A stretch of DNA of 64,000 nucleotides from Candidatus Bathyarchaeota archaeon (GTDB taxonomy: Archaea > Thermoproteota > CALKCG01 > B24): contig JAGTQM010000006.1 in the NCBI GenBank assembly GCA_018396755.1, positions 1 through 64,000 of the forward strand, written 5' to 3'. How positions within the stretch are numbered: the first letter of the stretch is position 1; every line of letters starts with the position of its first letter. The translations under genes were made by a program, and so were the position numbers. Shown in pieces: positions 1 to 64,000 of this stretch. The notes below the pieces were generated by a model, which saw only the letters and a program-made list of their open reading frames with translations, ran no database searches and was not told the DNA's origin.

Positions 1-1
1 T

Positions 2-904
2 TTAAAATATGGAGAGCGATTTTCCATCAAAGATCTTCAGTTCACACTTTTAAATGCTGGTCACATTCTTGGATCAGCTCAAGCTCTCATCGAGGCGGAG
101 GATAAGAGAATCCTCTATACAAGTGATATAAACGATGTGGACACATGTCTCTTGGAAAGACTTTCTAAATGTCGCGATCCTTTAGATGCTATTATAGTGG
201 AAAGCACCTATGCCGATGTGGATCACCCGGAAAGATCCGAACTTGAAAAAGAATTCGTAGAAAGCGTCATAGATGTTATCGAAGGAGGAGGCAACGTTTT
301 AATCCCAGCTTTCAGTGTTGGAAGATCTCAAGAGGTTCTCACAGTTCTTTCTAAGTGGAATTTCCCATATCCTATAACTGTAGACGGCATGGCGGTAGAT
401 GCCACGCAAATCTTCCTTAAGCACATAGATTGGCTTAGAGACCCCGAATTATTTAGGAGAGCGGTTGGAAAGGCTAATTGGGTTTCAGGGTGGAGAGATA
501 GACGGCTTCTACTTAAGAAGAATGGTGTCATAATAGCACCAGCTGGTATGCTTAAAGGGGGAACCGCCGTATTTTACGCTGAAAAACTCGCTAAATCCAG
601 TAACAATGCAATATACCTCGTCAGCTACCAGATACCTGGTACACCTGGAAGCGAGCTCCTTGAAAAAGGTAGATTTGTTATAGGTGGTAAGATTAGAAAG
701 GTTAAAGCAGATGTCAAGAGGTTCGACTTTTCCTCGCATATAGGTATGAGCGGGTTGAAAAAGTTTCTGAGCGAGCTTGAAGGAAGCCCCATAATTTACA
801 CGGTTCACGGAGAGGCTGAGAAGTGTCAAACACTTTGCAAATATGCTAGAGACCTGGGTTTCGAGGCTTATGTTCCTAAAATAGGAGATGTGTATGAAGT
901 TTAA
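2..904 (+). CDS. Beta-CASP metallo-beta-lactamase RNA exonuclease (5' end outside window)
   Basis: The reading frame is open from base 2, so the gene starts upstream of the window and only the last 300 residues are here. Visible motifs are AGHILGSA near residue 19 and YTSDI near residue 41, which carry metallo-beta-lactamase ligands. They are followed by the beta-CASP motifs: ESTY near 67, PAFSVGRSQE near 101, SSHIG near 245 and VHGEAE near 269. Family members are cytosolic zinc-dependent RNA endo/exonucleases (RNase J, aCPSF-like). No KH domain is visible in this part, so an RNase J-like or short archaeal form fits better than full aCPSF1. The 3' end overlaps the next gene by 17 bases. Confidence 0.85.
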   Translation, partial: LKYGERFSIKDLQFTLLNAGHILGSAQALIEAEDKRILYTSDINDVDTCLLERLSKCRDPLDAIIVESTYADVDHPERSELEKEFVESVIDVIEGGGNVLIPAFSVGRSQEVLTVLSKWNFPYPITVDGMAVDATQIFLKHIDWLRDPELFRRAVGKANWVSGWRDRRLLLKKNGVIIAPAGMLKGGTAVFYAEKLAKSSNNAIYLVSYQIPGTPGSELLEKGRFVIGGKIRKVKADVKRFDFSSHIGMSGLKKFLSELEGSPIIYTVHGEAEKCQTLCKYARDLGFEAYVPKIGDVYEV

Positions 905-1433
905 GGATGAAGTTTTCCTCGTAGCCTTAGGTGATGTAGAATTAAATCTTCTAAAGAGGCTTTCCTCAGAACTGATGGAAATCCTCCCCCTCATTGAATT
1001 TAAAGTTTCAGCTGAACGTTTCAATATTCCTGTGGAAGCCTTCAACGCTCGTAGGAAACAGTATAATTCTGATGTAATAATGATGTGTTATGCTAAATCT
1101 GTTAAACGTAGAACGTTACTCGTTACCCACGTAGACCTTTATGCGTCGACCCTCAACTTTATATTTGGACAGGCTGAAAGCCCAGGACTACTTGCGATAA
1201 TATCCTTAGCTAGACTGGATACGCATTTTTACGGGGATAGTTTCAATGAAAGGCTATTCATGGATAGGACTGTTAAAGAAGCTGTTCATGAGATATGTCA
1301 CACATATGGGTTGCGTCACTGTCCCAACCCTAGATGCGTCATGCATTTCTCAAATAGCATACTGGACACGGATTTTAAATCTAAGCTTCCATGTGCTTCA
1401 TGCATGAGAAAGCTTACAGCAATTTTAGAGTAA
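888..1433 (+). CDS. amzA: Archaemetzincin-family zinc metalloprotease
   Basis: The 181-residue product has the archaemetzincin signature HEICHTYGLRH (HExxHxxGxxH) near residue 133. It is followed by Cys-rich segments HCPNPRC and CASC that would bind the second, structural zinc. Length matches archaeal AmzA (about 180 residues). It is predicted to be a cytosolic peptidase whose physiological substrate is not known for the family. The start overlaps the upstream nuclease gene; a second in-frame ATG two codons later (894) is equally possible. The gene ends just outside the inverted repeat that begins at 1437. Confidence 0.9.
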   Translation: MCMKFKDEVFLVALGDVELNLLKRLSSELMEILPLIEFKVSAERFNIPVEAFNARRKQYNSDVIMMCYAKSVKRRTLLVTHVDLYASTLNFIFGQAESPGLLAIISLARLDTHFYGDSFNERLFMDRTVKEAVHEICHTYGLRHCPNPRCVMHFSNSILDTDFKSKLPCASCMRKLTAILE

Positions 1434-1436
1434 CTT

Positions 1437-1485
1437 AGAACTCATTTCAAAACTCTCCAGTGTATCATGATGCAGACCAGTTGTA
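1437..1485 (+). repeat. Left copy of a long inverted repeat bounding the glycerol module
   Basis: The sequence beginning AGAACTCATTTCAAAA and ending CAGACCAGTTGTA matches the reverse complement of 7403-7457. By hand alignment 44 of 49 positions agree, with one 6-base gap. The two copies face inward around the glp genes and a dead transposase. It lies immediately 3' of amzA and 170 bases before glpK. Confidence 0.8.
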
Positions 1486-1524
1486 GAAGTCTGGGCTTTA
1501 TCGATCGGTTTTCTAGAAACTGGG

Positions 1525-1558
1525 GGAGGTGGGATGGTGTTTTTGCCCACCCACCTCC
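1525..1558 (+). other. Strong hairpin upstream of glpK
   Basis: GGAGGTGGG at 1525-1533 pairs perfectly with CCCACCTCC at 1550-1558 around a 16-base loop. It sits between the left inverted repeat and glpK. It could act as a transcription barrier, a leader structure or part of the element end. The rest of the 1434-1655 gap shows no gene. Confidence 0.5.
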
Positions 1559-1655
1559 GCTCGACCTTTACGGTCCAACTGTTGTTGACCCCCAGTAAAA
1601 ACTTACCTAGAAAAGCGGAAAACTGATTAGATAGGATCATATTATAAATGCAAGT

Positions 1656-3233
1656 GTGGTTGAGGAAAAATATGTTATGGCAATAGACCAAGGTACTACT
1701 GGAACTAGAGCAATGTTGTTTACCCGCGAGGGGTTCCCCGTTAAAGGCGGCTGGGTATACCATGAACACACCCAGATATTTCCAAAGCCTGGATGGGTTG
1801 AGCATAACCCGCTTGAAATATGGGAGAGGACTAAGCAGTGTATAAAGGAAGTTCTTAAGCAGTCAAAAGTTGATGCCAAGGAGATAGCCGCCATTGGGGT
1901 TACCAACCAAAGAGAGACTACAATAATATGGGATCCGAAGACCGGAAAACCTGTCTACAATGCCATAGTGTGGCAGGATAGGAGAACAGCTCCTCGAATA
2001 GATTACTTGAGGGAGTACTACTTTGACGTTATAAAGTCTAAGTCAGGCATTATACCAGACTGCTACTTCTCAAGCACTAAGGTGTGGTGGATATTGGACA
2101 ACATTGATAACGTAAGGGAGGGGGCTAAGAAGGGAGAACTACTCTTTGGAACTATAGATACGTGGATCATATGGAACTTAACTAGGAAGTCGAAGGACGT
2201 ACTCACTCCAGAGAAGTATGGAGCACATGTAACAGATTACAGTAATGCTTCTAGAACAATGCTGTTTAATATACATAGGCTTGACTGGGATGACGAGCTT
2301 CTAGAGATTCAGGGCAAAATACCTAGGGAGTTAATGCCCCTGCCAAGGCCTTCGAGCGACAAAGCTATCTATGGGTATACAGGGCCGGAAGCAACTGAAT
2401 TAATGGGAGGAATAAGCATACCTGTAGCTGGAGATGTAGGCGATCAGCAGGCGGCGTTATTCGGTCAAGCGAGTTACAACGTCGGCGACGTTAAGTGCAC
2501 TTATGGAACAGGCAACTTCATACTCTTCAACACTGGAGCCGAAACTGTCCCATCCAAGCACGGGTTATTGACTACGGTGTATTATAGCCTTGAGCCTGGG
2601 AAGGCTGTTTACGCTTTAGAGGGCAGCATATTCATTACTGGAGCAGCTATACAGTGGTTGAGGGATGGATTAAAGCTAATTGAAGCCTCAGTGGAAGTAA
2701 ATCCACTCGCTGAATCAGCTCCAGACACCGGTGGAGTGTACTTAGTTCCAGCTTTCGTAGGACTCGGAGCTCCATACTGGGACCACTATGCTAGAGGGCT
2801 AATCATAGGAATTACTAGAGGTACTGAGAGAAAGCACATCGCTAGAGCAACTCTTGAGTCGATAGCTTATCTAACTAAAGACGTAATAGAAGCTATGACC
2901 GCTGACACTGGGCAGAAGATAACTGCGTTTAAAGCAGATGGAGGGGCGGCTAAAAGCGACTTCCTAATGCAGTTTCAAGCAGACATCCTTGACGTGAAGG
3001 TAATAAGACCTGTGGTTTTTGAAACTACAGCTCTTGGCGCATCGTATCTAGCCGGGCTGGCTGTCGAATTCTGGAAAGATTTAGAGGACGTTAGAAGGAA
3101 CTGGAAGATGGAGAGGGAATTTCTGCCAACAATGGATCCTGACAGAAGGGAGAAGCTATACGAAGGTTGGAAGGCCGCTGTACAGAAAGCTCTTGGATGG
3201 GCTAAGGAAGTCCCATGGGCGTACGGATACTGA
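1656..3233 (+). CDS. glpK: Glycerol kinase
   Basis: This full-length FGGY kinase (525 residues) phosphorylates glycerol to sn-glycerol-3-phosphate with ATP. The N-terminal phosphate-binding signature [12 protein letters not shown] lies near residue 9, and the internal signature [13 protein letters not shown] typical of GlpK lies near residue 262. The C-terminal motif [19 protein letters not shown] is also characteristic of glycerol kinases and not of xylulokinases. A GTG start at 1656 is used here; an in-frame ATG at 1677 would remove part of the first strand. It is the first gene of a four-gene run with the flavoproteins that oxidise its product, so glycerol catabolism is the evident role. 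Confidence 0.96.
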
Positions 3234-3302
3234 GGCGTTAAACGCCTCCTCAAGCATCTTTTACCTTACCCCATGTATTAGCTTTGTTGGAGGTGTACTT
3301 CT

Positions 3303-4784
3303 ATACCCCCTTTAAAGGTTGCCGTAGTTGGTGCAGGAATAGTTGGCTCATCGATAGCTAGAGTTCTAAGTACGTACGAGAACTTCGATGTAAGTATAGT
3401 GGAGAAGGAGCCTGATGTTGGTTGGGGATGTAGTAAGGCGAATACAGCGATAATCCACCCGGGACATGAGGAGGAGCCTGATGTACATCCTCTTAGAGCA
3501 AGACTCTGTAAGGAGGGGAATACTTTGTGGAGACAGTGGGCTAGGGAGCTTGACATACCAGTTAAATGGCCCGGAGAACTCATGGTCTTCTTCGATGGGG
3601 AGGAGAAAACCGCTAAGAAGTACATTAAGTTAGCCAAGCTCAATAAGATACCTGGAGTAAGAGTTGTCTATCGCGACGAGCTCCTACAAATGGATTCAAG
3701 TATTGGTCCAAGCGCTTTAGGAGCGATCTACGCGCCTACGGCTGGAATGATATCGCCTTTTGAAGCAGTAATAGCTGTAGTTGAAAACGCTGTAGACAAT
3801 GGAGTAAGGCTACTGACTGAGGCTAATGTAAGAGAAGTCAAGGTAGTTGATAAAAGGGTTAGAGGCGTAGAGACTACCAGAGGATTTATAGAGGCAGACA
3901 TAATCATTAATGCGGCTGGTTTATACTCAGATAAGGTATCGCGCATGGCTGGAGTGAATTCAGGTTTTACGGTAAGGCCTAGGAGGGGGGAGTACTTTCT
4001 ATTCGATGAAAATGTTAAAGTAAAGCCTAAGAAGATCCTGCATACGACGCCTACACCAATAACTAAGGGGGTTTATGCGATTACTACAGTTCACGGTAAC
4101 TTAATGATAGGGCCTACGGCAGAGGACTTACCCATAGACGCTAAGGATGAGTCCTCAACAAGTGAAAAAGGCCTTGAGTATTTGTGGAAGGAGTCTGAAA
4201 AACTGCTTAAGGAGCTCCCCCCAAGGACTAAGGTCATAAGAACTTTTGCTGGCCTAAGACCTGAACCTCCAGAAGGACATTGGCGTATAGAGGCTCACGA
4301 CGATCCATGGGGCTTCGTAAATGCTGCTGGAATTAGATCTCCTGGATTTGCTTCAGCGCCAGCAATAGCTTACTACGTGCTTAACCTAATCAAGGATAAG
4401 TATAGCGTAAATCTTGCTAAAAAGAAGCGTTGGAATCCGTATAGAAGCGATATAGTTAGAGTAAAAGGTAGGCCTCTTCAGGAAGTTGATGAATTAATAA
4501 GAAAGAATCCTGAGTACGGTGAAATAGTTTGTTGTTGCAAGACAGTCTCAAAGGCTGAAGTCGTTAAGGCTATTGAGAGAATGAAGAAGATTGGCGTAAA
4601 GACCGTAACTATAGATGGAATAAAGTTTAGAACTAGAGCTGGCCTTGGAATGTGCCAGGGCTCATTCTGCAGGTGGAGAGTGGCGTTACTGATATCTCAA
4701 TACGTTGGAGTGTCATTACACGAAGTTGTAGTAAAGAACGATACTTATGGCATAGGGGAAGTAAAAGTGTTGTTGAACCAGTGA
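3303..4784 (+). CDS. glpA: GlpA-like FAD-dependent glycerol-3-phosphate dehydrogenase, possible AUA start
   Basis: The product carries an FAD Rossmann motif, VAVVGAGIVGSS, about 6 residues from the proposed start, and a DAO-type oxidoreductase body. The C-terminal BFD-like domain has four cysteines (VCCCKTVSKAE ... GMCQGSFC) expected to hold a [2Fe-2S] cluster. This is the anaerobic G3P dehydrogenase/GlpA arrangement. The frame has no ATG, GTG or TTG between the preceding stop (3279) and GTG 3399, and starting at 3399 would delete the FAD motif. A GGAGGTG site at 3289-3295 lies 7 bases before ATA at 3303, so I propose an AUA start. It follows glpK by about 70 bases and is followed at once by the GlpB-like gene. 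Confidence 0.85.
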   Translation: MPPLKVAVVGAGIVGSSIARVLSTYENFDVSIVEKEPDVGWGCSKANTAIIHPGHEEEPDVHPLRARLCKEGNTLWRQWARELDIPVKWPGELMVFFDGEEKTAKKYIKLAKLNKIPGVRVVYRDELLQMDSSIGPSALGAIYAPTAGMISPFEAVIAVVENAVDNGVRLLTEANVREVKVVDKRVRGVETTRGFIEADIIINAAGLYSDKVSRMAGVNSGFTVRPRRGEYFLFDENVKVKPKKILHTTPTPITKGVYAITTVHGNLMIGPTAEDLPIDAKDESSTSEKGLEYLWKESEKLLKELPPRTKVIRTFAGLRPEPPEGHWRIEAHDDPWGFVNAAGIRSPGFASAPAIAYYVLNLIKDKYSVNLAKKKRWNPYRSDIVRVKGRPLQEVDELIRKNPEYGEIVCCCKTVSKAEVVKAIERMKKIGVKTVTIDGIKFRTRAGLGMCQGSFCRWRVALLISQYVGVSLHEVVVKNDTYGIGEVKVLLNQ

Positions 4785-4798
4785 GTTGAGTGATTGAA

Positions 4799-6058
4799 AT
4801 GCTTGAATTGAACTATGATGGCATTGTGATTGGAGCAGGTCCAGCTGGAATAGCTGCTGCGATAAGAGCTAAGGAGCTTGGACTTAAGGTAGTGCTTATT
4901 GAAAATAGAGATCTTCTTGGAGGAATACCACTGCAGTGTGTACACCCAGGATTTGGGCTCCACTACTTTAGGGAGGACTTAACTGGAACGGAGTTCATCT
5001 ATAGGCTCTTCGATAAAATGGATAAAGTTGGAGTAGAGTACCTGCTGAAGTCCCATGTTCATTCAATAGAGTTCATAGCACACAATGAAAAGATCGTGAA
5101 CGTCATAACGCCTAAGGGAGTCCTAAGTCTTAAAGCTAAGACGCTCATATATACAGCTGGAGCAAGAGAGCGACACATGTTTGAAATAAACATTGCTGGA
5201 GATAGACCTGCGGGCATTTACACAGCTGGAGAAGCTCAAATACTCATGGACATGTACGGCATTATTCCTGGGAAGGAGATAGTAATAGTTGGATCAGGCG
5301 ACATTGGGTTAATAATGGCTAGGAGGTTCGCGCTTGAGGGAGCTAAAGTCAAGGCTGTAATAGAGTTGATGTACTACCCAGGTGGATTGATAAGGAACGT
5401 CGTCCAATGCCTCCAAGATTACAATATACCACTATACTTAAGCCATGCAGTTACGAGAGTAGTAGGTAAGAAGAGAGTCGAGAAAGTAGTCGTAGCTAAA
5501 GTTGATGAAAAGCTGAGGCCTATTAAGGAGACGGAGTTCGAGATACCTTGCGATACAGTAGTGCTAGCGGCTGGCCTCATACCAAACTTAGATATGCTTG
5601 AGAAGATAGGCTTACTAGCAGATCCATATACTAGGGGTCCTATAGTAAACGAGTTTCTTGAGACAAATATACCCGGAGTGTTTGTCGCTGGAAATGCACT
5701 AGTTATAAACGACTTAGTTGACTACGTAGTTGAGCAAGGAGAATTAGCCGCAGAGGGGGCTCGTTACTTCCTGGAAAATGATGGTATACCAACGATGGAT
5801 TGGAAGCCCGTTGTAAAGGGAAGAAACATTAGGTTCGTAGTCCCACATTACGTCAGTGGTAGGAGAGACGTGACATTTTACGCTAGAGTTCAATATCCTG
5901 AGAAGAACGTAATAGTCACTATCCCTGAAGTAGGCTGGAGAATGAAAATGTTTAATGTAAGGCCGGCCGAAATGGTAAGAGTGAAGCTGAGTAAAAGGCT
6001 CTTAGACGGAGCCAGCTCTGCAGAAAAGATCTCTATTGAGGTGGCTCCTAGTGAATGA
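4799..6058 (+). CDS. FAD/NAD(P)-dependent oxidoreductase, GlpB-like partner of G3P dehydrogenase
   Basis: This is a pyridine nucleotide-disulfide oxidoreductase fold protein of about 419 residues. It has an N-terminal FAD motif VIGAGPAGIAAA and a second dinucleotide-binding motif IVGSGDIGLIMARR in the middle, with the usual ATG-type loop region VFVAGNALVINDLVDYV near residue 300. The segment LGGIPLQCVHPGFGLHYF with one cysteine is typical of the subfamily encoded between GlpA-like and DUF1667 genes. It probably passes electrons from the GlpA flavin to an acceptor. ATG 4799 is chosen; GTG 4790 is an alternative. The gene overlaps the next one. Confidence 0.85.
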   Translation: MLELNYDGIVIGAGPAGIAAAIRAKELGLKVVLIENRDLLGGIPLQCVHPGFGLHYFREDLTGTEFIYRLFDKMDKVGVEYLLKSHVHSIEFIAHNEKIVNVITPKGVLSLKAKTLIYTAGARERHMFEINIAGDRPAGIYTAGEAQILMDMYGIIPGKEIVIVGSGDIGLIMARRFALEGAKVKAVIELMYYPGGLIRNVVQCLQDYNIPLYLSHAVTRVVGKKRVEKVVVAKVDEKLRPIKETEFEIPCDTVVLAAGLIPNLDMLEKIGLLADPYTRGPIVNEFLETNIPGVFVAGNALVINDLVDYVVEQGELAAEGARYFLENDGIPTMDWKPVVKGRNIRFVVPHYVSGRRDVTFYARVQYPEKNVIVTIPEVGWRMKMFNVRPAEMVRVKLSKRLLDGASSAEKISIEVAPSE

Positions 6059-6434
6059 AGAAGATCTCATATGCATAATATGTCCTACAAGCTGCACACT
6101 AAGGGTATGTAAAGAGCTGAGTGGATCCTTAAGAGTTGAAGGAGCCCTATGTCCGAAGGGGGTGGAGTACGCGATACGGGAAGTAAATGACCCAAGGAGG
6201 GTTGTTATATCCGTAGTCAAAGTCGTAGGGGGAGACTTACCCACAGTCTCAGTTAAGACGAGCAAGCCAGTGCCAAAGAAGTGTATTCCAGAGATAATGA
6301 AGGCTACAGCATCCATAGAGCTTAAAGCGCCAGTTGAAATAGGTCAAGTAGTAATTAGGGATATTTGCGGTGTAGATGTAATTGCTACAAGAAGAGTGAA
6401 AAAAGTAAATTCAATTTATCTATTCAAACTGTGA
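6051..6434 (+). CDS. DUF1667 protein, small subunit of the G3P dehydrogenase system
   Basis: The 127-residue product begins with a CxxC...C...C segment (CIICPTSCTLRV and ALCPKGVEYA), then DPRRV and a C-terminal part typical of DUF1667. In other organisms these proteins follow GlpA-like and FAD/NAD oxidoreductase genes. The cysteines suggest an iron-sulfur or zinc site. GTG 6051 is chosen because GAGGTGG at 6038-6044 is correctly placed for it; the frame also opens at TTG 6036. It overlaps the end of the GlpB-like gene, so the two are likely co-translated. No separate membrane GlpC with two cubane motifs is present. Confidence 0.8.
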   Translation: MNEEDLICIICPTSCTLRVCKELSGSLRVEGALCPKGVEYAIREVNDPRRVVISVVKVVGGDLPTVSVKTSKPVPKKCIPEIMKATASIELKAPVEIGQVVIRDICGVDVIATRRVKKVNSIYLFKL

Positions 6435-6589
6435 TCGTTGGTATTGTTTAACTTAAGCTCTTATTTTTCTTCTCACGAGGAATTTTCGCTGGACGGGGAG
6501 GAGGGGTAAACAACTCGAAAGGAGGTGGTTCACCTGCAAGAACTCAAAAAGTTCCCCTCACCCAAAGGTGGAAGGAGAGAATAAAAGAC

Positions 6590-7200
6590 CTTTTCGTTAG
6601 AAACCGGGTGTTGGCAGAAGCGAAGGTATTCCTCCCACGTGTATATGTCTCAGGGTTCCAGCCTGAGGCGAACCAAGGAGCTTTTACGCGATCTGGATGT
6701 GCGAGTATCGCGCGCTTCGATATGGAAGTGATTCCAGAAGCTCAGGGAGCGTATCAAAACCGGATTCTTCCAAAAAGAAAGAGGCGCTACTCCGTTGTCA
6801 AGGAGATGGAAAATTCTCACACGAGAGAGCTGAATCTACGTTTTCATGGTGATAGACCTGAAAGTCACAGGTTGTTGGTTTTTCTTGTGTCGAACCATAG
6901 AGAAAGTATAGATGTGCTAAGATCCATCAACCGATGCCTTCGGTGTTGTGAAGGCGAGCCAGTTATAGTCACTGACGGCAGTCTTCGGTACTTGTGACCG
7001 GTCCAAAGGCACACGTCGTTGTCTCTAGCGGAGAGCATAACTTGGTCAAACGCTTATTCGGAACGTTAAAAGATCGCTTGCGTGTCTTTGACAGCTACTT
7101 CCCAGCAGCGGCCTGTGGACCATCGGGAACTTCTGCTCCGTCTTTTGCCTCTGGTACAGCAAGTGCAGAGGGTATTATGTCTCTCGGTGGCCGCCTCTAG
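6590..7200 (+). pseudogene. Decayed IS6-like DDE transposase
   Basis: Parts of a transposase can be read in different frames. A helix-turn-helix segment, LLRDLDVRVSRASIWKWFQKL without its last residue, lies at about 6680-6745. A catalytic-core piece with SNHRESIDVLRSINRCL and CEGEPVIVTDGS lies at about 6895-6985. A C-terminal piece with EHNLVKRLFGTLKDRLRVFD lies at about 7035-7095. Several frameshifts and stops separate them, so the gene is dead. The order HTH, DDE core, RxFGTLKDR matches IS6-type archaeal transposases. It lies inside the inverted repeats and 3' of the glycerol genes. Confidence 0.75.
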
Positions 7201-7402
7201 CGGTGAGGGAGTCCTCAAAACGTGCCTGAAGGTAGTAAGTTAACAGCATCGATAGTAAGCTGGAAAACGCTTTTAAATAGGATTTTGTAGCTATTTTCCG
7301 TTACTCGTTTATTGGTGTTCTCGAAGCACACTAGGAGTGACTGAGGCTTCAGGAGGCTCGCTCTGAAGTGGGAGAGGCTTACATAAACTTTCCTAAGCAT
7401 CA

Positions 7403-7457
7403 TACAACTGGCCTGTATCATGATATACCTGATCTAGAGAATTTTGAAATGAGTTCT
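7403..7457 (-). repeat. Right copy of the long inverted repeat
   Basis: On the minus strand this reads AGAACTCATTTCAAAA onward and ends CAGGCCAGTTGTA, matching 1437-1485 apart from a 6-base insertion (ATCAGG) and five substitutions. Its outer end touches the promoter of the next gene. No obvious target-site duplication flanks the pair: the bases outside are AGTAACTT on the left and TATATAGT on the right. Confidence 0.8.
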
Positions 7458-7477
7458 TATATAGTCCTTATATAGTC
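7456..7477 (+). promoter_or_regulatory. Tandemly duplicated TATA element before the MIP18-family gene
   Basis: The 11-mer CTTATATAGTC occurs twice in direct tandem (7456-7466 and 7467-7477). The second TATA core lies about 27 bases before ATG 7501, so transcription from it would give a leaderless mRNA. The first copy abuts the outer edge of the right inverted repeat. Confidence 0.55.
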
Positions 7478-7500
7478 GAAGAAACGTCATTTATAACTGA

Positions 7501-7866
7501 ATGTCGCTGGATAAGAAGACGATAATGGATGTTCTTAAAGGAGTTTATGACCCAGAATACCCTGTCTCAGTAATAGAGATGAACGTAGTAGATGAAGATT
7601 CCGTTGAAATACTTGGCGATGGAAAAGTTCGTGTGACGTTTAAACCGACTACACCCCTCTGTCCAATGGGTGGCTTAATAGGTGTTCTAATAAGGTATGC
7701 TTTAGAAAAAACTTTAAACATTAAAGCTGAGGTTTTAGTTAAACCTGGGACTCATGTGAGTGAAGATGCCATCAATACTGCTATTAACGATGAAAGTCAA
7801 TACGAAGCTATTATCAGGCAACTTTCAGATACGAGTCTACTTAAGAGATGCGTTAAAGTTAAATGA
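7501..7866 (+). CDS. MIP18/DUF59-family iron-sulfur cluster assembly factor
   Basis: The 121-residue product has the DUF59 pattern: DVLKGVYDPEYPVSVIEMNVV near the N-terminus without its last residue, then PTTPLCPMGG with the conserved cysteine near residue 59. Such proteins (SufT, PaaD, CIA2-like) help deliver iron-sulfur clusters to target enzymes in the cytosol. The next gene encodes a ferredoxin, which fits a cluster-related role. The gene appears leaderless from the TATA element at about 7472. Confidence 0.85.
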   Translation: MSLDKKTIMDVLKGVYDPEYPVSVIEMNVVDEDSVEILGDGKVRVTFKPTTPLCPMGGLIGVLIRYALEKTLNIKAEVLVKPGTHVSEDAINTAINDESQYEAIIRQLSDTSLLKRCVKVK

Positions 7867-7901
7867 TAGGTTTTTCTTTCTAAAGAAAGGGGGTTGAAAA
7901 A

Positions 7902-8084
7902 TTGAAGGTTAAAGTGGATAGGGATGCTTGCATAGGCTGCGGTTTATGTGCCTCGTTGTGTCCAGAAGTCTTCCAACTGGATGACGAAGGGAAATCTACT
8001 GTTGTCAACCCGGATGGATGCGACGGATGCGATTGTAATGAAGTTGCCGAACAGTGTCCAGCAGCTGCAATAATCTTAGAATAG
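7902..8084 (+). CDS. Single-cluster [4Fe-4S] ferredoxin
   Basis: This 60-residue protein has CIGCGLCASLCP near residue 10 and a distal CP at residue 52, the four ligands of one [4Fe-4S] cluster. Two further cysteines in GCDGCDC near residue 40 could form a disulfide or tune the site. Length fits monocluster archaeal ferredoxins. The start is TTG 7902, behind a GGGGTTG-like site. It lies 35 bases after the DUF59 gene and is probably co-transcribed with it. It would act as a soluble electron carrier. Confidence 0.9.
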   Translation: MKVKVDRDACIGCGLCASLCPEVFQLDDEGKSTVVNPDGCDGCDCNEVAEQCPAAAIILE

Positions 8085-8150
8085 TGAAGACTCTCCTCTT
8101 TCTTTTTTCATAAATCTTATCAATATCCAGACCATTTTTTAATTTATAGG

Positions 8151-8891
8151 ATGGCATTAGAAGTTAGAAGGGAGAAAGAACTCGTAGCGAGATATGTTAG
8201 CTCTTTGATAAAGAATGGAGAAGTTGTTGGGCTCGGTAGTGGAACTACTGCAGCTATGTTCGTTAGAGAACTTGCCAAGAGGATTGAAAGTGAAGGGCTT
8301 AAAGTCGTGGTTGTTCCCTCGAGTATACCAATAAAACTTCTTGCTTTGAGTTTAAAAATGTCTGTAGCTTCTCTAGACGAACATCCAGTTGTAGATGTTG
8401 ACGTTGATGGTGCTGATGAAGTCGATAGGAGGCTTAATCTACTTAAAGGAGGCTCGTACGGCGTTTTCACAAATGAGAAGGTGCTTGCAGCTTCTTCTAG
8501 GAGATTCCTCGTGATAGTTGACCATACTAAGCTTGTTAAGAGGCTTCATACGAGGTTTCCAATACCTGTTGAAGTTTTAAGAGAAGCTAGGGAACTTGCT
8601 TTTAGAAGGATTTCTAAAATTGGAGGAGAAGTCCGGCTTAGAGTTTACAAGATAAACGGTGAAGAAGTTCCTCTAATAACTGAACGTGGAAATTTCATAG
8701 CTGAAGTACGGTTTAGACGTATAGATAGAAGCTTTAGGGAAATCGATCAAGAGCTTAAGAAAATACCTGGCGTTGTTGAAACAGGGCTTTTTCTAGATAT
8801 GACGGATACTGTGTACGTAGGTTTCGGCGAAAAAGTTGAAGTATTCAATCGCGGTGAAGAAATACCTGAACAATTAATAGGAATAGGGTGA
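8151..8891 (+). CDS. rpiA: Ribose-5-phosphate isomerase A
   Basis: The 246-residue product interconverts ribose-5-phosphate and ribulose-5-phosphate. Characteristic segments are GLGSGTTAAMFVREL near residue 27 (phosphate-binding loop), DVDGADEVDRRLNLLKGG near residue 83 and KLVKRLHTRFPIPVEVL near residue 127. All are standard for RpiA and the length is normal. It is followed 28 bases later by a PfkB sugar kinase. In archaea lacking an oxidative pentose pathway it supplies ribose-5-phosphate for Prs, encoded at the end of this window. Confidence 0.96.
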   Translation: MALEVRREKELVARYVSSLIKNGEVVGLGSGTTAAMFVRELAKRIESEGLKVVVVPSSIPIKLLALSLKMSVASLDEHPVVDVDVDGADEVDRRLNLLKGGSYGVFTNEKVLAASSRRFLVIVDHTKLVKRLHTRFPIPVEVLREARELAFRRISKIGGEVRLRVYKINGEEVPLITERGNFIAEVRFRRIDRSFREIDQELKKIPGVVETGLFLDMTDTVYVGFGEKVEVFNRGEEIPEQLIGIG

Positions 8892-8919
8892 AGTATTGCT
8901 CTTATGGTAGGTTTCCCTC

Positions 8920-9828
8920 ATGAAATTTACAGTTGTAGGACATACAACGGTAGACTTAATATGTGTGGCTGAGCATCCTACTCACCCAACTCCTGGCGGT
9001 TCCTCAGTCTACGCTTCTATGACGGCTTTAAGACTTGAATGCGATGCTATACCAGTTTCAAAAGTCGGATACGATTTTCCCGACGAATTCATGGTTTGGC
9101 TTTCAAAATCCGGTTTAAACACCAGTCTCTACATTAGAGATTTAAACTCTAAAACTACGCGGTTTAAACTCGTATATGGAAGTAGCGGTAGGACTCTAAA
9201 GCTTCTAGGCTTATGTAGCCCCATTACTCCACTAGAACTTGAAAATCTTCCGAGAGTTGAACTGGTTCACGTAGGTTCTGTAGCGGGTGAAGTCGGATTG
9301 GAAACTTTAAAAGCGTTGAGAATTAAGGCACATACGCTCTCAATAGATGTTCAAGGCTTTATAAGGAAATTTAAAGAGGATGGTGAAGTCTACGAAGATA
9401 AATATTTAAACCCTGAAGTACTTTCAAATGCGGATGTCGTCAAGCTAAGTATGAAAGAGGCGGAGGCTTTAACTGGAGCTAGAGATCATATGGAAGCGCT
9501 TAAGAAGCTTAGAAAGTTACATCATGGCATAGTGCTTTTAACGCTTGGAGAAGCCGGCTCTCTCTGTATGGTTGATCGTAAAGTTTTACAAAGCCCACCT
9601 TATAAGCCTCCCAAAGTCGTCGATCCAACTGGAGCTGGAGATAGTTTCGTAGCTAGTTTCACCGTTGAATTTTTCCGTAGTGGCGATTTAAATTGGAGTT
9701 TAGCAGTAGCATCTGCAGCTTCATCTTTCGTTACCGAAGGATATGGCCCCTCAAGATTCGGCTTAAGGGATGAAGTCTATGAAAGAGCTGAAACATTGAT
9801 TGATAAAATCGAAAAAGTCGTCTTTTAA
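8920..9828 (+). CDS. PfkB-family (ribokinase-like) sugar or nucleoside kinase
   Basis: The 302-residue protein has the PfkB architecture. An N-terminal GGSSVYASMTALRL segment lies near residue 27 and the C-terminal signature DPTGAGDSFVASF near residue 238 includes the catalytic aspartate. The family phosphorylates ribose, adenosine, fructose-phosphate and related substrates with ATP. Specificity cannot be read from sequence alone. Its position directly after rpiA makes a ribose or nucleoside substrate plausible. The 3' end coincides with the end of an integrase remnant on the other strand. Confidence 0.88.
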   Translation: MKFTVVGHTTVDLICVAEHPTHPTPGGSSVYASMTALRLECDAIPVSKVGYDFPDEFMVWLSKSGLNTSLYIRDLNSKTTRFKLVYGSSGRTLKLLGLCSPITPLELENLPRVELVHVGSVAGEVGLETLKALRIKAHTLSIDVQGFIRKFKEDGEVYEDKYLNPEVLSNADVVKLSMKEAEALTGARDHMEALKKLRKLHHGIVLLTLGEAGSLCMVDRKVLQSPPYKPPKVVDPTGAGDSFVASFTVEFFRSGDLNWSLAVASAASSFVTEGYGPSRFGLRDEVYERAETLIDKIEKVVF

Positions 9829-10010
9829 ACATAAGAGTTAATTTTTCCTCTTTTTCTAAATAGTATTACACCGTCGAGCTGTTGCAAAGTCGAGTCCATT
9901 GTTGAAACTGTTTTACAATGAGATTCACCATCCTTAGTAAAATATCATTTCATCTATGGTATTCTATAGTTCTTATGACATAGAAGCTTCTTTCACATAA
10001 TCACGTCTTT
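9825..10010 (-). pseudogene. C-terminal remnant of an archaeal tyrosine integrase
   Basis: One minus-strand frame reads KDVIM, stop, KKLLCHKNYRIP, stop, MK, stop, YFTKDGESHCKTVS and ends LQQLDGVILFRKRGK. This matches the end of archaeal tyrosine recombinases: KDxxxVKxLLGHKNxxxT, then Y, with a final DGVxLFRKRK. Three in-frame stops show it is dead. The rest of the gap up to 10175 is AT-rich with no supported gene. No tRNA is adjacent here, so the old attachment site is not obvious. Confidence 0.45.
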
Positions 10011-10175
10011 CGCCTTAAGTATCCTGTTTTTCAACGTCTAAAGATATATACACTATTCTTGAAGTCTTGGTCGCTTGCTTTTCATAACATTTTTCTTATC
10101 AAAAGAATGATAACCTTAATGCTTTATAATATCAGTATTTCGGAAGCTTTTAAGCAAAAGTTCAGTTTATGGATA

Positions 10176-10658
10176 TCAATTAATCAATTTCTTCAATTTA
10201 ACTATAAATTGCTTTATATCTTCATAATATTCTTTTATTACATCTTCATGTAACCAGTTTTCATAAAAATTCTGATGTAACGTGTTGGCTACTGAGAAGA
10301 GTCTTCTAAATTCAGATTCATTTTGCTCTTCACCTATCTTCCTAACAAAACTAAAAAGTTCTCCATGCGATAAAATTGAAATCCCCCTAATAGCAGCTAC
10401 AGCTTTCACCATTAATGCAGCCGATCCCCACAATTTCTCAGATGCTTGCGCATGGTCTCCTTTCAATAAAAAATCCTCAGCATCAACTAGGTACTTCTCC
10501 GATAATCTCATATATGCTTCAGCCCTCTCAGATGGATTTATCTTTTCATTAAGCCCCCTACATAATGCTTCAAAAGCCAACTCTTCTGCAGTGATCCCAG
10601 TTTTTTCGCACTCTTTTCTTAGTCTTTCCTCAATTCGCTTAGGAAGTATTAACTCCAA
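10176..10658 (-). CDS. PaREP1-family protein
   Basis: The 160-residue all-helical product has the PaREP1/HEPN-like pattern: LPKRIEERLRKECEKTGITA at the start, EAYMRLSEKYLVDAEDFLL in the middle and QASEKLWGSAALMVKAVAA around residue 75. The family occurs in many paralogs in thermophilic archaea. Its function is unknown, although the fold is related to HEPN nucleases of toxin systems. No partner nucleotidyltransferase gene adjoins it. It is transcribed away from the integrase remnant's upstream side and may belong to the same accessory patch. Confidence 0.8.
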   Translation of the reverse strand: MELILPKRIEERLRKECEKTGITAEELAFEALCRGLNEKINPSERAEAYMRLSEKYLVDAEDFLLKGDHAQASEKLWGSAALMVKAVAAIRGISILSHGELFSFVRKIGEEQNESEFRRLFSVANTLHQNFYENWLHEDVIKEYYEDIKQFIVKLKKLIN

Positions 10659-10809
10659 AGAATCTACACCTACTTACGACGAAGTCCCAGTATCTTATAA
10701 AGATTCCTCCAATCAATATATCTCATAAATATCTTAATTGTGGTTAACCTTAAGCGCATTTAATAATATTGAAAGTTTTAAAAAAAGTATCTTGAGGTAA
10801 GAATTTTGC

Positions 10810-10837
10810 CCGAGGATTATATGGTCCTCGGCCATAT
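10810..10837. other. Two overlapping, mutually exclusive hairpins between lig and the PaREP1 gene
   Basis: CCGAGGA (10810-10816) is complementary to TCCTCGG (10825-10831), and ATATGG (10819-10824) is complementary to CCATAT (10832-10837). Both stems are perfect and interleaved, so only one can form at a time in RNA. The site is downstream of lig and upstream of the PaREP1 gene, both on the minus strand. It could be a switch-like leader, a terminator or a protein-binding site. The remaining 10659-10900 shows no gene. Confidence 0.4.
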
Positions 10838-10900
10838 GGAGGTTGAGTTGAGGAAATTACGATGCGCGCCTCTTCAAATTGAAAGAGCATTCTTTTAAAG

Positions 10901-12583
10901 TTAGTAGATTGAAGCTTTCCTTTCAAATTGCCTAAAGTATATTTCTCTAACCTTGTCGATCGTATCTGCCTCCTCGACTTTTTTATCCCAGCGTATTCTA
11001 ACTATTCTGGTAAATCGAAGCGTGAAACCGGATGGGTACCTCTGACTCTTCTGTATTTCATTATAGGCAACTTCAACCACTATCCTAGGGTTCACCCAGA
11101 CTCTACGCCCCTCTTTCTTAACAATATCGTCTTCGAGAATCTTCGTAAGGCTTTCAAACTCTGCATCCGTTAAACCTTTAAAGGTTTTCCCTATCACTGT
11201 AAAGCTGCCAGTTACCCTGTCTAAAGCGGCTAAAAAGTAGTCGCTTATCCATCTATATCTACGACCATATCCATACTCTCCTCCAACTATAACCAAATCT
11301 AAAGCATCTAAAGTCCCCTTAACCTTCAACCACTCTCTACCACGTATACCTGGATGGTAAGTACTATCCAGCTTTTTAGCTACGACGCCTTCATGTCCAG
11401 CTTCTAAAGACCTTCTGTAAAAGTCTTCAGCCTCCTCTAGGTTTTGAGTTATTAGGCAATCTACTACGGGTATTGACTCCACTCTATGGATTAAATTCTC
11501 CCTTCTCTTAATGTAGGGTTCATCTATCATTAGGGAATCTTCAGCCACCAATATGTCGAACAAGTACAGTTTAATCGGGAGTTTTCTAGCCTCCTCTTCA
11601 ACTCCTCTAATACGTTTAAACCTGTGCATAAGCTCTTGAAATGGAAGAGGTTTACCGTTGAAGTCTACAGTTATAGCCTCCCCTTCAACTATGCAGCTTC
11701 TCAGCTTAGTCTCCTCTTTAACAATATCTACAACTTCTGGTAAGCTGGAAGTTACGTCTTTAAGTCCTCTTGAGAAGACTTTAACCTCTCCATTGAATAC
11801 ATGTATTTGAACTCTAGCCCCATCAAGCTTATGCTCAAATGCTGCTTTGCCTTTAAATTCATCTAAAACCTCTTTAATGCTATAAGCCATGCTTGCAAGC
11901 ATAGGCTTTATAGGGTTCAACGGATTATACCTTACATCCATGATGCCGTTAACACCATATGTCTTAGCTACTATTGCGGTTTCAGCCAAATCTCCACTAA
12001 GCATTAAAGCCTTCTCTAAAGCCTCGTACGGGATATGAAAGGCTTTAGATAAAGCCTTAGTGATGATTCCCTCTTTAACACCTATTCTAAGATCTCCTAG
12101 AATTATCCTGACTAGGTATTTGGCTTCTAGTGGAGAAGCTTTACTGAATAAGCCTTTTAAAACTTTAAGCTTTTTATACTTTGAACCTGAGCCCTTGGCT
12201 TCAGAGACTTCTCGAAGTACTGAATCCAACTCTTCGAGTGTGAGAGGCTTTGCTAATAGTAGGGTTTGACGGCTGAGCCTTCTAGATTCCAAGATCGATT
12301 TAATGGCGCTTCCAACGTCACCAGTCTCGTTGAAAGCTTTATAGAAATCTCCATCGGTAAACTTATACAGGTCTTTTAAAGCTTCTAGAAGTGTAGCCCA
12401 GCTTACGTTTAAAGCCTCTCTAAAGTTTGACGTAGTGAGTCTAATAGCTGTTCCAAGGTCTTTCGAATCTAGATCCTTAAAATATCCCGCTACAACTTCT
12501 ATAACTTCACTTCTAGAGTTAAGCCTTTCTATATTTTCGTATACTTCACATAGTCTCAGGAAAGGCTTCTTCAAATTCCACAT
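10901..12583 (-). CDS. lig: ATP-dependent DNA ligase
   Basis: The 560-residue protein matches archaeal DNA ligase I in length. The N-terminal DNA-binding domain is followed by the adenylation motif EHKLDGARVQ near residue 252, whose lysine is the AMP acceptor. Downstream are FSRGLKDVT, the conserved ILVEGEAI-type segment (CIVEGEAITVD) and EGVVAKKLDSTYHPG, then WLKVKG and an OB-fold C-terminus. It seals nicks in replication and repair. The gene diverges from the glycerophosphodiesterase gene at 12718 across a 134-base promoter region. Confidence 0.96.
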   Translation of the reverse strand: MWNLKKPFLRLCEVYENIERLNSRSEVIEVVAGYFKDLDSKDLGTAIRLTTSNFREALNVSWATLLEALKDLYKFTDGDFYKAFNETGDVGSAIKSILESRRLSRQTLLLAKPLTLEELDSVLREVSEAKGSGSKYKKLKVLKGLFSKASPLEAKYLVRIILGDLRIGVKEGIITKALSKAFHIPYEALEKALMLSGDLAETAIVAKTYGVNGIMDVRYNPLNPIKPMLASMAYSIKEVLDEFKGKAAFEHKLDGARVQIHVFNGEVKVFSRGLKDVTSSLPEVVDIVKEETKLRSCIVEGEAITVDFNGKPLPFQELMHRFKRIRGVEEEARKLPIKLYLFDILVAEDSLMIDEPYIKRRENLIHRVESIPVVDCLITQNLEEAEDFYRRSLEAGHEGVVAKKLDSTYHPGIRGREWLKVKGTLDALDLVIVGGEYGYGRRYRWISDYFLAALDRVTGSFTVIGKTFKGLTDAEFESLTKILEDDIVKKEGRRVWVNPRIVVEVAYNEIQKSQRYPSGFTLRFTRIVRIRWDKKVEEADTIDKVREIYFRQFERKASIY

Positions 12584-12717
12584 ATATTCGAGTGAACCCT
12601 ACGTTAAAGATTATCCAACATACTCATGTAAATTTCCACTACACAGGTCTATATTTTTCAAATGTGGATTCAAGATATATATCTTGACGTTGCAATTAAT
12701 TTAATAATGGAGGAAAA

Positions 12718-13434
12718 TTGGTGGAATTTTCAGAGTTTTTCTCTAAGAAGCCTTTCACAGTTGTCGCTCATAGAGGAGCTTCAGGCTACGAACCTGAGAA
12801 TACGATTAAAGCTATTGAAAAGGCTATAGATATGAATGCCGATGCTGTAGAAGTCGATGTTAGACTTTCCAAGGACGGTGTGCCAGTAGTAATACACGAT
12901 GAAACCTTGAATAGGACTACAAATGGATCAGGTAGGGTTGACAGTTACACTTCTGAACAACTTAAAAATTTTGACGCTGGTAAGGGTGAGAAAATTCCAC
13001 TTCTTTCAGAAGTCTTAGACATGGCGCATGGACGGATATGTCTATTGTTAGAGCTTAAGGAAATCCGTGTATCTAAACGCGCTCTAAGAGTCGTAGAGAG
13101 TAAAGGTATGCTAAATCAGGTTATGTTCACATCGTTTTACGAAGATGCGTTAAAGGCTGTTGCTGAAGCAAACACTAGTACATATAGAGGTTTAATCTAC
13201 GCAAAACCTGGGAACTTCATTTTAATAGCTAAAAGTATTGGCTGCTTAGCCGTTATGCCTCACTACAGGCTTGCCTCCCTTAAAACTGTAGAATTTGCCC
13301 ATAGGCTTAAGCTTAAGGTGAACGTTTGGACTGTAGATGATTTGGAAACTGCTAGGGAATTGGCGGAGAGGGGTGTAGATTCTATAACGACAAATAAACC
13401 GGGTCTAATCGTAAGTCTTAGAAAAACCTTGTAG
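12718..13434 (+). CDS. Glycerophosphodiester phosphodiesterase
   Basis: The 238-residue TIM-barrel protein carries the GDPD signature VVAHRGASGYEPENTIKA near residue 15, then DAVEVDVRLSKDGVPVVIHD with the metal-binding Glu and Asp and the catalytic second His. The family hydrolyses glycerophosphodiesters to glycerol-phosphate and an alcohol. No signal peptide is seen, so it is cytosolic. The start may be TTG 12718 or GTG 12721 behind GGAGG at 12709-12713. It lies 52 bases before the tetraether-synthase-like gene, which suggests a lipid headgroup or degradation role, possibly feeding the glycerol pathway. Confidence 0.92.
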   Translation: MVEFSEFFSKKPFTVVAHRGASGYEPENTIKAIEKAIDMNADAVEVDVRLSKDGVPVVIHDETLNRTTNGSGRVDSYTSEQLKNFDAGKGEKIPLLSEVLDMAHGRICLLLELKEIRVSKRALRVVESKGMLNQVMFTSFYEDALKAVAEANTSTYRGLIYAKPGNFILIAKSIGCLAVMPHYRLASLKTVEFAHRLKLKVNVWTVDDLETARELAERGVDSITTNKPGLIVSLRKTL

Positions 13435-13454
13435 ACCGGGAAAAACCGTTACCG

Positions 13455-13461
13455 TTATATA
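13455..13461 (+). promoter_or_regulatory. TATA element of the tes-like gene
   Basis: TTATATA lies about 28 bases before ATG 13487. No Shine-Dalgarno sequence precedes that ATG, so the transcript is probably leaderless and the gene has its own promoter rather than depending on the upstream phosphodiesterase gene. Confidence 0.5.
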
Positions 13462-13486
13462 CCTATTAGGGTAAAATTTCATTGTC

Positions 13487-15007
13487 ATGTCTAATGAAAA
13501 ACCGTTTGAAAAGTGGTCTGTAAGCATATGTCCCTTATGCTTCAGAAGAATACCTATGCGAATCTACGAGGAGAACGGCGTTATATACTTGGAGAAGACC
13601 TGTCCGGAGCATGGTAAGTTTGAAGACGTTTACTGGGGAGACGCCGAATACTATAAGTGGTTTGAGAAAAAGTGGAACACCGCTAGATACATCGGTAATG
13701 GTCTTGAAAACCCCAATTCTCAGATAGATAAAGGTTGCCCTTTCGACTGCGGATTATGCCCTCAACATAAAACACACACAATACTAGGCATAATAGACGT
13801 TACCAATAGATGTAATATGGCATGCACAATATGCTTCGCGTACGCAGGTGCCGTAAACTACGTCTACGAACCTACGTATGAACAGATAGTTGATATGATT
13901 AGGCTTTTCAGATCAAATAGTCCGTGGGCTGCAAACGCTCTACAATTTAGCGGAGGAGAGCCTACACTTAGAAACGACCTTCCAGAGCTTGTTAGAGAAG
14001 CCAAACGGGCTGGTATTAGACATGTAGAGGTTAATACTAACGGAATTAGGCTTGCTGAAGATTTAGACTACTATAAGCGATTGTTGGATGCTGGTATGAA
14101 TACGATATATCTTCAATTCGACGGATTGAGAGAGGAGATATACTTTAAACTTAGAGGGAGAGGAGGACTTGTCAACATTAAGAATAAGGTTGTTGAAAAC
14201 GCTAGGAAGCTTGGGCACAAGTCTATAGTGCTAGTGGTCACGTTGGCTAAAGGTGTCAATGATAGTGATCTAGGAGATATCATAAGGTACGCTATCAGCA
14301 ATAGAGACGTAGTTAGATGTGTAAACATACAGCCAATATCTATGGCTGGTAGAGCTAGGAAGGAAGAGATGAGAAAGATGAGGATAACCATACCGGATAC
14401 CGTAAAGCTCATTGAAGAGCAGACTAATGGAGTGGTTTCCAGGTGGAGCTGGAGACCTGTAAACTGGCCTCTCCCCATTACTAAAGGGATGGAGATTGTC
14501 AAAAATAAAACGTACCCAGAGTTCACTCTACATCCACACTGTGGTGCAGCCACGTTTCTAGTGGCTAAAGAGGATGGGTCTTTCATACCGATAACTGATC
14601 TTGCAGATGTTGACAATTTTGCCGAAATATTCTGGGAAATGTATTACCTAGGGGTTAAAGGTCATAGTAGAAGGGCTAAATTGGGCGCTCTCAAGCTTCT
14701 CCCAATGGTGAAGAGCGAACTTATCAGGAATCTCCTTAAAGATATTGTAACTAAGGGGAGCTATGAAGCTTTAGGAAAATTGATGTACAACATTGTAATG
14801 GTTGGGATAATGCATTTCCAAGATGTATGGAATCTAGATTTGGATAGAGTGAGTAGATGCGGCATACATTACGCCACTCCAGACGGAAGGATAATATCAT
14901 TCTGCACATATAATTCAATCCATAGAGCCGTGTTTGAAGAGAAATTCAAACAATCAGCAGAAGATTGGATGAAACAAATCGGGAAAAAACTTACCGATTA
15001 TGCTTAG
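13487..15007 (+). CDS. Radical SAM protein of the tetraether lipid synthase (Tes) type
   Basis: The 506-residue protein starts with a Cys-rich segment (ICPLCFRRIP, KTCPEHGKFEDVYWGD) and GCPFDCGLCPQH near residue 83. The radical SAM motif CNMACTIC (CxxxCxxC) follows near residue 108, then FSGGEPTLRNDL. Other conserved segments are EVNTNGIRLA, YLQFDG, NIQPISMAGRA and RITIPDT, with CGAA near residue 354. This order matches the MJ0619/Tes family, which joins two archaeol tails into tetraether lipids using several iron-sulfur clusters. The assignment rests on recalled family motifs. A related radical SAM methyltransferase-type function is the alternative. Confidence 0.75.
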   Translation: MSNEKPFEKWSVSICPLCFRRIPMRIYEENGVIYLEKTCPEHGKFEDVYWGDAEYYKWFEKKWNTARYIGNGLENPNSQIDKGCPFDCGLCPQHKTHTILGIIDVTNRCNMACTICFAYAGAVNYVYEPTYEQIVDMIRLFRSNSPWAANALQFSGGEPTLRNDLPELVREAKRAGIRHVEVNTNGIRLAEDLDYYKRLLDAGMNTIYLQFDGLREEIYFKLRGRGGLVNIKNKVVENARKLGHKSIVLVVTLAKGVNDSDLGDIIRYAISNRDVVRCVNIQPISMAGRARKEEMRKMRITIPDTVKLIEEQTNGVVSRWSWRPVNWPLPITKGMEIVKNKTYPEFTLHPHCGAATFLVAKEDGSFIPITDLADVDNFAEIFWEMYYLGVKGHSRRAKLGALKLLPMVKSELIRNLLKDIVTKGSYEALGKLMYNIVMVGIMHFQDVWNLDLDRVSRCGIHYATPDGRIISFCTYNSIHRAVFEEKFKQSAEDWMKQIGKKLTDYA

Positions 15008-15229
15008 CACCTTCAACTTAAGTTTTAAATGATCTTCAATGAGAGTCTATGTAATACTTCCCTACCCATCTAATCAAACTACGGTTGTCCCATCGCCATA
15101 TGCACATATTTAAACCAATTGAAAAAGTCAAGGTGATAAATACCAGTAAGTAAAATAAGTCTATCTATTAATTAGTTTGAAGTCGTTTGAGAGCGAATAT
15201 CAATAATTTGATGTATAGTCTTCAGACTT

Positions 15230-15658
15230 TTACTGGTTCTTCTCTATGAGATTTTCCGGGGTTATACCTAGTTCTCGAGCTTTTCTAAGCATTTCTACAA
15301 GTTGAGCTTTAAATTTCTCCCTTTCTTCTGCTTCTATTGCCTCTTCTCTAAGAGAGACTTTGAAGCTTTCTATAGGTTTCATTTCCATTACTTCAACTGC
15401 TACAGATATTGGTTTAAATTCATTGTTTGGATCAGCTTCGTATTCTAATGTTATTCTGGTCGGTTTTTCTGAAGCTCTCCGCCTATTCATCTCTTCGATA
15501 AGTCTCCTTGAAAGCTCAAGCCATACACTTCGGCTTCTCTCTTTAACATCATCTGGCATGTTCTTTGTATAGAATGTTAAGTAGAACCACCTCTTTAGTT
15601 TGAATATCGCTCCTCTACCCGTCGGTGAAATCTTAAACCTCTGCTGTTTTACACTCAT
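15230..15658 (-). CDS. Hypothetical archaeal protein, helical C-terminus
   Basis: I do not recognise this 142-residue protein. It begins MSVKQQRFKISPTGRGAIF, has a basic, beta-rich front half (KLKRWFYLTFYTKNMP, TRITLEYEADP) and a charged helical tail rich in Glu and Lys (LREEAIEAEEREKFKAQLVE). There is no signal peptide or membrane segment. A longer frame opens at 15676, but GGAGG at 15665-15669 is ideally placed for ATG 15658. It stands alone between the tes-like gene and pyrI. Confidence 0.65.
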   Translation of the reverse strand: MSVKQQRFKISPTGRGAIFKLKRWFYLTFYTKNMPDDVKERSRSVWLELSRRLIEEMNRRRASEKPTRITLEYEADPNNEFKPISVAVEVMEMKPIESFKVSLREEAIEAEEREKFKAQLVEMLRKARELGITPENLIEKNQ

Positions 15659-15971
15659 TTTAAATCCTCCGCTCATATATATAATGACGGCACATATTAA
15701 TACTTATTGCCCCCTGCCGATGAACAACCAAGTCAATATTTTTATGTTGTTTCCGCTAGACTAAGGAGTGAAGCTTCTCGAAGAATAACTTAAGAGTCTA
15801 TCTTGTGTAGGGTTAATGGTTGATGGGAGAGTTGTAGATACATCTTTGAAAACAGTCGGAGTTTATCTAGCTTATTGAGAAGTTTAGTGAAATCATGGGA
15901 GATTGTAAGCTTTTTAAAGTGAATCTATTTTATAAAATTGAAGTAGCCTAATGTATTCTAAGGGTGTTGTC
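15659..15971. other. Intergenic region before pyrI
   Basis: No gene is supported here. The right side carries a TATA-like TTTTATAAA at about 15930-15938, which would place transcription start near 15960. That is compatible with translation of pyrI from ATG 15972. Confidence 0.4.
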
Positions 15972-16436
15972 ATGGTTGAGAAAGAGCTGAGAGTTAGTAA
16001 GATTAAGGATGGAACAGTCATAGATCACATAACTGCTGGATACGCTTTAGCCGTTCTCAGAATAATAGGGTTAACTGGTAGAGAGGGTAATATAATAAGT
16101 ATTCTGATGAACGTTCCAAGCCAGAAGCTAGGTAGGAAAGACATCGTAAAGGTTGAGAATCGTGAGCTTAGAGAGGATGAAGTTCATAAGATAGCTCTGA
16201 TAGCTCCAAATGCCACCATAAATATCATACGTAGCTATGAGGTAGTTGAGAAGAATAAAGTTAAACTCCCAAAGGTCATAAAGGGAGTAATTAAATGTGC
16301 AAATTCGACATGTATAACGAATGGTGGGGAACCCGTTCAACCCACGTTTATCGTTGAAAACGTAGAGCCTTTAAGGCTTAGATGTCACTACTGTAAGAGA
16401 ATTATGACTAGGGAGGATGTAATAGACCAGTTTTAA
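15972..16436 (+). CDS. pyrI: Aspartate carbamoyltransferase regulatory subunit
   Basis: The 154-residue product has the PyrI layout. An N-terminal nucleotide-binding domain ([20 protein letters not shown]) precedes a C-terminal zinc domain with [10 protein letters not shown] and CHYCKRIM, four cysteines that bind zinc and contact the catalytic chain. The subunit lets CTP and ATP regulate pyrimidine synthesis. ATG 15972 is preferred over 15951 because GGGTG precedes it at normal spacing and the TATA element fits. pyrB is not adjacent, unlike the usual pyrBI pair. The 3' end overlaps the convergent HTH-NrdD gene by 4 bases. Confidence 0.95.
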
Positions 16437-18703
16437 GCTGAGCTTAGAATTGAAATTAGAGGTTCAAAGTCTTTAACGCCGTAGGTCTTTCTAAAAGGCA
16501 TATTTGCCCTTTTTTCAACCGTCCACCTATATATCGGTTTAACTAGAGGAGGCGTTCTACCGTATTGAATTACAGTGGCTATATTCTGGCATTTTGGACA
16601 TCTATCCCAGTAACTCTCGAACACTTTAGAGCAACGTTTACAATACGTTGTAAACGTCGAGTATGTGAAACATCTAAGTTGCTTATGCTTGGACAATATG
16701 TATAGTGTTGTCTTGAAGAGCATTTCACAATCAACCTCATTTGAGTTCACCTCTATGACTGGTAGCGTTCCGTAATTCATGATGGATCCCGCTTTCTCCT
16801 CTATTTCAAGCCTCTTGGAAAGCGGTATGTTGTACTCAAGAGGTACTATGCACACATCGGTATAGTATGGCTCCCTTCTAAAGCCTTGACTGTTTAGAAT
16901 GGATTTACCGTAATTGTTAAGGTCTAGATTTACCAGTCTTGATGAGCCTTCTTCACCGCATATGCTTGTCAACCCAATTCTATCTCTACCTGCATCTAGA
17001 TATGAACGTATACGTCTTAACGTTTTAAGCATAGTTGCTTGCGATGAGGCGTTTGAAAGGTCTGCACCCGTATGTATAATGGTAGCTTCGTTAAGTCCAA
17101 TCAGCCCGAGAGATGAGAAAATAGCTTTAAACCTTATATACGGGTCATCCGGTTGTGAAATGGTCGGTAGAAGCCCCTCTTTAATACGGTTCTCTAAAGC
17201 CCCCCTCCTAATACGTATTGCTTCGATAGCTTTATCCATTGTTTTCTGTAAATTTTCCCAAAGCCTCTCATCGTTTCCTTTAGATATTTGAGCAAGTCTA
17301 GGCATGTTTATGGAAACGTCTGCAATCATAGGTACTGCTAGAGTTTCCACTTCCCACTCTGAAAAAGGTTCAAACTTGAACCCGCAACTTGAAAAGCTGA
17401 TGTTATCGTTTACATCAGTTAAGTTGGCTACTATGATGGGTATGCCGAGCTTCATAGCGTCGTGTAGATTCTTCATTAGTTCTACCCATTCGCCTTTTAG
17501 AGAGCTCTCTCTAATTTTAACTATTAAATTGAGGTTGCATAATGGGATCCTCGAGAACCCTTTCTTTAAAACATCTATGAAAGCCTGTGTAAATGTTAAA
17601 ACCTCATCTTGATAATCTCCATATACTTCTCCACCAGATGGAGTTTTAAGGTTTTCCATCGTCTGGTTTAAACCAATTTCCAATCCAAAGTTGACGTTTA
17701 AAGTTGAAGGTATCCGTAGAGACTCTATAAACATTTGAAGTGCCCGTTTAACTTCCACCGCCCTCTTTCCTCTTATGAAAGGTGCTAAGAAAACGTTAAA
17801 CATGTCAAATCCCTGATCTAAATTCACTTCAAAACTGCTATTGTAGGCGGCTATTCTAAGCCTATTTAAAGCTGAGGTTAATGTCGCTGGGCTTTTACTC
17901 GGCAAGCTTGGAAACTTGCCTGCTAGGATCAGCCGTATATCGTGTTGGATGATATCTGGTCTAAGTATCCAAGATCCTAAGAGCTCTAAGTGGATGTCTC
18001 CGCTTAAATATGCGTCAGCAACATCCCTCGGTAGAACGTTTAGAAGAGTATATTCTCTTAAAACCGCTTCACCAGCTATTCCTCTAACGTCTTCAACATG
18101 CATCTTCATCATACTGGCTTTTTCAAAGGTTTTAATGACATCGTAAACTGGAAGACCGAGTCTTGTAAGTCTGTGTCTATACTCTTCAAGCCCCTTCTCA
18201 ATTAGAACTGCGTTCACTATCTCCCGTATAAGGGGGGCTGTTAAATATTTAACCTGCAGGTTTACAAGTCTTCTTTCAACTTCAAGTGAAATGGATTCAG
18301 CTAAGTCTAGGGGGACCTGTGCCTCCTTAACTAGACTGCTAACTATTCTAAATCTATCGAACTCTTCTATAGCCATTCTAGAGCTTCTAACGAGAAGTTT
18401 ACCCGCCTTCTTCAAAAGATACTCATTAAGTTCTTGGGCGAACTCTAAAACTCTAATTCCAAGGTCTGTGAGCCGGTAAGTCTTACCATCATCCGTTTTC
18501 TCGATAAGTCTAGCCTTTATAAGGCTTCTAAGGTGGTATGCAAACTTACCGGCATGTCTAGTCGGCTCTAAACCGAGTCTATCCATAATTTCACTATACG
18601 TTAGAGTACGGTTGAGCCTAAGTAGTCTTAAGACTTCAAACCTAATTGGCGAGGAAAGAACCTGGAAAACTTGATTTGAAAATCCCTTTCTAATTCTACT
18701 CAA
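16433..18703 (-). CDS. HTH - ATP-cone-like - anaerobic ribonucleotide reductase-like fusion lacking a glycyl-radical motif
   Basis: The 756-residue protein starts with a winged-helix ArsR-type domain ([20 protein letters not shown], residues 15-100). An ATP-cone-like region follows ([18 protein letters not shown], to about 205) and then an NrdD-like barrel (MINMPRLAQ-type segment, here [13 protein letters not shown] near 490). The C-terminus keeps the zinc ribbon YCKRCSKVF...CPKCQNI. Active NrdD enzymes have RVxGY shortly after this ribbon; here the text reads [17 protein letters not shown]. The radical glycine motif therefore appears lost. It may be a nucleotide-sensing transcription regulator rather than a reductase. 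The start is ATG 18703, and the gene faces umpK across a 74-base gap. Confidence 0.75.
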
Positions 18704-18777
18704 AAACCTCTCCTCTCGACAGTTAGTATTTTAAATTATGCTGAAGACAGTTTAAATAAATTTAGGTGGTGTTCTGC

Positions 18778-19455
18778 TTGAACATAGTGCTTAGAATAGG
18801 CGGCTCCGTTATAGCGTCTCCGTTAAACCCATGGCTTATACTAGAATACTCTAAAATTTTAGAAAAGCTTTCTCTAAAAGGTTTTAAACTGCTTATCGTA
18901 ACTGGGGGAGGAGAATTTGCTAGAATACTCATAGAAAATGCTAAAATCATGAATATGTCTCAGGAAAGTCAAGATAGGGTGGCCATACAAGCGTCACGGG
19001 TGGTTGCTCAACTACTAGCTGAAGCACTTAAACCAACAGCTTCTGTGACAATCCCCAGGAGGATAGGAGAGGCTTCTAAACTGCTTAAGAAGCATAATAT
19101 CGTAGTTATGGGTGGTATTAAACCTGGTATGACTACGGATACTGTAGCCGTTTCTGCAACCGTTAAATTGGGCTTTGATGTACTTATTAAAGCCACCAAT
19201 AGAGACGGCATTTACGATAAAGACCCCTCACGATATCCAGATGCCTCTAAATTAGACAGTTTAAATTTTAAAGAGCTTAAAGACATGTTTGGACGTATAC
19301 ACTATGAAGCTGGTTTGAAAACAATAATAGATCCTAAAGCAGCTAGATTAATAGCTAAACATAGAGTTAAAACCATAGTCTTAAACGGTTTTAAACCTGA
19401 GAACATTGAATTAGCCATTAAAGGTGTTAAAATCGGAACGTTAATCTACGGTTGA
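18778..19455 (+). CDS. pyrH: UMP kinase, archaeal type
   Basis: The product of about 225 residues belongs to the amino acid kinase family. It has LRIGGSVIASPLNP at the N-terminus, IVTGGGEFAR near residue 41, ATNRDGIYDKDPSRYP near residue 141 and IDPKAARLIAKHRVKTIVLNG towards the end. These match archaeal PyrH, which phosphorylates UMP to UDP. The frame opens at GTG 18766, but TTG 18778 behind GGTGG gives an N-terminus (MNIVLRIGGSVI) that fits the family better. It lies near pyrI and the nucleotide-reductase-like gene. Confidence 0.88.
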   Translation: MNIVLRIGGSVIASPLNPWLILEYSKILEKLSLKGFKLLIVTGGGEFARILIENAKIMNMSQESQDRVAIQASRVVAQLLAEALKPTASVTIPRRIGEASKLLKKHNIVVMGGIKPGMTTDTVAVSATVKLGFDVLIKATNRDGIYDKDPSRYPDASKLDSLNFKELKDMFGRIHYEAGLKTIIDPKAARLIAKHRVKTIVLNGFKPENIELAIKGVKIGTLIYG

Positions 19456-19482
19456 TGCTTCTACAGGTCATCCAACTATTTT

Positions 19483-19968
19483 TCAACAGAGTTTTATACT
19501 TCTCCTAACTCTTTCATAGACTTCTTCTAGAGATATAGGCATAACTTTCGTGTTAGCAGTTACAGGCATAAAGTTAGTATCGCCAAGCCATCTTGGGACG
19601 ACGTGAAAGTGCACATGTCCTTCTACACCTGCTCCAGCAACTCTACCAAGGTTTACACCTATGTTAAACCCGTCTGGTTTAAAGGTTTTTTTAAGTGCTT
19701 TAATAGACTCCATTAAAAGTTTAAAAATCTCCATAGCCTCATCTTCAGCGAGGTCCTCCATATCAGCAACATGTCTATAAGGGGCTATCATAAGATGTCC
19801 AGTGTTGTAAGGATACCTATTAAGCATTATAAAACCCCTCTGCCCTCTTAAAACTATTAAGTTTTCCCCATCCCTGTTTTCACGGATTTTCTCACAGAAT
19901 ATGCAGTTCTCCCCGGGTTTTTCTACGTAGCTGGCTCTCCAAGGTGCCCAGAGTATTTTCAAAACCAT
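19483..19968 (-). CDS. HIT-family nucleotide hydrolase or phosphorylase
   Basis: The 161-residue protein has LWAPWRASYV at the N-terminus, a zinc-type CIFC pair with a later His, the segment MLNRYPYNTGHLMIAPYRHV and the catalytic triad HVHFHVVPRW near residue 119. This is the FHIT/Ap4A branch of the HIT superfamily, which acts on dinucleoside polyphosphates or nucleotidyl conjugates. It is cytosolic. It ends 27 bases from the convergent umpK gene and diverges from the XPD-like gene. Confidence 0.9.
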   Translation of the reverse strand: MVLKILWAPWRASYVEKPGENCIFCEKIRENRDGENLIVLRGQRGFIMLNRYPYNTGHLMIAPYRHVADMEDLAEDEAMEIFKLLMESIKALKKTFKPDGFNIGVNLGRVAGAGVEGHVHFHVVPRWLGDTNFMPVTANTKVMPISLEEVYERVRRSIKLC

Positions 19969-20038
19969 TTCACTCCTAAATCTATACTTCGAAGATTCTA
20001 TAAAAGCTTAAACTTTAGAGTTTTCAGTTATAGTTTTT

Positions 20039-22006
20039 GTGGAGTATAGAGAACTTTTCGCTAAGTTTTTCCCGTATAGATCTTACAGAATGGGTCAGCT
20101 TAAAGCTATACGTTTCCTATTTGAAGCTTTTAAAAACGGTAGTATTGCACTTCTTTCAAGCCCATGTGGAACAGGTAAAAGTGTATCCGTTTTAACAGCT
20201 TACATGGCTGTTAGAAGTCTCGGGTTGTCTAAGAGGCTTCTTGTTCTAACAAGGACTAGGAATCAGCTTGAGATTTACTGTAGGGAGGCTAGGAGGATAT
20301 CTCAATTCTCATCTGAGAAGTTTATGGTGGTTCCACTAACGAGTCGGAAGCACATGTGTCCTAAGGCTTCTTCCAATGATATTAAAAATATACCATACGG
20401 AGACTTCTTAAAATACTGTAAAAGCCTTAGAAGTCATGCTCTAAATGAAAGATGTAGCTTTTACGAATCCACTTTCTCCGGTAGACGCCCGTCGTGGAAG
20501 GCTTTAAAGGCCTTAGATAGGCTTGAGGAGCTTGGAGCTTCAACTCCGCATGAGGTTTTCAAGCTATGTGTAGACTTAGAATTATGTCCTTATGAGATTT
20601 CCAAGCTTCTCTTAAGGAAGGCGGATGTTGTCGTTGGAAGCTACAATTATCTTTTTATGGATGCTGTTAGAGAGAGTATTTTTGCTAAAGCCTCTATACA
20701 CCTTGAAGACATTATATGCGTTGTCGATGAAGCGCATTCCCTACCAAGCTATTTAACAGAGTTAACTACGGAGACGATTTCAACGGTCTCTTTAGAGAGG
20801 GCTTTTAGAGAATGTGAACGCTACGGTTCAAATGCTGCCGAATACTTGAAACGTCTTTTAACGGTTGTTAAAAGGCTAGGTGATGATCTTCAGGTTCAAC
20901 CGGATGAAGCTAGGCTTTTGGAAGATGCTTATCTTGAGGAGGTGTTAAGCGGTGCTTTAGACGCTAATCGGTATGGTGGTCTTTTAGAGTTCGCTAGGTT
21001 TTTCCAGGAGGAAGGTGAAACCATAAGGTCTATTAAGATTTCTGAAGGTTTACCACCAGTCTCCTACACGTCTAGGGTTGGCGTTTTCCTAGAACATATC
21101 ATCAAATCTGAGTTGTCTAATTTTGTAAAGTATGTTGAAGGTTTCACTTTTAGAGATGGTTCTCTAAACTACAGGATTGGTTTAAGGCTTTTAGACCCGT
21201 CTCCCGTAGCGTCTGTTCTTAATGGTGTTTACACGGCTACGCTTATGTCTGGAACGCTTTGGGATATGAGCTACTACGTTGAAGTCTTAGGCTTGGATAA
21301 GAGTCGCATTGATAAACTTGAACTTCCATATCCATTTCCAGAGGAGAATAGGGCGATTTTCGTAGATGTAGGTGTGACTACCAAGTTCACTAAGAGATCT
21401 GAAGAAGAGTGGGTTAAAATAGCTGATCATATTAAGGTTTTAAGGAAGTCTGTTGAGGGGGCTATGGCTTTATACTTCCCCTCTTATGAAGTGATGAATG
21501 CGATCAAACGGTACTTTGAGGACTTTAAAACCCCAGTTATGTATGAAGATGAAGATACGTCTTTTGAAGACATATACAAGTTTCTAACGGCTAATAGCAA
21601 CCCGACCGTTATGGCTGTTGCAAGGGGGAAAGTCAGTGAAGGTGTAGATTTCTCAGATGAAGTAGGATCCCTATTATCAGCTGTTGTAATAGTTGGTTTA
21701 CCCTATCCCAAGAAAACGGAGCTTCATGATGCATTAACCAAATATTTTACCGAGAAGTTTGGCGAGAAGGGCTATGAATATGCAAACGTGAACCCTTGTA
21801 TAAACGCCTTAGCTCAAGCCGCTGGACGCTTAATCAGAAAACCCGAGGATAAAGGGATAATAGTTATCATGGACAGTCGAACGGTTGGACACATAGCTGA
21901 AAAGCTTCCTGAAGATTGGCGTAGAAATATGCGAATTTTCAGGAAAATTGAGAATTTGGCTAGAGCTATTAAAGATTTCCAGAATCTCTGGAAACCAGAG
22001 AGTTAA
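20039..22006 (+). CDS. xpd: XPD/Rad3-family DNA helicase with iron-sulfur domain
   Basis: The 655-residue superfamily 2 helicase has Walker A SSPCGTGKS near residue 40 and the DEAH box VVDEAH near residue 231. Cysteines consistent with the XPD iron-sulfur site lie between them (MCPKA, FLKYCKSL, ERCSFYE, ELCPYEISK). C-terminal motifs include LMSGTL, VARGKVSEGVDF and NALAQAAGRLIRKPEDKG. It would unwind DNA 5' to 3' in repair. The GTG start at 20039 begins MEYRELFAKFFPY, a normal XPD beginning. Its last 38 bases overlap the convergent DHH gene. Confidence 0.92.
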   Translation: MEYRELFAKFFPYRSYRMGQLKAIRFLFEAFKNGSIALLSSPCGTGKSVSVLTAYMAVRSLGLSKRLLVLTRTRNQLEIYCREARRISQFSSEKFMVVPLTSRKHMCPKASSNDIKNIPYGDFLKYCKSLRSHALNERCSFYESTFSGRRPSWKALKALDRLEELGASTPHEVFKLCVDLELCPYEISKLLLRKADVVVGSYNYLFMDAVRESIFAKASIHLEDIICVVDEAHSLPSYLTELTTETISTVSLERAFRECERYGSNAAEYLKRLLTVVKRLGDDLQVQPDEARLLEDAYLEEVLSGALDANRYGGLLEFARFFQEEGETIRSIKISEGLPPVSYTSRVGVFLEHIIKSELSNFVKYVEGFTFRDGSLNYRIGLRLLDPSPVASVLNGVYTATLMSGTLWDMSYYVEVLGLDKSRIDKLELPYPFPEENRAIFVDVGVTTKFTKRSEEEWVKIADHIKVLRKSVEGAMALYFPSYEVMNAIKRYFEDFKTPVMYEDEDTSFEDIYKFLTANSNPTVMAVARGKVSEGVDFSDEVGSLLSAVVIVGLPYPKKTELHDALTKYFTEKFGEKGYEYANVNPCINALAQAAGRLIRKPEDKGIIVIMDSRTVGHIAEKLPEDWRRNMRIFRKIENLARAIKDFQNLWKPES

Positions 22007-22943
22007 CCATACGTATGAAATCCTCAATAGCATCCTCCGGGAGTTCAGCACCGCAGGCTTTGCTATGTCCTCCACCTCTACCTCCAAAGGTTTTTGCAGT
22101 CTGCCTCACGATACTGCCTAGATTTATCGCGGGGTCTCTTGTTCTTAGACTCAGTTCAGCCGTTTTATCCTTTAAGGCCACTGCGCATCCGACGCTAGCA
22201 CCTGACACATATATGGAGTATATGGCGGCTTTACCTAGGAATCCTTTATGCGGTAGATTCATTACAACGGCGACGTTCCCCACTCTACGCGTATACTCTT
22301 CAACGTAACTATATACTTCATACTCTAGTTTTAATGCTTTAACTGCATAGTCAACTAGTTTAGGTATTTGGCTCGGTTTAACACCTTTAGCCAATTCCTC
22401 AATTATGGTTTTTTTAAAGCCGTCATCATGTTTTACTGCTAATGCCTCGCTCAGTATTCCAGATTCAAGGTATAGTACTCTCTTATCGATCATGTTTATG
22501 AGTTCCGATGCAGGTGGCGTATCCTCAGTGTAGTCTGATATCGCTCCGTAAGTTGCTAATACTGCCGCCCATTTTCTCATATGCTCATCCATCCTATTAC
22601 TGTAAACCGTGTAAACTATTTGAGAAGCACACATGTCTTCCCTGTGGTAGATTTTAATTTCAAGTTTAAGCTTTCTTGGAAAGTCTATCGGTAGCGGATG
22701 GTGGTCTATGTAGACTGCTTCAAAACCTTGGGATAATCTTCTAAGCTCATCTTCTACTGAAGACCACTCTCCCTCGTTTAAAGCTATGTCGCATATGACG
22801 AGCCCGTCTGGAACATTAAACTTCTTCAAGTCTGATAAGAGTCTAGATGGATTTGTAGAGTAGACTTCTGCACGCGGATAGAGCATTTTAATTATAGCTG
22901 CTGAGCAGACGCCGTCGCAGTCTCCATGTGTTAATATTATCAT
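21969..22943 (-). CDS. DHH-family phosphoesterase, RecJ-like
   Basis: The 324-residue protein has the DHH motifs THGDCDGVCSAA at the N-terminus, VICDIALNEGE near residue 50 and the signature YIDHHPLP near residue 75. It ends in a DHHA1 domain with GGRGGGHSKACGA. Such proteins are Mn-dependent exonucleases (RecJ, archaeal GAN) or nanoRNases. The short length and lack of an OB domain fit archaeal RecJ-like proteins. It overlaps the 3' end of the helicase gene tail to tail. Confidence 0.88.
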   Translation of the reverse strand: MIILTHGDCDGVCSAAIIKMLYPRAEVYSTNPSRLLSDLKKFNVPDGLVICDIALNEGEWSSVEDELRRLSQGFEAVYIDHHPLPIDFPRKLKLEIKIYHREDMCASQIVYTVYSNRMDEHMRKWAAVLATYGAISDYTEDTPPASELINMIDKRVLYLESGILSEALAVKHDDGFKKTIIEELAKGVKPSQIPKLVDYAVKALKLEYEVYSYVEEYTRRVGNVAVVMNLPHKGFLGKAAIYSIYVSGASVGCAVALKDKTAELSLRTRDPAINLGSIVRQTAKTFGGRGGGHSKACGAELPEDAIEDFIRMVNSLVSRDSGNL

Positions 22944-23301
22944 GATTCACAACCATAAAAACGAGAATAGCCTAAAATAAATATTTCCAGCGTAATATCT
23001 TGTTTTAAGTTTAAGCTGAGAATATGTATCAATGTTGAAGTTACTCCACTCACATAAGCATAGAAATTGACCTTAATGTTGCTATAAGATTCCAAGCCTC
23101 CTAATAAGTTCCAGTATTAGACAAATATTTGAGAATAGTCCGCTTAATCACGCTTTATGAACTTAAATTTTCTCAAAAGCTTCTCTAATATACATTTTTA
23201 AGTTAATTTATTGAAAAAATTTAATAAAAAATTCTATATATAGTTAAAAGAAACCGTGCTTTAACACGGATTTAACATTGTTCCCTAATGGGGTGGGAGA
23301 T
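22944..23301. other. AT-rich intergenic region with promoter elements
   Basis: No gene is supported in this stretch. Its right end holds a TATA-like TATATATA at 23235-23242 and a short hairpin, CCGTG at 23254-23258 with CACGG at 23265-23269. The hairpin lies close to the expected transcription start of the Cys-rich protein gene and could be an operator or leader structure. Confidence 0.4.
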
Positions 23302-23514
23302 GTGAGCAGTAGGAGGACGTGTCTCGACTGTAAATGGCTTAGACGTACAGGCATATACTTAGAATGTTGGTATGGCGGTAAGTTTCGCCTAGTCCTCCCT
23401 CGATATGCACGTGAAATCGCTTTATGTGAAACCCATTTAGGGCTTTTAGAGCTACGCTATTGTAAATGGGAGGGTAGGATCGTTGAAAGCAGGAAAAATC
23501 CCGGGAGAATTTAG
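23302..23514 (+). CDS. Small Cys-rich protein, probably metal binding
   Basis: The 70-residue product has CLDCKWLRRTGIYLECWYGG at its start, then CETH and RYCKWEG. Five Cys and one His are spaced as in small zinc or iron-sulfur proteins. I do not recognise a named family. GTG 23302 is favoured because GGTGGGAG at 23293-23299 precedes it directly; the frame itself opens at TTG 23278. It stands alone before the membrane protease gene. Confidence 0.6.
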   Translation: MSSRRTCLDCKWLRRTGIYLECWYGGKFRLVLPRYAREIALCETHLGLLELRYCKWEGRIVESRKNPGRI

Positions 23515-23728
23515 GTTAGGTTTCAAAGCGTTAACGCCTTCTCCATAATCCCACCTATAGGTTTCAACGGCATCTGTATTCTTTAAGTTGGGGAATGCAC
23601 CATTCATTTAAACGTTAGTTATCTGCATCTAAACATGGTTGCCATTAAAAACCGTGAAAAGATATGTTTATCTATGTAGGTTTTCGTATTTTAAAGCGAT
23701 AAACCTATACTATAGGTTGGGGTTTAAC

Positions 23729-25468
23729 GTGAAAATCAAATTAAACGCTAAACTCATATCGTTTATACTAATCTTGACGGTTTTCATAACTTCCTTTCTA
23801 TGTGTTGAAAAAGTTCAAGCGGCTCCAGCGGTTCGCGGGCGGATCTTATACGTCTATGACATAGATGAAGATGGAAACACTTTCATATCCATCAATTTGA
23901 TTTACAGCGGTTTGCCTCGCGGCTCTTCATGGATAACTGTACCGTCCTATTTAAACTGGAGCTACGTCATATCTGGTGCCATTTTAGATAATGTAGATGT
24001 TAAAAGCATTTTTCGAAGCGGGTCTTTAGACCCATTCTGGAAAAACTTCACCTTCAGCTTCACTTCAACATCTAAATTCATAAACCTAACTATAAGCTAC
24101 AGTGTTCCACTCTACACTTTCATATTTGAACCTGATGGGCTGTTCTACTCATCCCATATAGAGTACGCTAGCAATTTAGAGGGAACAGCTGAAATAATAC
24201 TTCCACCGAATTCAACGGTAATTTCAGAAGACGTGAGTATCATAGTTGGCTCTGCTATTAAAAAGCCATCAGGTCTTCTGATAACGCGTTTTCCAAAGAA
24301 TCGTGTTCTAATAAGCTGTTCGACGGAATCAAACAGTCGAATCATGGTCTATTTCACGTTGAAAGATATGGCTCTTAATGAGGAGGAATATAGGTTGGGG
24401 GTTTTCACTTTCCGTACGCCTGCTAGGTATGTAGAATACGCTAAAAGGATTCTAGACCTTTATAATAAGAGCCTACCGATTTTTCTAGACGTCTTCGGTG
24501 TGAACGTTGAGAGTGTAACTGTAACCTTCTTCCTTCCGAGTAGAAGTGAGCTTTTATCGGGTTTAGGTGGATACGTCCCCTTCACTGGAGGTCAACCTGG
24601 AATCATACATTTGAACATATTCTACATGAGGACGATAAGCGGCTCTATAGAGTTGATAGCTTTACATGAGCTTACCCATCACATGGTCTGGTATGCTGGA
24701 GTAGGTCCTTCAAGGCTTTGGGTTCATGAAGGTATGGCTGAGTACTTCAGCATGGAGGTCGGCTGGATCTTAGGCTACTGGGAGGCTGTTTCTACACATA
24801 GGAGTGAAATTGAAAGTGTTCTAACCGCTATAGGTGATAAATATGGATTCGTACAGTCGTGGTCAATGGGGTCAATACCGTCCAACGTAATCGCGTATTA
24901 TGCAGCATCATATAAAATATTTAAGACGCTTGGCGATCGATATGGGGAGTTTGAATACTATAAGCGCTTCTTCAGAACGGTCAAAGATATGAGTTCTGCG
25001 AACGACGACTCGTCGATAATAACAGCCTTAGGGCAAGCAGCTGGTAATATCACGGAGGTTCTTGGAATATTTAAAAGATGGGGTTTCACAGGTATATCAG
25101 CGATTGAGGATATCGCAATAGCGATGGAGAAGGCTAAGGAGACAGTGGAAGATTTGAACATACTTCTACAGCCCTTCAAACTTATAGCTCAAATCTTGAT
25201 CTCTATGGCTTTAGAAGCATATAGTAGAGGCTACTATTCAAGGGCCTTACTATACGCGAACAGTGCCGTAACGATTGCTGCAAACGCGCCGATACTATGT
25301 ATAGTTACATATGGATTCATAGTCTTCTTCATAGTTAGACTAGCGTATAAACGGAGAGTTAAACCTAAACCAGCTAAGCCTGAGTTGCTCTTCTGCCCAT
25401 ACTGTGGAGGACGATTACCTAGAGGAGCAGTATACTGCCCATACTGTGGTCAACGTATTCAGTACTAA
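23729..25468 (+). CDS. Membrane-anchored gluzincin-type metalloprotease with C-terminal zinc ribbon
   Basis: The protein of about 579 residues has a signal peptide (LISFILILTVFITSFLCV) and a beta-rich extracytoplasmic part. A peptidase MA/M1-like site follows: LHELTHHMVW near residue 312 (HExxH) with downstream WVHEGMAEYF (third ligand Glu). Near the C-terminus is a membrane segment (APILCIVTYGFIVFFIVRLA), then a basic stretch and a double CPYCG zinc ribbon facing the cytosol. The catalytic domain is outside the cell. GTG 23729 is chosen because it has an upstream GGTTGGGG and begins with the basic n-region of the signal. An upstream GTG frame from 23639 adds 30 unlikely residues. Confidence 0.78.
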   Translation: MKIKLNAKLISFILILTVFITSFLCVEKVQAAPAVRGRILYVYDIDEDGNTFISINLIYSGLPRGSSWITVPSYLNWSYVISGAILDNVDVKSIFRSGSLDPFWKNFTFSFTSTSKFINLTISYSVPLYTFIFEPDGLFYSSHIEYASNLEGTAEIILPPNSTVISEDVSIIVGSAIKKPSGLLITRFPKNRVLISCSTESNSRIMVYFTLKDMALNEEEYRLGVFTFRTPARYVEYAKRILDLYNKSLPIFLDVFGVNVESVTVTFFLPSRSELLSGLGGYVPFTGGQPGIIHLNIFYMRTISGSIELIALHELTHHMVWYAGVGPSRLWVHEGMAEYFSMEVGWILGYWEAVSTHRSEIESVLTAIGDKYGFVQSWSMGSIPSNVIAYYAASYKIFKTLGDRYGEFEYYKRFFRTVKDMSSANDDSSIITALGQAAGNITEVLGIFKRWGFTGISAIEDIAIAMEKAKETVEDLNILLQPFKLIAQILISMALEAYSRGYYSRALLYANSAVTIAANAPILCIVTYGFIVFFIVRLAYKRRVKPKPAKPELLFCPYCGGRLPRGAVYCPYCGQRIQY

Positions 25469-25479
25469 GACTAAGCGTT

Positions 25480-26124
25480 TTAAATGATTTTAGGGCATGA
25501 GGCGCTCACTGGGCATTCATCGCATTTAGGCTTCTTAGGTTTACAGAATTCTCTACCAAGCCTTATTAGGAGTATGTGTGCTTCTAAATAGCTGCTTTCA
25601 GGGAATACCTCTAGAAGACGTTTTCTAAGCTTCTCATAACCATTTCTATCGCTTCTAAGACCCATTCTCTTTGAAACTCTGAATATGTGCGTATCTATTG
25701 GAAACGTGGGTTTATCGTAGCTGAATAACAGCACGATATCTGCAGTTTTCTCACCGACGCCCGGCAGATCCGTAAGTCTCTTTCTAGCTTCATCCACGTC
25801 CAGTTTTCCAATCTCCTCGAAAAATTTCGGCTCCCTCTTTAGAATGTTCGAAAGTTCAATTATTGCTTTAGCTTTATTCCATTGAAGCCCTGCGACTCTT
25901 ATAGCCTCTGCTACTTTTGTAGGTGATGCTGACGCTAAAGCCTCGGGTGTAATATTGAATTTCCTACTCAGACTATTGTAGGCTTCATAGGCTTTAACAT
26001 CTGTAGTATGTTGGGATAATATAGTAGCTATGAGAACTTCAAAAGCTTTTCTCTTGCTTAATTTAACAGAGCCGAAGAAAGCCGTGAGAGCGTTTAAAAC
26101 GTTTAAACCCCAGTTTTTATCCAC
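25480..26124 (-). CDS. nth: Endonuclease III
   Basis: The 214-residue DNA glycosylase/AP lyase has a helix-hairpin-helix LPGVGEKTADIVL near residue 114 and the catalytic aspartate in FPIDTHIFRVSKRMG near residue 133. Four cysteines at the C-terminus (CKPKKPKCDECPVSASC) hold the [4Fe-4S] cluster. The conserved lysine in LSQHTTD-type context is also present. Function is removal of oxidised pyrimidines in base excision repair. It ends 11 bases after the convergent protease gene. Confidence 0.93.
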   Translation of the reverse strand: MDKNWGLNVLNALTAFFGSVKLSKRKAFEVLIATILSQHTTDVKAYEAYNSLSRKFNITPEALASASPTKVAEAIRVAGLQWNKAKAIIELSNILKREPKFFEEIGKLDVDEARKRLTDLPGVGEKTADIVLLFSYDKPTFPIDTHIFRVSKRMGLRSDRNGYEKLRKRLLEVFPESSYLEAHILLIRLGREFCKPKKPKCDECPVSASCPKII

Positions 26125-26290
26125 TAACTGATGTTAAATTTGTAAAACCGATATAAAGGTAGCTTTCCCACGTTTTTGCTCTACATGAAAATGTTAACGT
26201 TGACTGTCTTAGAATCTCCCATAGAATGGACGGTTGTTTAAACTCTGTTAAAAACACTTATTGAAGTTTTTAACAAACTATTATATTAGA

Positions 26291-26992
26291 ATGAGGGCAC
26301 CCGTAGTAGTTGTCAAAGGCTTTTCAATAGCCTCCGTCTGGGGACGTGCGGTTCTGGAAGTTTGGAGACACGGTGTTGAGGTTCCAACGGAGTACGGTGA
26401 GAAGGCTAAAGAAGCAACCCTTCTAATGGTCGTTGAGGATCCGTTTAAAGAGCCTAGAGTTCATAGGGGAGACGTCTTAGCAGTAGTTGGGCTGAAGGAT
26501 TACATGGAGGAAGTTTTAAACGGTTCCAAGGATAAGCTTGTTGAAGAAGGTAAGCTTCCCTACACTTACCATGAGAGGCTTTTCAAATACGGTGCCGACG
26601 GTTTCAACCAGATGGACTACGTCATTAGGAAACTTAAAAGCACACCTTATACACGCAGAGCTCAAGCCATAACTTGGATACCGGTTAAAGATGTGAATTT
26701 AGATTCTCCGCCCTGTCTTCAAAGGCTATGGTTTAAGGTATACAGCGGTAAACTTGTCTTGCAGAGTGAATGGAGAAGCCGCGACTTATTTAGAGCAGCT
26801 CACATGAATATGCTGGCTTTAACAGAGCTTATGAAAACCATAGCACTAAACGTAGGCGTTGAACTAGGGTCCTACGTCGATTTTTCAAACTCAGCCCACA
26901 TATATGAGAAATCATACGACAATGTGAAAAGCTTTCTTAACGTATGTGAGAAACGCGGCTTCAACAAATCTGTAGAAGCATACGTAATCTAA
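26291..26992 (+). CDS. thyA: Thymidylate synthase (ThyA family, archaeal)
   Basis: The product of about 233 residues has the catalytic cysteine in SPPCLQRLWFKV and downstream SEWRSRDLFRAAHMNMLAL, corresponding to the RSxD and nucleotide-binding region of ThyA. YVDFSNSAHIYEK matches the conserved dUMP-binding HxY segment. It methylates dUMP using a reduced folate or archaeal pterin. ATG 26291 is preferred; the frame opens at TTG 26261, which would add ten residues. Length is short relative to bacterial ThyA but normal for archaeal forms. Confidence 0.85.
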   Translation: MRAPVVVVKGFSIASVWGRAVLEVWRHGVEVPTEYGEKAKEATLLMVVEDPFKEPRVHRGDVLAVVGLKDYMEEVLNGSKDKLVEEGKLPYTYHERLFKYGADGFNQMDYVIRKLKSTPYTRRAQAITWIPVKDVNLDSPPCLQRLWFKVYSGKLVLQSEWRSRDLFRAAHMNMLALTELMKTIALNVGVELGSYVDFSNSAHIYEKSYDNVKSFLNVCEKRGFNKSVEAYVI

Positions 26993-27138
26993 ATAAAAAC
27001 CTGCCTCCCCATTTACTGGAACCCTACTGTAGTTACTAAAATACTTCAAGCTAAATTCATGCTTGTACGAAAACCTTATTAGAATCTTGTGTAAAAATTT
27101 ACATATCATTGAAAAATATTACATAGTAGTGTTTACTT

Positions 27139-27891
27139 ATGAGACTTTCAACGAAGAACGTGGCTTTAACGGCTGTTTTTGCAGCTTTATACTATGTACT
27201 TTCACTTATCACTCCTTTCATTCCTGCCGTCGCAATCCCTGAGATAAAGATAAGTTTGGAGGCTCTCATAGCATCTATATACGGGCTTATCTTGGGACCT
27301 TATCTAGGTGCTCTAGCTGCGTTCGTAGGAGCGTTGGTTTCTTGGTCGCTTCCCCCAGAGAGTATGAGTCCCTATGGGATGCCGTTTCTATTGTCGCCGC
27401 CTTTAAATGCCCTACTAACTGGTTTAATATTCTATAGACGGTGGAGGATCGGCTTTTCTATCTACGCTCTCTTGATAATAGCATTCCTATTTACGCCTCC
27501 TGTTCAACCGATCCATGAGAACTTCTACGTGGCTGTAGCCGTTTTATGGGATAAGCTCATAGCATTACTGTTAATACTGCCTTGTGTGAAATTCGCTAAA
27601 CGGCTATCCAACTTAAAGTCTTTACCCTTCTTCTACTTCCTACTAGCATTCATCGGGAATCAGGTTGACAACATGTGGGGCTGCTTAGCATTTGCCACGC
27701 CGCTGGTCTACGGTGGGATTTTCGGATTACCAGTAGAAACAGTCCGCTTTCTATTTATAGTCAGCCCCCTTGTATACCCAGCTATTAGAATACTACAAGC
27801 GATTATTGCGTCGGTCATCGCCACGCCTTTAATGAAGGCAGTAGCTGGTACGCCATGGGTCTTTCAAGAGAAGAACATACTATCCCCCTAG
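27139..27891 (+). CDS. ECF transporter substrate-binding (S) component
   Basis: The 250-residue membrane protein has about six hydrophobic helices. It opens with MRLSTKNVALTAVFAALYYV, the Ala-rich first helix (AxxxA) with which S components contact the T subunit, followed by the glycine-rich YGLILGPYLGALAAFVGALV. Such proteins bind a vitamin, metal or nucleobase and work with shared EcfA/EcfT proteins, which are not in this window. The substrate cannot be inferred. The next gene begins 22 bases downstream. Confidence 0.75.
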   Translation: MRLSTKNVALTAVFAALYYVLSLITPFIPAVAIPEIKISLEALIASIYGLILGPYLGALAAFVGALVSWSLPPESMSPYGMPFLLSPPLNALLTGLIFYRRWRIGFSIYALLIIAFLFTPPVQPIHENFYVAVAVLWDKLIALLLILPCVKFAKRLSNLKSLPFFYFLLAFIGNQVDNMWGCLAFATPLVYGGIFGLPVETVRFLFIVSPLVYPAIRILQAIIASVIATPLMKAVAGTPWVFQEKNILSP

Positions 27892-27912
27892 TCTGGTAGG
27901 TATTGCATATAC

Positions 27913-28359
27913 GTGATGATAAACGTTAAAATATCTTCACTTACATCATTTAAAGCTGAGTGTATGGTTGTTAAATCTAATGTTGAGTTGAAGGGTTTCA
28001 AAAGCTCTGAGAAGTGTAGAGCTTTAGTTGACACTGGAGCCGCTATGACAGTTATTGACAAAAGCTTGGCCGAAGTATTGGGCGTTATGTATACGGGTAG
28101 GGAAAGATTGCTTACAAGTGCTACTGGGCATAAGCTTAAAGGTGAGATAGCTATGGTCAGAGAGATGATTGTGGAAGATGAAATACTGGATTATGAGAAA
28201 GTGCTTGTAGTAGAATTTAACGAAGAGGTTAAAAAGACCCTGAACAGTCTTAACGTCCATCCCTTAATAATTGTAGGAATTACAACGGTAGAGTTAGCAA
28301 GTCTAATTCCAGACATAACAACAGGCACGCTAAAGAAGGCTAACGCATTCCTCTTCTAA
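27913..28359 (+). CDS. Retropepsin-like aspartic protease
   Basis: The 148-residue protein has one aspartyl protease signature ALVDTGAAMTVID near residue 35 and a later hydrophobic Gly segment PLIIVGITTVEL near residue 114. It would therefore act as a dimer, like single-domain retropepsins. There is no signal peptide. Homologs of this type are scattered in archaea and bacteria and their substrates are unknown. It closely follows the ECF S-component gene and may be co-transcribed. Confidence 0.78.
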   Translation: MMINVKISSLTSFKAECMVVKSNVELKGFKSSEKCRALVDTGAAMTVIDKSLAEVLGVMYTGRERLLTSATGHKLKGEIAMVREMIVEDEILDYEKVLVVEFNEEVKKTLNSLNVHPLIIVGITTVELASLIPDITTGTLKKANAFLF

Positions 28360-28413
28360 AAACGGCATTCCTAACACTTAACGATGTTTCTATGTGAAGT
28401 AGACTACCTATAG

Positions 28414-28815
28414 TTAAACGGGTCGTATTTCTCTACTAGACTTAACTTTTAGTACCCCGCCGATCTTTCCTGTAAGCCTCTCATCATCAGTAATTAGTAT
28501 ACAGCTATTTTTCACGGCAACAGTTACATATGAAGCATCGTAAATTGTTAGCCCATATTTACACGATGTTTCAAACACTTCCCTCTCCAACTCCTCTACC
28601 GACATCTTATCTATTACATTAAAAATTCTCTGGAAAATCGTAATGAATTCTATGGCTGTATCCTTATCTATCTTTCTAAGTTGAAAATGCTCCTTCCAAA
28701 TAGCATTTAAAGCTTCATACAAGGCTAAATCAAGGGTTACAGCATCATACAGCTTAAATAGCTCTCCTCTCTTGACAATATTCACTAAGGCGCTAGCGTC
28801 TAGAAGATACTTCAA
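28414..28815 (-). CDS. vapC: VapC-type PIN-domain toxin
   Basis: The 133-residue PIN domain has the first acidic residue in LLDASALVNIV, a second in LALYEALNAIW, and YDASYVTVAV with TDDERL near the C-terminus. Together these give the quartet of acidic residues of the ribonuclease active site. It overlaps the antitoxin gene by 4 bases in the usual vapBC order. The predicted product cleaves RNA when freed from VapB. Confidence 0.9.
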   Translation of the reverse strand: MKYLLDASALVNIVKRGELFKLYDAVTLDLALYEALNAIWKEHFQLRKIDKDTAIEFITIFQRIFNVIDKMSVEELEREVFETSCKYGLTIYDASYVTVAVKNSCILITDDERLTGKIGGVLKVKSSREIRPV

Positions 28816-29039
28816 CGCTCCCGATCCTCTCTAATCAATTCAGCAATCTCTTCATCACTTATATCTTTAAGCTTTAAGCTAAGCCTTTTAGCGTCGCTCT
28901 CCAACTTCTCAAGAAGAACTCTCTTAACCTCCTCCTCCAAAGCCCTCCTTATAACAGGACCTGGTTTTATCCCCAGAGTATCCATCAGCTCCTTAATCTT
29001 CTTAGGGACTTTTGCAGCTACAACAGTGTATCCATTCAT
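28812..29039 (-). CDS. vapB: VapB-type antitoxin
   Basis: The 75-residue protein has a ribbon-helix-helix-like N-terminus (TVVAAKVPKKIKELMDTLGI) and a long charged helix that would wrap the toxin (EEEVKRVLLEKLESDAKRL). It overlaps vapC by 4 bases. The palindromes at 29056-29075 immediately upstream are candidates for autoregulatory binding. Confidence 0.85.
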   Translation of the reverse strand: MNGYTVVAAKVPKKIKELMDTLGIKPGPVIRRALEEEVKRVLLEKLESDAKRLSLKLKDISDEEIAELIREDRER

Positions 29040-29055
29040 AGAACCTCTATATCTT

Positions 29056-29075
29056 CCTTAATTAAGGTTTACCTT
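29056..29075. promoter_or_regulatory. Overlapping palindromes upstream of vapB
   Basis: CCTTAATTAAGG (29056-29067) is a perfect palindrome, and it overlaps AAGGTTTACCTT (29064-29075) with arms AAGGT/ACCTT. GTTTACCT recurs just beyond. The cluster sits 17-36 bases upstream of the vapB start, where an autoregulated antitoxin would bind. Confidence 0.45.
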
Positions 29076-29178
29076 AATAAAGTTTACCTATAATCATATC
29101 AACTTTATATTGATAACTCCATGATGACCTTAATAGCTTAATTTTTTACATTATAGTTAACTCTTTTACTATTTTCCG

Positions 29179-29465
29179 TTAGAGTGTTGTCTTCCAGGCT
29201 TGGGAGGCTGTAACATGCTCATGTGTAAGTCTAAACAGAGGTTTACCATCTCCATACTCCACTAATATTGATTCGTCGTCTGCCTCCATTTCGTAAGAGC
29301 TTTTTTCCTAATTGTTAATATTCCTTCGAATGTTAGCGTTAAGCTTGGGCTTTCAATCTTTAGTAATATGAATTTGTCTAGAACTTCCCTTTCAACTCTT
29401 GTATGTTTAATTTCTTCGATAACAATCTCTATACGACATTTCCCTTTGTTAACAGATGAACTCAT
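29179..29465 (-). pseudogene. Frameshifted small gene of unknown function
   Basis: The minus strand opens with ATG 29465 (MSSSVNKGKCRIEIVIEEI ... SPSLTLTFEGILTI). The coding character then appears to move to another frame (EKSSYEMEADDESILVEYGD then GKPLFRLTHEHV), ending at the stop 29179-29181. Taken together they look like one protein of about 95 residues broken near 29310. I do not recognise the family. If the first frame is read alone it gives a 67-residue product ending at 29262. Confidence 0.35.
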
Positions 29466-29629
29466 CTGAAAACTATTTAGATGCGGCTGGAAAGCCATAG
29501 AATCCGCCTTTAGGAGATTAGAGCTTTCAATTCTCCATTTAGATGCAACATGTATAGGTAGGGGGAGGGGGTAGGTTTAAGATAATTGCTCGGAAGCAAA
29601 TCGTCTTAATAGAGAAGAAGCTTAACACA

Positions 29630-29824
29630 ATGCTATTTCTATCAGCCTTCGAGATGCAGAAGCTGAGGGTTAAGCTTATCACAAACTTTGAACAGCTTTC
29701 CAACTCCACGGTTTCGATAACTTTCTGTAAAATTTGTTGGAATGAAATAAGCTTATTTTTAGATCTGAAAACGAGTTGTTCTCTATCTTTAAGGAAAGAT
29801 GAATTAGAGAGGCTTGAAGTTTAA
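29630..29824 (+). CDS. Hypothetical small protein, start uncertain
   Basis: From ATG 29630 this encodes 64 residues (MLFLSAFEMQKLRVKLITN and onward). The frame continues open upstream to 29558, behind a very G-rich stretch (GGGGGAGGGGG at 29561-29571), with ATA 29582 or ATT 29585 as possible non-standard starts giving IIARKQIVLIEKKLN. No domain is recognised. It may be a real short gene or a fragment in a decaying patch. Confidence 0.3.
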   Translation: MLFLSAFEMQKLRVKLITNFEQLSNSTVSITFCKICWNEISLFLDLKTSCSLSLRKDELERLEV

Positions 29825-29905
29825 TGAGATGTTACAAAGTAAAGTCTGCATGTCGAAACAAAGACTTTAAAGCAGAGTCTATGCTTAAATTTACTAGGTC
29901 TTTAG

Positions 29906-30247
29906 ATGAGAGCGGATATAGTTTTTAAAGCTGTTCTTACGAGTAAGGTTCTTACACAGGATCCGGTTGAAGGTGAATGTGTCAAATTGGATTTTTCAGA
30001 GTATAAGCCTATTCCTCCTCCAATAATAACTTCAACTGACGAATCTGGGATCGTTAGAGAAGTTGCTCCGATAATTCAGCAGGTTATTCAAAGTATGCCT
30101 TTCACTCAGAAGGGTATGGTTAAAACGCCTAGGTTTACGCTTTGGCTGACTAAGGAAGAGTGGAATTCGCTTGAGTCTAAGCCTGATATAGGTGATGAAG
30201 TTACAGTTGTAATAAGGCGTGGGGCGTTTTCAATAAACCTCAAGTAG
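29906..30247 (+). CDS. Hypothetical archaeal protein, possibly arcadin-1-like
   Basis: The 113-residue protein starts MRADIVFKAVLTSKVLTQD, has a proline-rich KPIPPPIITS segment and ends with RFTLWLTKEEWNSLESKPDI followed by GDEVTVVI. The shape of the last part (LTxEEW, then a beta strand with GDEV) resembles arcadin-1, the small protein encoded with the archaeal actin crenactin. I recall this only by pattern, and no crenactin gene is nearby. It may have a structural or nucleic-acid-related role. Its end overlaps the convergent gene by 8 bases. Confidence 0.55.
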   Translation: MRADIVFKAVLTSKVLTQDPVEGECVKLDFSEYKPIPPPIITSTDESGIVREVAPIIQQVIQSMPFTQKGMVKTPRFTLWLTKEEWNSLESKPDIGDEVTVVIRRGAFSINLK

Positions 30248-31553
30248 ACGTTTCTATTAGCTCTAGCACGTTTCCAATGGTGTTGTCGAAGCATACGTAT
30301 ACTCTATCTTGCTTCTTAATCCAGCCGTTAGGCTGAAGCTCATCTTCACATTTGTTTAATTCTGCCACACTCTCAGAAACTTTTGCTTCATCCCATCCGC
30401 TTCTATATTGGCCTTTAGCCAGTTGAACTCTCCCAACTTTAAAGTCTACTCTAAAACTCACCGTTAAGTCTTTACATGGGAACACATTCTCTACAAGTAC
30501 TCTCAAAAACCCGCTTCTCTTATCCACGTGGATATCCAGCGTCTTCGAAGCAGCGTAATATGATGCTATTTCACTAAGCTTCATCCACACTATTCTACCT
30601 TTAAGTAGACTATTCAATCTTCTAAGGGCTTCACCCATAACTTCTAAACCGTGTTCGGCACCGTTAGACCATAGACTATTCCAATGCGTATGGAAGACTA
30701 CGTAGCTTCCAGAGTTTAACAGTTCTACTAGCCTCCCCCTTCTACCATCGCTGGTTATGTAGTAGTCTGCATGTTTTAATGCTATATCTCTACACCATGC
30801 TCTCCTATTTTCAGGCGTCATAGTTTCCCATATCACGTCGTCGTTGCCGCTTACAATGCTTACCACGGCTTCCCCATCGTATTTATCAAGGTAGGCAAGC
30901 CTCGGATAGACTACCTGCGATCTTGGATCGACCTTAAGAAAATACCATGCCAGTTTAACCCCGTAAACCCTCTTAACGGCATTTAAAACAGCCTTCGCAT
31001 ACTTAGACTCTACATCTATGCCGAAGGCTCCCGGGGAGGTTACGCCGTTTGTTTCAAAGCCTACGTTTTTCAAAGTTTCCAAGGCTTTAGCTATGTAGTC
31101 TGCCAAGGTTTCGACTGTTTGACTGCTGGCCCAAGTTTGCTCATGCATCGGTAGGAGTTTACCCGTTTTAAGGTCTATGGCGTTCGTATGGGTTAGCATT
31201 TCAGGTGTTATATCGAATAGGGGGGCTACGTTTTCTCTAACTCTTTTAATCCACCATTCCACCCCCTCTTTAGGATATCCTTCGATTCCGCTGTCTATGT
31301 ATCCTTGGCCTGCTGGGTTTGGAATAACGCTAAACTTACCCTTGACATTCTGCTCTTTTACGAGTTTTATGAAGCTTTCTAGGAATTCGTTCGGTATTGT
31401 TTTAAACTCTTCATAGTACTCTGGATAGTTTGGGTTTAGAAATCTTCTAAGGTAGTATAGGTGGTTTACATACGGCGTCGGGTCGTCTACTATAAGCGCT
31501 ATAGGCGTCTTCAACCTCGGCATTTCAATTTTGAAATCCAGCATAAGTGTCAT
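30240..31553 (-). CDS. Polysaccharide deacetylase (NodB)-like carbohydrate esterase
   Basis: The 437-residue protein begins with PIALIVDDPTPYVNHLYY near residue 18. The Asp pair is where NodB enzymes keep catalytic and metal-binding aspartates, and MLTHTNAID near residue 121 and VVFHTHWNSLW near residue 306 supply candidate histidine ligands. The C-terminal part is beta-rich. No signal peptide is visible. It overlaps the amidohydrolase gene by 4 bases and faces away from an FGGY kinase and two transport-like membrane proteins, so it probably processes a sugar or sugar acid derivative. Confidence 0.55.
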   Translation of the reverse strand: MTLMLDFKIEMPRLKTPIALIVDDPTPYVNHLYYLRRFLNPNYPEYYEEFKTIPNEFLESFIKLVKEQNVKGKFSVIPNPAGQGYIDSGIEGYPKEGVEWWIKRVRENVAPLFDITPEMLTHTNAIDLKTGKLLPMHEQTWASSQTVETLADYIAKALETLKNVGFETNGVTSPGAFGIDVESKYAKAVLNAVKRVYGVKLAWYFLKVDPRSQVVYPRLAYLDKYDGEAVVSIVSGNDDVIWETMTPENRRAWCRDIALKHADYYITSDGRRGRLVELLNSGSYVVFHTHWNSLWSNGAEHGLEVMGEALRRLNSLLKGRIVWMKLSEIASYYAASKTLDIHVDKRSGFLRVLVENVFPCKDLTVSFRVDFKVGRVQLAKGQYRSGWDEAKVSESVAELNKCEDELQPNGWIKKQDRVYVCFDNTIGNVLELIETST

Positions 31554-32317
31554 CTCTTAAGGAGGAATTCAGCATTCCTATGGAAAATCTCCTCCATCTG
31601 CTCTCCAGTGGTTCCAAGCTGAGGTAGAACAGTTAACCAGAAGTGTATGTATTTTTGAAACTCTTCTGGCTGTGAATCTGAACCGAAGAGAAGCTTAGAG
31701 GTTTTAACGTCGAAGAATAGACGGCTTCTAAGGGTTAATGCAATGTAAAACGTATGCCCCCCTGAAACGTCGAAGTATACATTTGGGTTGTGGAATGATA
31801 CTACTGTAGCCTCTTCACACCATGGATGGCCAAGGTGGGCTCCAATTATCTTAAGGTTTGGAAAGCTTCTAGCTATAGTCTCCAAGTAAACTGGACGCAT
31901 ATTTCTAGATGAAACTCTTCTAATCTTGTCGGCTTCACTTCTGGCCACTATGCCTGTGTGGAATAGTGTAATCATGCCATATTGTTCTGCGCGTTCATAG
32001 TATGGGAAGTATTCCTCCACGTCATAGGGCTTTGGAGGACCTATAAACTTGAGCCCGGTAAATTCTCTAGCATATAAGTTGTCTACTGTTTGAACCGGTT
32101 CTCTTCCCAGGTCTACGTATCCAAATCCTTCGATTAAACTTGGATATTCTCTAAACGCTTTCTCAACGGCGTCATTACCCATTCTTCCAAAACCCTCCGG
32201 AAGACCGCACATAAAGCTTTTCACAATTCCGGCTTTCTCACATGCTTCTACAAACTTTCTAAGATTTCCATCAGCTGGAGGGTGGACATGAGCATCTACA
32301 ACCTTCAGAATAACCAC
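31550..32317 (-). CDS. Amidohydrolase-family (TIM-barrel) metal-dependent hydrolase
   Basis: The 255-residue product has VVDAHVHPPAD at the N-terminus (HxH metal ligands), TLFHTGI near residue 117, IIGAHLGHPWCEEA near residue 157 and LLFGSDSQPEE near residue 209. This is the order of metal ligands in the amidohydrolase-2 family, which hydrolyses or decarboxylates small ring or acid substrates. It is the first gene of a two-gene operon with the NodB-like gene and diverges from the sugar kinase gene at 32445. Confidence 0.8.
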   Translation of the reverse strand: MVILKVVDAHVHPPADGNLRKFVEACEKAGIVKSFMCGLPEGFGRMGNDAVEKAFREYPSLIEGFGYVDLGREPVQTVDNLYAREFTGLKFIGPPKPYDVEEYFPYYERAEQYGMITLFHTGIVARSEADKIRRVSSRNMRPVYLETIARSFPNLKIIGAHLGHPWCEEATVVSFHNPNVYFDVSGGHTFYIALTLRSRLFFDVKTSKLLFGSDSQPEEFQKYIHFWLTVLPQLGTTGEQMEEIFHRNAEFLLKR

Positions 32318-32444
32318 CAGAGCTTACTACTCGTTTTTGGGACTTAAGCTTTAAGAATATGATTTTTACAATCCTCTACTATCTTTTTATTTTATTGTTT
32401 TATATCTGAAAACTTAAGTTTCCAGCAATAGTAGTCTCCTTTGT

Positions 32445-33935
32445 ATGAAGGCTGATAGACTTGTGGTTGTTGTAGACTGTGGTTCAACAAACGTTAGAGC
32501 TGTTGTTGTAGATTCAAACGGTGTTTTTACAGCTCAGTCTTCCGTGTCGAATAAGCCTTCTCCTCAACCCGGTAGGGCCGGCTGGCTCATATGGGATATG
32601 GATGAATTGTGGAGTCGAATACGTGTAGTTCTTAGAAGCGTACTGTCCAAGGTTGGTAGAGTTAATGCTGTGATCGTTACCACTTGGGGAGCTGATGGCG
32701 CTCCAGTTAAGAGAAATGGTGAGTTGACTTACCCGCCCATATGTTGGCAATGCCCTAGGACTATTCAGATCGCTGAGCGATTGCCATTGATTATGGATCC
32801 TTGGGAGATATACAGGATAACAGGCTATCAGATAATATCCTTCAATACGCTTTTGAAGCTTATCTGGCTTAGGGAGAATGAACCTAAGGCTTTGGATGAA
32901 GCCTATACTTGGCTTATGATGCCTAGTTTAATAACACATAGGCTTACAGACGTATTCCACATAGAACCTACAAGCGCCTCAACTATGATGGCTATGGATT
33001 TGGCTAAGAGAGACTGGTCTCCGGAGATTCTTAAACTAGCGGATTTAGACGTAGGTTTCTTCCCAGACTGGTCTGAACCCGGTGATATAGTAGGCTATGT
33101 GACGGCTAAAGCCTCTGAGAAAACCGGTTTAGCTGAGGGTACTCCTGTTATCGCAGGTGGTCATGATACTCAATTTGCGATACTTGGTGCTGGCGTTAAA
33201 CACAGTGAGGCTGTATTGTCAAGTGGGACTTGGGAAATATTAGCTATTAGAAGCGGCGTTTTCAATCCTTCTAAAGAGGGGTTTGAATGGGGTGTCATCA
33301 CAGAGGCCGACGTTGAACCCGGCCTATGGAACCCACAGCTTCTTATGATAGCTTCAGCCGTCTTAGAGTGGGTTAGAGAAAGATTCTACCCTGAGCTTTC
33401 AGAAGGCTATTACGAACAATTGGTTAGAGACGCCTCTAGTGTACTGCCCGGTTCAGGAGGGTTATTGTTCATACCTAGCTTTGTTAAAGACTCCGGTCCA
33501 ACTAGGAGGTTTAAAACCGAGGGTACGCTGCTCGGTTTAACGCTTGGAGCTTCTAGAGCCCACGTATATCGAGCTGCATTGGAGGGTTTAAGCTACCAGC
33601 TTAAGCTCGCTGTAAACGCTTTAATCAAATCTACAGGCTTTCAAATAGATGCTGTTAGAGTTGTAGGCGGGGGATCTAAGAACAAACTTTGGAATCAGTT
33701 GAGAGCAGACGTAACAGGTATGCCTATATACGTAAACACCATAAGGGAGGCAACAGTATTCGGAGCCGCTTTAACGGCTTTCAAAGGAATAGGCGTCTAC
33801 AGCAGCTTTGAAGAAGCCCTATCAACAGTACGCGTAAGTGAAACGTACATGTCAAGCCAAAACAGAGAAATATACATAAATCTATATGAACAGTACATTA
33901 AAGCCTTAAACACTCTGAAAAACTACTACAAGTAG
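32445..33935 (+). CDS. FGGY-family carbohydrate kinase
   Basis: The 496-residue protein has VVVDCGSTNVRAVVVD at the start, the sugar-domain segment AGGHDTQFAILGAGV near residue 241, SSGTWEILAIRSG and the C-terminal RVVGGGSKNKLWNQLRADV. SSGTWE and CWQC-type segments resemble fuculokinase and rhamnulokinase more than xylulokinase. The substrate could be a ketose such as fuculose or rhamnulose, but this is inference. It leads toward two DUF6785-type membrane genes, so it may phosphorylate what they import. Confidence 0.85.
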   Translation: MKADRLVVVVDCGSTNVRAVVVDSNGVFTAQSSVSNKPSPQPGRAGWLIWDMDELWSRIRVVLRSVLSKVGRVNAVIVTTWGADGAPVKRNGELTYPPICWQCPRTIQIAERLPLIMDPWEIYRITGYQIISFNTLLKLIWLRENEPKALDEAYTWLMMPSLITHRLTDVFHIEPTSASTMMAMDLAKRDWSPEILKLADLDVGFFPDWSEPGDIVGYVTAKASEKTGLAEGTPVIAGGHDTQFAILGAGVKHSEAVLSSGTWEILAIRSGVFNPSKEGFEWGVITEADVEPGLWNPQLLMIASAVLEWVRERFYPELSEGYYEQLVRDASSVLPGSGGLLFIPSFVKDSGPTRRFKTEGTLLGLTLGASRAHVYRAALEGLSYQLKLAVNALIKSTGFQIDAVRVVGGGSKNKLWNQLRADVTGMPIYVNTIREATVFGAALTAFKGIGVYSSFEEALSTVRVSETYMSSQNREIYINLYEQYIKALNTLKNYYK

Positions 33936-34019
33936 AGTCTATTCGGAAGGAACAATCTTAACTTACATGGAAAATTTAACACGAAAAGCGAGAAAGAGAG
34001 CAAGTAAACGGTAAAAACC

Positions 34020-34025
34020 TATATA
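34020..34025 (+). promoter_or_regulatory. TATA element of the first DUF6785 gene
   Basis: TATATA is centred about 27 bases before ATG 34050. No ribosome-binding site precedes that ATG, so the gene is probably leaderless and has its own promoter separate from the kinase gene. Confidence 0.45.
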
Positions 34026-34049
34026 CTTCTTTGGCAAAAAGTTTCTCAG

Positions 34050-36098
34050 ATGAGAGAAATGTCAAAGGAGATAGTTGAAGAGAAGATTCCATGGAATTTC
34101 TTAATACCGTTTATAATTGTTTTAGGAGTATTAACTATAGCTATAAATCCTTTAAACGCATTTGGTACTTGGCAGAATCCCCCAGGCTGGTCTGCAACTA
34201 TGGGTACTGTGATCATATGCTACTCTGCTTTAACAGCTCTCCCATTCATCAGCTTTTGGTTTATTAGCTTTCTTGGAAAATTCAGCTTTTTCAGGAAGAG
34301 GATAAATCCGCCCATTTTAACTTGGTTGTACACTACGACACTATGCCTGTCTTTCTACCTTGGATATCCCCACTCCACAAATCCGTGCACTAACTACGGT
34401 GTTTTTATAGGCAATAGAATTCTATCACCTCCAGAGGAGACTGTACGGCTTATCCCATGGTTTATGGCTCCACCAGTAGACGTCGCTAGACAATCACTTT
34501 ACGGTGGTGTCCCAATACCATGGGCTGACCTGATGCCTATGATAATCTTCTGGTGGATATTTTCAGCAGTTTACGGAGTTTTAATGGTTTCAATTGCGAC
34601 TCTGTTTAGAAAACACTGGATAGATGTTGAAAAAGTTCCATTTCCACATGCCTTAGCCGCTCACGAGCTTTTAGTGAGAGTCATACCTGAGAGGAAAGCC
34701 CCTGTTAAAGGGACGCCTTTCCTAATAGGCATTATACTAGGGATAGTCACATTGATTCCTACGATGTTCATTGGGCTTTTCCCATGGTTCCCAGATGTAT
34801 ATGGATGGAGGACGGGTAACTGCGGCTTCGGGTCGCATTTCGTCCAACCAGGTGAGCCGCTTGCATCTATAGTCGCCATGGGTAGAATAGGTAAAGAGCC
34901 TCTAGGCGTAGCTATAGCCTACTTTGCACCTCTACACATACTTTTCAACATGTGGTTCTGGTGGCTTATCATAGTTGTACTTGCTCAAGTAGCTTATGTG
35001 ATGGGATACTACACAGGTATTCTAGATTTGGCTGGTTGTGGTAGAATATGGTGTGGTGACATTAGTATAACATATGGAGAGCCGTTTAAGTGGACTGCTG
35101 TGATGGTTGGCGGTATGTGGAGTTTAGCAATATTCTTACTAATCTTGAGTAGGAGATACATTGCTGACACTATTAGAGCGGCGTTTGGAAAGATGGGCTC
35201 ATCTTCTAGGTTGGAGTTTGAGAAGGACGAGCCCATGAGCTATAGAAGCACCTACACGCTTCTGATAGGTGCTTTCGTAGCGGCTTTAGCAATACTGCTA
35301 ATATGCGGTATAAGCCCTGAATCTGCAATATTAACTGTAGTAAATATGATAGTACTGTGGTTTGCCTCTATGAGGCTTCTCGGACTTGCGGGAATATACT
35401 GGCGTAAAACGGATAAAGGCTATGCGTTACATAGACTATTCCTATGGCCTAGAGCTCCTGAGGTAATGGATAGAAACTACGTGTTATCAGCGTGGTTTAA
35501 CACGTTTATGACGGATGCTCCTGATCAAGGCGAAGTTATGGGTGGGAACTTCTTAGTAGCCTTCCTAGCATATAGAATGGCGGGGCTCACTGGAGTTAGC
35601 TCTAAAAGCGTCTTTAAAATACTGGTAGTATCCATAATAATATACGCATTAACAACGCCGCTAGTATGGTTGCCGATAGTGTACAGTTACGGTTCTACTA
35701 GACTTCAAGGGACTTGGGGTATGGTCGGCTGTAATGCTCTGCTTCAGAGATCAGCAGCCCCTGAAACGTGGAACAGCTGCCCAGGTACAGAGCCTTGGAT
35801 CCCCCACTTCACTGCGGGATTTATTACCGTGGGGCTTTTAAGTTTGCTGCATGCAAGATACGTATGGTTTCCGTTTGAACCTGTAGGTTTCATTCTAAGC
35901 ATAGCTTGCTTTGAGTGGGGATTCTGGAGCTTTGCTCTCATAGCATGGATACTTAAAATGATAACGCTCAGAGTTGGAGGCAGCAAGCTTTACGAGGAAT
36001 TCGGCGCACCCCTAGCCGGCGGTTATATAGCAGGTTACATGCTGACATTAATACCAGGGATAATACTGTACAGAATAAGATTCTTCATACCTTTCTAA
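34050..36098 (+). CDS. Large polytopic membrane protein, DUF6785/DUF6784 type (transporter-like)
   Basis: This 682-residue protein has roughly 14-16 hydrophobic helices, starting with IPWNFLIPFIIVLGVLTIAI. It carries conserved soluble elements: RKHWIDVEKVPFPHALAAHE near residue 195, AYVMGYYTGILDLAGCGRIW near residue 314 and TLRVGGSKLYEEFGAPLAGG at the C-terminus. The overall shape resembles oligopeptide-type transporters. The second copy downstream shares these landmarks, so the two are paralogs. Substrate is unknown; context with the sugar kinase and hydrolases suggests a carbohydrate or its derivative. Confidence 0.7.
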   Translation: MREMSKEIVEEKIPWNFLIPFIIVLGVLTIAINPLNAFGTWQNPPGWSATMGTVIICYSALTALPFISFWFISFLGKFSFFRKRINPPILTWLYTTTLCLSFYLGYPHSTNPCTNYGVFIGNRILSPPEETVRLIPWFMAPPVDVARQSLYGGVPIPWADLMPMIIFWWIFSAVYGVLMVSIATLFRKHWIDVEKVPFPHALAAHELLVRVIPERKAPVKGTPFLIGIILGIVTLIPTMFIGLFPWFPDVYGWRTGNCGFGSHFVQPGEPLASIVAMGRIGKEPLGVAIAYFAPLHILFNMWFWWLIIVVLAQVAYVMGYYTGILDLAGCGRIWCGDISITYGEPFKWTAVMVGGMWSLAIFLLILSRRYIADTIRAAFGKMGSSSRLEFEKDEPMSYRSTYTLLIGAFVAALAILLICGISPESAILTVVNMIVLWFASMRLLGLAGIYWRKTDKGYALHRLFLWPRAPEVMDRNYVLSAWFNTFMTDAPDQGEVMGGNFLVAFLAYRMAGLTGVSSKSVFKILVVSIIIYALTTPLVWLPIVYSYGSTRLQGTWGMVGCNALLQRSAAPETWNSCPGTEPWIPHFTAGFITVGLLSLLHARYVWFPFEPVGFILSIACFEWGFWSFALIAWILKMITLRVGGSKLYEEFGAPLAGGYIAGYMLTLIPGIILYRIRFFIPF

Positions 36099-36529
36099 AC
36101 TCTCCACTTTTATTTTTTAATGTTTTATGGCTTAACTATTTATTGTTTGGAGTTTCTCATTTGGTTTCATGTTCAATCTTTAAACACCGGTACAGCAGGT
36201 ACTGCATGACAAAACAATACCATACGTAGAGAGCGCATGGCTAAAGCATACATATGCAACATGCTAATAAACCTATAAAAGCAAAACAATACCAAACCCT
36301 TCATCGCCAGCTAACAAACCCCGTTTCCTTAAGACGGCGTTAAACTGCTCTAAACGCACCAAGTCACCTTTAATATAGAAAGGCCGCATTACTATTAACT
36401 TACACAGGTCTCCAAATCAAATAGAATCCACTGTTAAAATTAGCTTTTGTTCAATTTTAAACTTCAAATAATTCTCTTTAAAAAAAGACTTATATACATC
36501 TTCAAAGAAATAATCCAACTGATGGGAAA
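36099..36529. other. Intergenic region between the two membrane genes
   Basis: No gene is supported. A 13-base string, CAAAACAATACCA, occurs twice (about 36209 and 36283). Towards the right, TTATATAC at about 36489-36496 is a likely TATA element for the second membrane gene, whose ATG is at 36530. Confidence 0.4.
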
Positions 36530-38572
36530 ATGAATAATGAATCTGAGGAATTTAGGATTAAGCCACCTCTTCTAATAGCATTGCTAGTGTTAACAGTATT
36601 ATTATCTTTCATAGGCACTGTGGAGATTGCTTTAAACGGTTCAGTAGGCGGCGCCTTCATGTGCCGCTATGCATGGGGCACCGTTTCTAAGACGATGGGT
36701 ATACCGATAATGAGCCTTCTAGTTATATTGCTAGCATATCCATTTAAGCTTCTAAAAGTTAAGATATCAACCTCGACGCTTGTTCTACTCTATGCAGTTG
36801 GTGCAGCGGTCGGTATGTATGGTATTGGACACTATGAAACCTTCGCATCTTTCCCCGTTGGCTTCAGCAGGACTTTACTGCAAACGCAACCTGAGTTTCT
36901 ACCTGTAGCTGAAAGCTGGTGGTGGATGCCTCCTATTGAAGTTGTAAGACGCATAACTGTTGGCGGTGCTACTACAGACTGGGGTGCATGGAGTGGAAGC
37001 ATAGTATTCTGGTCTCTATACTTCTTGGTTTTCTACTTGTTCGGTTCAAGCGTGATGCTTCTGTTCAGACGTAGATGGCTTGACGTAGAGAAGGTCCCAT
37101 TTCCATACGTAATAGCGACGCATGAAATAATCACTGCTTTCTCCGGAGAATCTAAGCCGGAAAGAACTAAAAGCCTGTTTGTCATAGGCTTTCTAATAGC
37201 GCTAGTCTATGAGTTTCAGATTATGATGACGTATCTCTTCCCATGGTGGCCCGATGTCTTAGCTTTTAGGGGAACACCTGTAGAAGATACTAGTCCGCAG
37301 GGCTGCGTATGCCTATTTTCGAATCATCCTATAGCGAGCGCCATAGTATGGTTTCCAGGATATTCTAAAAACATTTTACCGTTTTTCATATACTATCTGG
37401 CTCCTCTAGAAGTCCTCTTTACAGTATGGGTTTTCCAGATAATTATAATGGTATTGGCTCAAATAGCTTACACAATGGGCTACTACACAGGCGTGTTTAA
37501 TATGGGTAGTGCCTGCAGAGTTAGAGCATGGGGCGGATTTGAAATATCACCATTATACGGCCCGCCATACTACTGGATGTGGATGACGATGATAGGTGGA
37601 ACGACTGCAGTGACTGTTATGATGATTTTCCATGCTAGAGGCTATATTGCTGAAACGATAAGACTTGCTATGCGTGGAGGGAAATCTCCTGAAGAAGCAC
37701 ATGAGCCATTCACATATAGGCAGATCTACATGTTCATAGTAGCATCAGCAATAATACTGTTAGCGTTCTGCTTCTCAGCAGGCTTAAGCATAGGAACAGC
37801 ACTATCAGTTTTAATAGTAGGAGCATTCATAAACGTGGTTGCAGCTGCATACGTCCTAGGGCTTAGCGGATGCGGATACATACATAACAGAGGCTACTGG
37901 CCAAGCTGGCCTCTAAGACTGATATGGTTCCAGAATCGCCCTGAAACCTACACGACAGATTGGGTTATGACCCATACATTCCTAGCAACAGGAGTAAACC
38001 ATGTAACCATGGGGTTACAGACTGGAGCGTATCTTACAATTCAGAACCTTAAGATGGGAGGCTTAGCTAGAATCAACCTTAGAGACATATTCGTACTGAC
38101 TACGATTGCAAGCGTGATAGCGATATTCGTCGCAATGATAACAAGGGTTTGGATAGTTAACCTCTTAGGCGTTGGCCGTGTCCCAATATGGGGGGAATGC
38201 TCTGTAACAGACTGGTGTGATAACGACTTCGGCGATTATGATCGTGCTCCTGCAAGTGGGTTTCAGCTGACAGCTGGCATTGTGGGCTTTATAGTAACTA
38301 TGGTGCTTTTCCTCATAAGAGCTAGATTCCTATGGTGGCCAATACACCCAGTAGGCTTTATAATAGCTACAAGCATAGCTCCCAACCACATGAAGGAATG
38401 GACCACTTTCCTAGCTGCTTGGATAGCTAAATGGCTCACTCTCAGAGTAGGAGGAAGTAAGGCGTATGAAAAGTATGCTGTGCCCTTTGTAAGTGGCGGA
38501 GTAGCTGGATACGCAGTATCAAACCTAATAGCTTACCTAATAGGAACGGTAAGATTCTTCATACCGTTTTAA
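36530..38572 (+). CDS. Second DUF6785/DUF6784-type membrane protein (paralog)
   Basis: The 680-residue polytopic protein parallels the previous one: RRRWLDVEKVPFPYVIATHE near residue 183, AQIAYTMGYYTGVFNMGSAC near residue 308 and TLRVGGSKAYEKYAVPFVSG near the C-terminus. Both are of equal length and same strand, so a tandem duplication with divergence is likely. They might form a heteromeric transporter or handle two related substrates. It has its own TATA element. Confidence 0.7.
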   Translation: MNNESEEFRIKPPLLIALLVLTVLLSFIGTVEIALNGSVGGAFMCRYAWGTVSKTMGIPIMSLLVILLAYPFKLLKVKISTSTLVLLYAVGAAVGMYGIGHYETFASFPVGFSRTLLQTQPEFLPVAESWWWMPPIEVVRRITVGGATTDWGAWSGSIVFWSLYFLVFYLFGSSVMLLFRRRWLDVEKVPFPYVIATHEIITAFSGESKPERTKSLFVIGFLIALVYEFQIMMTYLFPWWPDVLAFRGTPVEDTSPQGCVCLFSNHPIASAIVWFPGYSKNILPFFIYYLAPLEVLFTVWVFQIIIMVLAQIAYTMGYYTGVFNMGSACRVRAWGGFEISPLYGPPYYWMWMTMIGGTTAVTVMMIFHARGYIAETIRLAMRGGKSPEEAHEPFTYRQIYMFIVASAIILLAFCFSAGLSIGTALSVLIVGAFINVVAAAYVLGLSGCGYIHNRGYWPSWPLRLIWFQNRPETYTTDWVMTHTFLATGVNHVTMGLQTGAYLTIQNLKMGGLARINLRDIFVLTTIASVIAIFVAMITRVWIVNLLGVGRVPIWGECSVTDWCDNDFGDYDRAPASGFQLTAGIVGFIVTMVLFLIRARFLWWPIHPVGFIIATSIAPNHMKEWTTFLAAWIAKWLTLRVGGSKAYEKYAVPFVSGGVAGYAVSNLIAYLIGTVRFFIPF

Positions 38573-38804
38573 CACATCTGGAGACCCTCAATGTCTTTTT
38601 TTAAATTTCAAAGTGTCAAACTATGTATGTGCATCGGTAACTATCCGGTCTACTGCTTTGAAAAGGGCATTTGAGCTATAAAAATCATAAATGTTTCAAT
38701 CGGCCGGTTTAGGCGTTTGATGATATTTCAGGAGAACGCTGTCTGCAAGGATTTTGAGTAACGGTTTTAAGGGTTTATGTTGTGAAAGTTATGTGGAGAT
38801 CTGT

Positions 38805-39170
38805 TTGAGGAAGATAAGTCCTAGGGAAGCTAGGAGGCTTATGAACCGTATGGGTGTTAAAATGGAGGCTCTCGACGGTGTTGAAAGGGTCGTCATATAC
38901 ATGGGTGGGAAGGAGCTTTTAATCGAAGAGCCCAGTGTAATGGTTATGGAGGTTAGCGGTCAGAAGGTCTTCCAAATATCTGGTAAGGTTTCTGAGAGAA
39001 CCGTTGAGAAAGCTGAAGAAGTCTTAGAGAAGCCTGAGATATCTGAAGACGATGTAATGCTTCTAGCTTCTCAAACAGGTGTAACAGTTGAAGAGGCTAG
39101 AAAGGCTTTGGAAGAATCCGGCGGGAATCTCGCGGGTGCGCTTATGATTCTTAGAAGCCGTAGAGGCTGA
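38805..39170 (+). CDS. nac: Nascent polypeptide-associated complex protein
   Basis: The product of about 121 residues has an NAC domain (KISPREARRLMNRMGVKMEA near the start, KELLIEEPSVMVMEV) and a C-terminal UBA domain (DVMLLASQTGVTVEEARKAL). This is the archaeal alpha-NAC form, which binds nascent chains at the ribosome as a homodimer. TTG 38805 is chosen because GGAG at 38795-38798 lies at normal spacing; GTG 38793 and TTG 38754 are upstream alternatives that add residues not typical of the family. It is followed 8 bases later by the phosphatase gene. Confidence 0.92.
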   Translation: MRKISPREARRLMNRMGVKMEALDGVERVVIYMGGKELLIEEPSVMVMEVSGQKVFQISGKVSERTVEKAEEVLEKPEISEDDVMLLASQTGVTVEEARKALEESGGNLAGALMILRSRRG

Positions 39171-39178
39171 ATAGTCTA

Positions 39179-39985
39179 ATGGATCGTCTTGAAGTGGTAC
39201 GTGAGGTTTTAGAGGAATCGAAGTCTAAAATAGTTGAAGCTCTTAAAAATCCGGAAGTCTTCAAACCGGTCTCCGGGAGGACTTTGCTCATTGATAAACT
39301 CGCTGAGAAGATAGTTGTAGATTTGCTTTCAAAGAAAATCGGTGGTTTCATACTGATGTCTGAAGAAGCTGGTGTAGTTAAAGTTCACGGAGGAGGGAGT
39401 CTAATAGCGATATTAGATCCCATAGACGGTTCTACGAATGCTTCAAGAGGATTCCCACTATACTCAACATCTTTAGCCTTAGCTGAAGACTACAGTTTAA
39501 ACGACGTAGTAGCCGGAGGCGTCATAGATTTCTCTAGAGAAGCTATTTACTACGCCGCTAAAGGGGTTGGAGCCTTTCTAGACGGTAAACGGGTGACTGT
39601 TTCAAAGGTGAAAAGTCTCAGGGAGAGTGTTATAGCGTTAGATGTGAGCGCTAAAGGTAGAGTCTTCAAATACCTACCCTTGCTATCGCCGATTGTAGAG
39701 AGAGCGTACAGTATAAGGTCTTTAGGCTCTAATGCGCTACACCTATGCATGGTTGCATCTGGGATTTTTGACGCCTTCATAGACTTGAGAGGGGTCTTGA
39801 GAGCGATAGATGCTTCAGCTGGAGTGCTAGTGGTTAGAGAGGCTGGAGGAGTTGTAACCGATGGATTTGGAGTTGAATTAAACTTCAAACTGACAGTTGA
39901 CGCGAGGATATCCCTAGTAGCAACATCCACTGTAGAGCTTGCATCTGAAATAGTTAAAGTCTTAGGGTTTAAACCGAAAAGTTAA
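39179..39985 (+). CDS. Inositol monophosphatase-family phosphatase (IMPase/FBPase type)
   Basis: The 268-residue protein has the metal-binding motifs MSEEAGV near residue 59, [15 protein letters not shown] near residue 79 and [17 protein letters not shown] near residue 208. Archaeal members often hydrolyse both inositol-1-phosphate and fructose-1,6-bisphosphate with Mg. The length is normal. It is embedded in a string of translation genes and is probably transcribed with NAC and S27e. Confidence 0.9.
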
Positions 39986-40025
39986 AAGCAGTAGAATGCT
40001 CCTCTACGTAGAGGAGGAAGATTTC

Positions 40026-40223
40026 TTGAAGAAGAAAAAAGAGCTTATCCCACAGCCTAGAAGCGCCTTCATTAGAGTTAAATGTCCATCATGTGGTGAT
40101 GAGCAGATTGTCTTCAGCCATCCGGCGACGCAGGTGAAATGTCACATATGTGGTGAAGCCTTAGTTGAACCTACTGGCGGTAAAGGTAGATTTAACTGTG
40201 AAATTCTGGAGGTTCTAGGTTGA
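40026..40223 (+). CDS. rps27e: Ribosomal protein S27e
   Basis: The product of about 65 residues has [20 protein letters not shown] with a second zinc pair [16 protein letters not shown], the S27e zinc finger. TTG 40026 is chosen because GAGGAGG lies just upstream and the resulting N-terminus ([13 protein letters not shown]) matches the family; ATG 39996 would add ten acidic residues. It overlaps the aIF2 alpha gene by 4 bases, a common archaeal arrangement. Confidence 0.93.
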
Positions 40224-41005
40224 GTGAGGAGGAGTGGCCTGAAGTAAATGAACTTGTAATAGGTACAGTTGAAACAATAACAGAATATGGAGCCTATATT
40301 AGACTGGATGAGTATGGCGGTAAAAGAGGATTCATACATGTATCTGAAATATCTTCAAGCTGGGTTAGAAACATCAGAGAACATATAAAAGAAGATATGA
40401 AGCTCGTCTTGAGGGTTCTTAGAGTAAACCCGTCTAAAAACCAGGTAGACCTATCTCTTAGAAGGGTTTCAGATAAGGAGAAGGAGGAGGAACTATACTA
40501 TTGGAAGAGAAGGGTTAAAGGGAGAAGCATGCTGAAGCTTGTAGCGGATAAAATCGGCAAACCGTACGAGGAGCTCTACGCCAACTACGGTAGAAGACTT
40601 GAAGCACACTTCGGCGACCTCTACGAGGTCTTCAACAGACTTTCCACAAGAGGACCGAAGCTTCTAACAGCCATTGGAATCCCCGAGGATTTGGCGAAAG
40701 TCTTCCACGAGATTGCCTCTGAGAAAATTAAACAGAAACCGGTTAAAGTCCGCGGAATAGTTGAAATAACCACTTACAAGCCTAATGGAATAGAAGATAT
40801 TAAGGAGGCTTTTCTGAAAGCTGAGAGGCTGAGTGATGAAGAAGTTTCAGTTGAAGCGTATTCTATTGGCGCACCCAGATACGTCGTGGAAGTTTCAGCT
40901 AGAAACTATAAGAAAGCTTCAAGCACTCTCAGAGAAGCCTTTGAAGTGATTGAGAAAACCATGAAGAGTAGCGGCGGCCTCATCTCATTTAAGGAGGAGC
41001 ACTGA
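40220..41005 (+). CDS. eif2a: Translation initiation factor 2 subunit alpha
   Basis: The 261-residue protein starts with an S1 RNA-binding domain ([39 protein letters not shown]), then a helical domain and an alpha-beta C-terminal domain ([20 protein letters not shown]). This is the standard aIF2 alpha layout and length. It joins aIF2 beta and gamma to deliver initiator tRNA. It overlaps rps27e by 4 bases and nop10 by one base. Confidence 0.95.
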
Positions 41006-41166
41006 TGGTTTGGCTTCTAAGGAAATGTGTAAAATGTTCATCTTATACTCTTAGGCAGGATACTTGCCCATACTGTGGAGGAGAAGTTAAAGTACCGCAT
41101 CCAGCAAAATTTTCACTCCATGATAAGTTTGAAGTTTACAGGATAAAGGCTAGGCGATCTTCTTGA
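41005..41166 (+). CDS. nop10: H/ACA ribonucleoprotein protein Nop10
   Basis: A 53-residue protein begins [20 protein letters not shown] and continues with CPYCGGEVKVPHPAKFS, then DKFEVYRIKARR. The four cysteines form the Nop10 zinc ribbon, and the Pro/His/Pro/Phe segment contacts Cbf5 in the box H/ACA pseudouridylation complex. Its start overlaps the aIF2 alpha stop (ATGA) and its stop overlaps the next TTG start. This position after aIF2 alpha is conserved in archaea. Confidence 0.95.
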   Translation: MVWLLRKCVKCSSYTLRQDTCPYCGGEVKVPHPAKFSLHDKFEVYRIKARRSS

Positions 41167-41936
41167 AGAGTGTTGAAATCAAAGAGTTTAAGCAAATACG
41201 TCCTAGAAAACCTGTACTAGTGGCTGGTTTTCCAGGCCTAGGCTACATCGGTAAACTAGCTGTTACTCACATGGTTAACGTTTTAAAAGCTGAGAAAGTC
41301 GCAGAGCTTTACTCGCCATACTTCCCATACCATGTGTTGTGTGACGAGAAGGGTATCGTCAGGCTTTTAAGGCTTGAAATATACTACTGGCGTAGCCCGG
41401 AGGAAAACGGTAGAGACCTTCTACTTTTAACTGGAGATGCTCAACCTCAAAGCGTTGAAGGTGGCTATATAATAGTCTCCGAGATTTTAAACTACTTTAA
41501 AGGGGAAAATGTTGACACGGTTATAGCTTTAGGAGGCTATCAGAGCTTCTCTAAAAACCCAACCCCAGTGGTTGTAGGTGCTTCAACAAACCGTGAAATG
41601 CTTGAACAGCTTAAAAATGCAGGTGCTAGGGTAGGAGGATGGGGTAATCCAGTAGTTGGATTAGCTGGAATATTAGTGGGTTTGGCTGAATTTTACGGTT
41701 TAAACGGTGTATGTCTCCTCGGAGAAACGTCGGGCTACGTGGTGGATGTTAAATCCACCGGAGAGGTTCTTAGAGTTTTAAGTAAGCTTCTCAATGTGGA
41801 AATAACCTTGGAAGGTCTTAAAAGAGACATACTTAAAGAGATAGGTGAAGCTATTTCAGAAGTTGAAGCTGAAATGAAAACTCTTGAGAAGATGATAGAT
41901 AGAATGAAGGGGGAGAGTATAACGTATATAAGCTAG
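41163..41936 (+). CDS. PAC2-family protein (proteasome assembly chaperone-like)
   Basis: The 257-residue product has VLVAGFPGLGYIGKLAVTHM near the start, LLLTGDAQPQSVEGGYIIVS near residue 88 and DTVIALGGYQ near residue 118, typical of archaeal PAC2 proteins. It ends in a helical segment. These proteins are conserved beside nop10 and aIF2 alpha and are thought to act in proteasome assembly, though this is not shown for most archaea. The TTG start overlaps the nop10 stop by 4 bases. Confidence 0.9.
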   Translation: MKSVEIKEFKQIRPRKPVLVAGFPGLGYIGKLAVTHMVNVLKAEKVAELYSPYFPYHVLCDEKGIVRLLRLEIYYWRSPEENGRDLLLLTGDAQPQSVEGGYIIVSEILNYFKGENVDTVIALGGYQSFSKNPTPVVVGASTNREMLEQLKNAGARVGGWGNPVVGLAGILVGLAEFYGLNGVCLLGETSGYVVDVKSTGEVLRVLSKLLNVEITLEGLKRDILKEIGEAISEVEAEMKTLEKMIDRMKGESITYIS

Positions 41937-43021
41937 CCGGGGGAGCCTTTAAACCTCCTAGTCTCCTCAGCTGTAATGTTCAAGTATAAATCTCCATATT
42001 CTAAACTCGGCTCTATTTCACTGCCTTCATGCCACTCGTTCCATGAGCATATCAACACCCAGTCTGCATTAGATTCGTAAACGGCTTTCCAAGTCTCCCT
42101 GTAAGTATCGCCCCCTCTCCGAGGATAGGCGAGTCCAGGCTGTCTTATACGTGTATCATCATAGCCTGGTAGTGTTGTAGCTGAAAATATAACTCCATAC
42201 TTATCGGCCACTATTCTAGCGTTAACGTATACGTCTTTTAAGCTTCCACCTCCATGTAGTATTCCAACTGGGTTGTACGTGTGTACTCCATCAAATATTT
42301 CAGCCGCCTGTTCGTCGAAACTATCGGCTATAAGTAAGACTTTAAATCCATCGTAGCGTATCCTTCTAGTCACGTAATCCCAATCTCTATAGCCTAACTG
42401 GTGTAAGGCTCTCGAATATATGAAGACAATAGGATACCCTTGAACTTTGAGAAAAGCCTCCCGATCTCCGTAGTCTCTAAGAATCCGTTCAATATCTTTA
42501 ACGGCTTCATCTCTACCATCGTGGACAATTTCATAGTACACGGTCAACTTTATAGAAGTATTCACTTCCTCGGCGACTTTCAACATTAAACGGAAAGCCT
42601 TATCTTCAAATGTTTCAAAACCCCACCAGCTAACTATGAAACCATCTATGCCGGCTTCTTCAGCTAGTTTGAAATGCCAAGCTATGATACGTTCGTCTTT
42701 AGAATCGTATGGTCCATTAACAGGGTAATCGGTTGCACCTAAGTCTCTCTTATTCTCGACGAACATGTCGGGGTTATGCCCCCCTTCATCCCAATGTCTC
42801 CAAAATCCCGTAGGTCCTTCAGGCATACCATACCATGGATAGTAGAATGCAAGTACGAGCTTTGAAACCTTCTCAAAGTTTAACGTCGGTTTTTTAACGT
42901 TTCTAAGCTCAGGATGAAGTATGAACGGGTCTCCTAGAAACATAATAGTCGTCGTTAAAATTATACTCGATACGGCTATAAGTATAACTAGTAGAATTCT
43001 CCGTTTAAACAAAACACTCAC
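41933..43021 (-). CDS. Membrane-anchored GH99-like glycoside hydrolase
   Basis: The 362-residue protein has an N-terminal membrane anchor or signal (RILLVILIAVSSIILTTTIM). The barrel starts LVLAFYYPWYGMPEG, continues with GIDGFIVSWWGFE near residue 126 and ends with LICSWNEWHEGSEIEPS near residue 328. This combination is that of the GH99-like family (endo-alpha-mannosidase-type fold) and the late Glu-rich loop carries catalytic residues. It would act on mannan-like chains or glycans outside the cell. It is convergent with the PAC2 gene and stands as a single gene. Confidence 0.82.
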   Translation of the reverse strand: MSVLFKRRILLVILIAVSSIILTTTIMFLGDPFILHPELRNVKKPTLNFEKVSKLVLAFYYPWYGMPEGPTGFWRHWDEGGHNPDMFVENKRDLGATDYPVNGPYDSKDERIIAWHFKLAEEAGIDGFIVSWWGFETFEDKAFRLMLKVAEEVNTSIKLTVYYEIVHDGRDEAVKDIERILRDYGDREAFLKVQGYPIVFIYSRALHQLGYRDWDYVTRRIRYDGFKVLLIADSFDEQAAEIFDGVHTYNPVGILHGGGSLKDVYVNARIVADKYGVIFSATTLPGYDDTRIRQPGLAYPRRGGDTYRETWKAVYESNADWVLICSWNEWHEGSEIEPSLEYGDLYLNITAEETRRFKGSPG

Positions 43022-43076
43022 TTAACGTTAAAATTCTAATAAATACTGTAAAATAGGTTTTACCGCTTCTCGATAT

Positions 43077-43574
43077 CTAATATGTCATACTCTGGGGGAG
43101 AAATACCAAAGCAGCTACAACTGAGCCGTAGAATCCCTTAGGAACACTTAAACTTTCAATTCTATACTTGACGTTTTTAAGCCTGATATTCCTCATGACG
43201 GCCATTTCGTTAAGCCTATCGTTTAAAGTTGTTTTAAGCTTCTCATGATCCATATTGTCGTGAGCTTCAACGACCACGCCAAAGCTTCCACCGTCCTCCC
43301 AAGCCCACGCTATTCCGGCGCCGAGTTTTTCACCCTCCGATCCGTCCATTCTAGCCATGACGACAAAAACTATAGACCCAGCTGAGATATCGCGCACTTC
43401 GCATTCTTCAGCCCCGCTCGGTAAAATAGAGCTTACTGGTACCAGGTTGCAATTCCCAATACCAGCGTCTATTAAAGCCCTGTCGAAGGCATTGAGCTTT
43501 GACACTTTGCTTAAACCCCTACCCGCCGTTACGAAGAACTTTCTTGGAATCAAAGCCGAATCGGAAACTTTCAT
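43077..43574 (-). CDS. pdaD: Pyruvoyl-dependent arginine decarboxylase
   Basis: The 165-residue proenzyme belongs to the PvlArgDC family. The self-cleavage site is in NLVPVSSILP near residue 46, where the second Ser becomes the pyruvoyl group; MARMDGSEGEKLGAGIAWAW and LNEMAVMRNI are further family landmarks. It produces agmatine for polyamine and tRNA (agmatidine) synthesis. The full-length product fits the family size. It diverges from the SerB-like gene by 43 bases, and argG/argH are nearby. Confidence 0.92.
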   Translation of the reverse strand: MKVSDSALIPRKFFVTAGRGLSKVSKLNAFDRALIDAGIGNCNLVPVSSILPSGAEECEVRDISAGSIVFVVMARMDGSEGEKLGAGIAWAWEDGGSFGVVVEAHDNMDHEKLKTTLNDRLNEMAVMRNIRLKNVKYRIESLSVPKGFYGSVVAALVFLPQSMTY

Positions 43575-43617
43575 CTAGAAGACGCCTATATAATCTTTTC
43601 CTCGGAGAAAGTTTAAA

Positions 43618-44289
43618 ATGTCGATAGGTAATCAGTACACAGGCATGGGTCGTTTTAAACTGGCCGTCTTCGACTTAGATGGGACTTTGACAAACGTGGA
43701 CAGTGTATGGCGTTTTCTACATGAGAAATTGAACACGTGGAGTAAAGCTAAAATGTACGCTGAAATGTTCTACAGAGGTGAAATAGACTACGCAACTTGG
43801 GCGCGTTTAGACGTATCACTATGGAGAGGTATACCGTTTAAACTGATCGAAGACCTTATCTCGGAAGTAGGCTATGTTGAAAACGCATATGAAACTGTCA
43901 ACTGGTTTAAGAAAATGGGCTGTAAAGTAGGTGTTATAAGTGCTGGTTTATCGGTTTTAGCTGAGAAAGCCGTGCTAGACCTCGGTTTAGACTTTGCAGA
44001 AGCCAACAGCCTCATAGTTAGAGATGGATTGTTGACTGGTGAAGTGGAGGTTACAGTAGCTCATGGTGAGAAGGATAAAGTCCTCGATAAGATTTTATGT
44101 AGATTCGGAGTTGGAAGGGAAGGATGTATAGCCATTGGAGACGATGAGTCGAATATAAGCCTCTTCAAAGCGGTAGGGCTAAGTATAGCCTTCAACCCTA
44201 CGTCTAAGGAAGTGGCTGAAAACGCAGACATAGTAGTACTTGGAAAGCTTTCAAACATAATTTCTAAAATAGTAGAGCTCCTCTCTTAA
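43618..44289 (+). CDS. HAD-family phosphatase, phosphoserine phosphatase-like
   Basis: The 223-residue protein has FDLDGTLTNVDS near residue 18 (nucleophile Asp and general-acid Asp), VISAGLSVLAEKA near residue 107 and AIGDDESNISLFKAVG near residue 176. SerB enzymes have this layout, with a C1 cap in between. It may hydrolyse phosphoserine or another small phosphate. ATG 43618 is used; a second ATG follows at residue 9. Confidence 0.85.
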   Translation: MSIGNQYTGMGRFKLAVFDLDGTLTNVDSVWRFLHEKLNTWSKAKMYAEMFYRGEIDYATWARLDVSLWRGIPFKLIEDLISEVGYVENAYETVNWFKKMGCKVGVISAGLSVLAEKAVLDLGLDFAEANSLIVRDGLLTGEVEVTVAHGEKDKVLDKILCRFGVGREGCIAIGDDESNISLFKAVGLSIAFNPTSKEVAENADIVVLGKLSNIISKIVELLS

Positions 44290-44435
44290 CAATATTTCAG
44301 AGTTTTATGTTGATGGAGGATCTAAACTATCAGTCCCATTACACAGCGCCGCCCCCTCATCTTCTATAATGTCAAGACGCAGGCTATGTATGCGGAGTTA
44401 AATCGAGGAGAATCGCTATAGGCTAAGTCTTTCCT

Positions 44436-45695
44436 CTAAATCGTGTAACATGCTCCCCTGATTGGTATAATCACGTTGAAGAAGTTTTTAAACATGCTTT
44501 TAAAGGCTTCAGGGTATTCTGTATGCACAGGGAATAGCTTTAAATCAGTCAATTCTCTAAGCGTCATTAAGCTTCTTCTGAGCTCCCATGGATAGGCGTG
44601 GCCTGAAGAATGTATATGATAGGCTTCAGCACCTAAGAGGTTGAGCCAATTTTGAAGCCTTTTGAAAGCTATGAAAGTCTCTTCTTCAAACGGCTCGGAA
44701 GAACTCAACACGTATACGCTTCCAGGTGGAGGAGAGAGGTCTACGACTTCTCTGAGGTTATAGAATGAAGTGCATAGAACGTACTCTGAAGGCTTTCTAC
44801 GTAGCTTTTCATCAACATCTTCATAGTTTAAAACATCCCTACCGACTTCAGGAACGTTTAAATCTTCAACCCCCAGTAAGGCTTCTAGAACAGCCTTATG
44901 GCGTTTGGTAACAACAATGCTCCTATTTAAAGTAGAAGCGACTTTACACACGGTCCTCAACCTATCTACATCCCCTGGAGACATGTCAACTATCGCTAAG
45001 CTGTTGCATTCAGATAGAATTCTAACCATGCTGTTTTCAACGTCCTTCTCCGACAGAGGTGAACTAAGCTGACCTATATTCGTTCCCTCGCAGATAACTG
45101 CTTCAACCTGTCGGTTTAAAGCCAGCTTGAAAACGTCGGTCTTAGGCTTGAAAACACCGTGCGTTCTGAAATCCCCCACATATAGTATTGAACCGGAGGA
45201 TGTTTCAACTATTAGAGAGTAGGACCCTGGAATGCTGTGGTCTACTGCTTGAAACTCTACGGTTATAGAGTCTATGCTCACCCTATAGCCTGAATGTACG
45301 GTTTTAAACTCTAAGTGTTCAACCTTCTCAAACTTCCTCTTACGGCGTGTTTTAAGCTTAGAATCTATTATACGGTGTGAAACCTCGCCAGTGTAGATTT
45401 GAACGTTTTCATCTGGTAATGTTGTTATCATACCGTAGTGGTCGCCATGGGGATGCGTTATGAAGCATGCATCTAAACCTTTTAAAACCTCTATGTGTGG
45501 TATAAGTTCCACCATTTCAAGCTCTTTCACGTTTCCAGGCTCTGCGAACACGTATTCGAAGTAGTCTCTCCAAAGTGAATAGTTCAACCCGTAGTCGAGG
45601 AGTATCCTAGTGGATCCATCTTCTAGCAGGATTTGATTTCCACCTATAACTCCTCCAACACCACCGTAGAAGAACAGTTTAACCAATTCAAGCAA
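44436..45695 (-). CDS. RNase J-like beta-CASP metallo-beta-lactamase
   Basis: The 419-residue protein has the lactamase motif FITHPHGDHYGM near residue 78 (HxHxDH), EFQAVDHSIPGSYSLIVE near residue 139, YVGDFRTHG near residue 162 and a beta-CASP insertion. The C-terminal HIHSSGHAYP near residue 363 and LFPVHTEYPEAF near residue 392 contain conserved His residues. This is the RNase J-type ribonuclease arrangement. It differs from the beta-CASP protein at the window start. Confidence 0.85.
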   Translation of the reverse strand: MLELVKLFFYGGVGGVIGGNQILLEDGSTRILLDYGLNYSLWRDYFEYVFAEPGNVKELEMVELIPHIEVLKGLDACFITHPHGDHYGMITTLPDENVQIYTGEVSHRIIDSKLKTRRKRKFEKVEHLEFKTVHSGYRVSIDSITVEFQAVDHSIPGSYSLIVETSSGSILYVGDFRTHGVFKPKTDVFKLALNRQVEAVICEGTNIGQLSSPLSEKDVENSMVRILSECNSLAIVDMSPGDVDRLRTVCKVASTLNRSIVVTKRHKAVLEALLGVEDLNVPEVGRDVLNYEDVDEKLRRKPSEYVLCTSFYNLREVVDLSPPPGSVYVLSSSEPFEEETFIAFKRLQNWLNLLGAEAYHIHSSGHAYPWELRRSLMTLRELTDLKLFPVHTEYPEAFKSMFKNFFNVIIPIRGACYTI

Positions 45696-45748
45696 GTCTC
45701 TATACGATTAGAAACTTAAAGTTTTGCTAAAAAATAATAGGAGTATTT

Positions 45749-46954
45749 TTACCTGCCGAGTTTACCCAGTAGCTGGTATAGAAGTGAAGCTATTCTAACA
45801 GCTCCAGTTGAATCCCTCTGATCGAAGCCGGCTCTTTTAAGGCTCCTCATCTCTGGCGAGAATAGTGAAGACGGCGACTCACGTTTAACAATGTCTACAT
45901 TACCCTTATAGAGTTTAACCCAAATAGTGCCGTCAACGTGTTTTTCGCATGAGTCTATGAAGGCGTCTAAATCTCTTCTAAGGGGATGGTACCACATAGC
46001 GTGGTAAACCATGTCAGCCCAAAGTCTATCCACTTCGTGTTTAAGTCTAAGCTCCTCCTTGGTCAGAGTCAAGTGTTCTAAGTCTAAATGTGTTTTAAGA
46101 AGTATTGTAGCGGCTGGTGCTTCGTAAAGCTCTCTAGATTTTAAACCTATCATTCCATCTTCAAGTATATCTATACGTCCAACCCCGTTCTCCCCGCCAA
46201 CCTGGTTGAGGTATAGGATTATTTCAACTGGGTCTTTAACGTCGTCCACTCTAACTGGTACTCCGTTCTTAAATTCTACAACGGCTTCTCTAGGTTTGTC
46301 TGGAGCATCCTCAGGTGGAACAGTCCATATATAGTCTTCAGGATATTGAGACCCTAAATCTTCAACCTGCCCGCTTCCTATGGAATGACTCCACATGTTT
46401 ATATCGCCGCCGAGCTTCCCCTTCCTAGGTTTAGGCGTTATCCCATACTTTTTAAGGTATTCTTCTTCTACCGCTCTTGTGAGGTTGAGTTCTCTAACAG
46501 GTGCTACTACTGTCATCCCGGGGTCTAAGTATTTAGCCGTTATCTCCATTCTAAACTGGTCATTGCCCTTACCTGTACATCCATGAGCCATATATTTAAC
46601 ACCGTGCTTCTTCGCAACCTCTATGCATTTTGAAGTTATGAGAACTCTGCTCATAGAGGTGCCTATCGGGTATCCTTCGTAGCTTCCATTAGCTTTAATA
46701 CATCTGAAAATATATTCTTTTACGAATTCTTCTTTAGCGTCGAAGAACATCGGGTTGAGGTTAAGCTTCTCAGCTCTTTCAAAAGCCACTTGAATCTCTT
46801 CTTCACCTTGACCGACGTCTACAAGTACGGGTATGACTTCTTTAAAACCGTACACTTCTTTCAGAAGTATTGTTACAAGTGTTGAATCGAGACCGCCGCT
46901 GTACGCTGAAACTACGGTTTCTCCATCATATTTTGCAGGAGGTTTTAACTCCAA
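45749..46954 (-). CDS. argG: Argininosuccinate synthase
   Basis: The 401-residue enzyme condenses citrulline and aspartate with ATP. It shows SAYSGGLDSTLVTILLKEVY near residue 16 (PP-loop), AHGCTGKGNDQFRMEI near residue 123 and GGDINMWSHSIGSGQVEDLG near residue 187, all ArgG landmarks. It is read away from argH, with a shared divergent promoter region of about 154 bases. The pair completes arginine synthesis from citrulline. Confidence 0.97.
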   Translation of the reverse strand: MELKPPAKYDGETVVSAYSGGLDSTLVTILLKEVYGFKEVIPVLVDVGQGEEEIQVAFERAEKLNLNPMFFDAKEEFVKEYIFRCIKANGSYEGYPIGTSMSRVLITSKCIEVAKKHGVKYMAHGCTGKGNDQFRMEITAKYLDPGMTVVAPVRELNLTRAVEEEYLKKYGITPKPRKGKLGGDINMWSHSIGSGQVEDLGSQYPEDYIWTVPPEDAPDKPREAVVEFKNGVPVRVDDVKDPVEIILYLNQVGGENGVGRIDILEDGMIGLKSRELYEAPAATILLKTHLDLEHLTLTKEELRLKHEVDRLWADMVYHAMWYHPLRRDLDAFIDSCEKHVDGTIWVKLYKGNVDIVKRESPSSLFSPEMRSLKRAGFDQRDSTGAVRIASLLYQLLGKLGR

Positions 46955-47074
46955 AAAGCCCTCTCTCTTTTATGTGTGTGAGAGATATAAAAATTTCGGT
47001 ATGAAGAGTGTGGAAAACGTATTCGGCTTAATTCAACAGCCTCCAACGCTTTTAAACCGAATTTAAAGCTATTA

Positions 47075-47082
47075 TTTATAAA
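47075..47082 (+). promoter_or_regulatory. TATA element of argH
   Basis: TTTATAAA is centred about 29 bases before ATG 47109, with no ribosome-binding site between, so the argH transcript is probably leaderless. Confidence 0.5.
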
Positions 47083-47108
47083 CGGCAGAATAGGCTGAAT
47101 AGATTCTG

Positions 47109-48623
47109 ATGAGTCAAGATATTTTAAGAAGAGGAAGACTGAAAGGACTTAAACCTCCAGAAGTAGATGCGTATACAAGCTCTTTGGAAGCAGATAGGTG
47201 GCTCTTCAAATCAGATATAATGGTTGGTAAAGCCCACGTAATAATGCTCACCGAGCAGGGGGTTGTTAAGCCCGAGGATGGCTTAGCAATTCTTGAAACA
47301 CTTGAAGAGCTCGAGCGTCTAAGCTATGGAGAACTTACAAAAGGACCGTTTGAAGACATTCACGTGGCGATAGAATCTATAGTTATAGAGAGGCTTGGTG
47401 AAGACGTTGGAGGTAGGATGCATACAGCCAGGTCTAGAAACGACGAAGTTGCAACCTGTTTAAGATTGACGGTCAGAAGCCAGGTCGTAGAGATTCTTAA
47501 AGAGCTTCTAAACCTTCTAAAGATTTTCCACGTTAAAAGCCTAGGGGAATTGAATACAATCATGCCTGGCTATACACATACGCAGCATGCTCAACCAGTC
47601 ACCTTAGCCCACCACCTCACAGCGTACTTCGACGCACTGGTTAGAGACTTTGAGAGGTTACTAGACGCCTATAAGAGGGTTAACAGATCGCCGCTTGGCT
47701 CATGCGCTCTAGCTGCAACAGGTTTTCCAATAAACCGTTTTAGAACAGCTGAGCTCTTAGGCTTTGATGGGCTTATTGAAAACTCTATGGATGCTGTTGC
47801 GAGTAGAGACTTCATAGTTGAAACACTATCCGACATAGCAATACTAGCGACTGATTTAAGCCGTATAGCTGAGGAGCTTATTCTATGGAGTAGTTCAGAG
47901 TTTAAATTCGTAGATCTTCCAGACGAGTATTCGTCTACTAGTAGTATAATGCCTCAGAAGAAAAACCCAGATACGATGGAGATAACTAGAGCTAAAGCCG
48001 GTAGAATCTATGGGAATCTCGTGGGGGCTTTAACCATGCTTAAAGCCCTTCCCTTAACCTACAATAGAGATATGCAGGAAGTCACTCCGAGACTGTGGGA
48101 CTCTATTGAAACCGTTAAATACATGCTTAAAATATTGTCTGGAGCCTTAGAGAAAATCGTATTCAATAGGGAAATAATGTGGAAATCCGCTTTCGAAGGC
48201 TTCTCAACGGCTACGGAGCTTGCAGACCTCCTCGTAAGGAAGATGGGGCTAGCTTTTAGAACGGCGCATATGATAGTTGGAGCATTGGTGCTTGAAGCTT
48301 TAAAAAGAGGACTTAAACCAGATGAAGTAGACAGTAGACTTCTAAACGAAGTTTCAATGAAAGTCTACGGTAAACCTTTAGACTTAACAGATGAAGATGT
48401 TAAGAATGCTTTAGACCCTGAGAAATTCGTAAAGGCTAGGAAGGTTATAGGAGGTCCCAGTCCAAGCACAGTTGAAGAAGCACTTAAGCGTAGGGAGAAT
48501 ATGTTAAATATTTTGAAAAGCGAAGTTGAACGTTTGGAAAATAGAGAAGCAGAAGTTGAAAAACGCCTGAAAAACGCTGTAGAATCTATCAGAAAACAGC
48601 TGCGAATAGGTCTTAAAAATTAA
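47109..48623 (+). CDS. argH: Argininosuccinate lyase
   Basis: The 504-residue protein belongs to the fumarase/aspartase superfamily. It has HTARSRNDEVATCLRLTV near residue 102, MPGYTHTQHAQPVTLAHHL near residue 154 and the mobile catalytic loop SSIMPQKKNPDTMEI near residue 278. The product cleaves argininosuccinate to arginine and fumarate. The length is slightly above the usual 460-490 because of a charged C-terminal helix (EVERLENREAEVEKRLKNAV). It diverges from argG. Confidence 0.97.
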   Translation: MSQDILRRGRLKGLKPPEVDAYTSSLEADRWLFKSDIMVGKAHVIMLTEQGVVKPEDGLAILETLEELERLSYGELTKGPFEDIHVAIESIVIERLGEDVGGRMHTARSRNDEVATCLRLTVRSQVVEILKELLNLLKIFHVKSLGELNTIMPGYTHTQHAQPVTLAHHLTAYFDALVRDFERLLDAYKRVNRSPLGSCALAATGFPINRFRTAELLGFDGLIENSMDAVASRDFIVETLSDIAILATDLSRIAEELILWSSSEFKFVDLPDEYSSTSSIMPQKKNPDTMEITRAKAGRIYGNLVGALTMLKALPLTYNRDMQEVTPRLWDSIETVKYMLKILSGALEKIVFNREIMWKSAFEGFSTATELADLLVRKMGLAFRTAHMIVGALVLEALKRGLKPDEVDSRLLNEVSMKVYGKPLDLTDEDVKNALDPEKFVKARKVIGGPSPSTVEEALKRRENMLNILKSEVERLENREAEVEKRLKNAVESIRKQLRIGLKN

Positions 48624-48760
48624 TTCTTAAAGCATAAATACACCCCGCCATCCGCATGTATGCCAGTCGGATGATTAGGCGGATAATCCAGCGGAAAGCC
48701 ATGGTAAAATAATTTGGGGGTTTAACGGCATTACCATACGCATAGATTTTAATATACATA

Positions 48761-49336
48761 ATGCTTCTAGTGATAAACTGTGGAAATCCATATGACGTGG
48801 GAGAAGTGGGGAAATTGTTGAATTTTGAAAAGATCGGTATCCATAACTTTTCAAAGGCTCCTGAGCCATGCAGGTTTTGCCTATATTGGCAGACGAAAGG
48901 CGAGCTACAAAATGCAGCGTCTAAGAGGGATGTGGAAAAGGAGAAGCTGAAATGGCTTAACATCGTGGAGAAGACTTTCGGAAACTGTATTGAAATTGTT
49001 TCTCTCAACGGTACTACGATAGGTTTTATGCAGTATGCACTGGCGAAATATTTTCCACGTGTAGAGGACTACTTTTCAGGTCCTCCAAGCGAAGACGCGG
49101 CGTTCATCGCCTGCCTCTACATAGTGGATAAAGATCAGCGGAGGAGAGGATATGGAACAGTGATGCTTGAAAAGCTTTTAAAAGAGCTTAGTGGAAGAGG
49201 CTTTAAAGCTGTGGAAACATTTGCACGGATGAGCTCTGAAAACAACCCGTCTGGTCCATTAACTTTCTACCTAAAACATGGCTTTGAAATTGTGCGTCAG
49301 ATAGACGACTTTCCACTTGTGCGTATAAAGCTTTGA
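48761..49336 (+). CDS. GNAT-family N-acetyltransferase
   Basis: The 191-residue protein has the acetyl-CoA binding segment YIVDKDQRRRGYGTVMLEKLL near residue 128 without its last residue, followed by VETFARM and LTFYLKHGFEIVRQI, the GNAT core. The N-terminal third has CRFCLYWQTKGE, which is shared with a subgroup of archaeal and bacterial acetyltransferases of unknown substrate. It stands alone between argH and tRNA-Gly. Confidence 0.85.
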   Translation: MLLVINCGNPYDVGEVGKLLNFEKIGIHNFSKAPEPCRFCLYWQTKGELQNAASKRDVEKEKLKWLNIVEKTFGNCIEIVSLNGTTIGFMQYALAKYFPRVEDYFSGPPSEDAAFIACLYIVDKDQRRRGYGTVMLEKLLKELSGRGFKAVETFARMSSENNPSGPLTFYLKHGFEIVRQIDDFPLVRIKL

Positions 49337-49427
49337 TTAATGGACTGTAAAAATTGAGGAGATGTTTGGATTTGGAGATTAAAAATTAATAAACCCCTCC
49401 TACTATTCTGAATTTAATAGAGGCTGA

Positions 49428-49502
49428 GCGGCTGTGGTCTAGTCTGGTTAGGATTGAGGCCCTCCAAGCCTCAGATCGCGGGTTCAAATCCCGCCAGCCG
49501 CA
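49428..49502 (+). tRNA. tRNA-Gly (anticodon TCC)
   Basis: The cloverleaf is complete: acceptor GCGGCTG/CAGCCGC, D arm with TCTGGTTAGG, anticodon stem GAGGC/GCCTC, T arm GCGGG TTCAAAT CCCGC and discriminator A. The seven-base anticodon loop reads CCTCCAA, placing TCC at 34-36, but position 33 is C where T is almost universal. No intron and no encoded CCA are seen. It sits 17 bases from the end of the convergent GH3 gene. Confidence 0.9.
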
Positions 49503-49519
49503 TATGCTTTTACTCTACT

Positions 49520-51703
49520 TCACTTCCAAGGGAATTCTACTAGGTTTTTAACAGTGAATGTTCCAGTCAGCTGTATGTCTTCTGAAGAAGAGCCAACCAT
49601 CACTTTAAACAAGCCTGGCTCTACGACACGTCGCATTTCGCGATTTAAGAACGACAGCATCTCCAACGTTAATGTAAACTCTACAATCGTTTCTTCACTG
49701 GGTTTTAACGTGATACGTTTAAACCCTTTAAGTTCTTTAACAGGTCTAGTTACACTTGCAACAATATCATTCACATACAATTGTACAACTTCATCGCCTT
49801 CACGGTCGCCGATGTTCTTCACCTTAAGTTTGATCTTAACTTGGTCCTCAGGCTTTACTTCGCTAGGTGAAACTTCTAAATCGCTGTATTCAAACTTCGT
49901 ATAGCTTAAGCCGTGTCCAAAGGGGAATAGTGGCGTATATGGTATGTCTAGGTACTTTGATGTCCACCTATCCGGAGATGGAGGTCTTCCCGTGTTCTTA
50001 TGGTTGTAGTATATGGGCACCTGGCCAACGGTGCGTGGAAAAGTCACTGGAAGTTTGCCTCCTGGGTTGTAGTTTCCAAACAGTACATCTGCTATAGCGT
50101 AGCCTGCTTGAATCCCGGGGAACCAAGCCTCCACGATTGCAGGTATATGCTCTGCAGACCAAGATATTGATAAAGGTCTACCGTTCATTAAAACCTCAAC
50201 CGTTGGAACACCAGTCTCATATACGGCTTTGACGAGTTCTTCTTGAACTCCTGGAAGACCTAGAAACGCTCTACATGCTGCTTCACCGCTCATATTTCTA
50301 CTCTCACCGACGACTACAATCGCTACTTTACACTTTCTAGCTTTTTCAACAGCTTCTTTGAAGCCTTCAGTAGATTCTCCTTCTATGTCGCAACCTTTAG
50401 CGTACAGGGCTCTAGTTTCAGCTGAAGCTCTGCTTTTAATTCCCTCAAGGACTGTAACCACGTCTTTCGGATCGCCTAGGCAAGACCATGGGCCGAGCGG
50501 GGCTTCTCTATCGTCAGCTAAAGGACCTATAACGGCGATAGACTCTATATTCCTACTTAACGGTAGAATACATCCATCATTCTTCAGTAAGACGATGGAT
50601 TTCCTAGCTATTTCAAGAGCCGCTTCAACGTGTTCTCTGCACTTTACTATGCGTTTTGCACGTTCTGGGTCGACGTATGGGCGTTCGAATAAGCCGAGTC
50701 TAAACTTGATTTTAAGTATACGTTTAACCGCTTCGTTTATCCTTTCTTCAGATACCCTGCCGTCTTTAACTAGTTGGAGGAGTGTTCTACGGTAAACGTC
50801 ACCCTGCATATCCATATCTACACCGGCTTTTAATGCCTTCTCCGCAGCTTCAAAGATATCTCCGGCTATTCCATGGTTGATAAGCTCGCCAATAGCATTC
50901 CAATCGCTTACGACAAATCCTTCAAACCCCCATTCATCGCGGAGAATTGTTTTAAGTGTAAACGGGTTGGCTGAAGCAGGTATACCGTTTAAATCGTTAA
51001 ATGCGCTCATTATTGTTCCAGCACCAGCTTCAACAGCCGCTTTGAAAGGAGGCAGGTATATTTCTCTAAGCGTCCGCTCAGATACGTCTACAGTATTATA
51101 GTCTCTCCCTCCCTCGGCACCACCGTAAGCTACGTAGTGTTTTGGACACGCAACCACCGTATCTAAATCTGAAAGCTCTCTCCCCTGGAAGCCTTCTACG
51201 ATAGTCTTAGCCATGACTGAGCCCAAGTACGGGTCTTCACCAGCTCCTTCAGCTATCCTACCCCATCTTGGGTCTCTCGCAATATCAACCATAGGTGCGA
51301 AAGTCCAATGTACTCCTTCAGCGGCGGCTTCAGTAGCTGCTATTGAAGCAGTCTTCCTGACGAGGTCTGGGTCAAATGTGCTCGCCAATCCTAAAGGTAT
51401 TGGGAATATGGTTTTATAGCCGTGTATAACATCTAAGCCGAACATCAAAGGTATGCCGAGCCTCGTTTTCTCAACAGCTATATTTTGAACCCTATTGGTT
51501 TCCTCGGCTCCGAAAACGTTTAAAAGAGATCCAATACGTCCATCTATGATCATCTTCTCGTATTCACTTGTAAAACCGCTGTACTGGCATAATTGTCCAA
51601 TCTTCTCTTCAAGCGTCATTCTACTGAGGAGGTCTTCAACCCTCTTATCGATCGGCTGGCTTGGGTCTAAATAGATGGGTTTCACATTTTCAGCTTCTCG
51701 CAA
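49520..51703 (-). CDS. GH3 family beta-glucosidase
   Basis: The 727-residue enzyme has the GH3 barrel (LTEEKIGQL-type start as MTLEEKIGQLCQYSG near residue 30, FGLDVIHGYKTIFPIPLGLA near residue 93, PKHYVAYGG near 183). The nucleophile Asp is in VVSDWNAIGE near residue 264. The alpha/beta sandwich follows (SIVLLKNDGCILPL, VVVGESRNMSGEA) and a fibronectin-III-like C-terminus closes the protein. No signal peptide is present, so imported beta-glucosides or xylosides are the likely substrates. Confidence 0.94.
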   Translation of the reverse strand: MREAENVKPIYLDPSQPIDKRVEDLLSRMTLEEKIGQLCQYSGFTSEYEKMIIDGRIGSLLNVFGAEETNRVQNIAVEKTRLGIPLMFGLDVIHGYKTIFPIPLGLASTFDPDLVRKTASIAATEAAAEGVHWTFAPMVDIARDPRWGRIAEGAGEDPYLGSVMAKTIVEGFQGRELSDLDTVVACPKHYVAYGGAEGGRDYNTVDVSERTLREIYLPPFKAAVEAGAGTIMSAFNDLNGIPASANPFTLKTILRDEWGFEGFVVSDWNAIGELINHGIAGDIFEAAEKALKAGVDMDMQGDVYRRTLLQLVKDGRVSEERINEAVKRILKIKFRLGLFERPYVDPERAKRIVKCREHVEAALEIARKSIVLLKNDGCILPLSRNIESIAVIGPLADDREAPLGPWSCLGDPKDVVTVLEGIKSRASAETRALYAKGCDIEGESTEGFKEAVEKARKCKVAIVVVGESRNMSGEAACRAFLGLPGVQEELVKAVYETGVPTVEVLMNGRPLSISWSAEHIPAIVEAWFPGIQAGYAIADVLFGNYNPGGKLPVTFPRTVGQVPIYYNHKNTGRPPSPDRWTSKYLDIPYTPLFPFGHGLSYTKFEYSDLEVSPSEVKPEDQVKIKLKVKNIGDREGDEVVQLYVNDIVASVTRPVKELKGFKRITLKPSEETIVEFTLTLEMLSFLNREMRRVVEPGLFKVMVGSSSEDIQLTGTFTVKNLVEFPWK

Positions 51704-51872
51704 CGGTACATCCCCTCAATCTACATTTAGCCTATTTACGTCTATAAGGCTAATGGTTTAAACATCTACCGTAGGATCACCGTGAAAATTCAACCTTGAA
51801 ACTGTCCGCTTTGCAATCGATATTTAGAAGTTGATGACACTGTTTCGACCGATTGATAAAAAGGGTCGGGCG

Positions 51873-52385
51873 TCATATGACTAGTAAAAGAGCATAGTAG
51901 GTCGGCGTCTCATCATGACTACGAAGCACATGTATATTTAAACCAGCTCTTCTAACAGTTGAGTAGACGTCTATTCCACAAGCCTCCATAGATGGTCTAG
52001 CAAGCTCCGGATTGCGGCAATAGTCTAAACTACACTCGTCACATAGTGTACATGGTCCTGCAACCATGGCGAAGGTTGAGTGATACCCGGATAGGAAGGC
52101 TTCTCTCTCAAGCTTAGCCATGGCTCTGTGGATGTCTGAATCTGGTGGGAAACGTACTAGAATTGCGTACTTGTAGCATGAAAGTATTCTCCTCGTTTGA
52201 TCCGGTGTTGGAGAATAGGGCGGACATGTGAGGCTTTTACCATATCCATCGCAGCCGTATTGACACTTAAGTCGAACCCAATCTGCCACTACTACGTCTT
52301 CCGCTTTAATGACTTTAGCCTCTTCAGCTCCAAGCTCTAGAGCAATTTTACAGAGTTTTCCTAAATCCTCTTGAAGACTACTCAT
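51873..52385 (-). CDS. DUF2284 metal-binding protein
   Basis: The 170-residue protein is cysteine-rich: CQYGCDGYGKSLTCPPYSPT near residue 41, then GPCTLCDECSLDYCRNP near residue 111 and EACGIDVY. This is the DUF2284 pattern, often found with iron-sulfur or corrinoid-linked functions. No membrane segments are seen. It diverges from the moaD gene with about 100 bases between. The function is not known. Confidence 0.85.
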   Translation of the reverse strand: MSSLQEDLGKLCKIALELGAEEAKVIKAEDVVVADWVRLKCQYGCDGYGKSLTCPPYSPTPDQTRRILSCYKYAILVRFPPDSDIHRAMAKLEREAFLSGYHSTFAMVAGPCTLCDECSLDYCRNPELARPSMEACGIDVYSTVRRAGLNIHVLRSHDETPTYYALLLVI

Positions 52386-52487
52386 TTTGACCGCTGTTAA
52401 TTTGATCGGTCGTCGATTTAAGCTTATTTTTAAACTGGACTTAGAAAGACTATATATTTAAGTTGCTACTAGCCTTATTGAAGGCTG

Positions 52488-52769
52488 ATGGTTAAAATTA
52501 AAGTGAGGTTTTACGCGAGTTTAAGGGATGAAATTGGTGTTGGAGAGTTTTCCGTCTATTTGAATGATGGCTCGTTCAATTCTCTCATGAATAATCTTAG
52601 AGCATTGTTGGGCGATAGAGTAAATAGACTGTTCTCAGAGGGTGGAATGTTGAGGAACGGTTTAATCGTTTCCGTCAATAATACTATCGTTTACTTGTCG
52701 AAGATTCAGGAGCTTAAATTGCGTGAAAACGACGTGGTTGATTTCATGCCTGCCCCCTCGGGTGGTTGA
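52488..52769 (+). CDS. moaD: MoaD/ThiS-family sulfur carrier protein
   Basis: The 93-residue beta-grasp protein starts KIKVRFYASLRDEIG and ends PAPSGG, the diglycine tail that is adenylated and thiocarboxylated. Directly followed by moaE, it is the best candidate for the small subunit of molybdopterin synthase. A TATA-like element (TATATATTTA) at about 52450-52459 lies some 33 bases upstream of the ATG. Confidence 0.88.
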   Translation: MVKIKVRFYASLRDEIGVGEFSVYLNDGSFNSLMNNLRALLGDRVNRLFSEGGMLRNGLIVSVNNTIVYLSKIQELKLRENDVVDFMPAPSGG

Positions 52770-52770
52770 A

Positions 52771-53178
52771 TTGAAGGTTAAAGTAGACCGGGAGTTGGAT
52801 CCGCTTCCGACTTTAATAGAGCATTTGAAACAGTCTTCGGATGAGGTTGGAGCTGTAGCTGTATTCATAGGTGTTGTCCGAGGGGTTAGTGATGGTGAGA
52901 AGGTGTTGAAGCTTAGCTATGAGGCGCATGAGGCTTTAGCACCTAGGGTTTTAAAGGATGTAGTGGAGGATGTTAAAGAGAAGTATGGGCTGATAGATGC
53001 TGCGGCTGAGCATAGGCTTGGAGATGTTTCAGTTGGAGAAGATATAATGTACGTCTTAGTCGCATCTAGGCATCGAGATGAAGCGTATAAGGCTTTAATC
53101 GAACTAGTTGATAGGATAAAACGTGAAGTACCTATCTGGAAGAAAGAGTATACTGAGAAAAGTGTTAAATGGCTGTGA
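52771..53178 (+). CDS. moaE: Molybdopterin synthase catalytic subunit MoaE
   Basis: The protein of about 135 residues has VGAVAVFIGVVRGVSDGEKV near residue 24, LSYEAHEALAPRVL, AAEHRLGDVSVGEDIMYVLV near residue 72 and the catalytic KREVPIWKKEYT near the C-terminus. It transfers sulfur from MoaD to precursor Z to make molybdopterin. TTG 52771, behind GGTGG, is favoured over GTG 52762; the frame also opens at 52723. It starts right after the moaD stop. Confidence 0.92.
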   Translation: MKVKVDRELDPLPTLIEHLKQSSDEVGAVAVFIGVVRGVSDGEKVLKLSYEAHEALAPRVLKDVVEDVKEKYGLIDAAAEHRLGDVSVGEDIMYVLVASRHRDEAYKALIELVDRIKREVPIWKKEYTEKSVKWL

Positions 53179-53217
53179 GGGATGTTTTCCTAAGCAATGT
53201 CTTATGGGGAATAGCTC

Positions 53218-54141
53218 TTATTTTGAAAGTTTAAGCATTCTCTCTATTGCAGACCTGGATTTTTCAGCTATGTGGTCTGGCACTTTAACTACGGGTTTCT
53301 TCTTCTCAAGAGCATGGTAGACTTTCTCAAGCGTATGAAGCTTCATACTGTCGCATGCGGCGTTTTTAAGCGCAGGGATATATTCCCTATCTGGGAGCTC
53401 CCTCTTCAAGCGGTCTACTAGGCCGATTTCAGTCGCAATTATAAACTCTTTTGAAGTAGATTCAAGGCATCTCTTACACATTTGCTCTGTGCTTCCGATG
53501 AAGTCTGCTATGTCTTGAACTTCTGGATCACACTCCGGATGCACTAGCACTTCAGCATTTGGATGCTTCTTCTTAAGAGCGAGAATATCCTCCGCTCGGA
53601 ACATCTTATGTACGATACAGTAGCCGTTTTCAGGTATTGGAATTATCTCTTTGCCTGGGCAGTGTTTAGCCGTATACCAGGCTAGATTACGGTCCGGTCC
53701 GAATAAAACCCTAGTAGAGTTGAGTTTGCTTGCTATTTTTGAGGCGTTTGAAGACGTACATATTACGTCTGCTTCAGCTTTGGCTTCAGCTAAAGTGTTA
53801 ACGTACAGCATGACTTCGGCATCTGAATACTTCTTCTTCGCTTCAACCACTATGTTTGCAGGTAGCTGCGCAGCCATAGGGCATCTAGCTTCAACATCTG
53901 GAATTATAACCAGTTTATCCGGGTTCAGTATGGATGCGGTTTCAGCCATAAAATCAACACCGCAGAAGACTATGTACTTAAAGTCTTCAACCTTAGTCGC
54001 TGTAAGACACAATTGTAGAGAGTCTCCGACGAAGTCCGCTATCTCCTGAATCTCTGGACGTTGGTAATTGTGGGCTAAAATCAGAGTCTTCTCCTTCTCT
54101 TTCAACTGGAGGATTTTCCTCTGAACTTGGGAAAGTGTCAT
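53218..54141 (-). CDS. nadA: Quinolinate synthase
   Basis: The 307-residue protein has LAHNYQRPEIQEIADFVGDS near residue 23, VFCGVDFMAETA near residue 58, CTSSNASKI near residue 127, VHPECDPEVQDIADFIGS near residue 196 and AACDSMKLHTLEKVYHAL near residue 271. The Cys residues bind a [4Fe-4S] cluster. It condenses iminoaspartate with dihydroxyacetone phosphate for NAD synthesis. nadB and nadC are not adjacent. It converges on moaE. Confidence 0.96.
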   Translation of the reverse strand: MTLSQVQRKILQLKEKEKTLILAHNYQRPEIQEIADFVGDSLQLCLTATKVEDFKYIVFCGVDFMAETASILNPDKLVIIPDVEARCPMAAQLPANIVVEAKKKYSDAEVMLYVNTLAEAKAEADVICTSSNASKIASKLNSTRVLFGPDRNLAWYTAKHCPGKEIIPIPENGYCIVHKMFRAEDILALKKKHPNAEVLVHPECDPEVQDIADFIGSTEQMCKRCLESTSKEFIIATEIGLVDRLKRELPDREYIPALKNAACDSMKLHTLEKVYHALEKKKPVVKVPDHIAEKSRSAIERMLKLSK

Positions 54142-54419
54142 TGCTTATCCGCCCATAACGTCGTTATTAGTCTTCATTTCTAGAAACGACTTATAAATGT
54201 TTCTCTAAGCAGGATATATGTACATTGCTCTAGACCTCTACGACTGTAGGTTTAGAAACTTAAACAAACCTCTAGATTTTCCGCAAAGCCCCTCGCCTCC
54301 TAAAGCGAATAGCATCTAAAGTCATTCCGGCTTCTCTGGATGTCGGCTTCAGTTTAGTCATCGCAATGTACTTTATGGTAGTTGTATACGTTTAAACTTC
54401 TCACTAGCTTGTTCTCCAC

Positions 54420-54585
54420 CTACCCCCAATTCTCCCTTGGAACTTCATGTATGAGGACTTCGACTGCTTCTGTTGGTATGCCTAGTTCGGTGAAAAGCTC
54501 AGTTATACCTACTATAATCTTCTTCAAAATATTTCTGGAAAACTGCTTTTCTCCTCACCAGGAAAGGTAAACTTTACTCTGCCAT
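54420..54585 (-). pseudogene. Broken 4-oxalocrotonate tautomerase-family gene
   Basis: On the minus strand one frame reads GRVKFTFPGE. A second frame, from about 54545, reads EKQFSRNILKKIIVGITELF and continues TELGIPTEAVEVLIHEVP, RENWG, stop at 54420. This is a complete tautomerase C-terminus (GITEL..., VLIHEVPRENWG). At least one frameshift separates the halves and the ATG frame at 54585 ends at once. The N-terminal MP start is not intact. The rest of 54142-54661 shows no gene. Confidence 0.6.
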
Positions 54586-54661
54586 AGAAATCCAAAATTT
54601 TAATTGAATATGCGAACCTTCAATAAGTTAAAAGCTACCTAGCTTCTCAATATGGTGTAGT

Positions 54662-54898
54662 TTAGCCGCCGACTATTGCAGGCATTATCGTCACTTCATC
54701 CCCATCATTGATGGGGTGGTCTTGCTTTACGGCTTTACCGTTTACGAGAACAACCTCCTGCGTTAAATCGAAGCCTTTAATCTGCTCAGAGAGTTTGCTT
54801 ATAAGGTCTTTTACAGTAGCTTCTTCCTTAAGTTCCACCTCTAACCTACTGCCGAGTTTTTGAGCTATAAACCCATACGTATTGACTTTAACCTTCAA
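54662..54898 (-). CDS. MoaD/ThiS-family sulfur carrier protein, second copy
   Basis: The 78-residue beta-grasp protein starts MKVKVNTYGFIAQKLGS and ends ...IMPAIVGG, with the C-terminal GG needed for thiocarboxylation. VLVNGKAVKQDHPINDGDEV is typical of this family. It diverges from the ThiF/MoeB gene at 54986, so the two probably work together, either for thiamin, tRNA thiolation or molybdopterin. Confidence 0.85.
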   Translation of the reverse strand: MKVKVNTYGFIAQKLGSRLEVELKEEATVKDLISKLSEQIKGFDLTQEVVLVNGKAVKQDHPINDGDEVTIMPAIVGG

Positions 54899-54985
54899 CT
54901 TTAAAAATATCTATAACTTGGCTTATTATAAGCATTTTTCCAGTCTAGGGGAAGGTTTATGATTTGAATAGTCAATGTTTAATTG

Positions 54986-55732
54986 ATGAGTCTATCGGCT
55001 TCTGAACTTGAACGCTACGATAGGCAGATCCGTATACCCGGCTTCGGAGTAGAAGGTCAAATGAAGCTTAAGAATTCTAAAGTCGCTGTTGTAGGCGTTG
55101 GAGGATTGGGCTGTGCAGTATCCATATACCTTGTAGCAGCTGGAGTCGGCAGAGTAGTACTCATAGACAAGGAGAAGTTTGAACTCAACAATTTAAACAG
55201 ACAGGTTCTTGGGTATCAATCGGATTTAGGTAAGCTTAAAGTAGAAGCTGCAAAAGCCAAGCTTAAAGAGCTTAACCCCGAAGTCGAAGTCGAAGCCGTT
55301 CCAGTTGAATTATCTGAAAGAAACATAGACAAGGTTATAAGCAATATGGATATAGTCGTAGATTGCCTAGATAATTGGGAGACTAGGCTTCTCATAAACG
55401 ACTACTGCGTATCGAAAAACATCCCCCTCATCCACGCGGCAGTCTCAGAATTCTACGGTCAAATCACCACTGTAATCCCCGGGAGAGGACCATGCCTCAG
55501 ATGCGTCTTCCATAAAATTCCAACCATTCAAACCGAAGTCATTCCGATAATTGGAGCCGTTCCAGGGGTATTAGCCTCCCTCGAAGTCGTAGAAGCAATC
55601 AAACTGTTAACGGGAATAGGTGAACCTTTAGTTGGAAGAATACTCTTCCTAGATTTCAGGAGAATGAGTTTCGACATAATCCAGCTATCTAAAAGGGAGG
55701 ACTGCCCTACGTGCGATGAAACAACATCTTAA
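54986..55732 (+). CDS. ThiF/MoeB/HesA-family adenylyltransferase
   Basis: The protein of about 248 residues has VAVVGVGGLGCAVSIYLVAA near residue 32 (ATP-binding), DKEKFELNNLNRQVLG near residue 61 with the Asn-Arg pair, VDCLDNWETRLLINDYC near residue 126 and CLRCVF near residue 172. It adenylates the C-terminal glycine of MoaD/ThiS proteins. A final CPTCDE pairs with CLRC as a zinc site. Three carrier candidates lie within 4 kb. Confidence 0.9.
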   Translation: MSLSASELERYDRQIRIPGFGVEGQMKLKNSKVAVVGVGGLGCAVSIYLVAAGVGRVVLIDKEKFELNNLNRQVLGYQSDLGKLKVEAAKAKLKELNPEVEVEAVPVELSERNIDKVISNMDIVVDCLDNWETRLLINDYCVSKNIPLIHAAVSEFYGQITTVIPGRGPCLRCVFHKIPTIQTEVIPIIGAVPGVLASLEVVEAIKLLTGIGEPLVGRILFLDFRRMSFDIIQLSKREDCPTCDETTS

Positions 55733-55823
55733 AACAATGCCACCATCTTTCCAAGACTAAGGATGTTAAACTTAATACGTGGAGATTCCCGTAAATCCAC
55801 AGATTAGCTCCATCTCGATTAAG

Positions 55824-55947
55824 CTAACGCTTGAAATTTCTACGCTGATTTTTCTCCTTTTTGGAGATTTTTTCAGGAACAGTGTGGTTGAGGTCATACT
55901 CGTTTAAATATGCAAAAATTACGTCATTTCCCAATAGGGGCATTCAC
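55824..55947 (-). pseudogene. N-terminal remnant of a VapC PIN-domain toxin
   Basis: Downstream of the broken AbrB gene the minus strand opens with GTG 55947 (MNAPIGK, stop). Shifting frame gives GNDVIFAYLNEYDLNHTVPE and KISKKEKNQR, then a stop near 55824. DVIFAYLNEYD resembles the first conserved acidic segment of PIN toxins. Only about 40 residues remain and there is a frameshift, so it cannot be a functional nuclease. Confidence 0.45.
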
Positions 55948-55950
55948 GGC

Positions 55951-56191
55951 TCAGCCCCCCTTCTTTACCTCTTTTCCAGCGGCGAGCTCTACCTGTTTTC
56001 TCAACTCTCTGAATGGTTTTTCGATGTTGAATACGCCGTGAAGGACTTGAAACGGATTAGATGGAAGCGGGATTATTTTGAGGTGATCTCCAGCATTTAT
56101 AACCAAGACTTTTCCCCCCAATGTTTAGGGATTCTCGAATCTCTTTCGGCAATATTAACCTTCCCTTGCTGTCTAGTTCAAGAATGCTCAA
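55951..56191 (-). pseudogene. Frameshifted AbrB/MazE-type antitoxin gene
   Basis: Behind a GGTGGAG site a TTG start at 56191 gives LSILELDSKGRLILPKEIRE and SLNIGGK. The frame must then shift by one base, in or next to the run GGGGGGAAAA, to read VLVINAGDHLKIIPLPSNPF and onward to VKKGG, stop at 55951. The first half is a swapped-hairpin AbrB domain (KGRLILPKEIRE). A plus-strand reading of 55861-56205 is only its shadow. Confidence 0.6.
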
Positions 56192-56470
56192 TTTTCTCCA
56201 CCTAGTTATTTTTAATTTCTAGTGGGACTTAAACTCTATTACCTTTTTAATGGAATAAATTCCACATTGCACAAATCCAATAAGTGAAGTTCAGCATCTT
56301 CTCAAACCGTCCCTAGAGCGTATTCGTCTCATAGTCGTTTCTCGTCACTCTCTACGACTGAAGACAGGAGACTCTCAGTTTTCATAGAGGCAGTTTTCGA
56401 CTACATGACAACAATCAATAGCGTAATGCTTTTTAGGAGGATGAATTAATTTGAAGGTTTTGGTGGGAAG

Positions 56471-56755
56471 ACGAAGGTTAAAGTCAAATATTTCGCTTTT
56501 CTAAGAGAATTTACGGGGAAGCGTGAGGATTCAATCGAATTAGAAGAAGGTACGTCTGTTGGGGAACTTTTGGAAATGCTCTCAGCTAAGTACGGTGAGA
56601 AGTTTAGAGATTACTTATACGGAGTCGGTGAATTTGAAGGATTATCCCTCAACTTCCTACTGAACGGGAGAAACATCTCCCTTAGCGAAGGGTTTAAGAC
56701 GAGACTTCAAGATGGAGATATTCTATCGATCCTCCCTCCCGTAGCTGGAGGATAA
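56471..56755 (+). CDS. MoaD/ThiS-family protein, third copy, non-standard start
   Basis: The frame reads KVKVKYFAFLREFTGKREDS then IELEEG and ends ...LPPVAGG, a MoaD-type beta-grasp with terminal GG. The N-terminal strand is clear, yet the frame has no ATG, GTG or TTG between the stop at 56447 and ATG 56570, which would remove half the protein. ACG 56471 directly before AAGGTTAAAGTC, 3 bases after GGTGGG, is the position expected for the start. Either ACG is used or a mutation has disabled the gene. Confidence 0.6.
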   Translation, partial: TKVKVKYFAFLREFTGKREDSIELEEGTSVGELLEMLSAKYGEKFRDYLYGVGEFEGLSLNFLLNGRNISLSEGFKTRLQDGDILSILPPVAGG

Positions 56756-56986
56756 GACTCACGTCCATAACTATAACATCTACATCGGTCGATCTATGAA
56801 GTTTATGGTAGATAGTTTTTCAAGAATGTGGAAAGCCTCCTTATTTAGAGCTTTAGCAATAAGTATACTATTTTTCACGGGAAAACTGAGAAACCGTTCA
56901 ACTTTAGAGCGCTTAAATCCGGTTTTAAACGTGTAAAGCCACGTATTGAATGGAATTAACAGTGTTTCCAACACTCCGTCTTATCG

Positions 56987-58522
56987 TTAGATTTCAAGGC
57001 TTGCTAATTCACGGTAGAGTGGCGCAAGCGTTAAGTAAAGTTTTTTAAAGTATCCATATAGGATGGAATATTTCTCGAATAGCATTGGGTCTGGATCATG
57101 TATAGCGTTGATTCTGACCAGTTTCTCCGCTACATTGAAGTCCTTATATATTCCTACACCTACTCCGGCTGCTATAGCAGCTCCAAACGATGTCGCCTCC
57201 ATTAAGTACTCTGGAACCAGTATAGTCTTCCCATAAACACTCGCCATAATATCCCTCCAAAGCCTACTCTTAGCTCCACCACCTATCACCCTAATATTCT
57301 CTACTCTTACCTCCTGCTCCTCAAAAGCTTCCAGAATTATTCTTAGATTGAAGCATACACCCTCTAAAACTGCCCTTATCAAGTGCCTCCTCCTATGTCC
57401 AAGCGCTAATCCGAAGAATACGCCTCTAGCATTCGGATTCCACCATGGGGATCTCTCACCCATCAAATATGGGAGAAATATTACTTTCTCAGAGCCAGCC
57501 CTCACCTTCTCAGCTTCTAAATCCATAACCGTATATGGGTCAACTCCAAGCCTCTGCGCTTCTTCCACTTCTGCTCGGCAAACTTCATCTCTAAGCCACC
57601 TATAGGAACCGCCAGCCATCTGCATCGTGCCAGTTGGAGAAACCCTATTAGGGTCTAGATGCCATTGATTGAAGATTCTCATCCTTGGATCTATGAGTGG
57701 CTTATCTGCGCAAATACTGATCCAGGAAGAAGCTCCAATATAATTGTAGGCATGCCCATATCTAACCACTCCGGCGCCAACCGCCGCACATGCTCCATCC
57801 CCTCCACCTAAAACCACTGGTGTCCCAGGTTTTAGACCAGTTTTTTCAGCGGCTGACCGCTCAATACCTCCTACTACCTCGGTAGAAGCACAGAGCCTCG
57901 GCAACTTATCGATTGGTATTTGAAGTTCTTCAAGAATTCCATATGCCCATTGTCTTTTGTTCACGTCAAGCAACCCAGCTAAAGAAGCGTCGGAATAATC
58001 TGTAACATACTCTCCAGTCAGCTTAAGAATTATGTAGTCCTTTGATTGAAGGAATTTATATGCCCTCTCGTAAACCTCAGGCTCATTCTCCTTCAACCAG
58101 AGGATTTTTGAAATCGTATAAGATGGATTTACCCTATTTCCAGTTATCCTGTAGAAGGCTTCTTCACCTATTCTCTCTGCTATGAAATTAGCCTGTTCTA
58201 TACTTCTCTGATCCATCCATATGATGCTGGGTCTCAACGGGTCACCACTTTTATCTATGGGAAGGCACCCCATCATTTGACCACTAAAACTGATAGCTTC
58301 AATTTCACTAGAATGTACTTTAGAGGTTTTTAGAATCTCTCGTGTGGAAGCGATAAAAGCAGCCCACCAGTTTTCCGGATCCTGTTCAGCCCACGTCGGT
58401 TTTGGCTGGTTAAGACCATACTCCTTTAAAGTGCTTGCAACTAAATGTCCATCTAGGTTAAACAGCGTTGCTTTATCCCCCGTAGTACCTATATCATGAG
58501 CTAGAATATACGTACCTCCCAT
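56987..58522 (-). CDS. xylB: Xylulokinase-like FGGY kinase
   Basis: The 511-residue protein begins YILAHDIGTTGDKATLF and has SFSGQMMGCLPIDKSGDPL near residue 78, IIWMDQRS, VVLGGGDGACAAVGAGV near residue 237, SSWISI and the C-terminal RVIGGGAKSRLWRDIMASVY. These features place it in the xylulokinase group of the FGGY family. It would make D-xylulose-5-phosphate. It stands alone, with no xylose isomerase in view. Confidence 0.85.
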   Translation of the reverse strand: MGGTYILAHDIGTTGDKATLFNLDGHLVASTLKEYGLNQPKPTWAEQDPENWWAAFIASTREILKTSKVHSSEIEAISFSGQMMGCLPIDKSGDPLRPSIIWMDQRSIEQANFIAERIGEEAFYRITGNRVNPSYTISKILWLKENEPEVYERAYKFLQSKDYIILKLTGEYVTDYSDASLAGLLDVNKRQWAYGILEELQIPIDKLPRLCASTEVVGGIERSAAEKTGLKPGTPVVLGGGDGACAAVGAGVVRYGHAYNYIGASSWISICADKPLIDPRMRIFNQWHLDPNRVSPTGTMQMAGGSYRWLRDEVCRAEVEEAQRLGVDPYTVMDLEAEKVRAGSEKVIFLPYLMGERSPWWNPNARGVFFGLALGHRRRHLIRAVLEGVCFNLRIILEAFEEQEVRVENIRVIGGGAKSRLWRDIMASVYGKTILVPEYLMEATSFGAAIAAGVGVGIYKDFNVAEKLVRINAIHDPDPMLFEKYSILYGYFKKLYLTLAPLYRELASLEI

Positions 58523-58760
58523 TCCTACTCTCCTCTAAAAGACTACCGCTAAAATAAATGGAAAGAATATAAATAAAAATCGTAAGGTTTTTAGGTTTAA
58601 TTTCAAGATGCTTCAATAACCTCTTCTACAGGAAAGCCTCTAGAGCAAAGTTTTCATCACCATCATTTTACGTAAAAGAAAACCAAGATTTCACTGGTTT
58701 TTCACGCATTATCCCCTCTTACATATTACGCCGATTAGGCATTTGTGGTTTAATTTTTGC

Positions 58761-58952
58761 TTAATATTTTTGGTTTTTACTGTCATAGCGACAAGTTGGA
58801 GTACCACGTCCACAGGTCGCATAAATCGGGAACCTGAAAATTCGCCCCCGATCCACAGTTGAAATCTTAGCTAGGGCTTCTTCCATAACTCTGGCTATTC
58901 CTTGTTTCATCGGTCGCTTGACCCTTATTTCGACTCTCTCTTTCATAGACAT
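58761..58952 (-). CDS. Small hypothetical protein, basic N-terminus and Cys-containing tail
   Basis: The 63-residue frame starts MSMKERVEIRVKRPMKQGIA and ends FPIYATCGRGTPTCRYDSKN plus three residues. GGGAGTGG lies just before the ATG, supporting translation. I do not recognise it. It lies between the xylulokinase gene and a stretch of decayed mobile DNA, so it may be an island gene. Confidence 0.4.
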   Translation of the reverse strand: MSMKERVEIRVKRPMKQGIARVMEEALAKISTVDRGRIFRFPIYATCGRGTPTCRYDSKNQKY

Positions 58953-58959
58953 GAAATTC

Positions 58960-59280
58960 CACTCCCAATAGATTTAAATACTTCTCTGCCAAGCGACCGA
59001 TACTAAAGCAGTAAGGGCTTCTTTAACGCCGAGAGCCTCCTCTTTTCGAAGAACCTATAATCCTGCCATGTTTTGCGGATTCTGGCAGCTGTCCCCCTGC
59101 ATGAGTCACCATAAGCCATGAAGTATGTTCAGAGGCACAGTCCGTGTGGCGGTGTTACTTATCGAAAGTTAAACCGGGATGTTAGATTGCTGTGTTTTAG
59201 GCCTTAGGCAGATGTCCTCGTGATAGGGAATTGCTTACTTGGATGTCAAAGGCAGTATGTCTTGAGCTAAAAACGTCTTA
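58960..59280 (+). pseudogene. Possible IS605-type TnpB (OrfB) C-terminal remnant
   Basis: Between about 59075 and 59205 the plus strand can be read, with frameshifts, as DSGSCPLHESP then KYVQRHSPCGGVTYRKLNRD and VRLLCF. SCPLH ... CGG ... LNRDV recalls the zinc-finger and RDVxAxxN end of TnpB proteins. The reading is broken and short, so this is tentative. The surrounding bases carry no intact gene. Confidence 0.3.
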
Positions 59281-59352
59281 ACGTACTTCATCAAATGCGC
59301 CCTCTTCCATAGATGATCTATAGATTATCTAAGATTATCTAGAGGGGGAGGG

Positions 59353-59638
59353 GTCAGAAAATCGAGCCGCTGCGGCGTTCTAACGCTGCGTTAGAACAGA
59401 GGTGTGCACAGCTAGAGGAAAAAGTCGCGAACTTGAAAGTCACCAATGCTTATCAAAGGGGCTTTAAAGAGGGTCGTGCAAAGGCGAGCAGAGGAGAGAC
59501 TGATGCGACCTTAAAATTTTGCATTCTGAATGCTCAAAAGGCTCTGCACGCTCCTCTCCGATTTTGAAGTCTTAGAGTTAATGCTGGGCTACTGGGACCT
59601 TTACAAGTTTGAAAAGCTGAAAGTCGGATCAAAGGGTT
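59353..59638 (+). pseudogene. Frameshifted coiled-coil protein remnant
   Basis: One frame reads QKIEPLRRSNAALEQRCAQL, EEKVANLKVTNAYQRGFKEG, then KFCILNAQKALHAPL. After a one-base shift near 59560 it continues DFEVLELMLGYWDLYKFEKL, KVGSKG, stop. There is no standard start codon, although a purine-rich GGGGGAGGGG precedes it. The front is coiled-coil-like. The family is not recognised; a mobile-element gene is plausible. Confidence 0.3.
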
Positions 59639-60024
59639 AACTGCAAATTTCTGAAAACCTCACTTTTGTCTTGGTTAAACTAAATATCAAAACACTGAAA
59701 AAGAAGCTTTTTCTTTTCATCATTTGGTAGGCAAGATAACCTTATTTTTATTTTAAATTCCCTACAATTCTTTCTCATATAATCGTAAAATGGCGATAGT
59801 ATTACTCCAGTTTATATCGGCCAAACACGATTGTCAAGTGGAAAATTAGAAATTTCCTATATTTCTAAGCCAAACATAAAAAGAGGGCTTAAACCCACTT
59901 CTCATTTTTGGATACAAATACTAGTCTAAACGATCATCTTCTCAGCCTACTCCTTAAGTTGAAACTCTGACATAAGCCAAAGCATTTTTCATAAAATTTC
60001 GATGGAAATAAGAATGACTTTAAT
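59639..60024. other. AT-rich region without a recognised gene
   Basis: I see no gene on either strand here. The stretch lies between the coiled-coil remnant and the hepT gene and contains A/T runs such as AAAAAGAAGCTTTTTC. Confidence 0.4.
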
Positions 60025-60372
60025 CTACTTTCTCTCTAGTTCTTCCTTCATTTTGAGGATTTTCTTTTTTAGGTCAGCAATTTCTTCTTCAACGACTTTC
60101 CATGTTAACTCCAGATCGACCCCGAAGTATTCATGGATTAGAATGTCTCTCATTCCAGCTATTCTTCTCCAGGGAATCTCCGGGTATTTTTCTTTTATCT
60201 CAACTGGAATGTTTTTTGCAGCCTCTCCGATAATCTCAATTCTTCTAATCACAGCATCTTGTTTCTCTCTCGAAGCTAAAAATTGAGCCTTGGACAAATC
60301 CTTCGTGTATTCCTCTATCGCCTCTATGCTTTCTAAGATGTGCTTAATGAAGATTGTCGGATCCTTTTTCAT
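60025..60372 (-). CDS. hepT: HepT-type HEPN toxin (DUF86)
   Basis: The 115-residue helical protein has [14 protein letters not shown] near residue 43 and the active-site motif [13 protein letters not shown] near residue 74, which is RxxxxHxY of HEPN ribonucleases. It overlaps the nucleotidyltransferase gene by 4 bases. In this system the partner adds AMP to the Tyr of HepT and silences it. Confidence 0.9.
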
Positions 60373-60650
60373 AGAATTGCCTTCTGCTCCTGCAAAATCC
60401 TATCTCTCAAGAGGGGATGTAATGAGTTATAGGTCAAAACATCAACCCTTCTCCTTAGAGCCTCCTCTAAATCTATTTTTAATCCTGCAAGGTCGAGTAG
60501 GCTTTTCTCTCCTTCAAACTCAACGAGGATATCTATGTCACTATCTTCCTTTTCTTCCCCCCTCGCGAAAGAGCCGAAAACGGACGCTCTCTTGACGCCA
60601 TAGCGCCTTAACACGGGAATTATCTTATCTTTTACCTGCTCTAATTCCAT
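60369..60650 (-). CDS. mntA: MntA-type nucleotidyltransferase antitoxin
   Basis: The 93-residue minimal nucleotidyltransferase has [20 protein letters not shown] near residue 23 (GSFARG then DxD) and a third acidic residue in [10 protein letters not shown] near residue 68. It is the first gene of the pair, so antitoxin is made first. The product is predicted to AMPylate HepT. Confidence 0.9.
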
Positions 60651-60795
60651 AATTTAGTATTTGTTTAGCCCTTATTTCAACCTTTCGAACTCAAGCCTCT
60701 TTCTCATGAAGTTTTCTGAAACTTGAAATTCTCCATTCTCAAAGTCGCATGACTAAGCATACGAAATTCTTAAATAGCAAATCTATTTAGAGTTG

Positions 60796-61050
60796 ATGGA
60801 AATGGGTAAAAAAGGATATGCAACTATTTATATCGACAAAGAAATAATAAAAGAGGCGAAAGAATTAGGTTTAAATGTTTCTAAAATCTGTGAAAATGCC
60901 TTAAAAGAGGCAATAAGACGTTTAAAAGGCGAATATAGCAAAAATATTTCCAATTCTCAGTTCTCGGATATCTCCAAATCCGTGAAGTGGGCCGGGCAGG
61001 ACTTGAACCTGCGACCATCCGCGCGTCAGGCGGATATCCTAACCAACTAG
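60796..61050 (+). CDS. CcdA-like antitoxin reading into the tRNA-Val gene
   Basis: The first 45 residues (GKKGYATIYIDKEIIKEAKE, LGLNVSKICENALKEAIRRL) match CcdA/RHH-type antitoxins. After KSVKW, the frame runs through the tRNA-Val gene on the other strand, giving AGQDLNLRPSARQADILTN, and stops inside it. The tail is therefore tRNA-derived, a pattern expected if an element integrated into the tRNA 3' end and fused the frame. No toxin gene follows. Confidence 0.65.
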   Translation: MEMGKKGYATIYIDKEIIKEAKELGLNVSKICENALKEAIRRLKGEYSKNISNSQFSDISKSVKWAGQDLNLRPSARQADILTN

Positions 61051-61061
61051 ACGACCGGCCC
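60988..61061 (-). tRNA. tRNA-Val (anticodon GAC)
   Basis: The minus strand folds as acceptor GGGCCGG/CCGGCCC, D arm TAGTTGGTTAGG, anticodon stem TCCGC/GCGGA with loop CTGACGC (anticodon GAC), T arm GCAGG TTCAAGT CCTGC and discriminator A. No intron and no encoded CCA. Its 3' half is overlapped by an antitoxin gene on the other strand and an integrase remnant lies about 200 bases away, which points to an integration site. Confidence 0.92.
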
Positions 61062-61267
61062 TTAGATAAGGCTAATTTATTCAGTCTTTGAACAAAGTTA
61101 TAAGATTTGCGATAGTGACACTCAGCTGAAGGCGTATAGTGGGGAAGAGCATGGGAGGTTAAGTCAATTTTGACTTTTTCTAACTGTCGGGATATGGTTG
61201 CAAAAATACCATGTGACCCGTATACCTCTTTTACACATGTCTTTTTACAAGTGATTCTACGATTTCT

Positions 61268-61500
61268 CTATCGTTTTCTGAAGAGCTTACACCGTTGAAA
61301 GTGGTTACGTATTCGAAGCCAGCCTCGATAAGCTTGGCAGCTCTACAGTGAAATTCATCATTTGAATGTTGGAACAAAGTATTCTCTATCATTATATAGA
61401 TCATCGTACTTTGAATGCTTCTATGTCTCAAAACTCTTTAACATGTATTATGTCCTTCAGAGAGAATCCACATTGAAGCATACAGTACCTTGCGGAGAGT
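61268..61500 (-). pseudogene. Decayed archaeal tyrosine integrase, C-terminal part
   Basis: Successive frames give TLRKVLYASM, then SLKDIIHVKEF, then LRHRSIQSTMIY and EFHCRAAKLIEAGFEYVTTF, and finally LFRKR with a stop at 61268. This is the order of the end of archaeal integrases: TFRHWKATM, KDxxHVKxLLGH, RSIQxTMIYI with the catalytic Tyr, GFEYV and LFRKRK. At least three frameshifts are present. It lies next to tRNA-Val, the likely att site. Confidence 0.65.
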
Positions 61501-61727
61501 TTAACATAGCCATAGAAACACCCGTCACAGTAGTCTTCACAGATGAATAGTTGATCGCCTTTATTACAGACTCTCCCAATTGTGACTAAAGATTTCAAGG
61601 AAGACGTGTTCTAGTTTTTTGAAGTTCAGTGCATCGATCCCGACGGCACTGTGTGCTATCGCTGAAAAGTCTGGTTCAGCGGAAAACGGACTCGTATTAA
61701 TGTGAGAGCATTCGTCAAGCCCTTGAT

Positions 61728-61769
61728 CGACAAAAATTTAATATTTGTCGATTTTGCTCTTATTTGTCG
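61728..61769. promoter_or_regulatory. Inverted-repeat operator overlapping the abrB-type promoter
   Basis: CGACAAA (61728-61734) and TTTGTCG (61744-61750) form an inverted repeat with an AT-rich 9-base spacer, and TTTGTCG occurs again at 61763-61769. The spacer TTTAATAT resembles a TATA element and ATG 61787 follows. This is the layout of an autoregulated antitoxin operator. Confidence 0.55.
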
Positions 61770-61786
61770 GTGTATTCTTGTCCGTT

Positions 61787-62044
61787 ATGGTCGGCAGATA
61801 TGGTCGTATAGTACTCCCTAAAGAAATAAGAGACAAGTATAAAGTGAATGAGGGCTCTAGGCTCATAATCCGTGAGAGTGAGAGGGAAATCATGCTCATC
61901 TCAGTCAACAAATATGATAAGCCTACTGAAGCATTATATGGAAGCATTACGCCATCAGAGACCATTGAGGAACCAAAAAAGTTTGCAAGGGAATGCATTA
62001 AAAGGAAATTGGCTGAGAGCTTTCGGTCAGAGACCTACGACTGA
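61787..62044 (+). CDS. AbrB/MazE-type antitoxin
   Basis: The product of about 85 residues starts MVGRYGRIVLPKEIRDKYKV, a swapped-hairpin AbrB DNA-binding domain, and ends in a charged tail that would bind the toxin. The frame opens at 61745, but ATG 61787 gives the domain's normal start and leaves the operator upstream. It precedes a PIN toxin gene by 90 bases, forming a toxin-antitoxin pair. Confidence 0.85.
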   Translation: MVGRYGRIVLPKEIRDKYKVNEGSRLIIRESEREIMLISVNKYDKPTEALYGSITPSETIEEPKKFARECIKRKLAESFRSETYD

Positions 62045-62134
62045 AGCCGTGAACTTGCAACGGTGGTAGTGACGCAAACCACGACCGGTCTCAGCCATGA
62101 GCCAAAAGACGTGCTTTTCCTTGAGTAATGAATT

Positions 62135-62536
62135 ATGAAAAGGTTTGTAGATGCTAACGTTTTCATATACGCTTTGACGGATCATCCAAGATTCAGGATG
62201 ACTGCTAAAAACATTTTACAAAGGATTAAGAGTGGAGAAATCGCCTCAACTTCGTTGCCCGCTCTATGTGAAGTTGCATGGGTTTTAGAAGCAATGGGCA
62301 AACAGAGCCAGATTAAACCAACTCTAGAAAAGATTCTATCATACGCCTCCCTAGAGGTCTTGGGCTTCGATGCGGATGGCACGCTCGTGGGCGCCAAAAA
62401 CATGATGACCTACCAAATCGACTTCAACGACGGAGTAAACGTGACCATTATGGAGAGATGTGGAATCAGTGAAGTTTATTCAAACGACAAGGAACACCTC
62501 AGAAAAGTAGACTTCATCAAACTGATATTTGAATGA
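62135..62536 (+). CDS. vapC: VapC-type PIN-domain toxin
   Basis: The 133-residue PIN protein has FVDANVFIYALTDHPRF at the start, ALCEVAWVLEAMG near residue 43 and DFNDGVNVTIMERCGI near residue 96, giving conserved acidic residues of the nuclease site. The C-terminus VYSNDKEHLRKVD fits the usual SxDxxF-type end. It pairs with the AbrB-type antitoxin upstream, not with an RHH VapB. Confidence 0.88.
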   Translation: MKRFVDANVFIYALTDHPRFRMTAKNILQRIKSGEIASTSLPALCEVAWVLEAMGKQSQIKPTLEKILSYASLEVLGFDADGTLVGAKNMMTYQIDFNDGVNVTIMERCGISEVYSNDKEHLRKVDFIKLIFE

Positions 62537-62852
62537 CGACCATGAAAACAATAAAACCGCCAAATCCATCCCCATGGGGAATGCTTCCTGCGTTCAGAGT
62601 ATACGTTTGCACTGGCAATCGTTTCAAGCACGTGAACTATCCGTGGTCTTTCACTGTCGCCTTTAACGTTCATTAAAGACTCCATCATTTTCCCCTCAGA
62701 TTCTATGATAAGACTCGTAAACGAAGGAGCCCCTCCCTCAGCCAGAGGATCTAACGTCTTCGAAAAAATAGTCTGAAACGGTTTTAAAAGTAAGGATAAT
62801 ATTCGACTTAGAAGGGAGTGCTAAAAATCGTTGTATAAATTCTAAGCCTATT
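62537..62852. other. Intergenic region with no supported gene
   Basis: Short frames exist on the minus strand (for example one reading SERPRIVHVLETIASANVYS), but none matches a family I know and none has a convincing start. It may hold decayed island sequence. Confidence 0.35.
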
Positions 62853-63734
62853 CTATATTGGTTTAAGCTTTCTGGCGATTATAGGTGCTGTTGTTATATT
62901 CGATACAGGTCCAGGTATTGAATCTGTTCCTACGACTTCTTCGATTCCAGCTTCTCTCAAGCGTTCTAATGCGTTTTCAGCTAGTAGAGCATGTGTTACA
63001 CCCACATACACTCTTCTAGCGCCTTGCTTCTTAAGTATTCTAGCGGCGTTGGCGGCTGTTCCACCAGTACTTATAATATCATCTATTATCACCGCGTCTC
63101 TTCCGGAGACGTTTAAGGTTTTTTCAGCTGTTACTATTTCACCCGTATACCTATCCCTCTTCTTCTCAAACCAATCGTAATCTGTCCCAACGGCTTTAGC
63201 AGCAACTTCAGCTCTTTTAAGAGCGGCTTCTTCATCATCCGGCGCTACGACTAAAGGTTTTTCAACGCCTTTAGATAGGAAATACCTCATTATCTCATCT
63301 GCGGCTGTTAGATTGTAGGCTGGTATGCGGTAGTAGCTTAAAACCCCTAAATTATGTATGTCAACTGTGTAAAGCTCTGAAACTCCAGCCCTTTGAAGCG
63401 TTTCCGCTAGTATTCTAGAGCTTACGGCTTCCCCAGACAGATACCTCCGGTCTTGACGGCTGTAGGCTAGGTACGGCGTGTAAACCGTGATCTTTCTAGC
63501 TTCAAGCTCTCTGCAAGTTTCAACTATGTAGATAAGCTCAAGTATATGCTGGTCTTGAGGCGGAGGTAGACTTTGAACAACTAAGATATCCTCGTTTTTC
63601 ACGTCTTCTAAGAGTCTAAAGTAGAACTCGCCGTCTGGGAAGCGTTTAAATTGAGCTTTAATAAGAGGCGTTTTAAGCTCTAGAGATATGTTTTCTGCGA
63701 GTTTAACAGAGCTCGGTCCACTGAGTACACGCAT
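62853..63734 (-). CDS. prs: Ribose-phosphate pyrophosphokinase
   Basis: The protein of about 293 residues starts MRVLSGPSSVKLAENIS and has FPDGEFYFRLLEDV near residue 33, PYLAYSRQDRRYLSGEAVSS near residue 92, VDIHNLG near residue 124 and the PRPP loop AVIIDDIISTGGTAANAARI near residue 210. It makes PRPP from ribose-5-phosphate and ATP. ATG 63734 is preferred over 63743 because GGTG lies just upstream and the family starts at this point. It complements RpiA at 8151. Confidence 0.95.
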   Translation of the reverse strand: MRVLSGPSSVKLAENISLELKTPLIKAQFKRFPDGEFYFRLLEDVKNEDILVVQSLPPPQDQHILELIYIVETCRELEARKITVYTPYLAYSRQDRRYLSGEAVSSRILAETLQRAGVSELYTVDIHNLGVLSYYRIPAYNLTAADEIMRYFLSKGVEKPLVVAPDDEEAALKRAEVAAKAVGTDYDWFEKKRDRYTGEIVTAEKTLNVSGRDAVIIDDIISTGGTAANAARILKKQGARRVYVGVTHALLAENALERLREAGIEEVVGTDSIPGPVSNITTAPIIARKLKPI

Positions 63735-63895
63735 AGATAACACCAGTCTAAATTGAAGTGGAACCTAAGATAAACTTGTCTATATCTACCTGCGACAGCC
63801 TTATTATGCTCCAGCCGTCGCGCGTCAGAAGCCTATACTAGATATGTTTATATTTACGATGGTATTCTGGTTGTTTAAAGTTGAAAGGTGGATCT

Positions 63896-64000
63896 ATGGC
63901 TGAAGCAGACCTCCCCAGGTGTTTCTGGTGCAATAAGCCTATGAAGCCTGAAGACTTAGCTGTAAAATTCCCGTGTCCAAACTGCGGGAGAATCGTAATA
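63896..64000 (+). CDS. Small zinc-ribbon protein (3' end outside window)
   Basis: The start of a gene encodes MAEADLPRCFWCNKPMKPED and continues to FPCPNCGRIVI at the window edge. CFWC and CPNC make half of a double zinc ribbon, as in the small archaeal HVO_2753-type zinc-finger proteins that end with further CxxC pairs. An AAGGTGGA site precedes ATG 63896. Only 35 residues are visible. Confidence 0.7.
   Translation, partial: MAEADLPRCFWCNKPMKPEDLAVKFPCPNCGRIVI

Follow-up and report, generated by a model that had tools for sequence, protein, structure and literature searches.

Analysis of a 64,000-nucleotide stretch of the genome of a Candidatus Bathyarchaeota archaeon (the window) revealed a locus that is most probably the decayed remnant of an IS5 composite (catabolic) transposon. 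Each arm of the locus derives from the right end of an IS5-family element, relatives of the host carry the empty site, the cargo is foreign, and the cargo genes are under purifying selection. The first-pass annotation had proposed a catabolic transposon or the scar of a composite element. The three checks suggested there, namely a search with the repeat, a comparison of the interval in relatives, and protein trees, all favored it, and the proposal resolves to the scar of a composite element.

The locus is bounded by an inverted repeat. Direct alignment of positions 1438-1485 with the reverse complement of positions 7403-7456 revealed 44 identical bases among 48, 4 mismatches, and a single 6-nt indel, so that the repeat reported in the first pass is real and imperfect. 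It encloses genes for a glycerol kinase, a GlpTk/GlpA-type glycerol-3-phosphate (G3P) dehydrogenase, an NADH-oxidase-like flavoprotein, and a DUF1667 protein, as well as a dead IS6 transposase. A search of the host's own genome (1.98 Mb in 74 contigs) with the left end as the query recovered, apart from itself, no significant match but the right arm (E value of 1.2e-6; next match, 1.15). The right-side query recovered the left arm with an E value of 5.5e-7. Because each side finds only its partner arm as a significant match, the inverted repeat is neither a chance similarity nor a sequence commonly dispersed in this genome, in which it is restricted to the two arms. A pattern search of 398 genomes of the phylum with the outer 20 bases revealed a matching end of about 50 bases in several further archaea.

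In one of these archaea (G056), the ~50-base end forms the 3'-terminal part of a transposase frame matching DDE_Tnp_1. An intact relative (L124:1073-1879) is 807 bp long, encodes 251 amino acids, and is recognized by the IS5 family model (NF033580, 3e-58). This ~807-bp IS5-family insertion sequence occurs across thermophilic archaea, and the transposase of the intact relatives is of the DDE type, with DUF4096 and DDE_Tnp_1 domains in an element of ~0.8 kb with short terminal inverted repeats (TIRs). The left and right ends of the element have a 16-bp TIR (GAACTCATCTSAAAAC) in common and nothing beyond it. On the left, the TIR is followed by CTATTTAAGTC, and on the right by transposase coding sequence. 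A search for the 16-bp TIR pattern in viral contigs yielded 86 scattered single matches.

Comparison of the two arms with this element revealed that each arm is the right (3') end of one IS5-family element. The left remnant (1438..1495, minus strand) has the TIR GAACTCATTTCAAAAC outermost and encodes TTGLHHDTLESFEMSSKL on that strand, opposite to the coding strand of the right arm; over 57 bp, it shares 80.7% identity with the IS end of G056 (L102). The right remnant (7343..7456, plus strand) consists of the 3' end of the transposase frame, encoding LRLQEARSEVGEAYINFPKHHTTGLYHDIPDLENFEMSSYIV, and the right TIR; its identity to L102 is 75.4% over 114 bp. Amino acids 220 to 247, at the C-terminus of an intact IS5 transposase, match positions 7348-7431 in a tblastn search (E value of 0.008). 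Since the element's left end clearly departs from its right end past the 16-bp TIR, and both arms are of the right-end type, two IS5 copies are required. The cargo was thus once flanked by two IS5 copies in inverted orientation with their right ends outward. The arms were also considered as the natural long TIRs of a single element, and this was rejected because the left and right IS ends differ beyond 16 bp. As a correction to the first pass, the arms are not the ends of the IS6 element. The IS5 copies in the window keep the right end only, and there is no intact transposase inside the element; Pfam scans of transposase frames gave no matches. Neither IS5 copy retains its internal part, so that the composite architecture is a reconstruction based on remnants of ~58 bp and ~114 bp.

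Further members of the IS5 family were observed elsewhere. The host genome carries a 403-bp internally deleted derivative (G000:C34, L105:1412-1814). At positions 29458-29929 of the window, an IS5-family left end (GAACTCATCTGAAAACTATTTAGA) is followed 456 bp on by a weak TIR match; this segment is probably a decayed IS5 remnant or a MITE. In a 1.7-Mb archaeal genome (G051), the IS5-family left end occurs over 50 times, which represents a large expansion.

The element abuts chromosomal genes on both sides, as the first pass had described: amzA ends at position 1433 (stop codon at 1431-1433), and the MIP18-family gene begins at position 7501. In all three available relatives from the host family (G001, G002, and G003), these two genes adjoin without an insertion. 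In G003, which belongs to the same genus, the interval is ~33 bp and reads ..GACTAGCTTATATAGTTGAAAC.., and the genes are similarly close in G001 and G002. In the window, the left junction reads ..GTAACTTA followed directly by GAACTC, and the right junction reads GAGTTC followed directly by TTATATAGTCCTTATATAGTCGAAG.. The IS termini match both junctions to the empty-site sequence exactly, with the terminus GAACTC set by alignment to other family members. A putative 3-bp target site duplication (TSD) was read from the sequence, with the left copy TTA at 1435..1437, directly after the amzA stop codon, and the right copy TTA at 7457..7459. These TTA/TTA outer flanks are consistent with a 3-bp target duplication, the chance of a putative 3-bp TSD being estimated at roughly 2 to 3%. 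Repeats of 3 bp flank 4 of 18 other two-ended IS5-family candidates; in G051, which is rich in IS copies, most of the two-ended copies have no recognizable TSD, and TSD statistics there are mostly uninformative. The outer TTA flanks together with the exact empty-site junctions make transposition as a single unit likely. Comparison of the window with the empty-site sequence of G003 places the element where the TATA box of the MIP18-family gene probably lies, a region that contains the tandem TTATATAGTC/CTTATATAGTC (7457..7477, plus strand). In this segment beside the right end, an 11-bp TATA-box motif is duplicated in tandem; G003 has a single copy, and the extra copy is unexplained.

The identities that the first pass had given to the four glycerol genes are supported by Pfam and NCBIfam. 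The first gene, glpK (1656..3233, plus strand), encodes a glycerol kinase that scores above the cut-off of TIGR01311; an in-frame ATG at 1677 is a possible alternative start, and its best solved relatives are the glycerol kinases 6k78 and 2zf5. The second gene (3303..4784, plus strand) encodes a GlpTk/GlpA-type G3P dehydrogenase with an FAD-dependent DAO domain (Pfam DAO, 4.9e-67) and a BFD-like [2Fe-2S] domain (Fer2_BFD, 2.5e-7); its match to NF033460 (9e-61) lies below the cut-off. The third gene (4802..6058, plus strand), earlier called GlpB-like, encodes a NOX-like FAD/NAD flavoprotein (Pyr_redox_2, 4.9e-32) that is 59 to 67% identical to the product of the corresponding gene in Thermococcus operons and is the putative second subunit of a G3P dehydrogenase complex. 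The DUF1667 gene (6051..6434, plus strand; PF07892, 3.3e-27) encodes the putative third subunit. Donor homology ends at position 6418, and the open reading frame in the window is five codons longer than the donor's stop would give.

Genes for the Thermococcus-type G3P dehydrogenase (GlpTk) cluster with an NADH oxidase gene and a gene labeled as a molybdopterin oxidoreductase, and for Thermococcus kodakarensis, complex formation and activity in vitro have been described (PMC11962113). The gene order in the window, glpK-glpTk-NOX-third gene, is that of the Thermococcus GlpTk, NOX, and MOX complex (PMC11962113, its reference 35), and the main subunits are 50 to 67% identical between the Thermococcus operons and the window. 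The DUF1667 gene would then be the equivalent of the MOX gene. Unlike the Thermococcus-type operons, the window operon belongs by sequence to the Sulfolobales/Desulfurococcaceae branch, and the complex that it would encode is a putative one. Glycerol kinase and G3P dehydrogenase are patchily distributed in Archaea (PMC11962113). Judged from its gene content, the operon would allow the anaerobic conversion of glycerol via G3P to dihydroxyacetone phosphate (DHAP). No transporter gene accompanies it, and a second, native glp operon was not found in the host's own genome (about 89% complete) at an E value of 1e-80 or lower.

The horizontally acquired cargo block (1652..6418, plus strand) begins 4 bp 5' of the glpK start used and ends at the last DUF1667 codons. 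It is colinear with the loci L129 and L130 of two Sulfolobales metagenome-assembled genomes (MAGs), with nucleotide identities of 82.9% and 82.8%, respectively, over ~4.79 kb. In an alignment-based scan of 84,980 species, the best matches of the GlpB-like protein were in two Sulfolobales MAGs (87% and 84%); its identity in the host-family genome G001 is ~52%. The nearest homologs of the cargo genes are 84 to 89% identical and belong to a different archaeal class. The glp operon is present in two host-family relatives at another locus. The native operon of Candidatus Bathyarchaeota archaeon B24 (G001, L092/L158) has the same four-gene order as the window operon but differs from it in chromosomal location and in its GlpK, GlpA, and GlpB proteins (~47 to 53% identity). 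The trees of GlpB, GlpK, and GlpA agree in placing the window copy beside these Sulfolobales MAGs rather than the host family, at SH-aLRT values of 99 to 100. Grouping with the host family was rejected by the AU test (p of 1e-4 for GlpK and 4e-4 for GlpA). Codon usage is donor-like, the fraction of the Lys codon AAG being 0.70 in the operon, 0.65 in the donor, and 0.40 in the host. Among plasmid records, only bacterial GlpB homologs were found (39 to 45% identity).

In both Sulfolobales MAGs, the block lies within a larger conserved dhaKLM-glpF-glpK-A-B-DUF1667 cluster, whose dhaKLM-like and aquaporin genes were named from their sequences. Because of this larger cluster, the transfer was most likely directed into the window genome. 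The sampled Sulfolobales loci have no such IS5 ends, and the synonymous distance between the operon and the sampled donors is dS of ~0.8; the direct donor was therefore probably an unsampled relative. Acquisition of the cargo from a Sulfolobales relative, and its insertion, are close to certain. The GlpB tree contains two further apparent transfers of the same glp operon: the copy of Bathyarchaeota AUK082 (L142) groups with Thermococcales, and an Actinomycetota copy groups with a Nitrososphaeria copy (L167 and L170).

Two further segments lie inside the arms. The decayed IS6-family transposase (6530..7200, plus strand), interrupted by frameshifts and stops, had been recognized as such in the first pass. 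It matches NF033587 with an E value of 2e-4 as a single frame and of 5.2e-9 as a three-frame mosaic. The latter score falls short of the curated cut-off, which is to be expected of a gene in decay. No relatives of the one-frame fragment were found in the 398 phylum genomes at an E value of 1e-4 or lower. This fragment is a passenger and was rejected as the mover of the locus, given that both arms come from IS5 right ends. A stretch of ~130 bp (1500..1636) that separates the left IS5 remnant from glpK is predicted by folding to form a strong hairpin (GGTTTTCTAGAAACTGGGGG ... CCCCCAGT...CTAGAAAAGC). It has no Rfam match and no viral match, and its genome matches are weak (20 to 41 bp), none of them convincing. 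Twenty bases of it recur exactly in L240, adjoining a TATA-like sequence.

The four open reading frames show dN/dS values of 0.07 to 0.17, which indicate purifying selection, while the IS sequences decayed. The operon genes have therefore been maintained. The arms differ at 4 of 48 sites, and dS between the host and its sister is 0.57; provided that the arms were identical at insertion, this is consistent with insertion after the species split. The locus is best read as a domesticated composite transposon in which the IS5 copies have been shortened, the IS6 frame has been lost, and the four metabolic genes have stayed open.

Alternatively, the operon might have come by another route, such as homologous recombination or integration of a plasmid or virus, with two IS5 copies inserting later and independently at its edges. 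The host genome does hold resident IS5-family copies, and the IS6 remnant and the 130-bp hairpin also lie at the edges, which may be an insertion hot spot. This course of events is nevertheless rather unlikely, since the IS termini coincide exactly with both empty-site junctions, the TTA flanks match across the whole unit, and both copies have their right ends outward. Moreover, the left arm is closer to a right-end copy in G233 than to the host's own two aligned right-end copies, and no integrase or plasmid gene is present. Misassembly or contamination, by which a co-occurring Sulfolobales-like operon was joined into a Bathyarchaeota contig via repeated IS ends, is very improbable. The assembly is in 74 contigs and IS ends often cause false joins, but two false junctions would be needed, the flanks, when joined, exactly restore the empty site seen in three relatives, the IS remnants are diverged and absent elsewhere in the genome, and the operon differs from the sampled donors by 17%. 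An ancestral operon inherited vertically and lost in relatives, to which the glp operons of two family members might point, is scarcely credible given the other locus and low protein identity of those operons, the AU tests, and the much closer genes in a different class.

Composite transposons with inverted IS copies include Tn10 (IS10) and Tn903 (IS903, IS5 family), in which the cargo, enclosed by two inverted copies of a single IS, moves by the outer ends, and a short target duplication is generated. The window locus shares with them the cargo flanked by two inverted copies of a single IS. It differs from them in its archaeal host, its metabolic operon cargo, and its IS copies, which are end fragments without the inner IS ends. 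A partial literature search of titles and abstracts found no described catabolic composite transposon in Archaea.

The decayed IS5 composite transposon would have arisen as follows. In another archaeon, a glpK-glpTk(glpA)-NOX-DUF1667 operon of Sulfolobales-like ancestry would have become enclosed by two inverted IS5 copies with their right ends outward. An IS5 transposase may then have used the two outer terminal repeats to insert the ~6-kb unit between amzA and the MIP18-family gene on a Bathyarchaeota (B24-family) chromosome, duplicating TTA. Afterwards, the IS5 copies would have lost their transposase genes and the internal IS6 copy would have decayed too, while selection kept the four metabolic genes. 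Their products probably enable the cell to phosphorylate glycerol and, through an anaerobic dehydrogenase complex of the Thermococcus type, to oxidize G3P to DHAP. Transposition as a single unit, the route between cells, and this physiological role are inferences. The whole unit was not found at a second site in the host's own genome or in the sampled loci. Mobilization in trans is conceivable because the host genome retains IS5 relatives with perfect left ends, located at contig ends (C2 and C7); it is doubtful, though, that the outer ends are still functional and that the resident transposases could mobilize such a catabolic composite transposon.

The vehicle of such glp transfers is rarely visible. 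Because the donor lineage, the cargo boundaries, the empty site, and the responsible IS family can all be named in this one locus, it opens to direct test whether insertion sequences capture whole catabolic operons and carry them from one archaeal class to another. On the less likely reading in which the outer ends still function, the composite transposon has moved a complete glycerol-oxidizing complex between archaeal classes and would represent a working route for the exchange of metabolic genes among thermophilic archaea.

Follow-up and report, generated by a model that had tools for sequence, protein, structure and literature searches.

The barley protein HvYS1 (Yellow stripe 1), of the YS/YSL branch of the oligopeptide transporter (OPT) family (PDB 7wsr/7wst), is a proton-coupled symporter for which an elevator-like mechanism has been proposed, with proton-site Asp residues at positions 446, 490 and 494 (PMC9691689). 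DUF6785 (PF20581) and DUF6784 (PF20580) are Pfam families without recorded function, and our literature search for the two found no paper naming either of them. Characterised OPT proteins, to our knowledge, have peptides or metal chelates as their cargo, not sugars. Here we analysed a window of 64,000 nucleotides from a Candidatus Bathyarchaeota archaeon (contig JAGTQM010000006.1, positions 1 to 64,000), in which two membrane proteins carrying both DUF6785 and DUF6784 (proteins A and B) are encoded beside a carbohydrate kinase and a pair of putative hydrolases. The source genome, 89% complete and made up of 74 contigs with a total of 1.98 Mb, belongs to the same family as Bathyarchaeota archaeon B24 and to the same genus as MAG S1_Bin_METABAT__59_1.

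Layout of the locus and fold of its membrane proteins

The features of the locus were as follows:

30240..31553, minus strand: ORF for a 437-aa protein, possibly a NodB-like metal-dependent hydrolase, predicted cytoplasmic
31550..32317, minus strand: Amidohydro_2 gene (Pfam PF04909), with a 4-bp overlap with the 437-aa gene
32318..32444, no strand: divergent intergenic region, with a TATA-like sequence (tttatatc) some 40 nt ahead of the kinase start (read by eye)
32445..33935, plus strand: FGGY carbohydrate kinase, L-fuculokinase-like (FGGY_N/FGGY_C; TIGR02628)
34050..36098, plus strand: protein A, DUF6785 and DUF6784, putative divergent OPT-type transporter (Pfam; homology to the modelled protein B; hydropathy)
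36530..38572, plus strand: protein B, DUF6785 and DUF6784, putative divergent OPT-type transporter (Pfam; AF2; Foldseek)

The initial annotation had described five genes here, with the hydrolase pair diverging from the FGGY kinase and the two DUF6785 membrane genes. All five ORFs were recovered with the same positions and orientations, and the ORFs together with the Pfam matches bore out the divergent arrangement. A TATA-like ttatata lies about 40 nt upstream of protein B, suggesting that this gene may have its own promoter, and a TATA-like box is apparently present upstream of protein A as well. Judging by these boxes, which were read by eye, the kinase, protein A and protein B may be transcribed separately. 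Because of the boxes and of the 432-bp gap between the genes for proteins A and B, the five genes do not obviously form a single operon. No RNA families were found within 26000-42000.

Both DUF6785 and DUF6784 scored above the Pfam cut-offs in proteins A and B, and the 28 DUF6785 proteins of the source genome could be aligned over their full length and share numerous invariant positions, among them an R..W.DVEK.PFP motif. Since a search of PDB sequences with the DUF6785 profile gave no meaningful match, the comparison was made at the level of fold. Protein B was modelled with AlphaFold2 from an alignment of 45 sequences (pLDDT 91.4, pTM 0.92), and the model was compared with the PDB by Foldseek, which returned HvYS1 (7wsr) with E 3.3e-8, probability 1.00 and TM 0.61/0.68. 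Apo and ligand-bound barley YS1 were both matched, this protein was the sole target below E 0.001 (next match E 0.08), and the protein B model thus falls within the OPT fold (PF03169 superfamily, as in HvYS1). Proteins A and B themselves were below the Pfam OPT cut-off (protein B, E 0.17), and Pfam OPT matches were obtained in 4 of the 28 DUF6785 paralogues of the source genome (best E 7e-9), the best ones covering most of the OPT length. The gene at L039:188-2188 exceeded the DUF6785, DUF6784 and OPT cut-offs simultaneously, and the one at L016:4515-6413, which adjoins a DUF6785 gene, was above the OPT cut-off only. A tetraspanin match on protein A was sub-threshold (E 0.005) and was disregarded. 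Given the fold match of protein B to YS1 and the paralogues passing Pfam OPT, we conclude from these computed data that DUF6785 together with DUF6784 belongs to the OPT superfamily as one of its divergent branches.

The family is large in this lineage. The source genome gave 37 matches to PF20581, a number that includes fragmentary and broken copies, and the family makes up about 3.5% of this genome. PF20581 was absent from all 14 control genomes; in the phylum the family was present in 48 of 397 genomes, and at first look the source genome ranked highest, with 39 candidates. Proteins A and B (30% identity) fell into different clades of a 77-protein tree, each clade holding relatives from CALKCG and from B24 or Brockarchaeota, and the diversity of DUF6785 is therefore old. 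Within the genome, protein A was closest to a copy at L030 (70%) and protein B to one at L025 (74%). The two had been annotated as tandem paralogues; paralogues they are, of old and different subfamilies, and their low identity and separate clades rule out a recent tandem duplication. A recent burst of copies was likewise ruled out, as the closest relatives of most own-genome copies in the tree were in other genomes.

The hydrolase pair and the kinase

The Amidohydro_2 protein (PF04909, 6.9e-20, above the Pfam cut-off) belongs to a TIM-barrel family whose HxH/H/H/D metal motifs it shares intact, and its closest PDB entry is the uncharacterised 3irs (1.7e-7). For the 437-aa protein, no Pfam (PF01522 included), NCBIfam or PDB match was found, and six homologues of its family (the window protein and five others) gave no Pfam match even at E up to 10. 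When its profile was aligned by hhalign with a NodB profile from related archaea, a probability of 58% was obtained over about 215 columns, compared with at most 10% for nine controls. The residues invariant across the six homologues were D23 D24, H122, T172-S173-P174 and T289-H290-W291; of these, D23, D24, H122 and H290 were considered for a NodB-type Asp-His-His metal site. The likeness to NodB/polysaccharide deacetylases (PF01522) consists of a weak profile match and a conserved Asp pair with His residues. Its AF2 model, built from a two-sequence alignment, was too poor for use (pLDDT 39). Barrel-like folds were among the Foldseek matches of this model, none of them below E 0.001, and the leads obtained (KDO8P synthase, a methyltransferase and a putative deacetylase) were discarded as too weak. 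The earlier label of NodB-like thus gained weak profile support and no family match; an alpha/beta barrel of this kind is a reasonable but unproven description of what the 437-aa protein possibly is.

The kinase is a member of the FGGY family (FGGY_N 1e-56, FGGY_C 1e-32, above Pfam cut-offs). Its best NCBIfam model by a wide margin was L-fuculokinase (TIGR02628), which it matched over nearly full length with 410.4 bits, the next being XylB with 212; yet this score is under the curated cut-off of 470.9 bits, and for that reason the kinase was not assigned as an L-fuculokinase equivalog. Four proteins with an L-fucose-isomerase C-terminal domain are encoded in the source genome. All three enzymes lack a transmembrane or hydrophobic segment, and their probable place of action is therefore the cytoplasm, on compounds that have been taken up.

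We further compared the units of the window with related genomes. In a genome of the same genus (G001), the hydrolase pair and the kinase occur in the same order at 91-94% identity, for which reason their arrangement is not attributed to chance; the match extends about eight codons into protein A, where the contig diverges and ends. Two genomes of the same family (G002 and G003) have orthologues of the hydrolase pair (73%) beside GH42, GH20, an M55 D-aminopeptidase and two more Amidohydro_2 genes. In G003 (B24), GH123 and the same NAC/IMPase/aIF2-alpha-like housekeeping genes as in the window are found near the kinase orthologue (73%), and between this orthologue and the housekeeping genes there was no DUF6785 gene. 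Since the units keep separate glycan contexts in these two genomes, the window locus appears to consist of units brought together at the level of the genus, each with glycan-related contexts elsewhere.

Gene neighbourhoods of DUF6785 and the proposed function

The genes surrounding DUF6785 copies were surveyed in the source genome, with enrichment assessed by a binomial test in which the null was the fraction of the genome within a given distance of DUF6785 genes. URO-D gave 32 matches, corresponding to 31 merged places, of which 15 were within 5 kb (p 6.7e-5) and 10 within 2 kb (p 2.8e-4) of a DUF6785 gene; GH4 was within 5 kb in 7 of 10 cases (p 3.4e-4), all of these p values assuming random placement along the genome and ignoring possible joint duplication. 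FGGY kinases were not enriched in the source genome (3 of 8 within 5 kb, p 0.15), and among the matches listed for 17 DUF6785-bearing genomes there was only one further close DUF6785-FGGY pair, which rules out this association as a general rule. That other pair, in the same genus (L050/L161), is accompanied by GH4, an L-fucose-isomerase-C protein and a DeoC aldolase, and its neighbourhood is a clear sugar pathway. Further neighbours of DUF6785 were MTTB, GH29, GH95, GH38, GH130/32, DeoC aldolase and AFOR, and an acetyl-xylan-esterase-like protein and M14, M28 and M55-type peptidases were also found near some copies.

This survey had been proposed in the initial annotation, in which the kinase context was thought to be informative about the DUF6785 substrate. 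That idea was not supported, given the lack of FGGY enrichment and the G003 kinase orthologue without DUF6785. A consistent association with non-sugar pathways, which would have spoken against a sugar locus, was not found either; the contexts were mixed, with many glycan-related genes. Because the general partners of DUF6785 are URO-D and GH4 and not FGGY, the grouping of transporters with the kinase is genus-specific. What is informative about DUF6785 is its pairing with genes for methyltransferase-like proteins and glycosidases, sometimes peptidases, rather than any pairing with FGGY kinases.

We consider it probable, with some reserve, that proteins A and B are OPT-fold secondary transporters beside enzymes for glycan compounds, serving the uptake, unmasking and phosphorylation of a modified sugar or glycoside. 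The two would stand for separate, ancient subfamilies within an archaeal branch that is itself divergent; by analogy with barley YS1 they most likely take up a small polar solute together with protons, by an elevator-type motion. The solute would be a sugar or glycoside in N-acetylated, lactonised or methylated form, which the metal-dependent Amidohydro_2/437-aa pair would unmask by hydrolysis in the cytoplasm, and which the FucK-like FGGY kinase would then phosphorylate. Fold, gene families and enrichment were computed; transport, its direction, proton coupling, the substrate and the order of the steps are what we infer, and that the window enzymes act on the cargo of proteins A and B is suggested by position only. 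Of the scheme of import, hydrolysis and phosphorylation put forward earlier, uptake followed by cytoplasmic processing remains plausible, and the kinase as an indicator of substrate found no support. In favour of uptake and processing are the transporter fold, the enzymes without transmembrane segments, and enzyme relatives near GH42, GH20, GH123 and M55; the URO-D and GH4 enrichment, the other glycosidase, DeoC and MTTB neighbours of DUF6785 and the four L-fucose-isomerase-C proteins also speak for the scheme. Several observations point the other way: the transporter-enzyme link is lineage-specific, the nearest relatives of protein B are found with an M28 peptidase-FtsX protein and not with sugar genes, FGGY is not enriched near DUF6785, the TATA-like boxes are separate, the known cargo of characterised OPT proteins is peptides or metal chelates, and NodB membership is weak.

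The nearest relatives of protein B bear on a different cargo. Three genomes keep them in one operon together with genes for an M28 peptidase-FtsX protein (1562-1564 aa) and a divergent protein of OPT-like type. Along with the OPT fold of protein B, the M14 and M55-type peptidases near other copies and the G003 kinase without a transporter, this would fit carriers of oligopeptides, glycopeptides or metal-peptide chelates whose sugar neighbours are coincidental. We regard this as unlikely in view of the GH4 and URO-D enrichment and the many glycosidase neighbours; peptidases, which were not counted genome-wide, turned up next to a smaller number of copies than glycan genes did. The URO-D matches, a third of whose merged places lie within 2 kb of DUF6785, point instead to methylated small molecules (methoxylated or N-methyl) that adjacent URO-D-like or MTTB enzymes would demethylate, the window having kept the transporters only, with sugar genes alongside. 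An MTTB gene lies within an operon with DUF6785 (L019), an MTTB-like gene (identified by eye) adjoins DUF6785 in Brockarchaeota (L058), and methylotrophy with MttB has been proposed for Brockarchaeota (PMC8065059). However, no URO-D or MTTB was recognised among the window ORFs and over half of all DUF6785 copies lack a URO-D gene inside 5 kb, so that a methylated cargo seems improbable to us, to the same degree as a peptide or chelate.

It could also be that the hydrolase pair, the kinase and the transporters are three independent modules that became neighbours by accident and have no joint action. The modules are apart in G002 and G003, the TATA-like boxes are separate, and the transporters are old divergent paralogues. 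Against this, the order of the hydrolase pair, the kinase and the first codons of protein A is kept in G001, and every module has glycan-related contexts elsewhere; we hold an accidental neighbourhood to be rather unlikely, and prefer uptake and processing of a modified sugar or glycoside.

Comparison with known OPT transporters

That DUF6785 copies lie unusually often next to genes for sugar cleavage and methyl transfer may point to a system of nutrient uptake that has gone unrecognised. As a tentative and more doubtful extension, Bathyarchaeia and Brockarchaeota may have seen the radiation of an OPT-fold family, giving dozens of ancient subfamilies. These would take up solutes that bear glycan or methyl groups and would cooperate with GH4 glycosidases and URO-D/MTTB-type methyltransferases inside the cell, as a non-ABC, non-MFS route of uptake. 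We know of no OPT protein with glycan- or methyl-bearing solutes as its substrate class. If the substrates suggested by context are true, uncultured Bathyarchaeia would import glycan or methylated compounds via OPT transporters, the known OPT substrate range would be widened, and candidate carbon sources for cultivation would be identified. For DUF6785/6784, the label "function unknown" gives way to a concrete predicted fold and mechanism class. Sixteen OPT genes are reported for rice (PMC5520842), versus about 36 matches in the source genome. Proteins A and B share with HvYS1 the predicted fold, a length of about 600-680 aa and many helices, whereas protein B is archaeal, lies in another gene context, and has 14% identity with the barley protein over the structural alignment.

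DUF6785 genes beside peptidase and URO-D genes

Three gene neighbourhoods, L025 (own genome), L048, and L049, shared a conserved operon in which an M28 peptidase-FtsX protein of 1562-1564 aa is encoded together with a DUF6785 protein of the protein B type and a divergent OPT-like protein:

L025:706-9499
L048:3217-12040
L049:3249-12040

This arrangement possibly links peptide cleavage to peptide uptake.

DUF6785 genes adjoined many of the 32 uroporphyrinogen decarboxylase-like (URO-D) matches in the own genome, a 2-Mb archaeal genome (loci L012, L019, L027, L033, L037, and L038).

Break in the protein A orthologue

After approximately eight codons of the protein A orthologue, the contig of a same-genus genome (L115:1-230) departed from the match; the sequence beyond was unrelated and visibly GC-richer. 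The break represents either an assembly chimera or an insertion.

Other genes in the window

1656-6434, glycerol kinase (NCBIfam), then putative glycerol-3-phosphate dehydrogenase subunit genes
27913-28359, small retropepsin-like aspartyl protease (gag-asp / Asp_protease_2 match)
41933-43021, GH99-like glycosidase, N-terminal hydrophobic segment (by eye)

The GH99-like gene was close to the five-gene locus. The glycerol kinase scored above its NCBIfam cut-off. In Brockarchaeota (L063/L164), a DUF6785 gene has a set resembling these glycerol genes in its vicinity.
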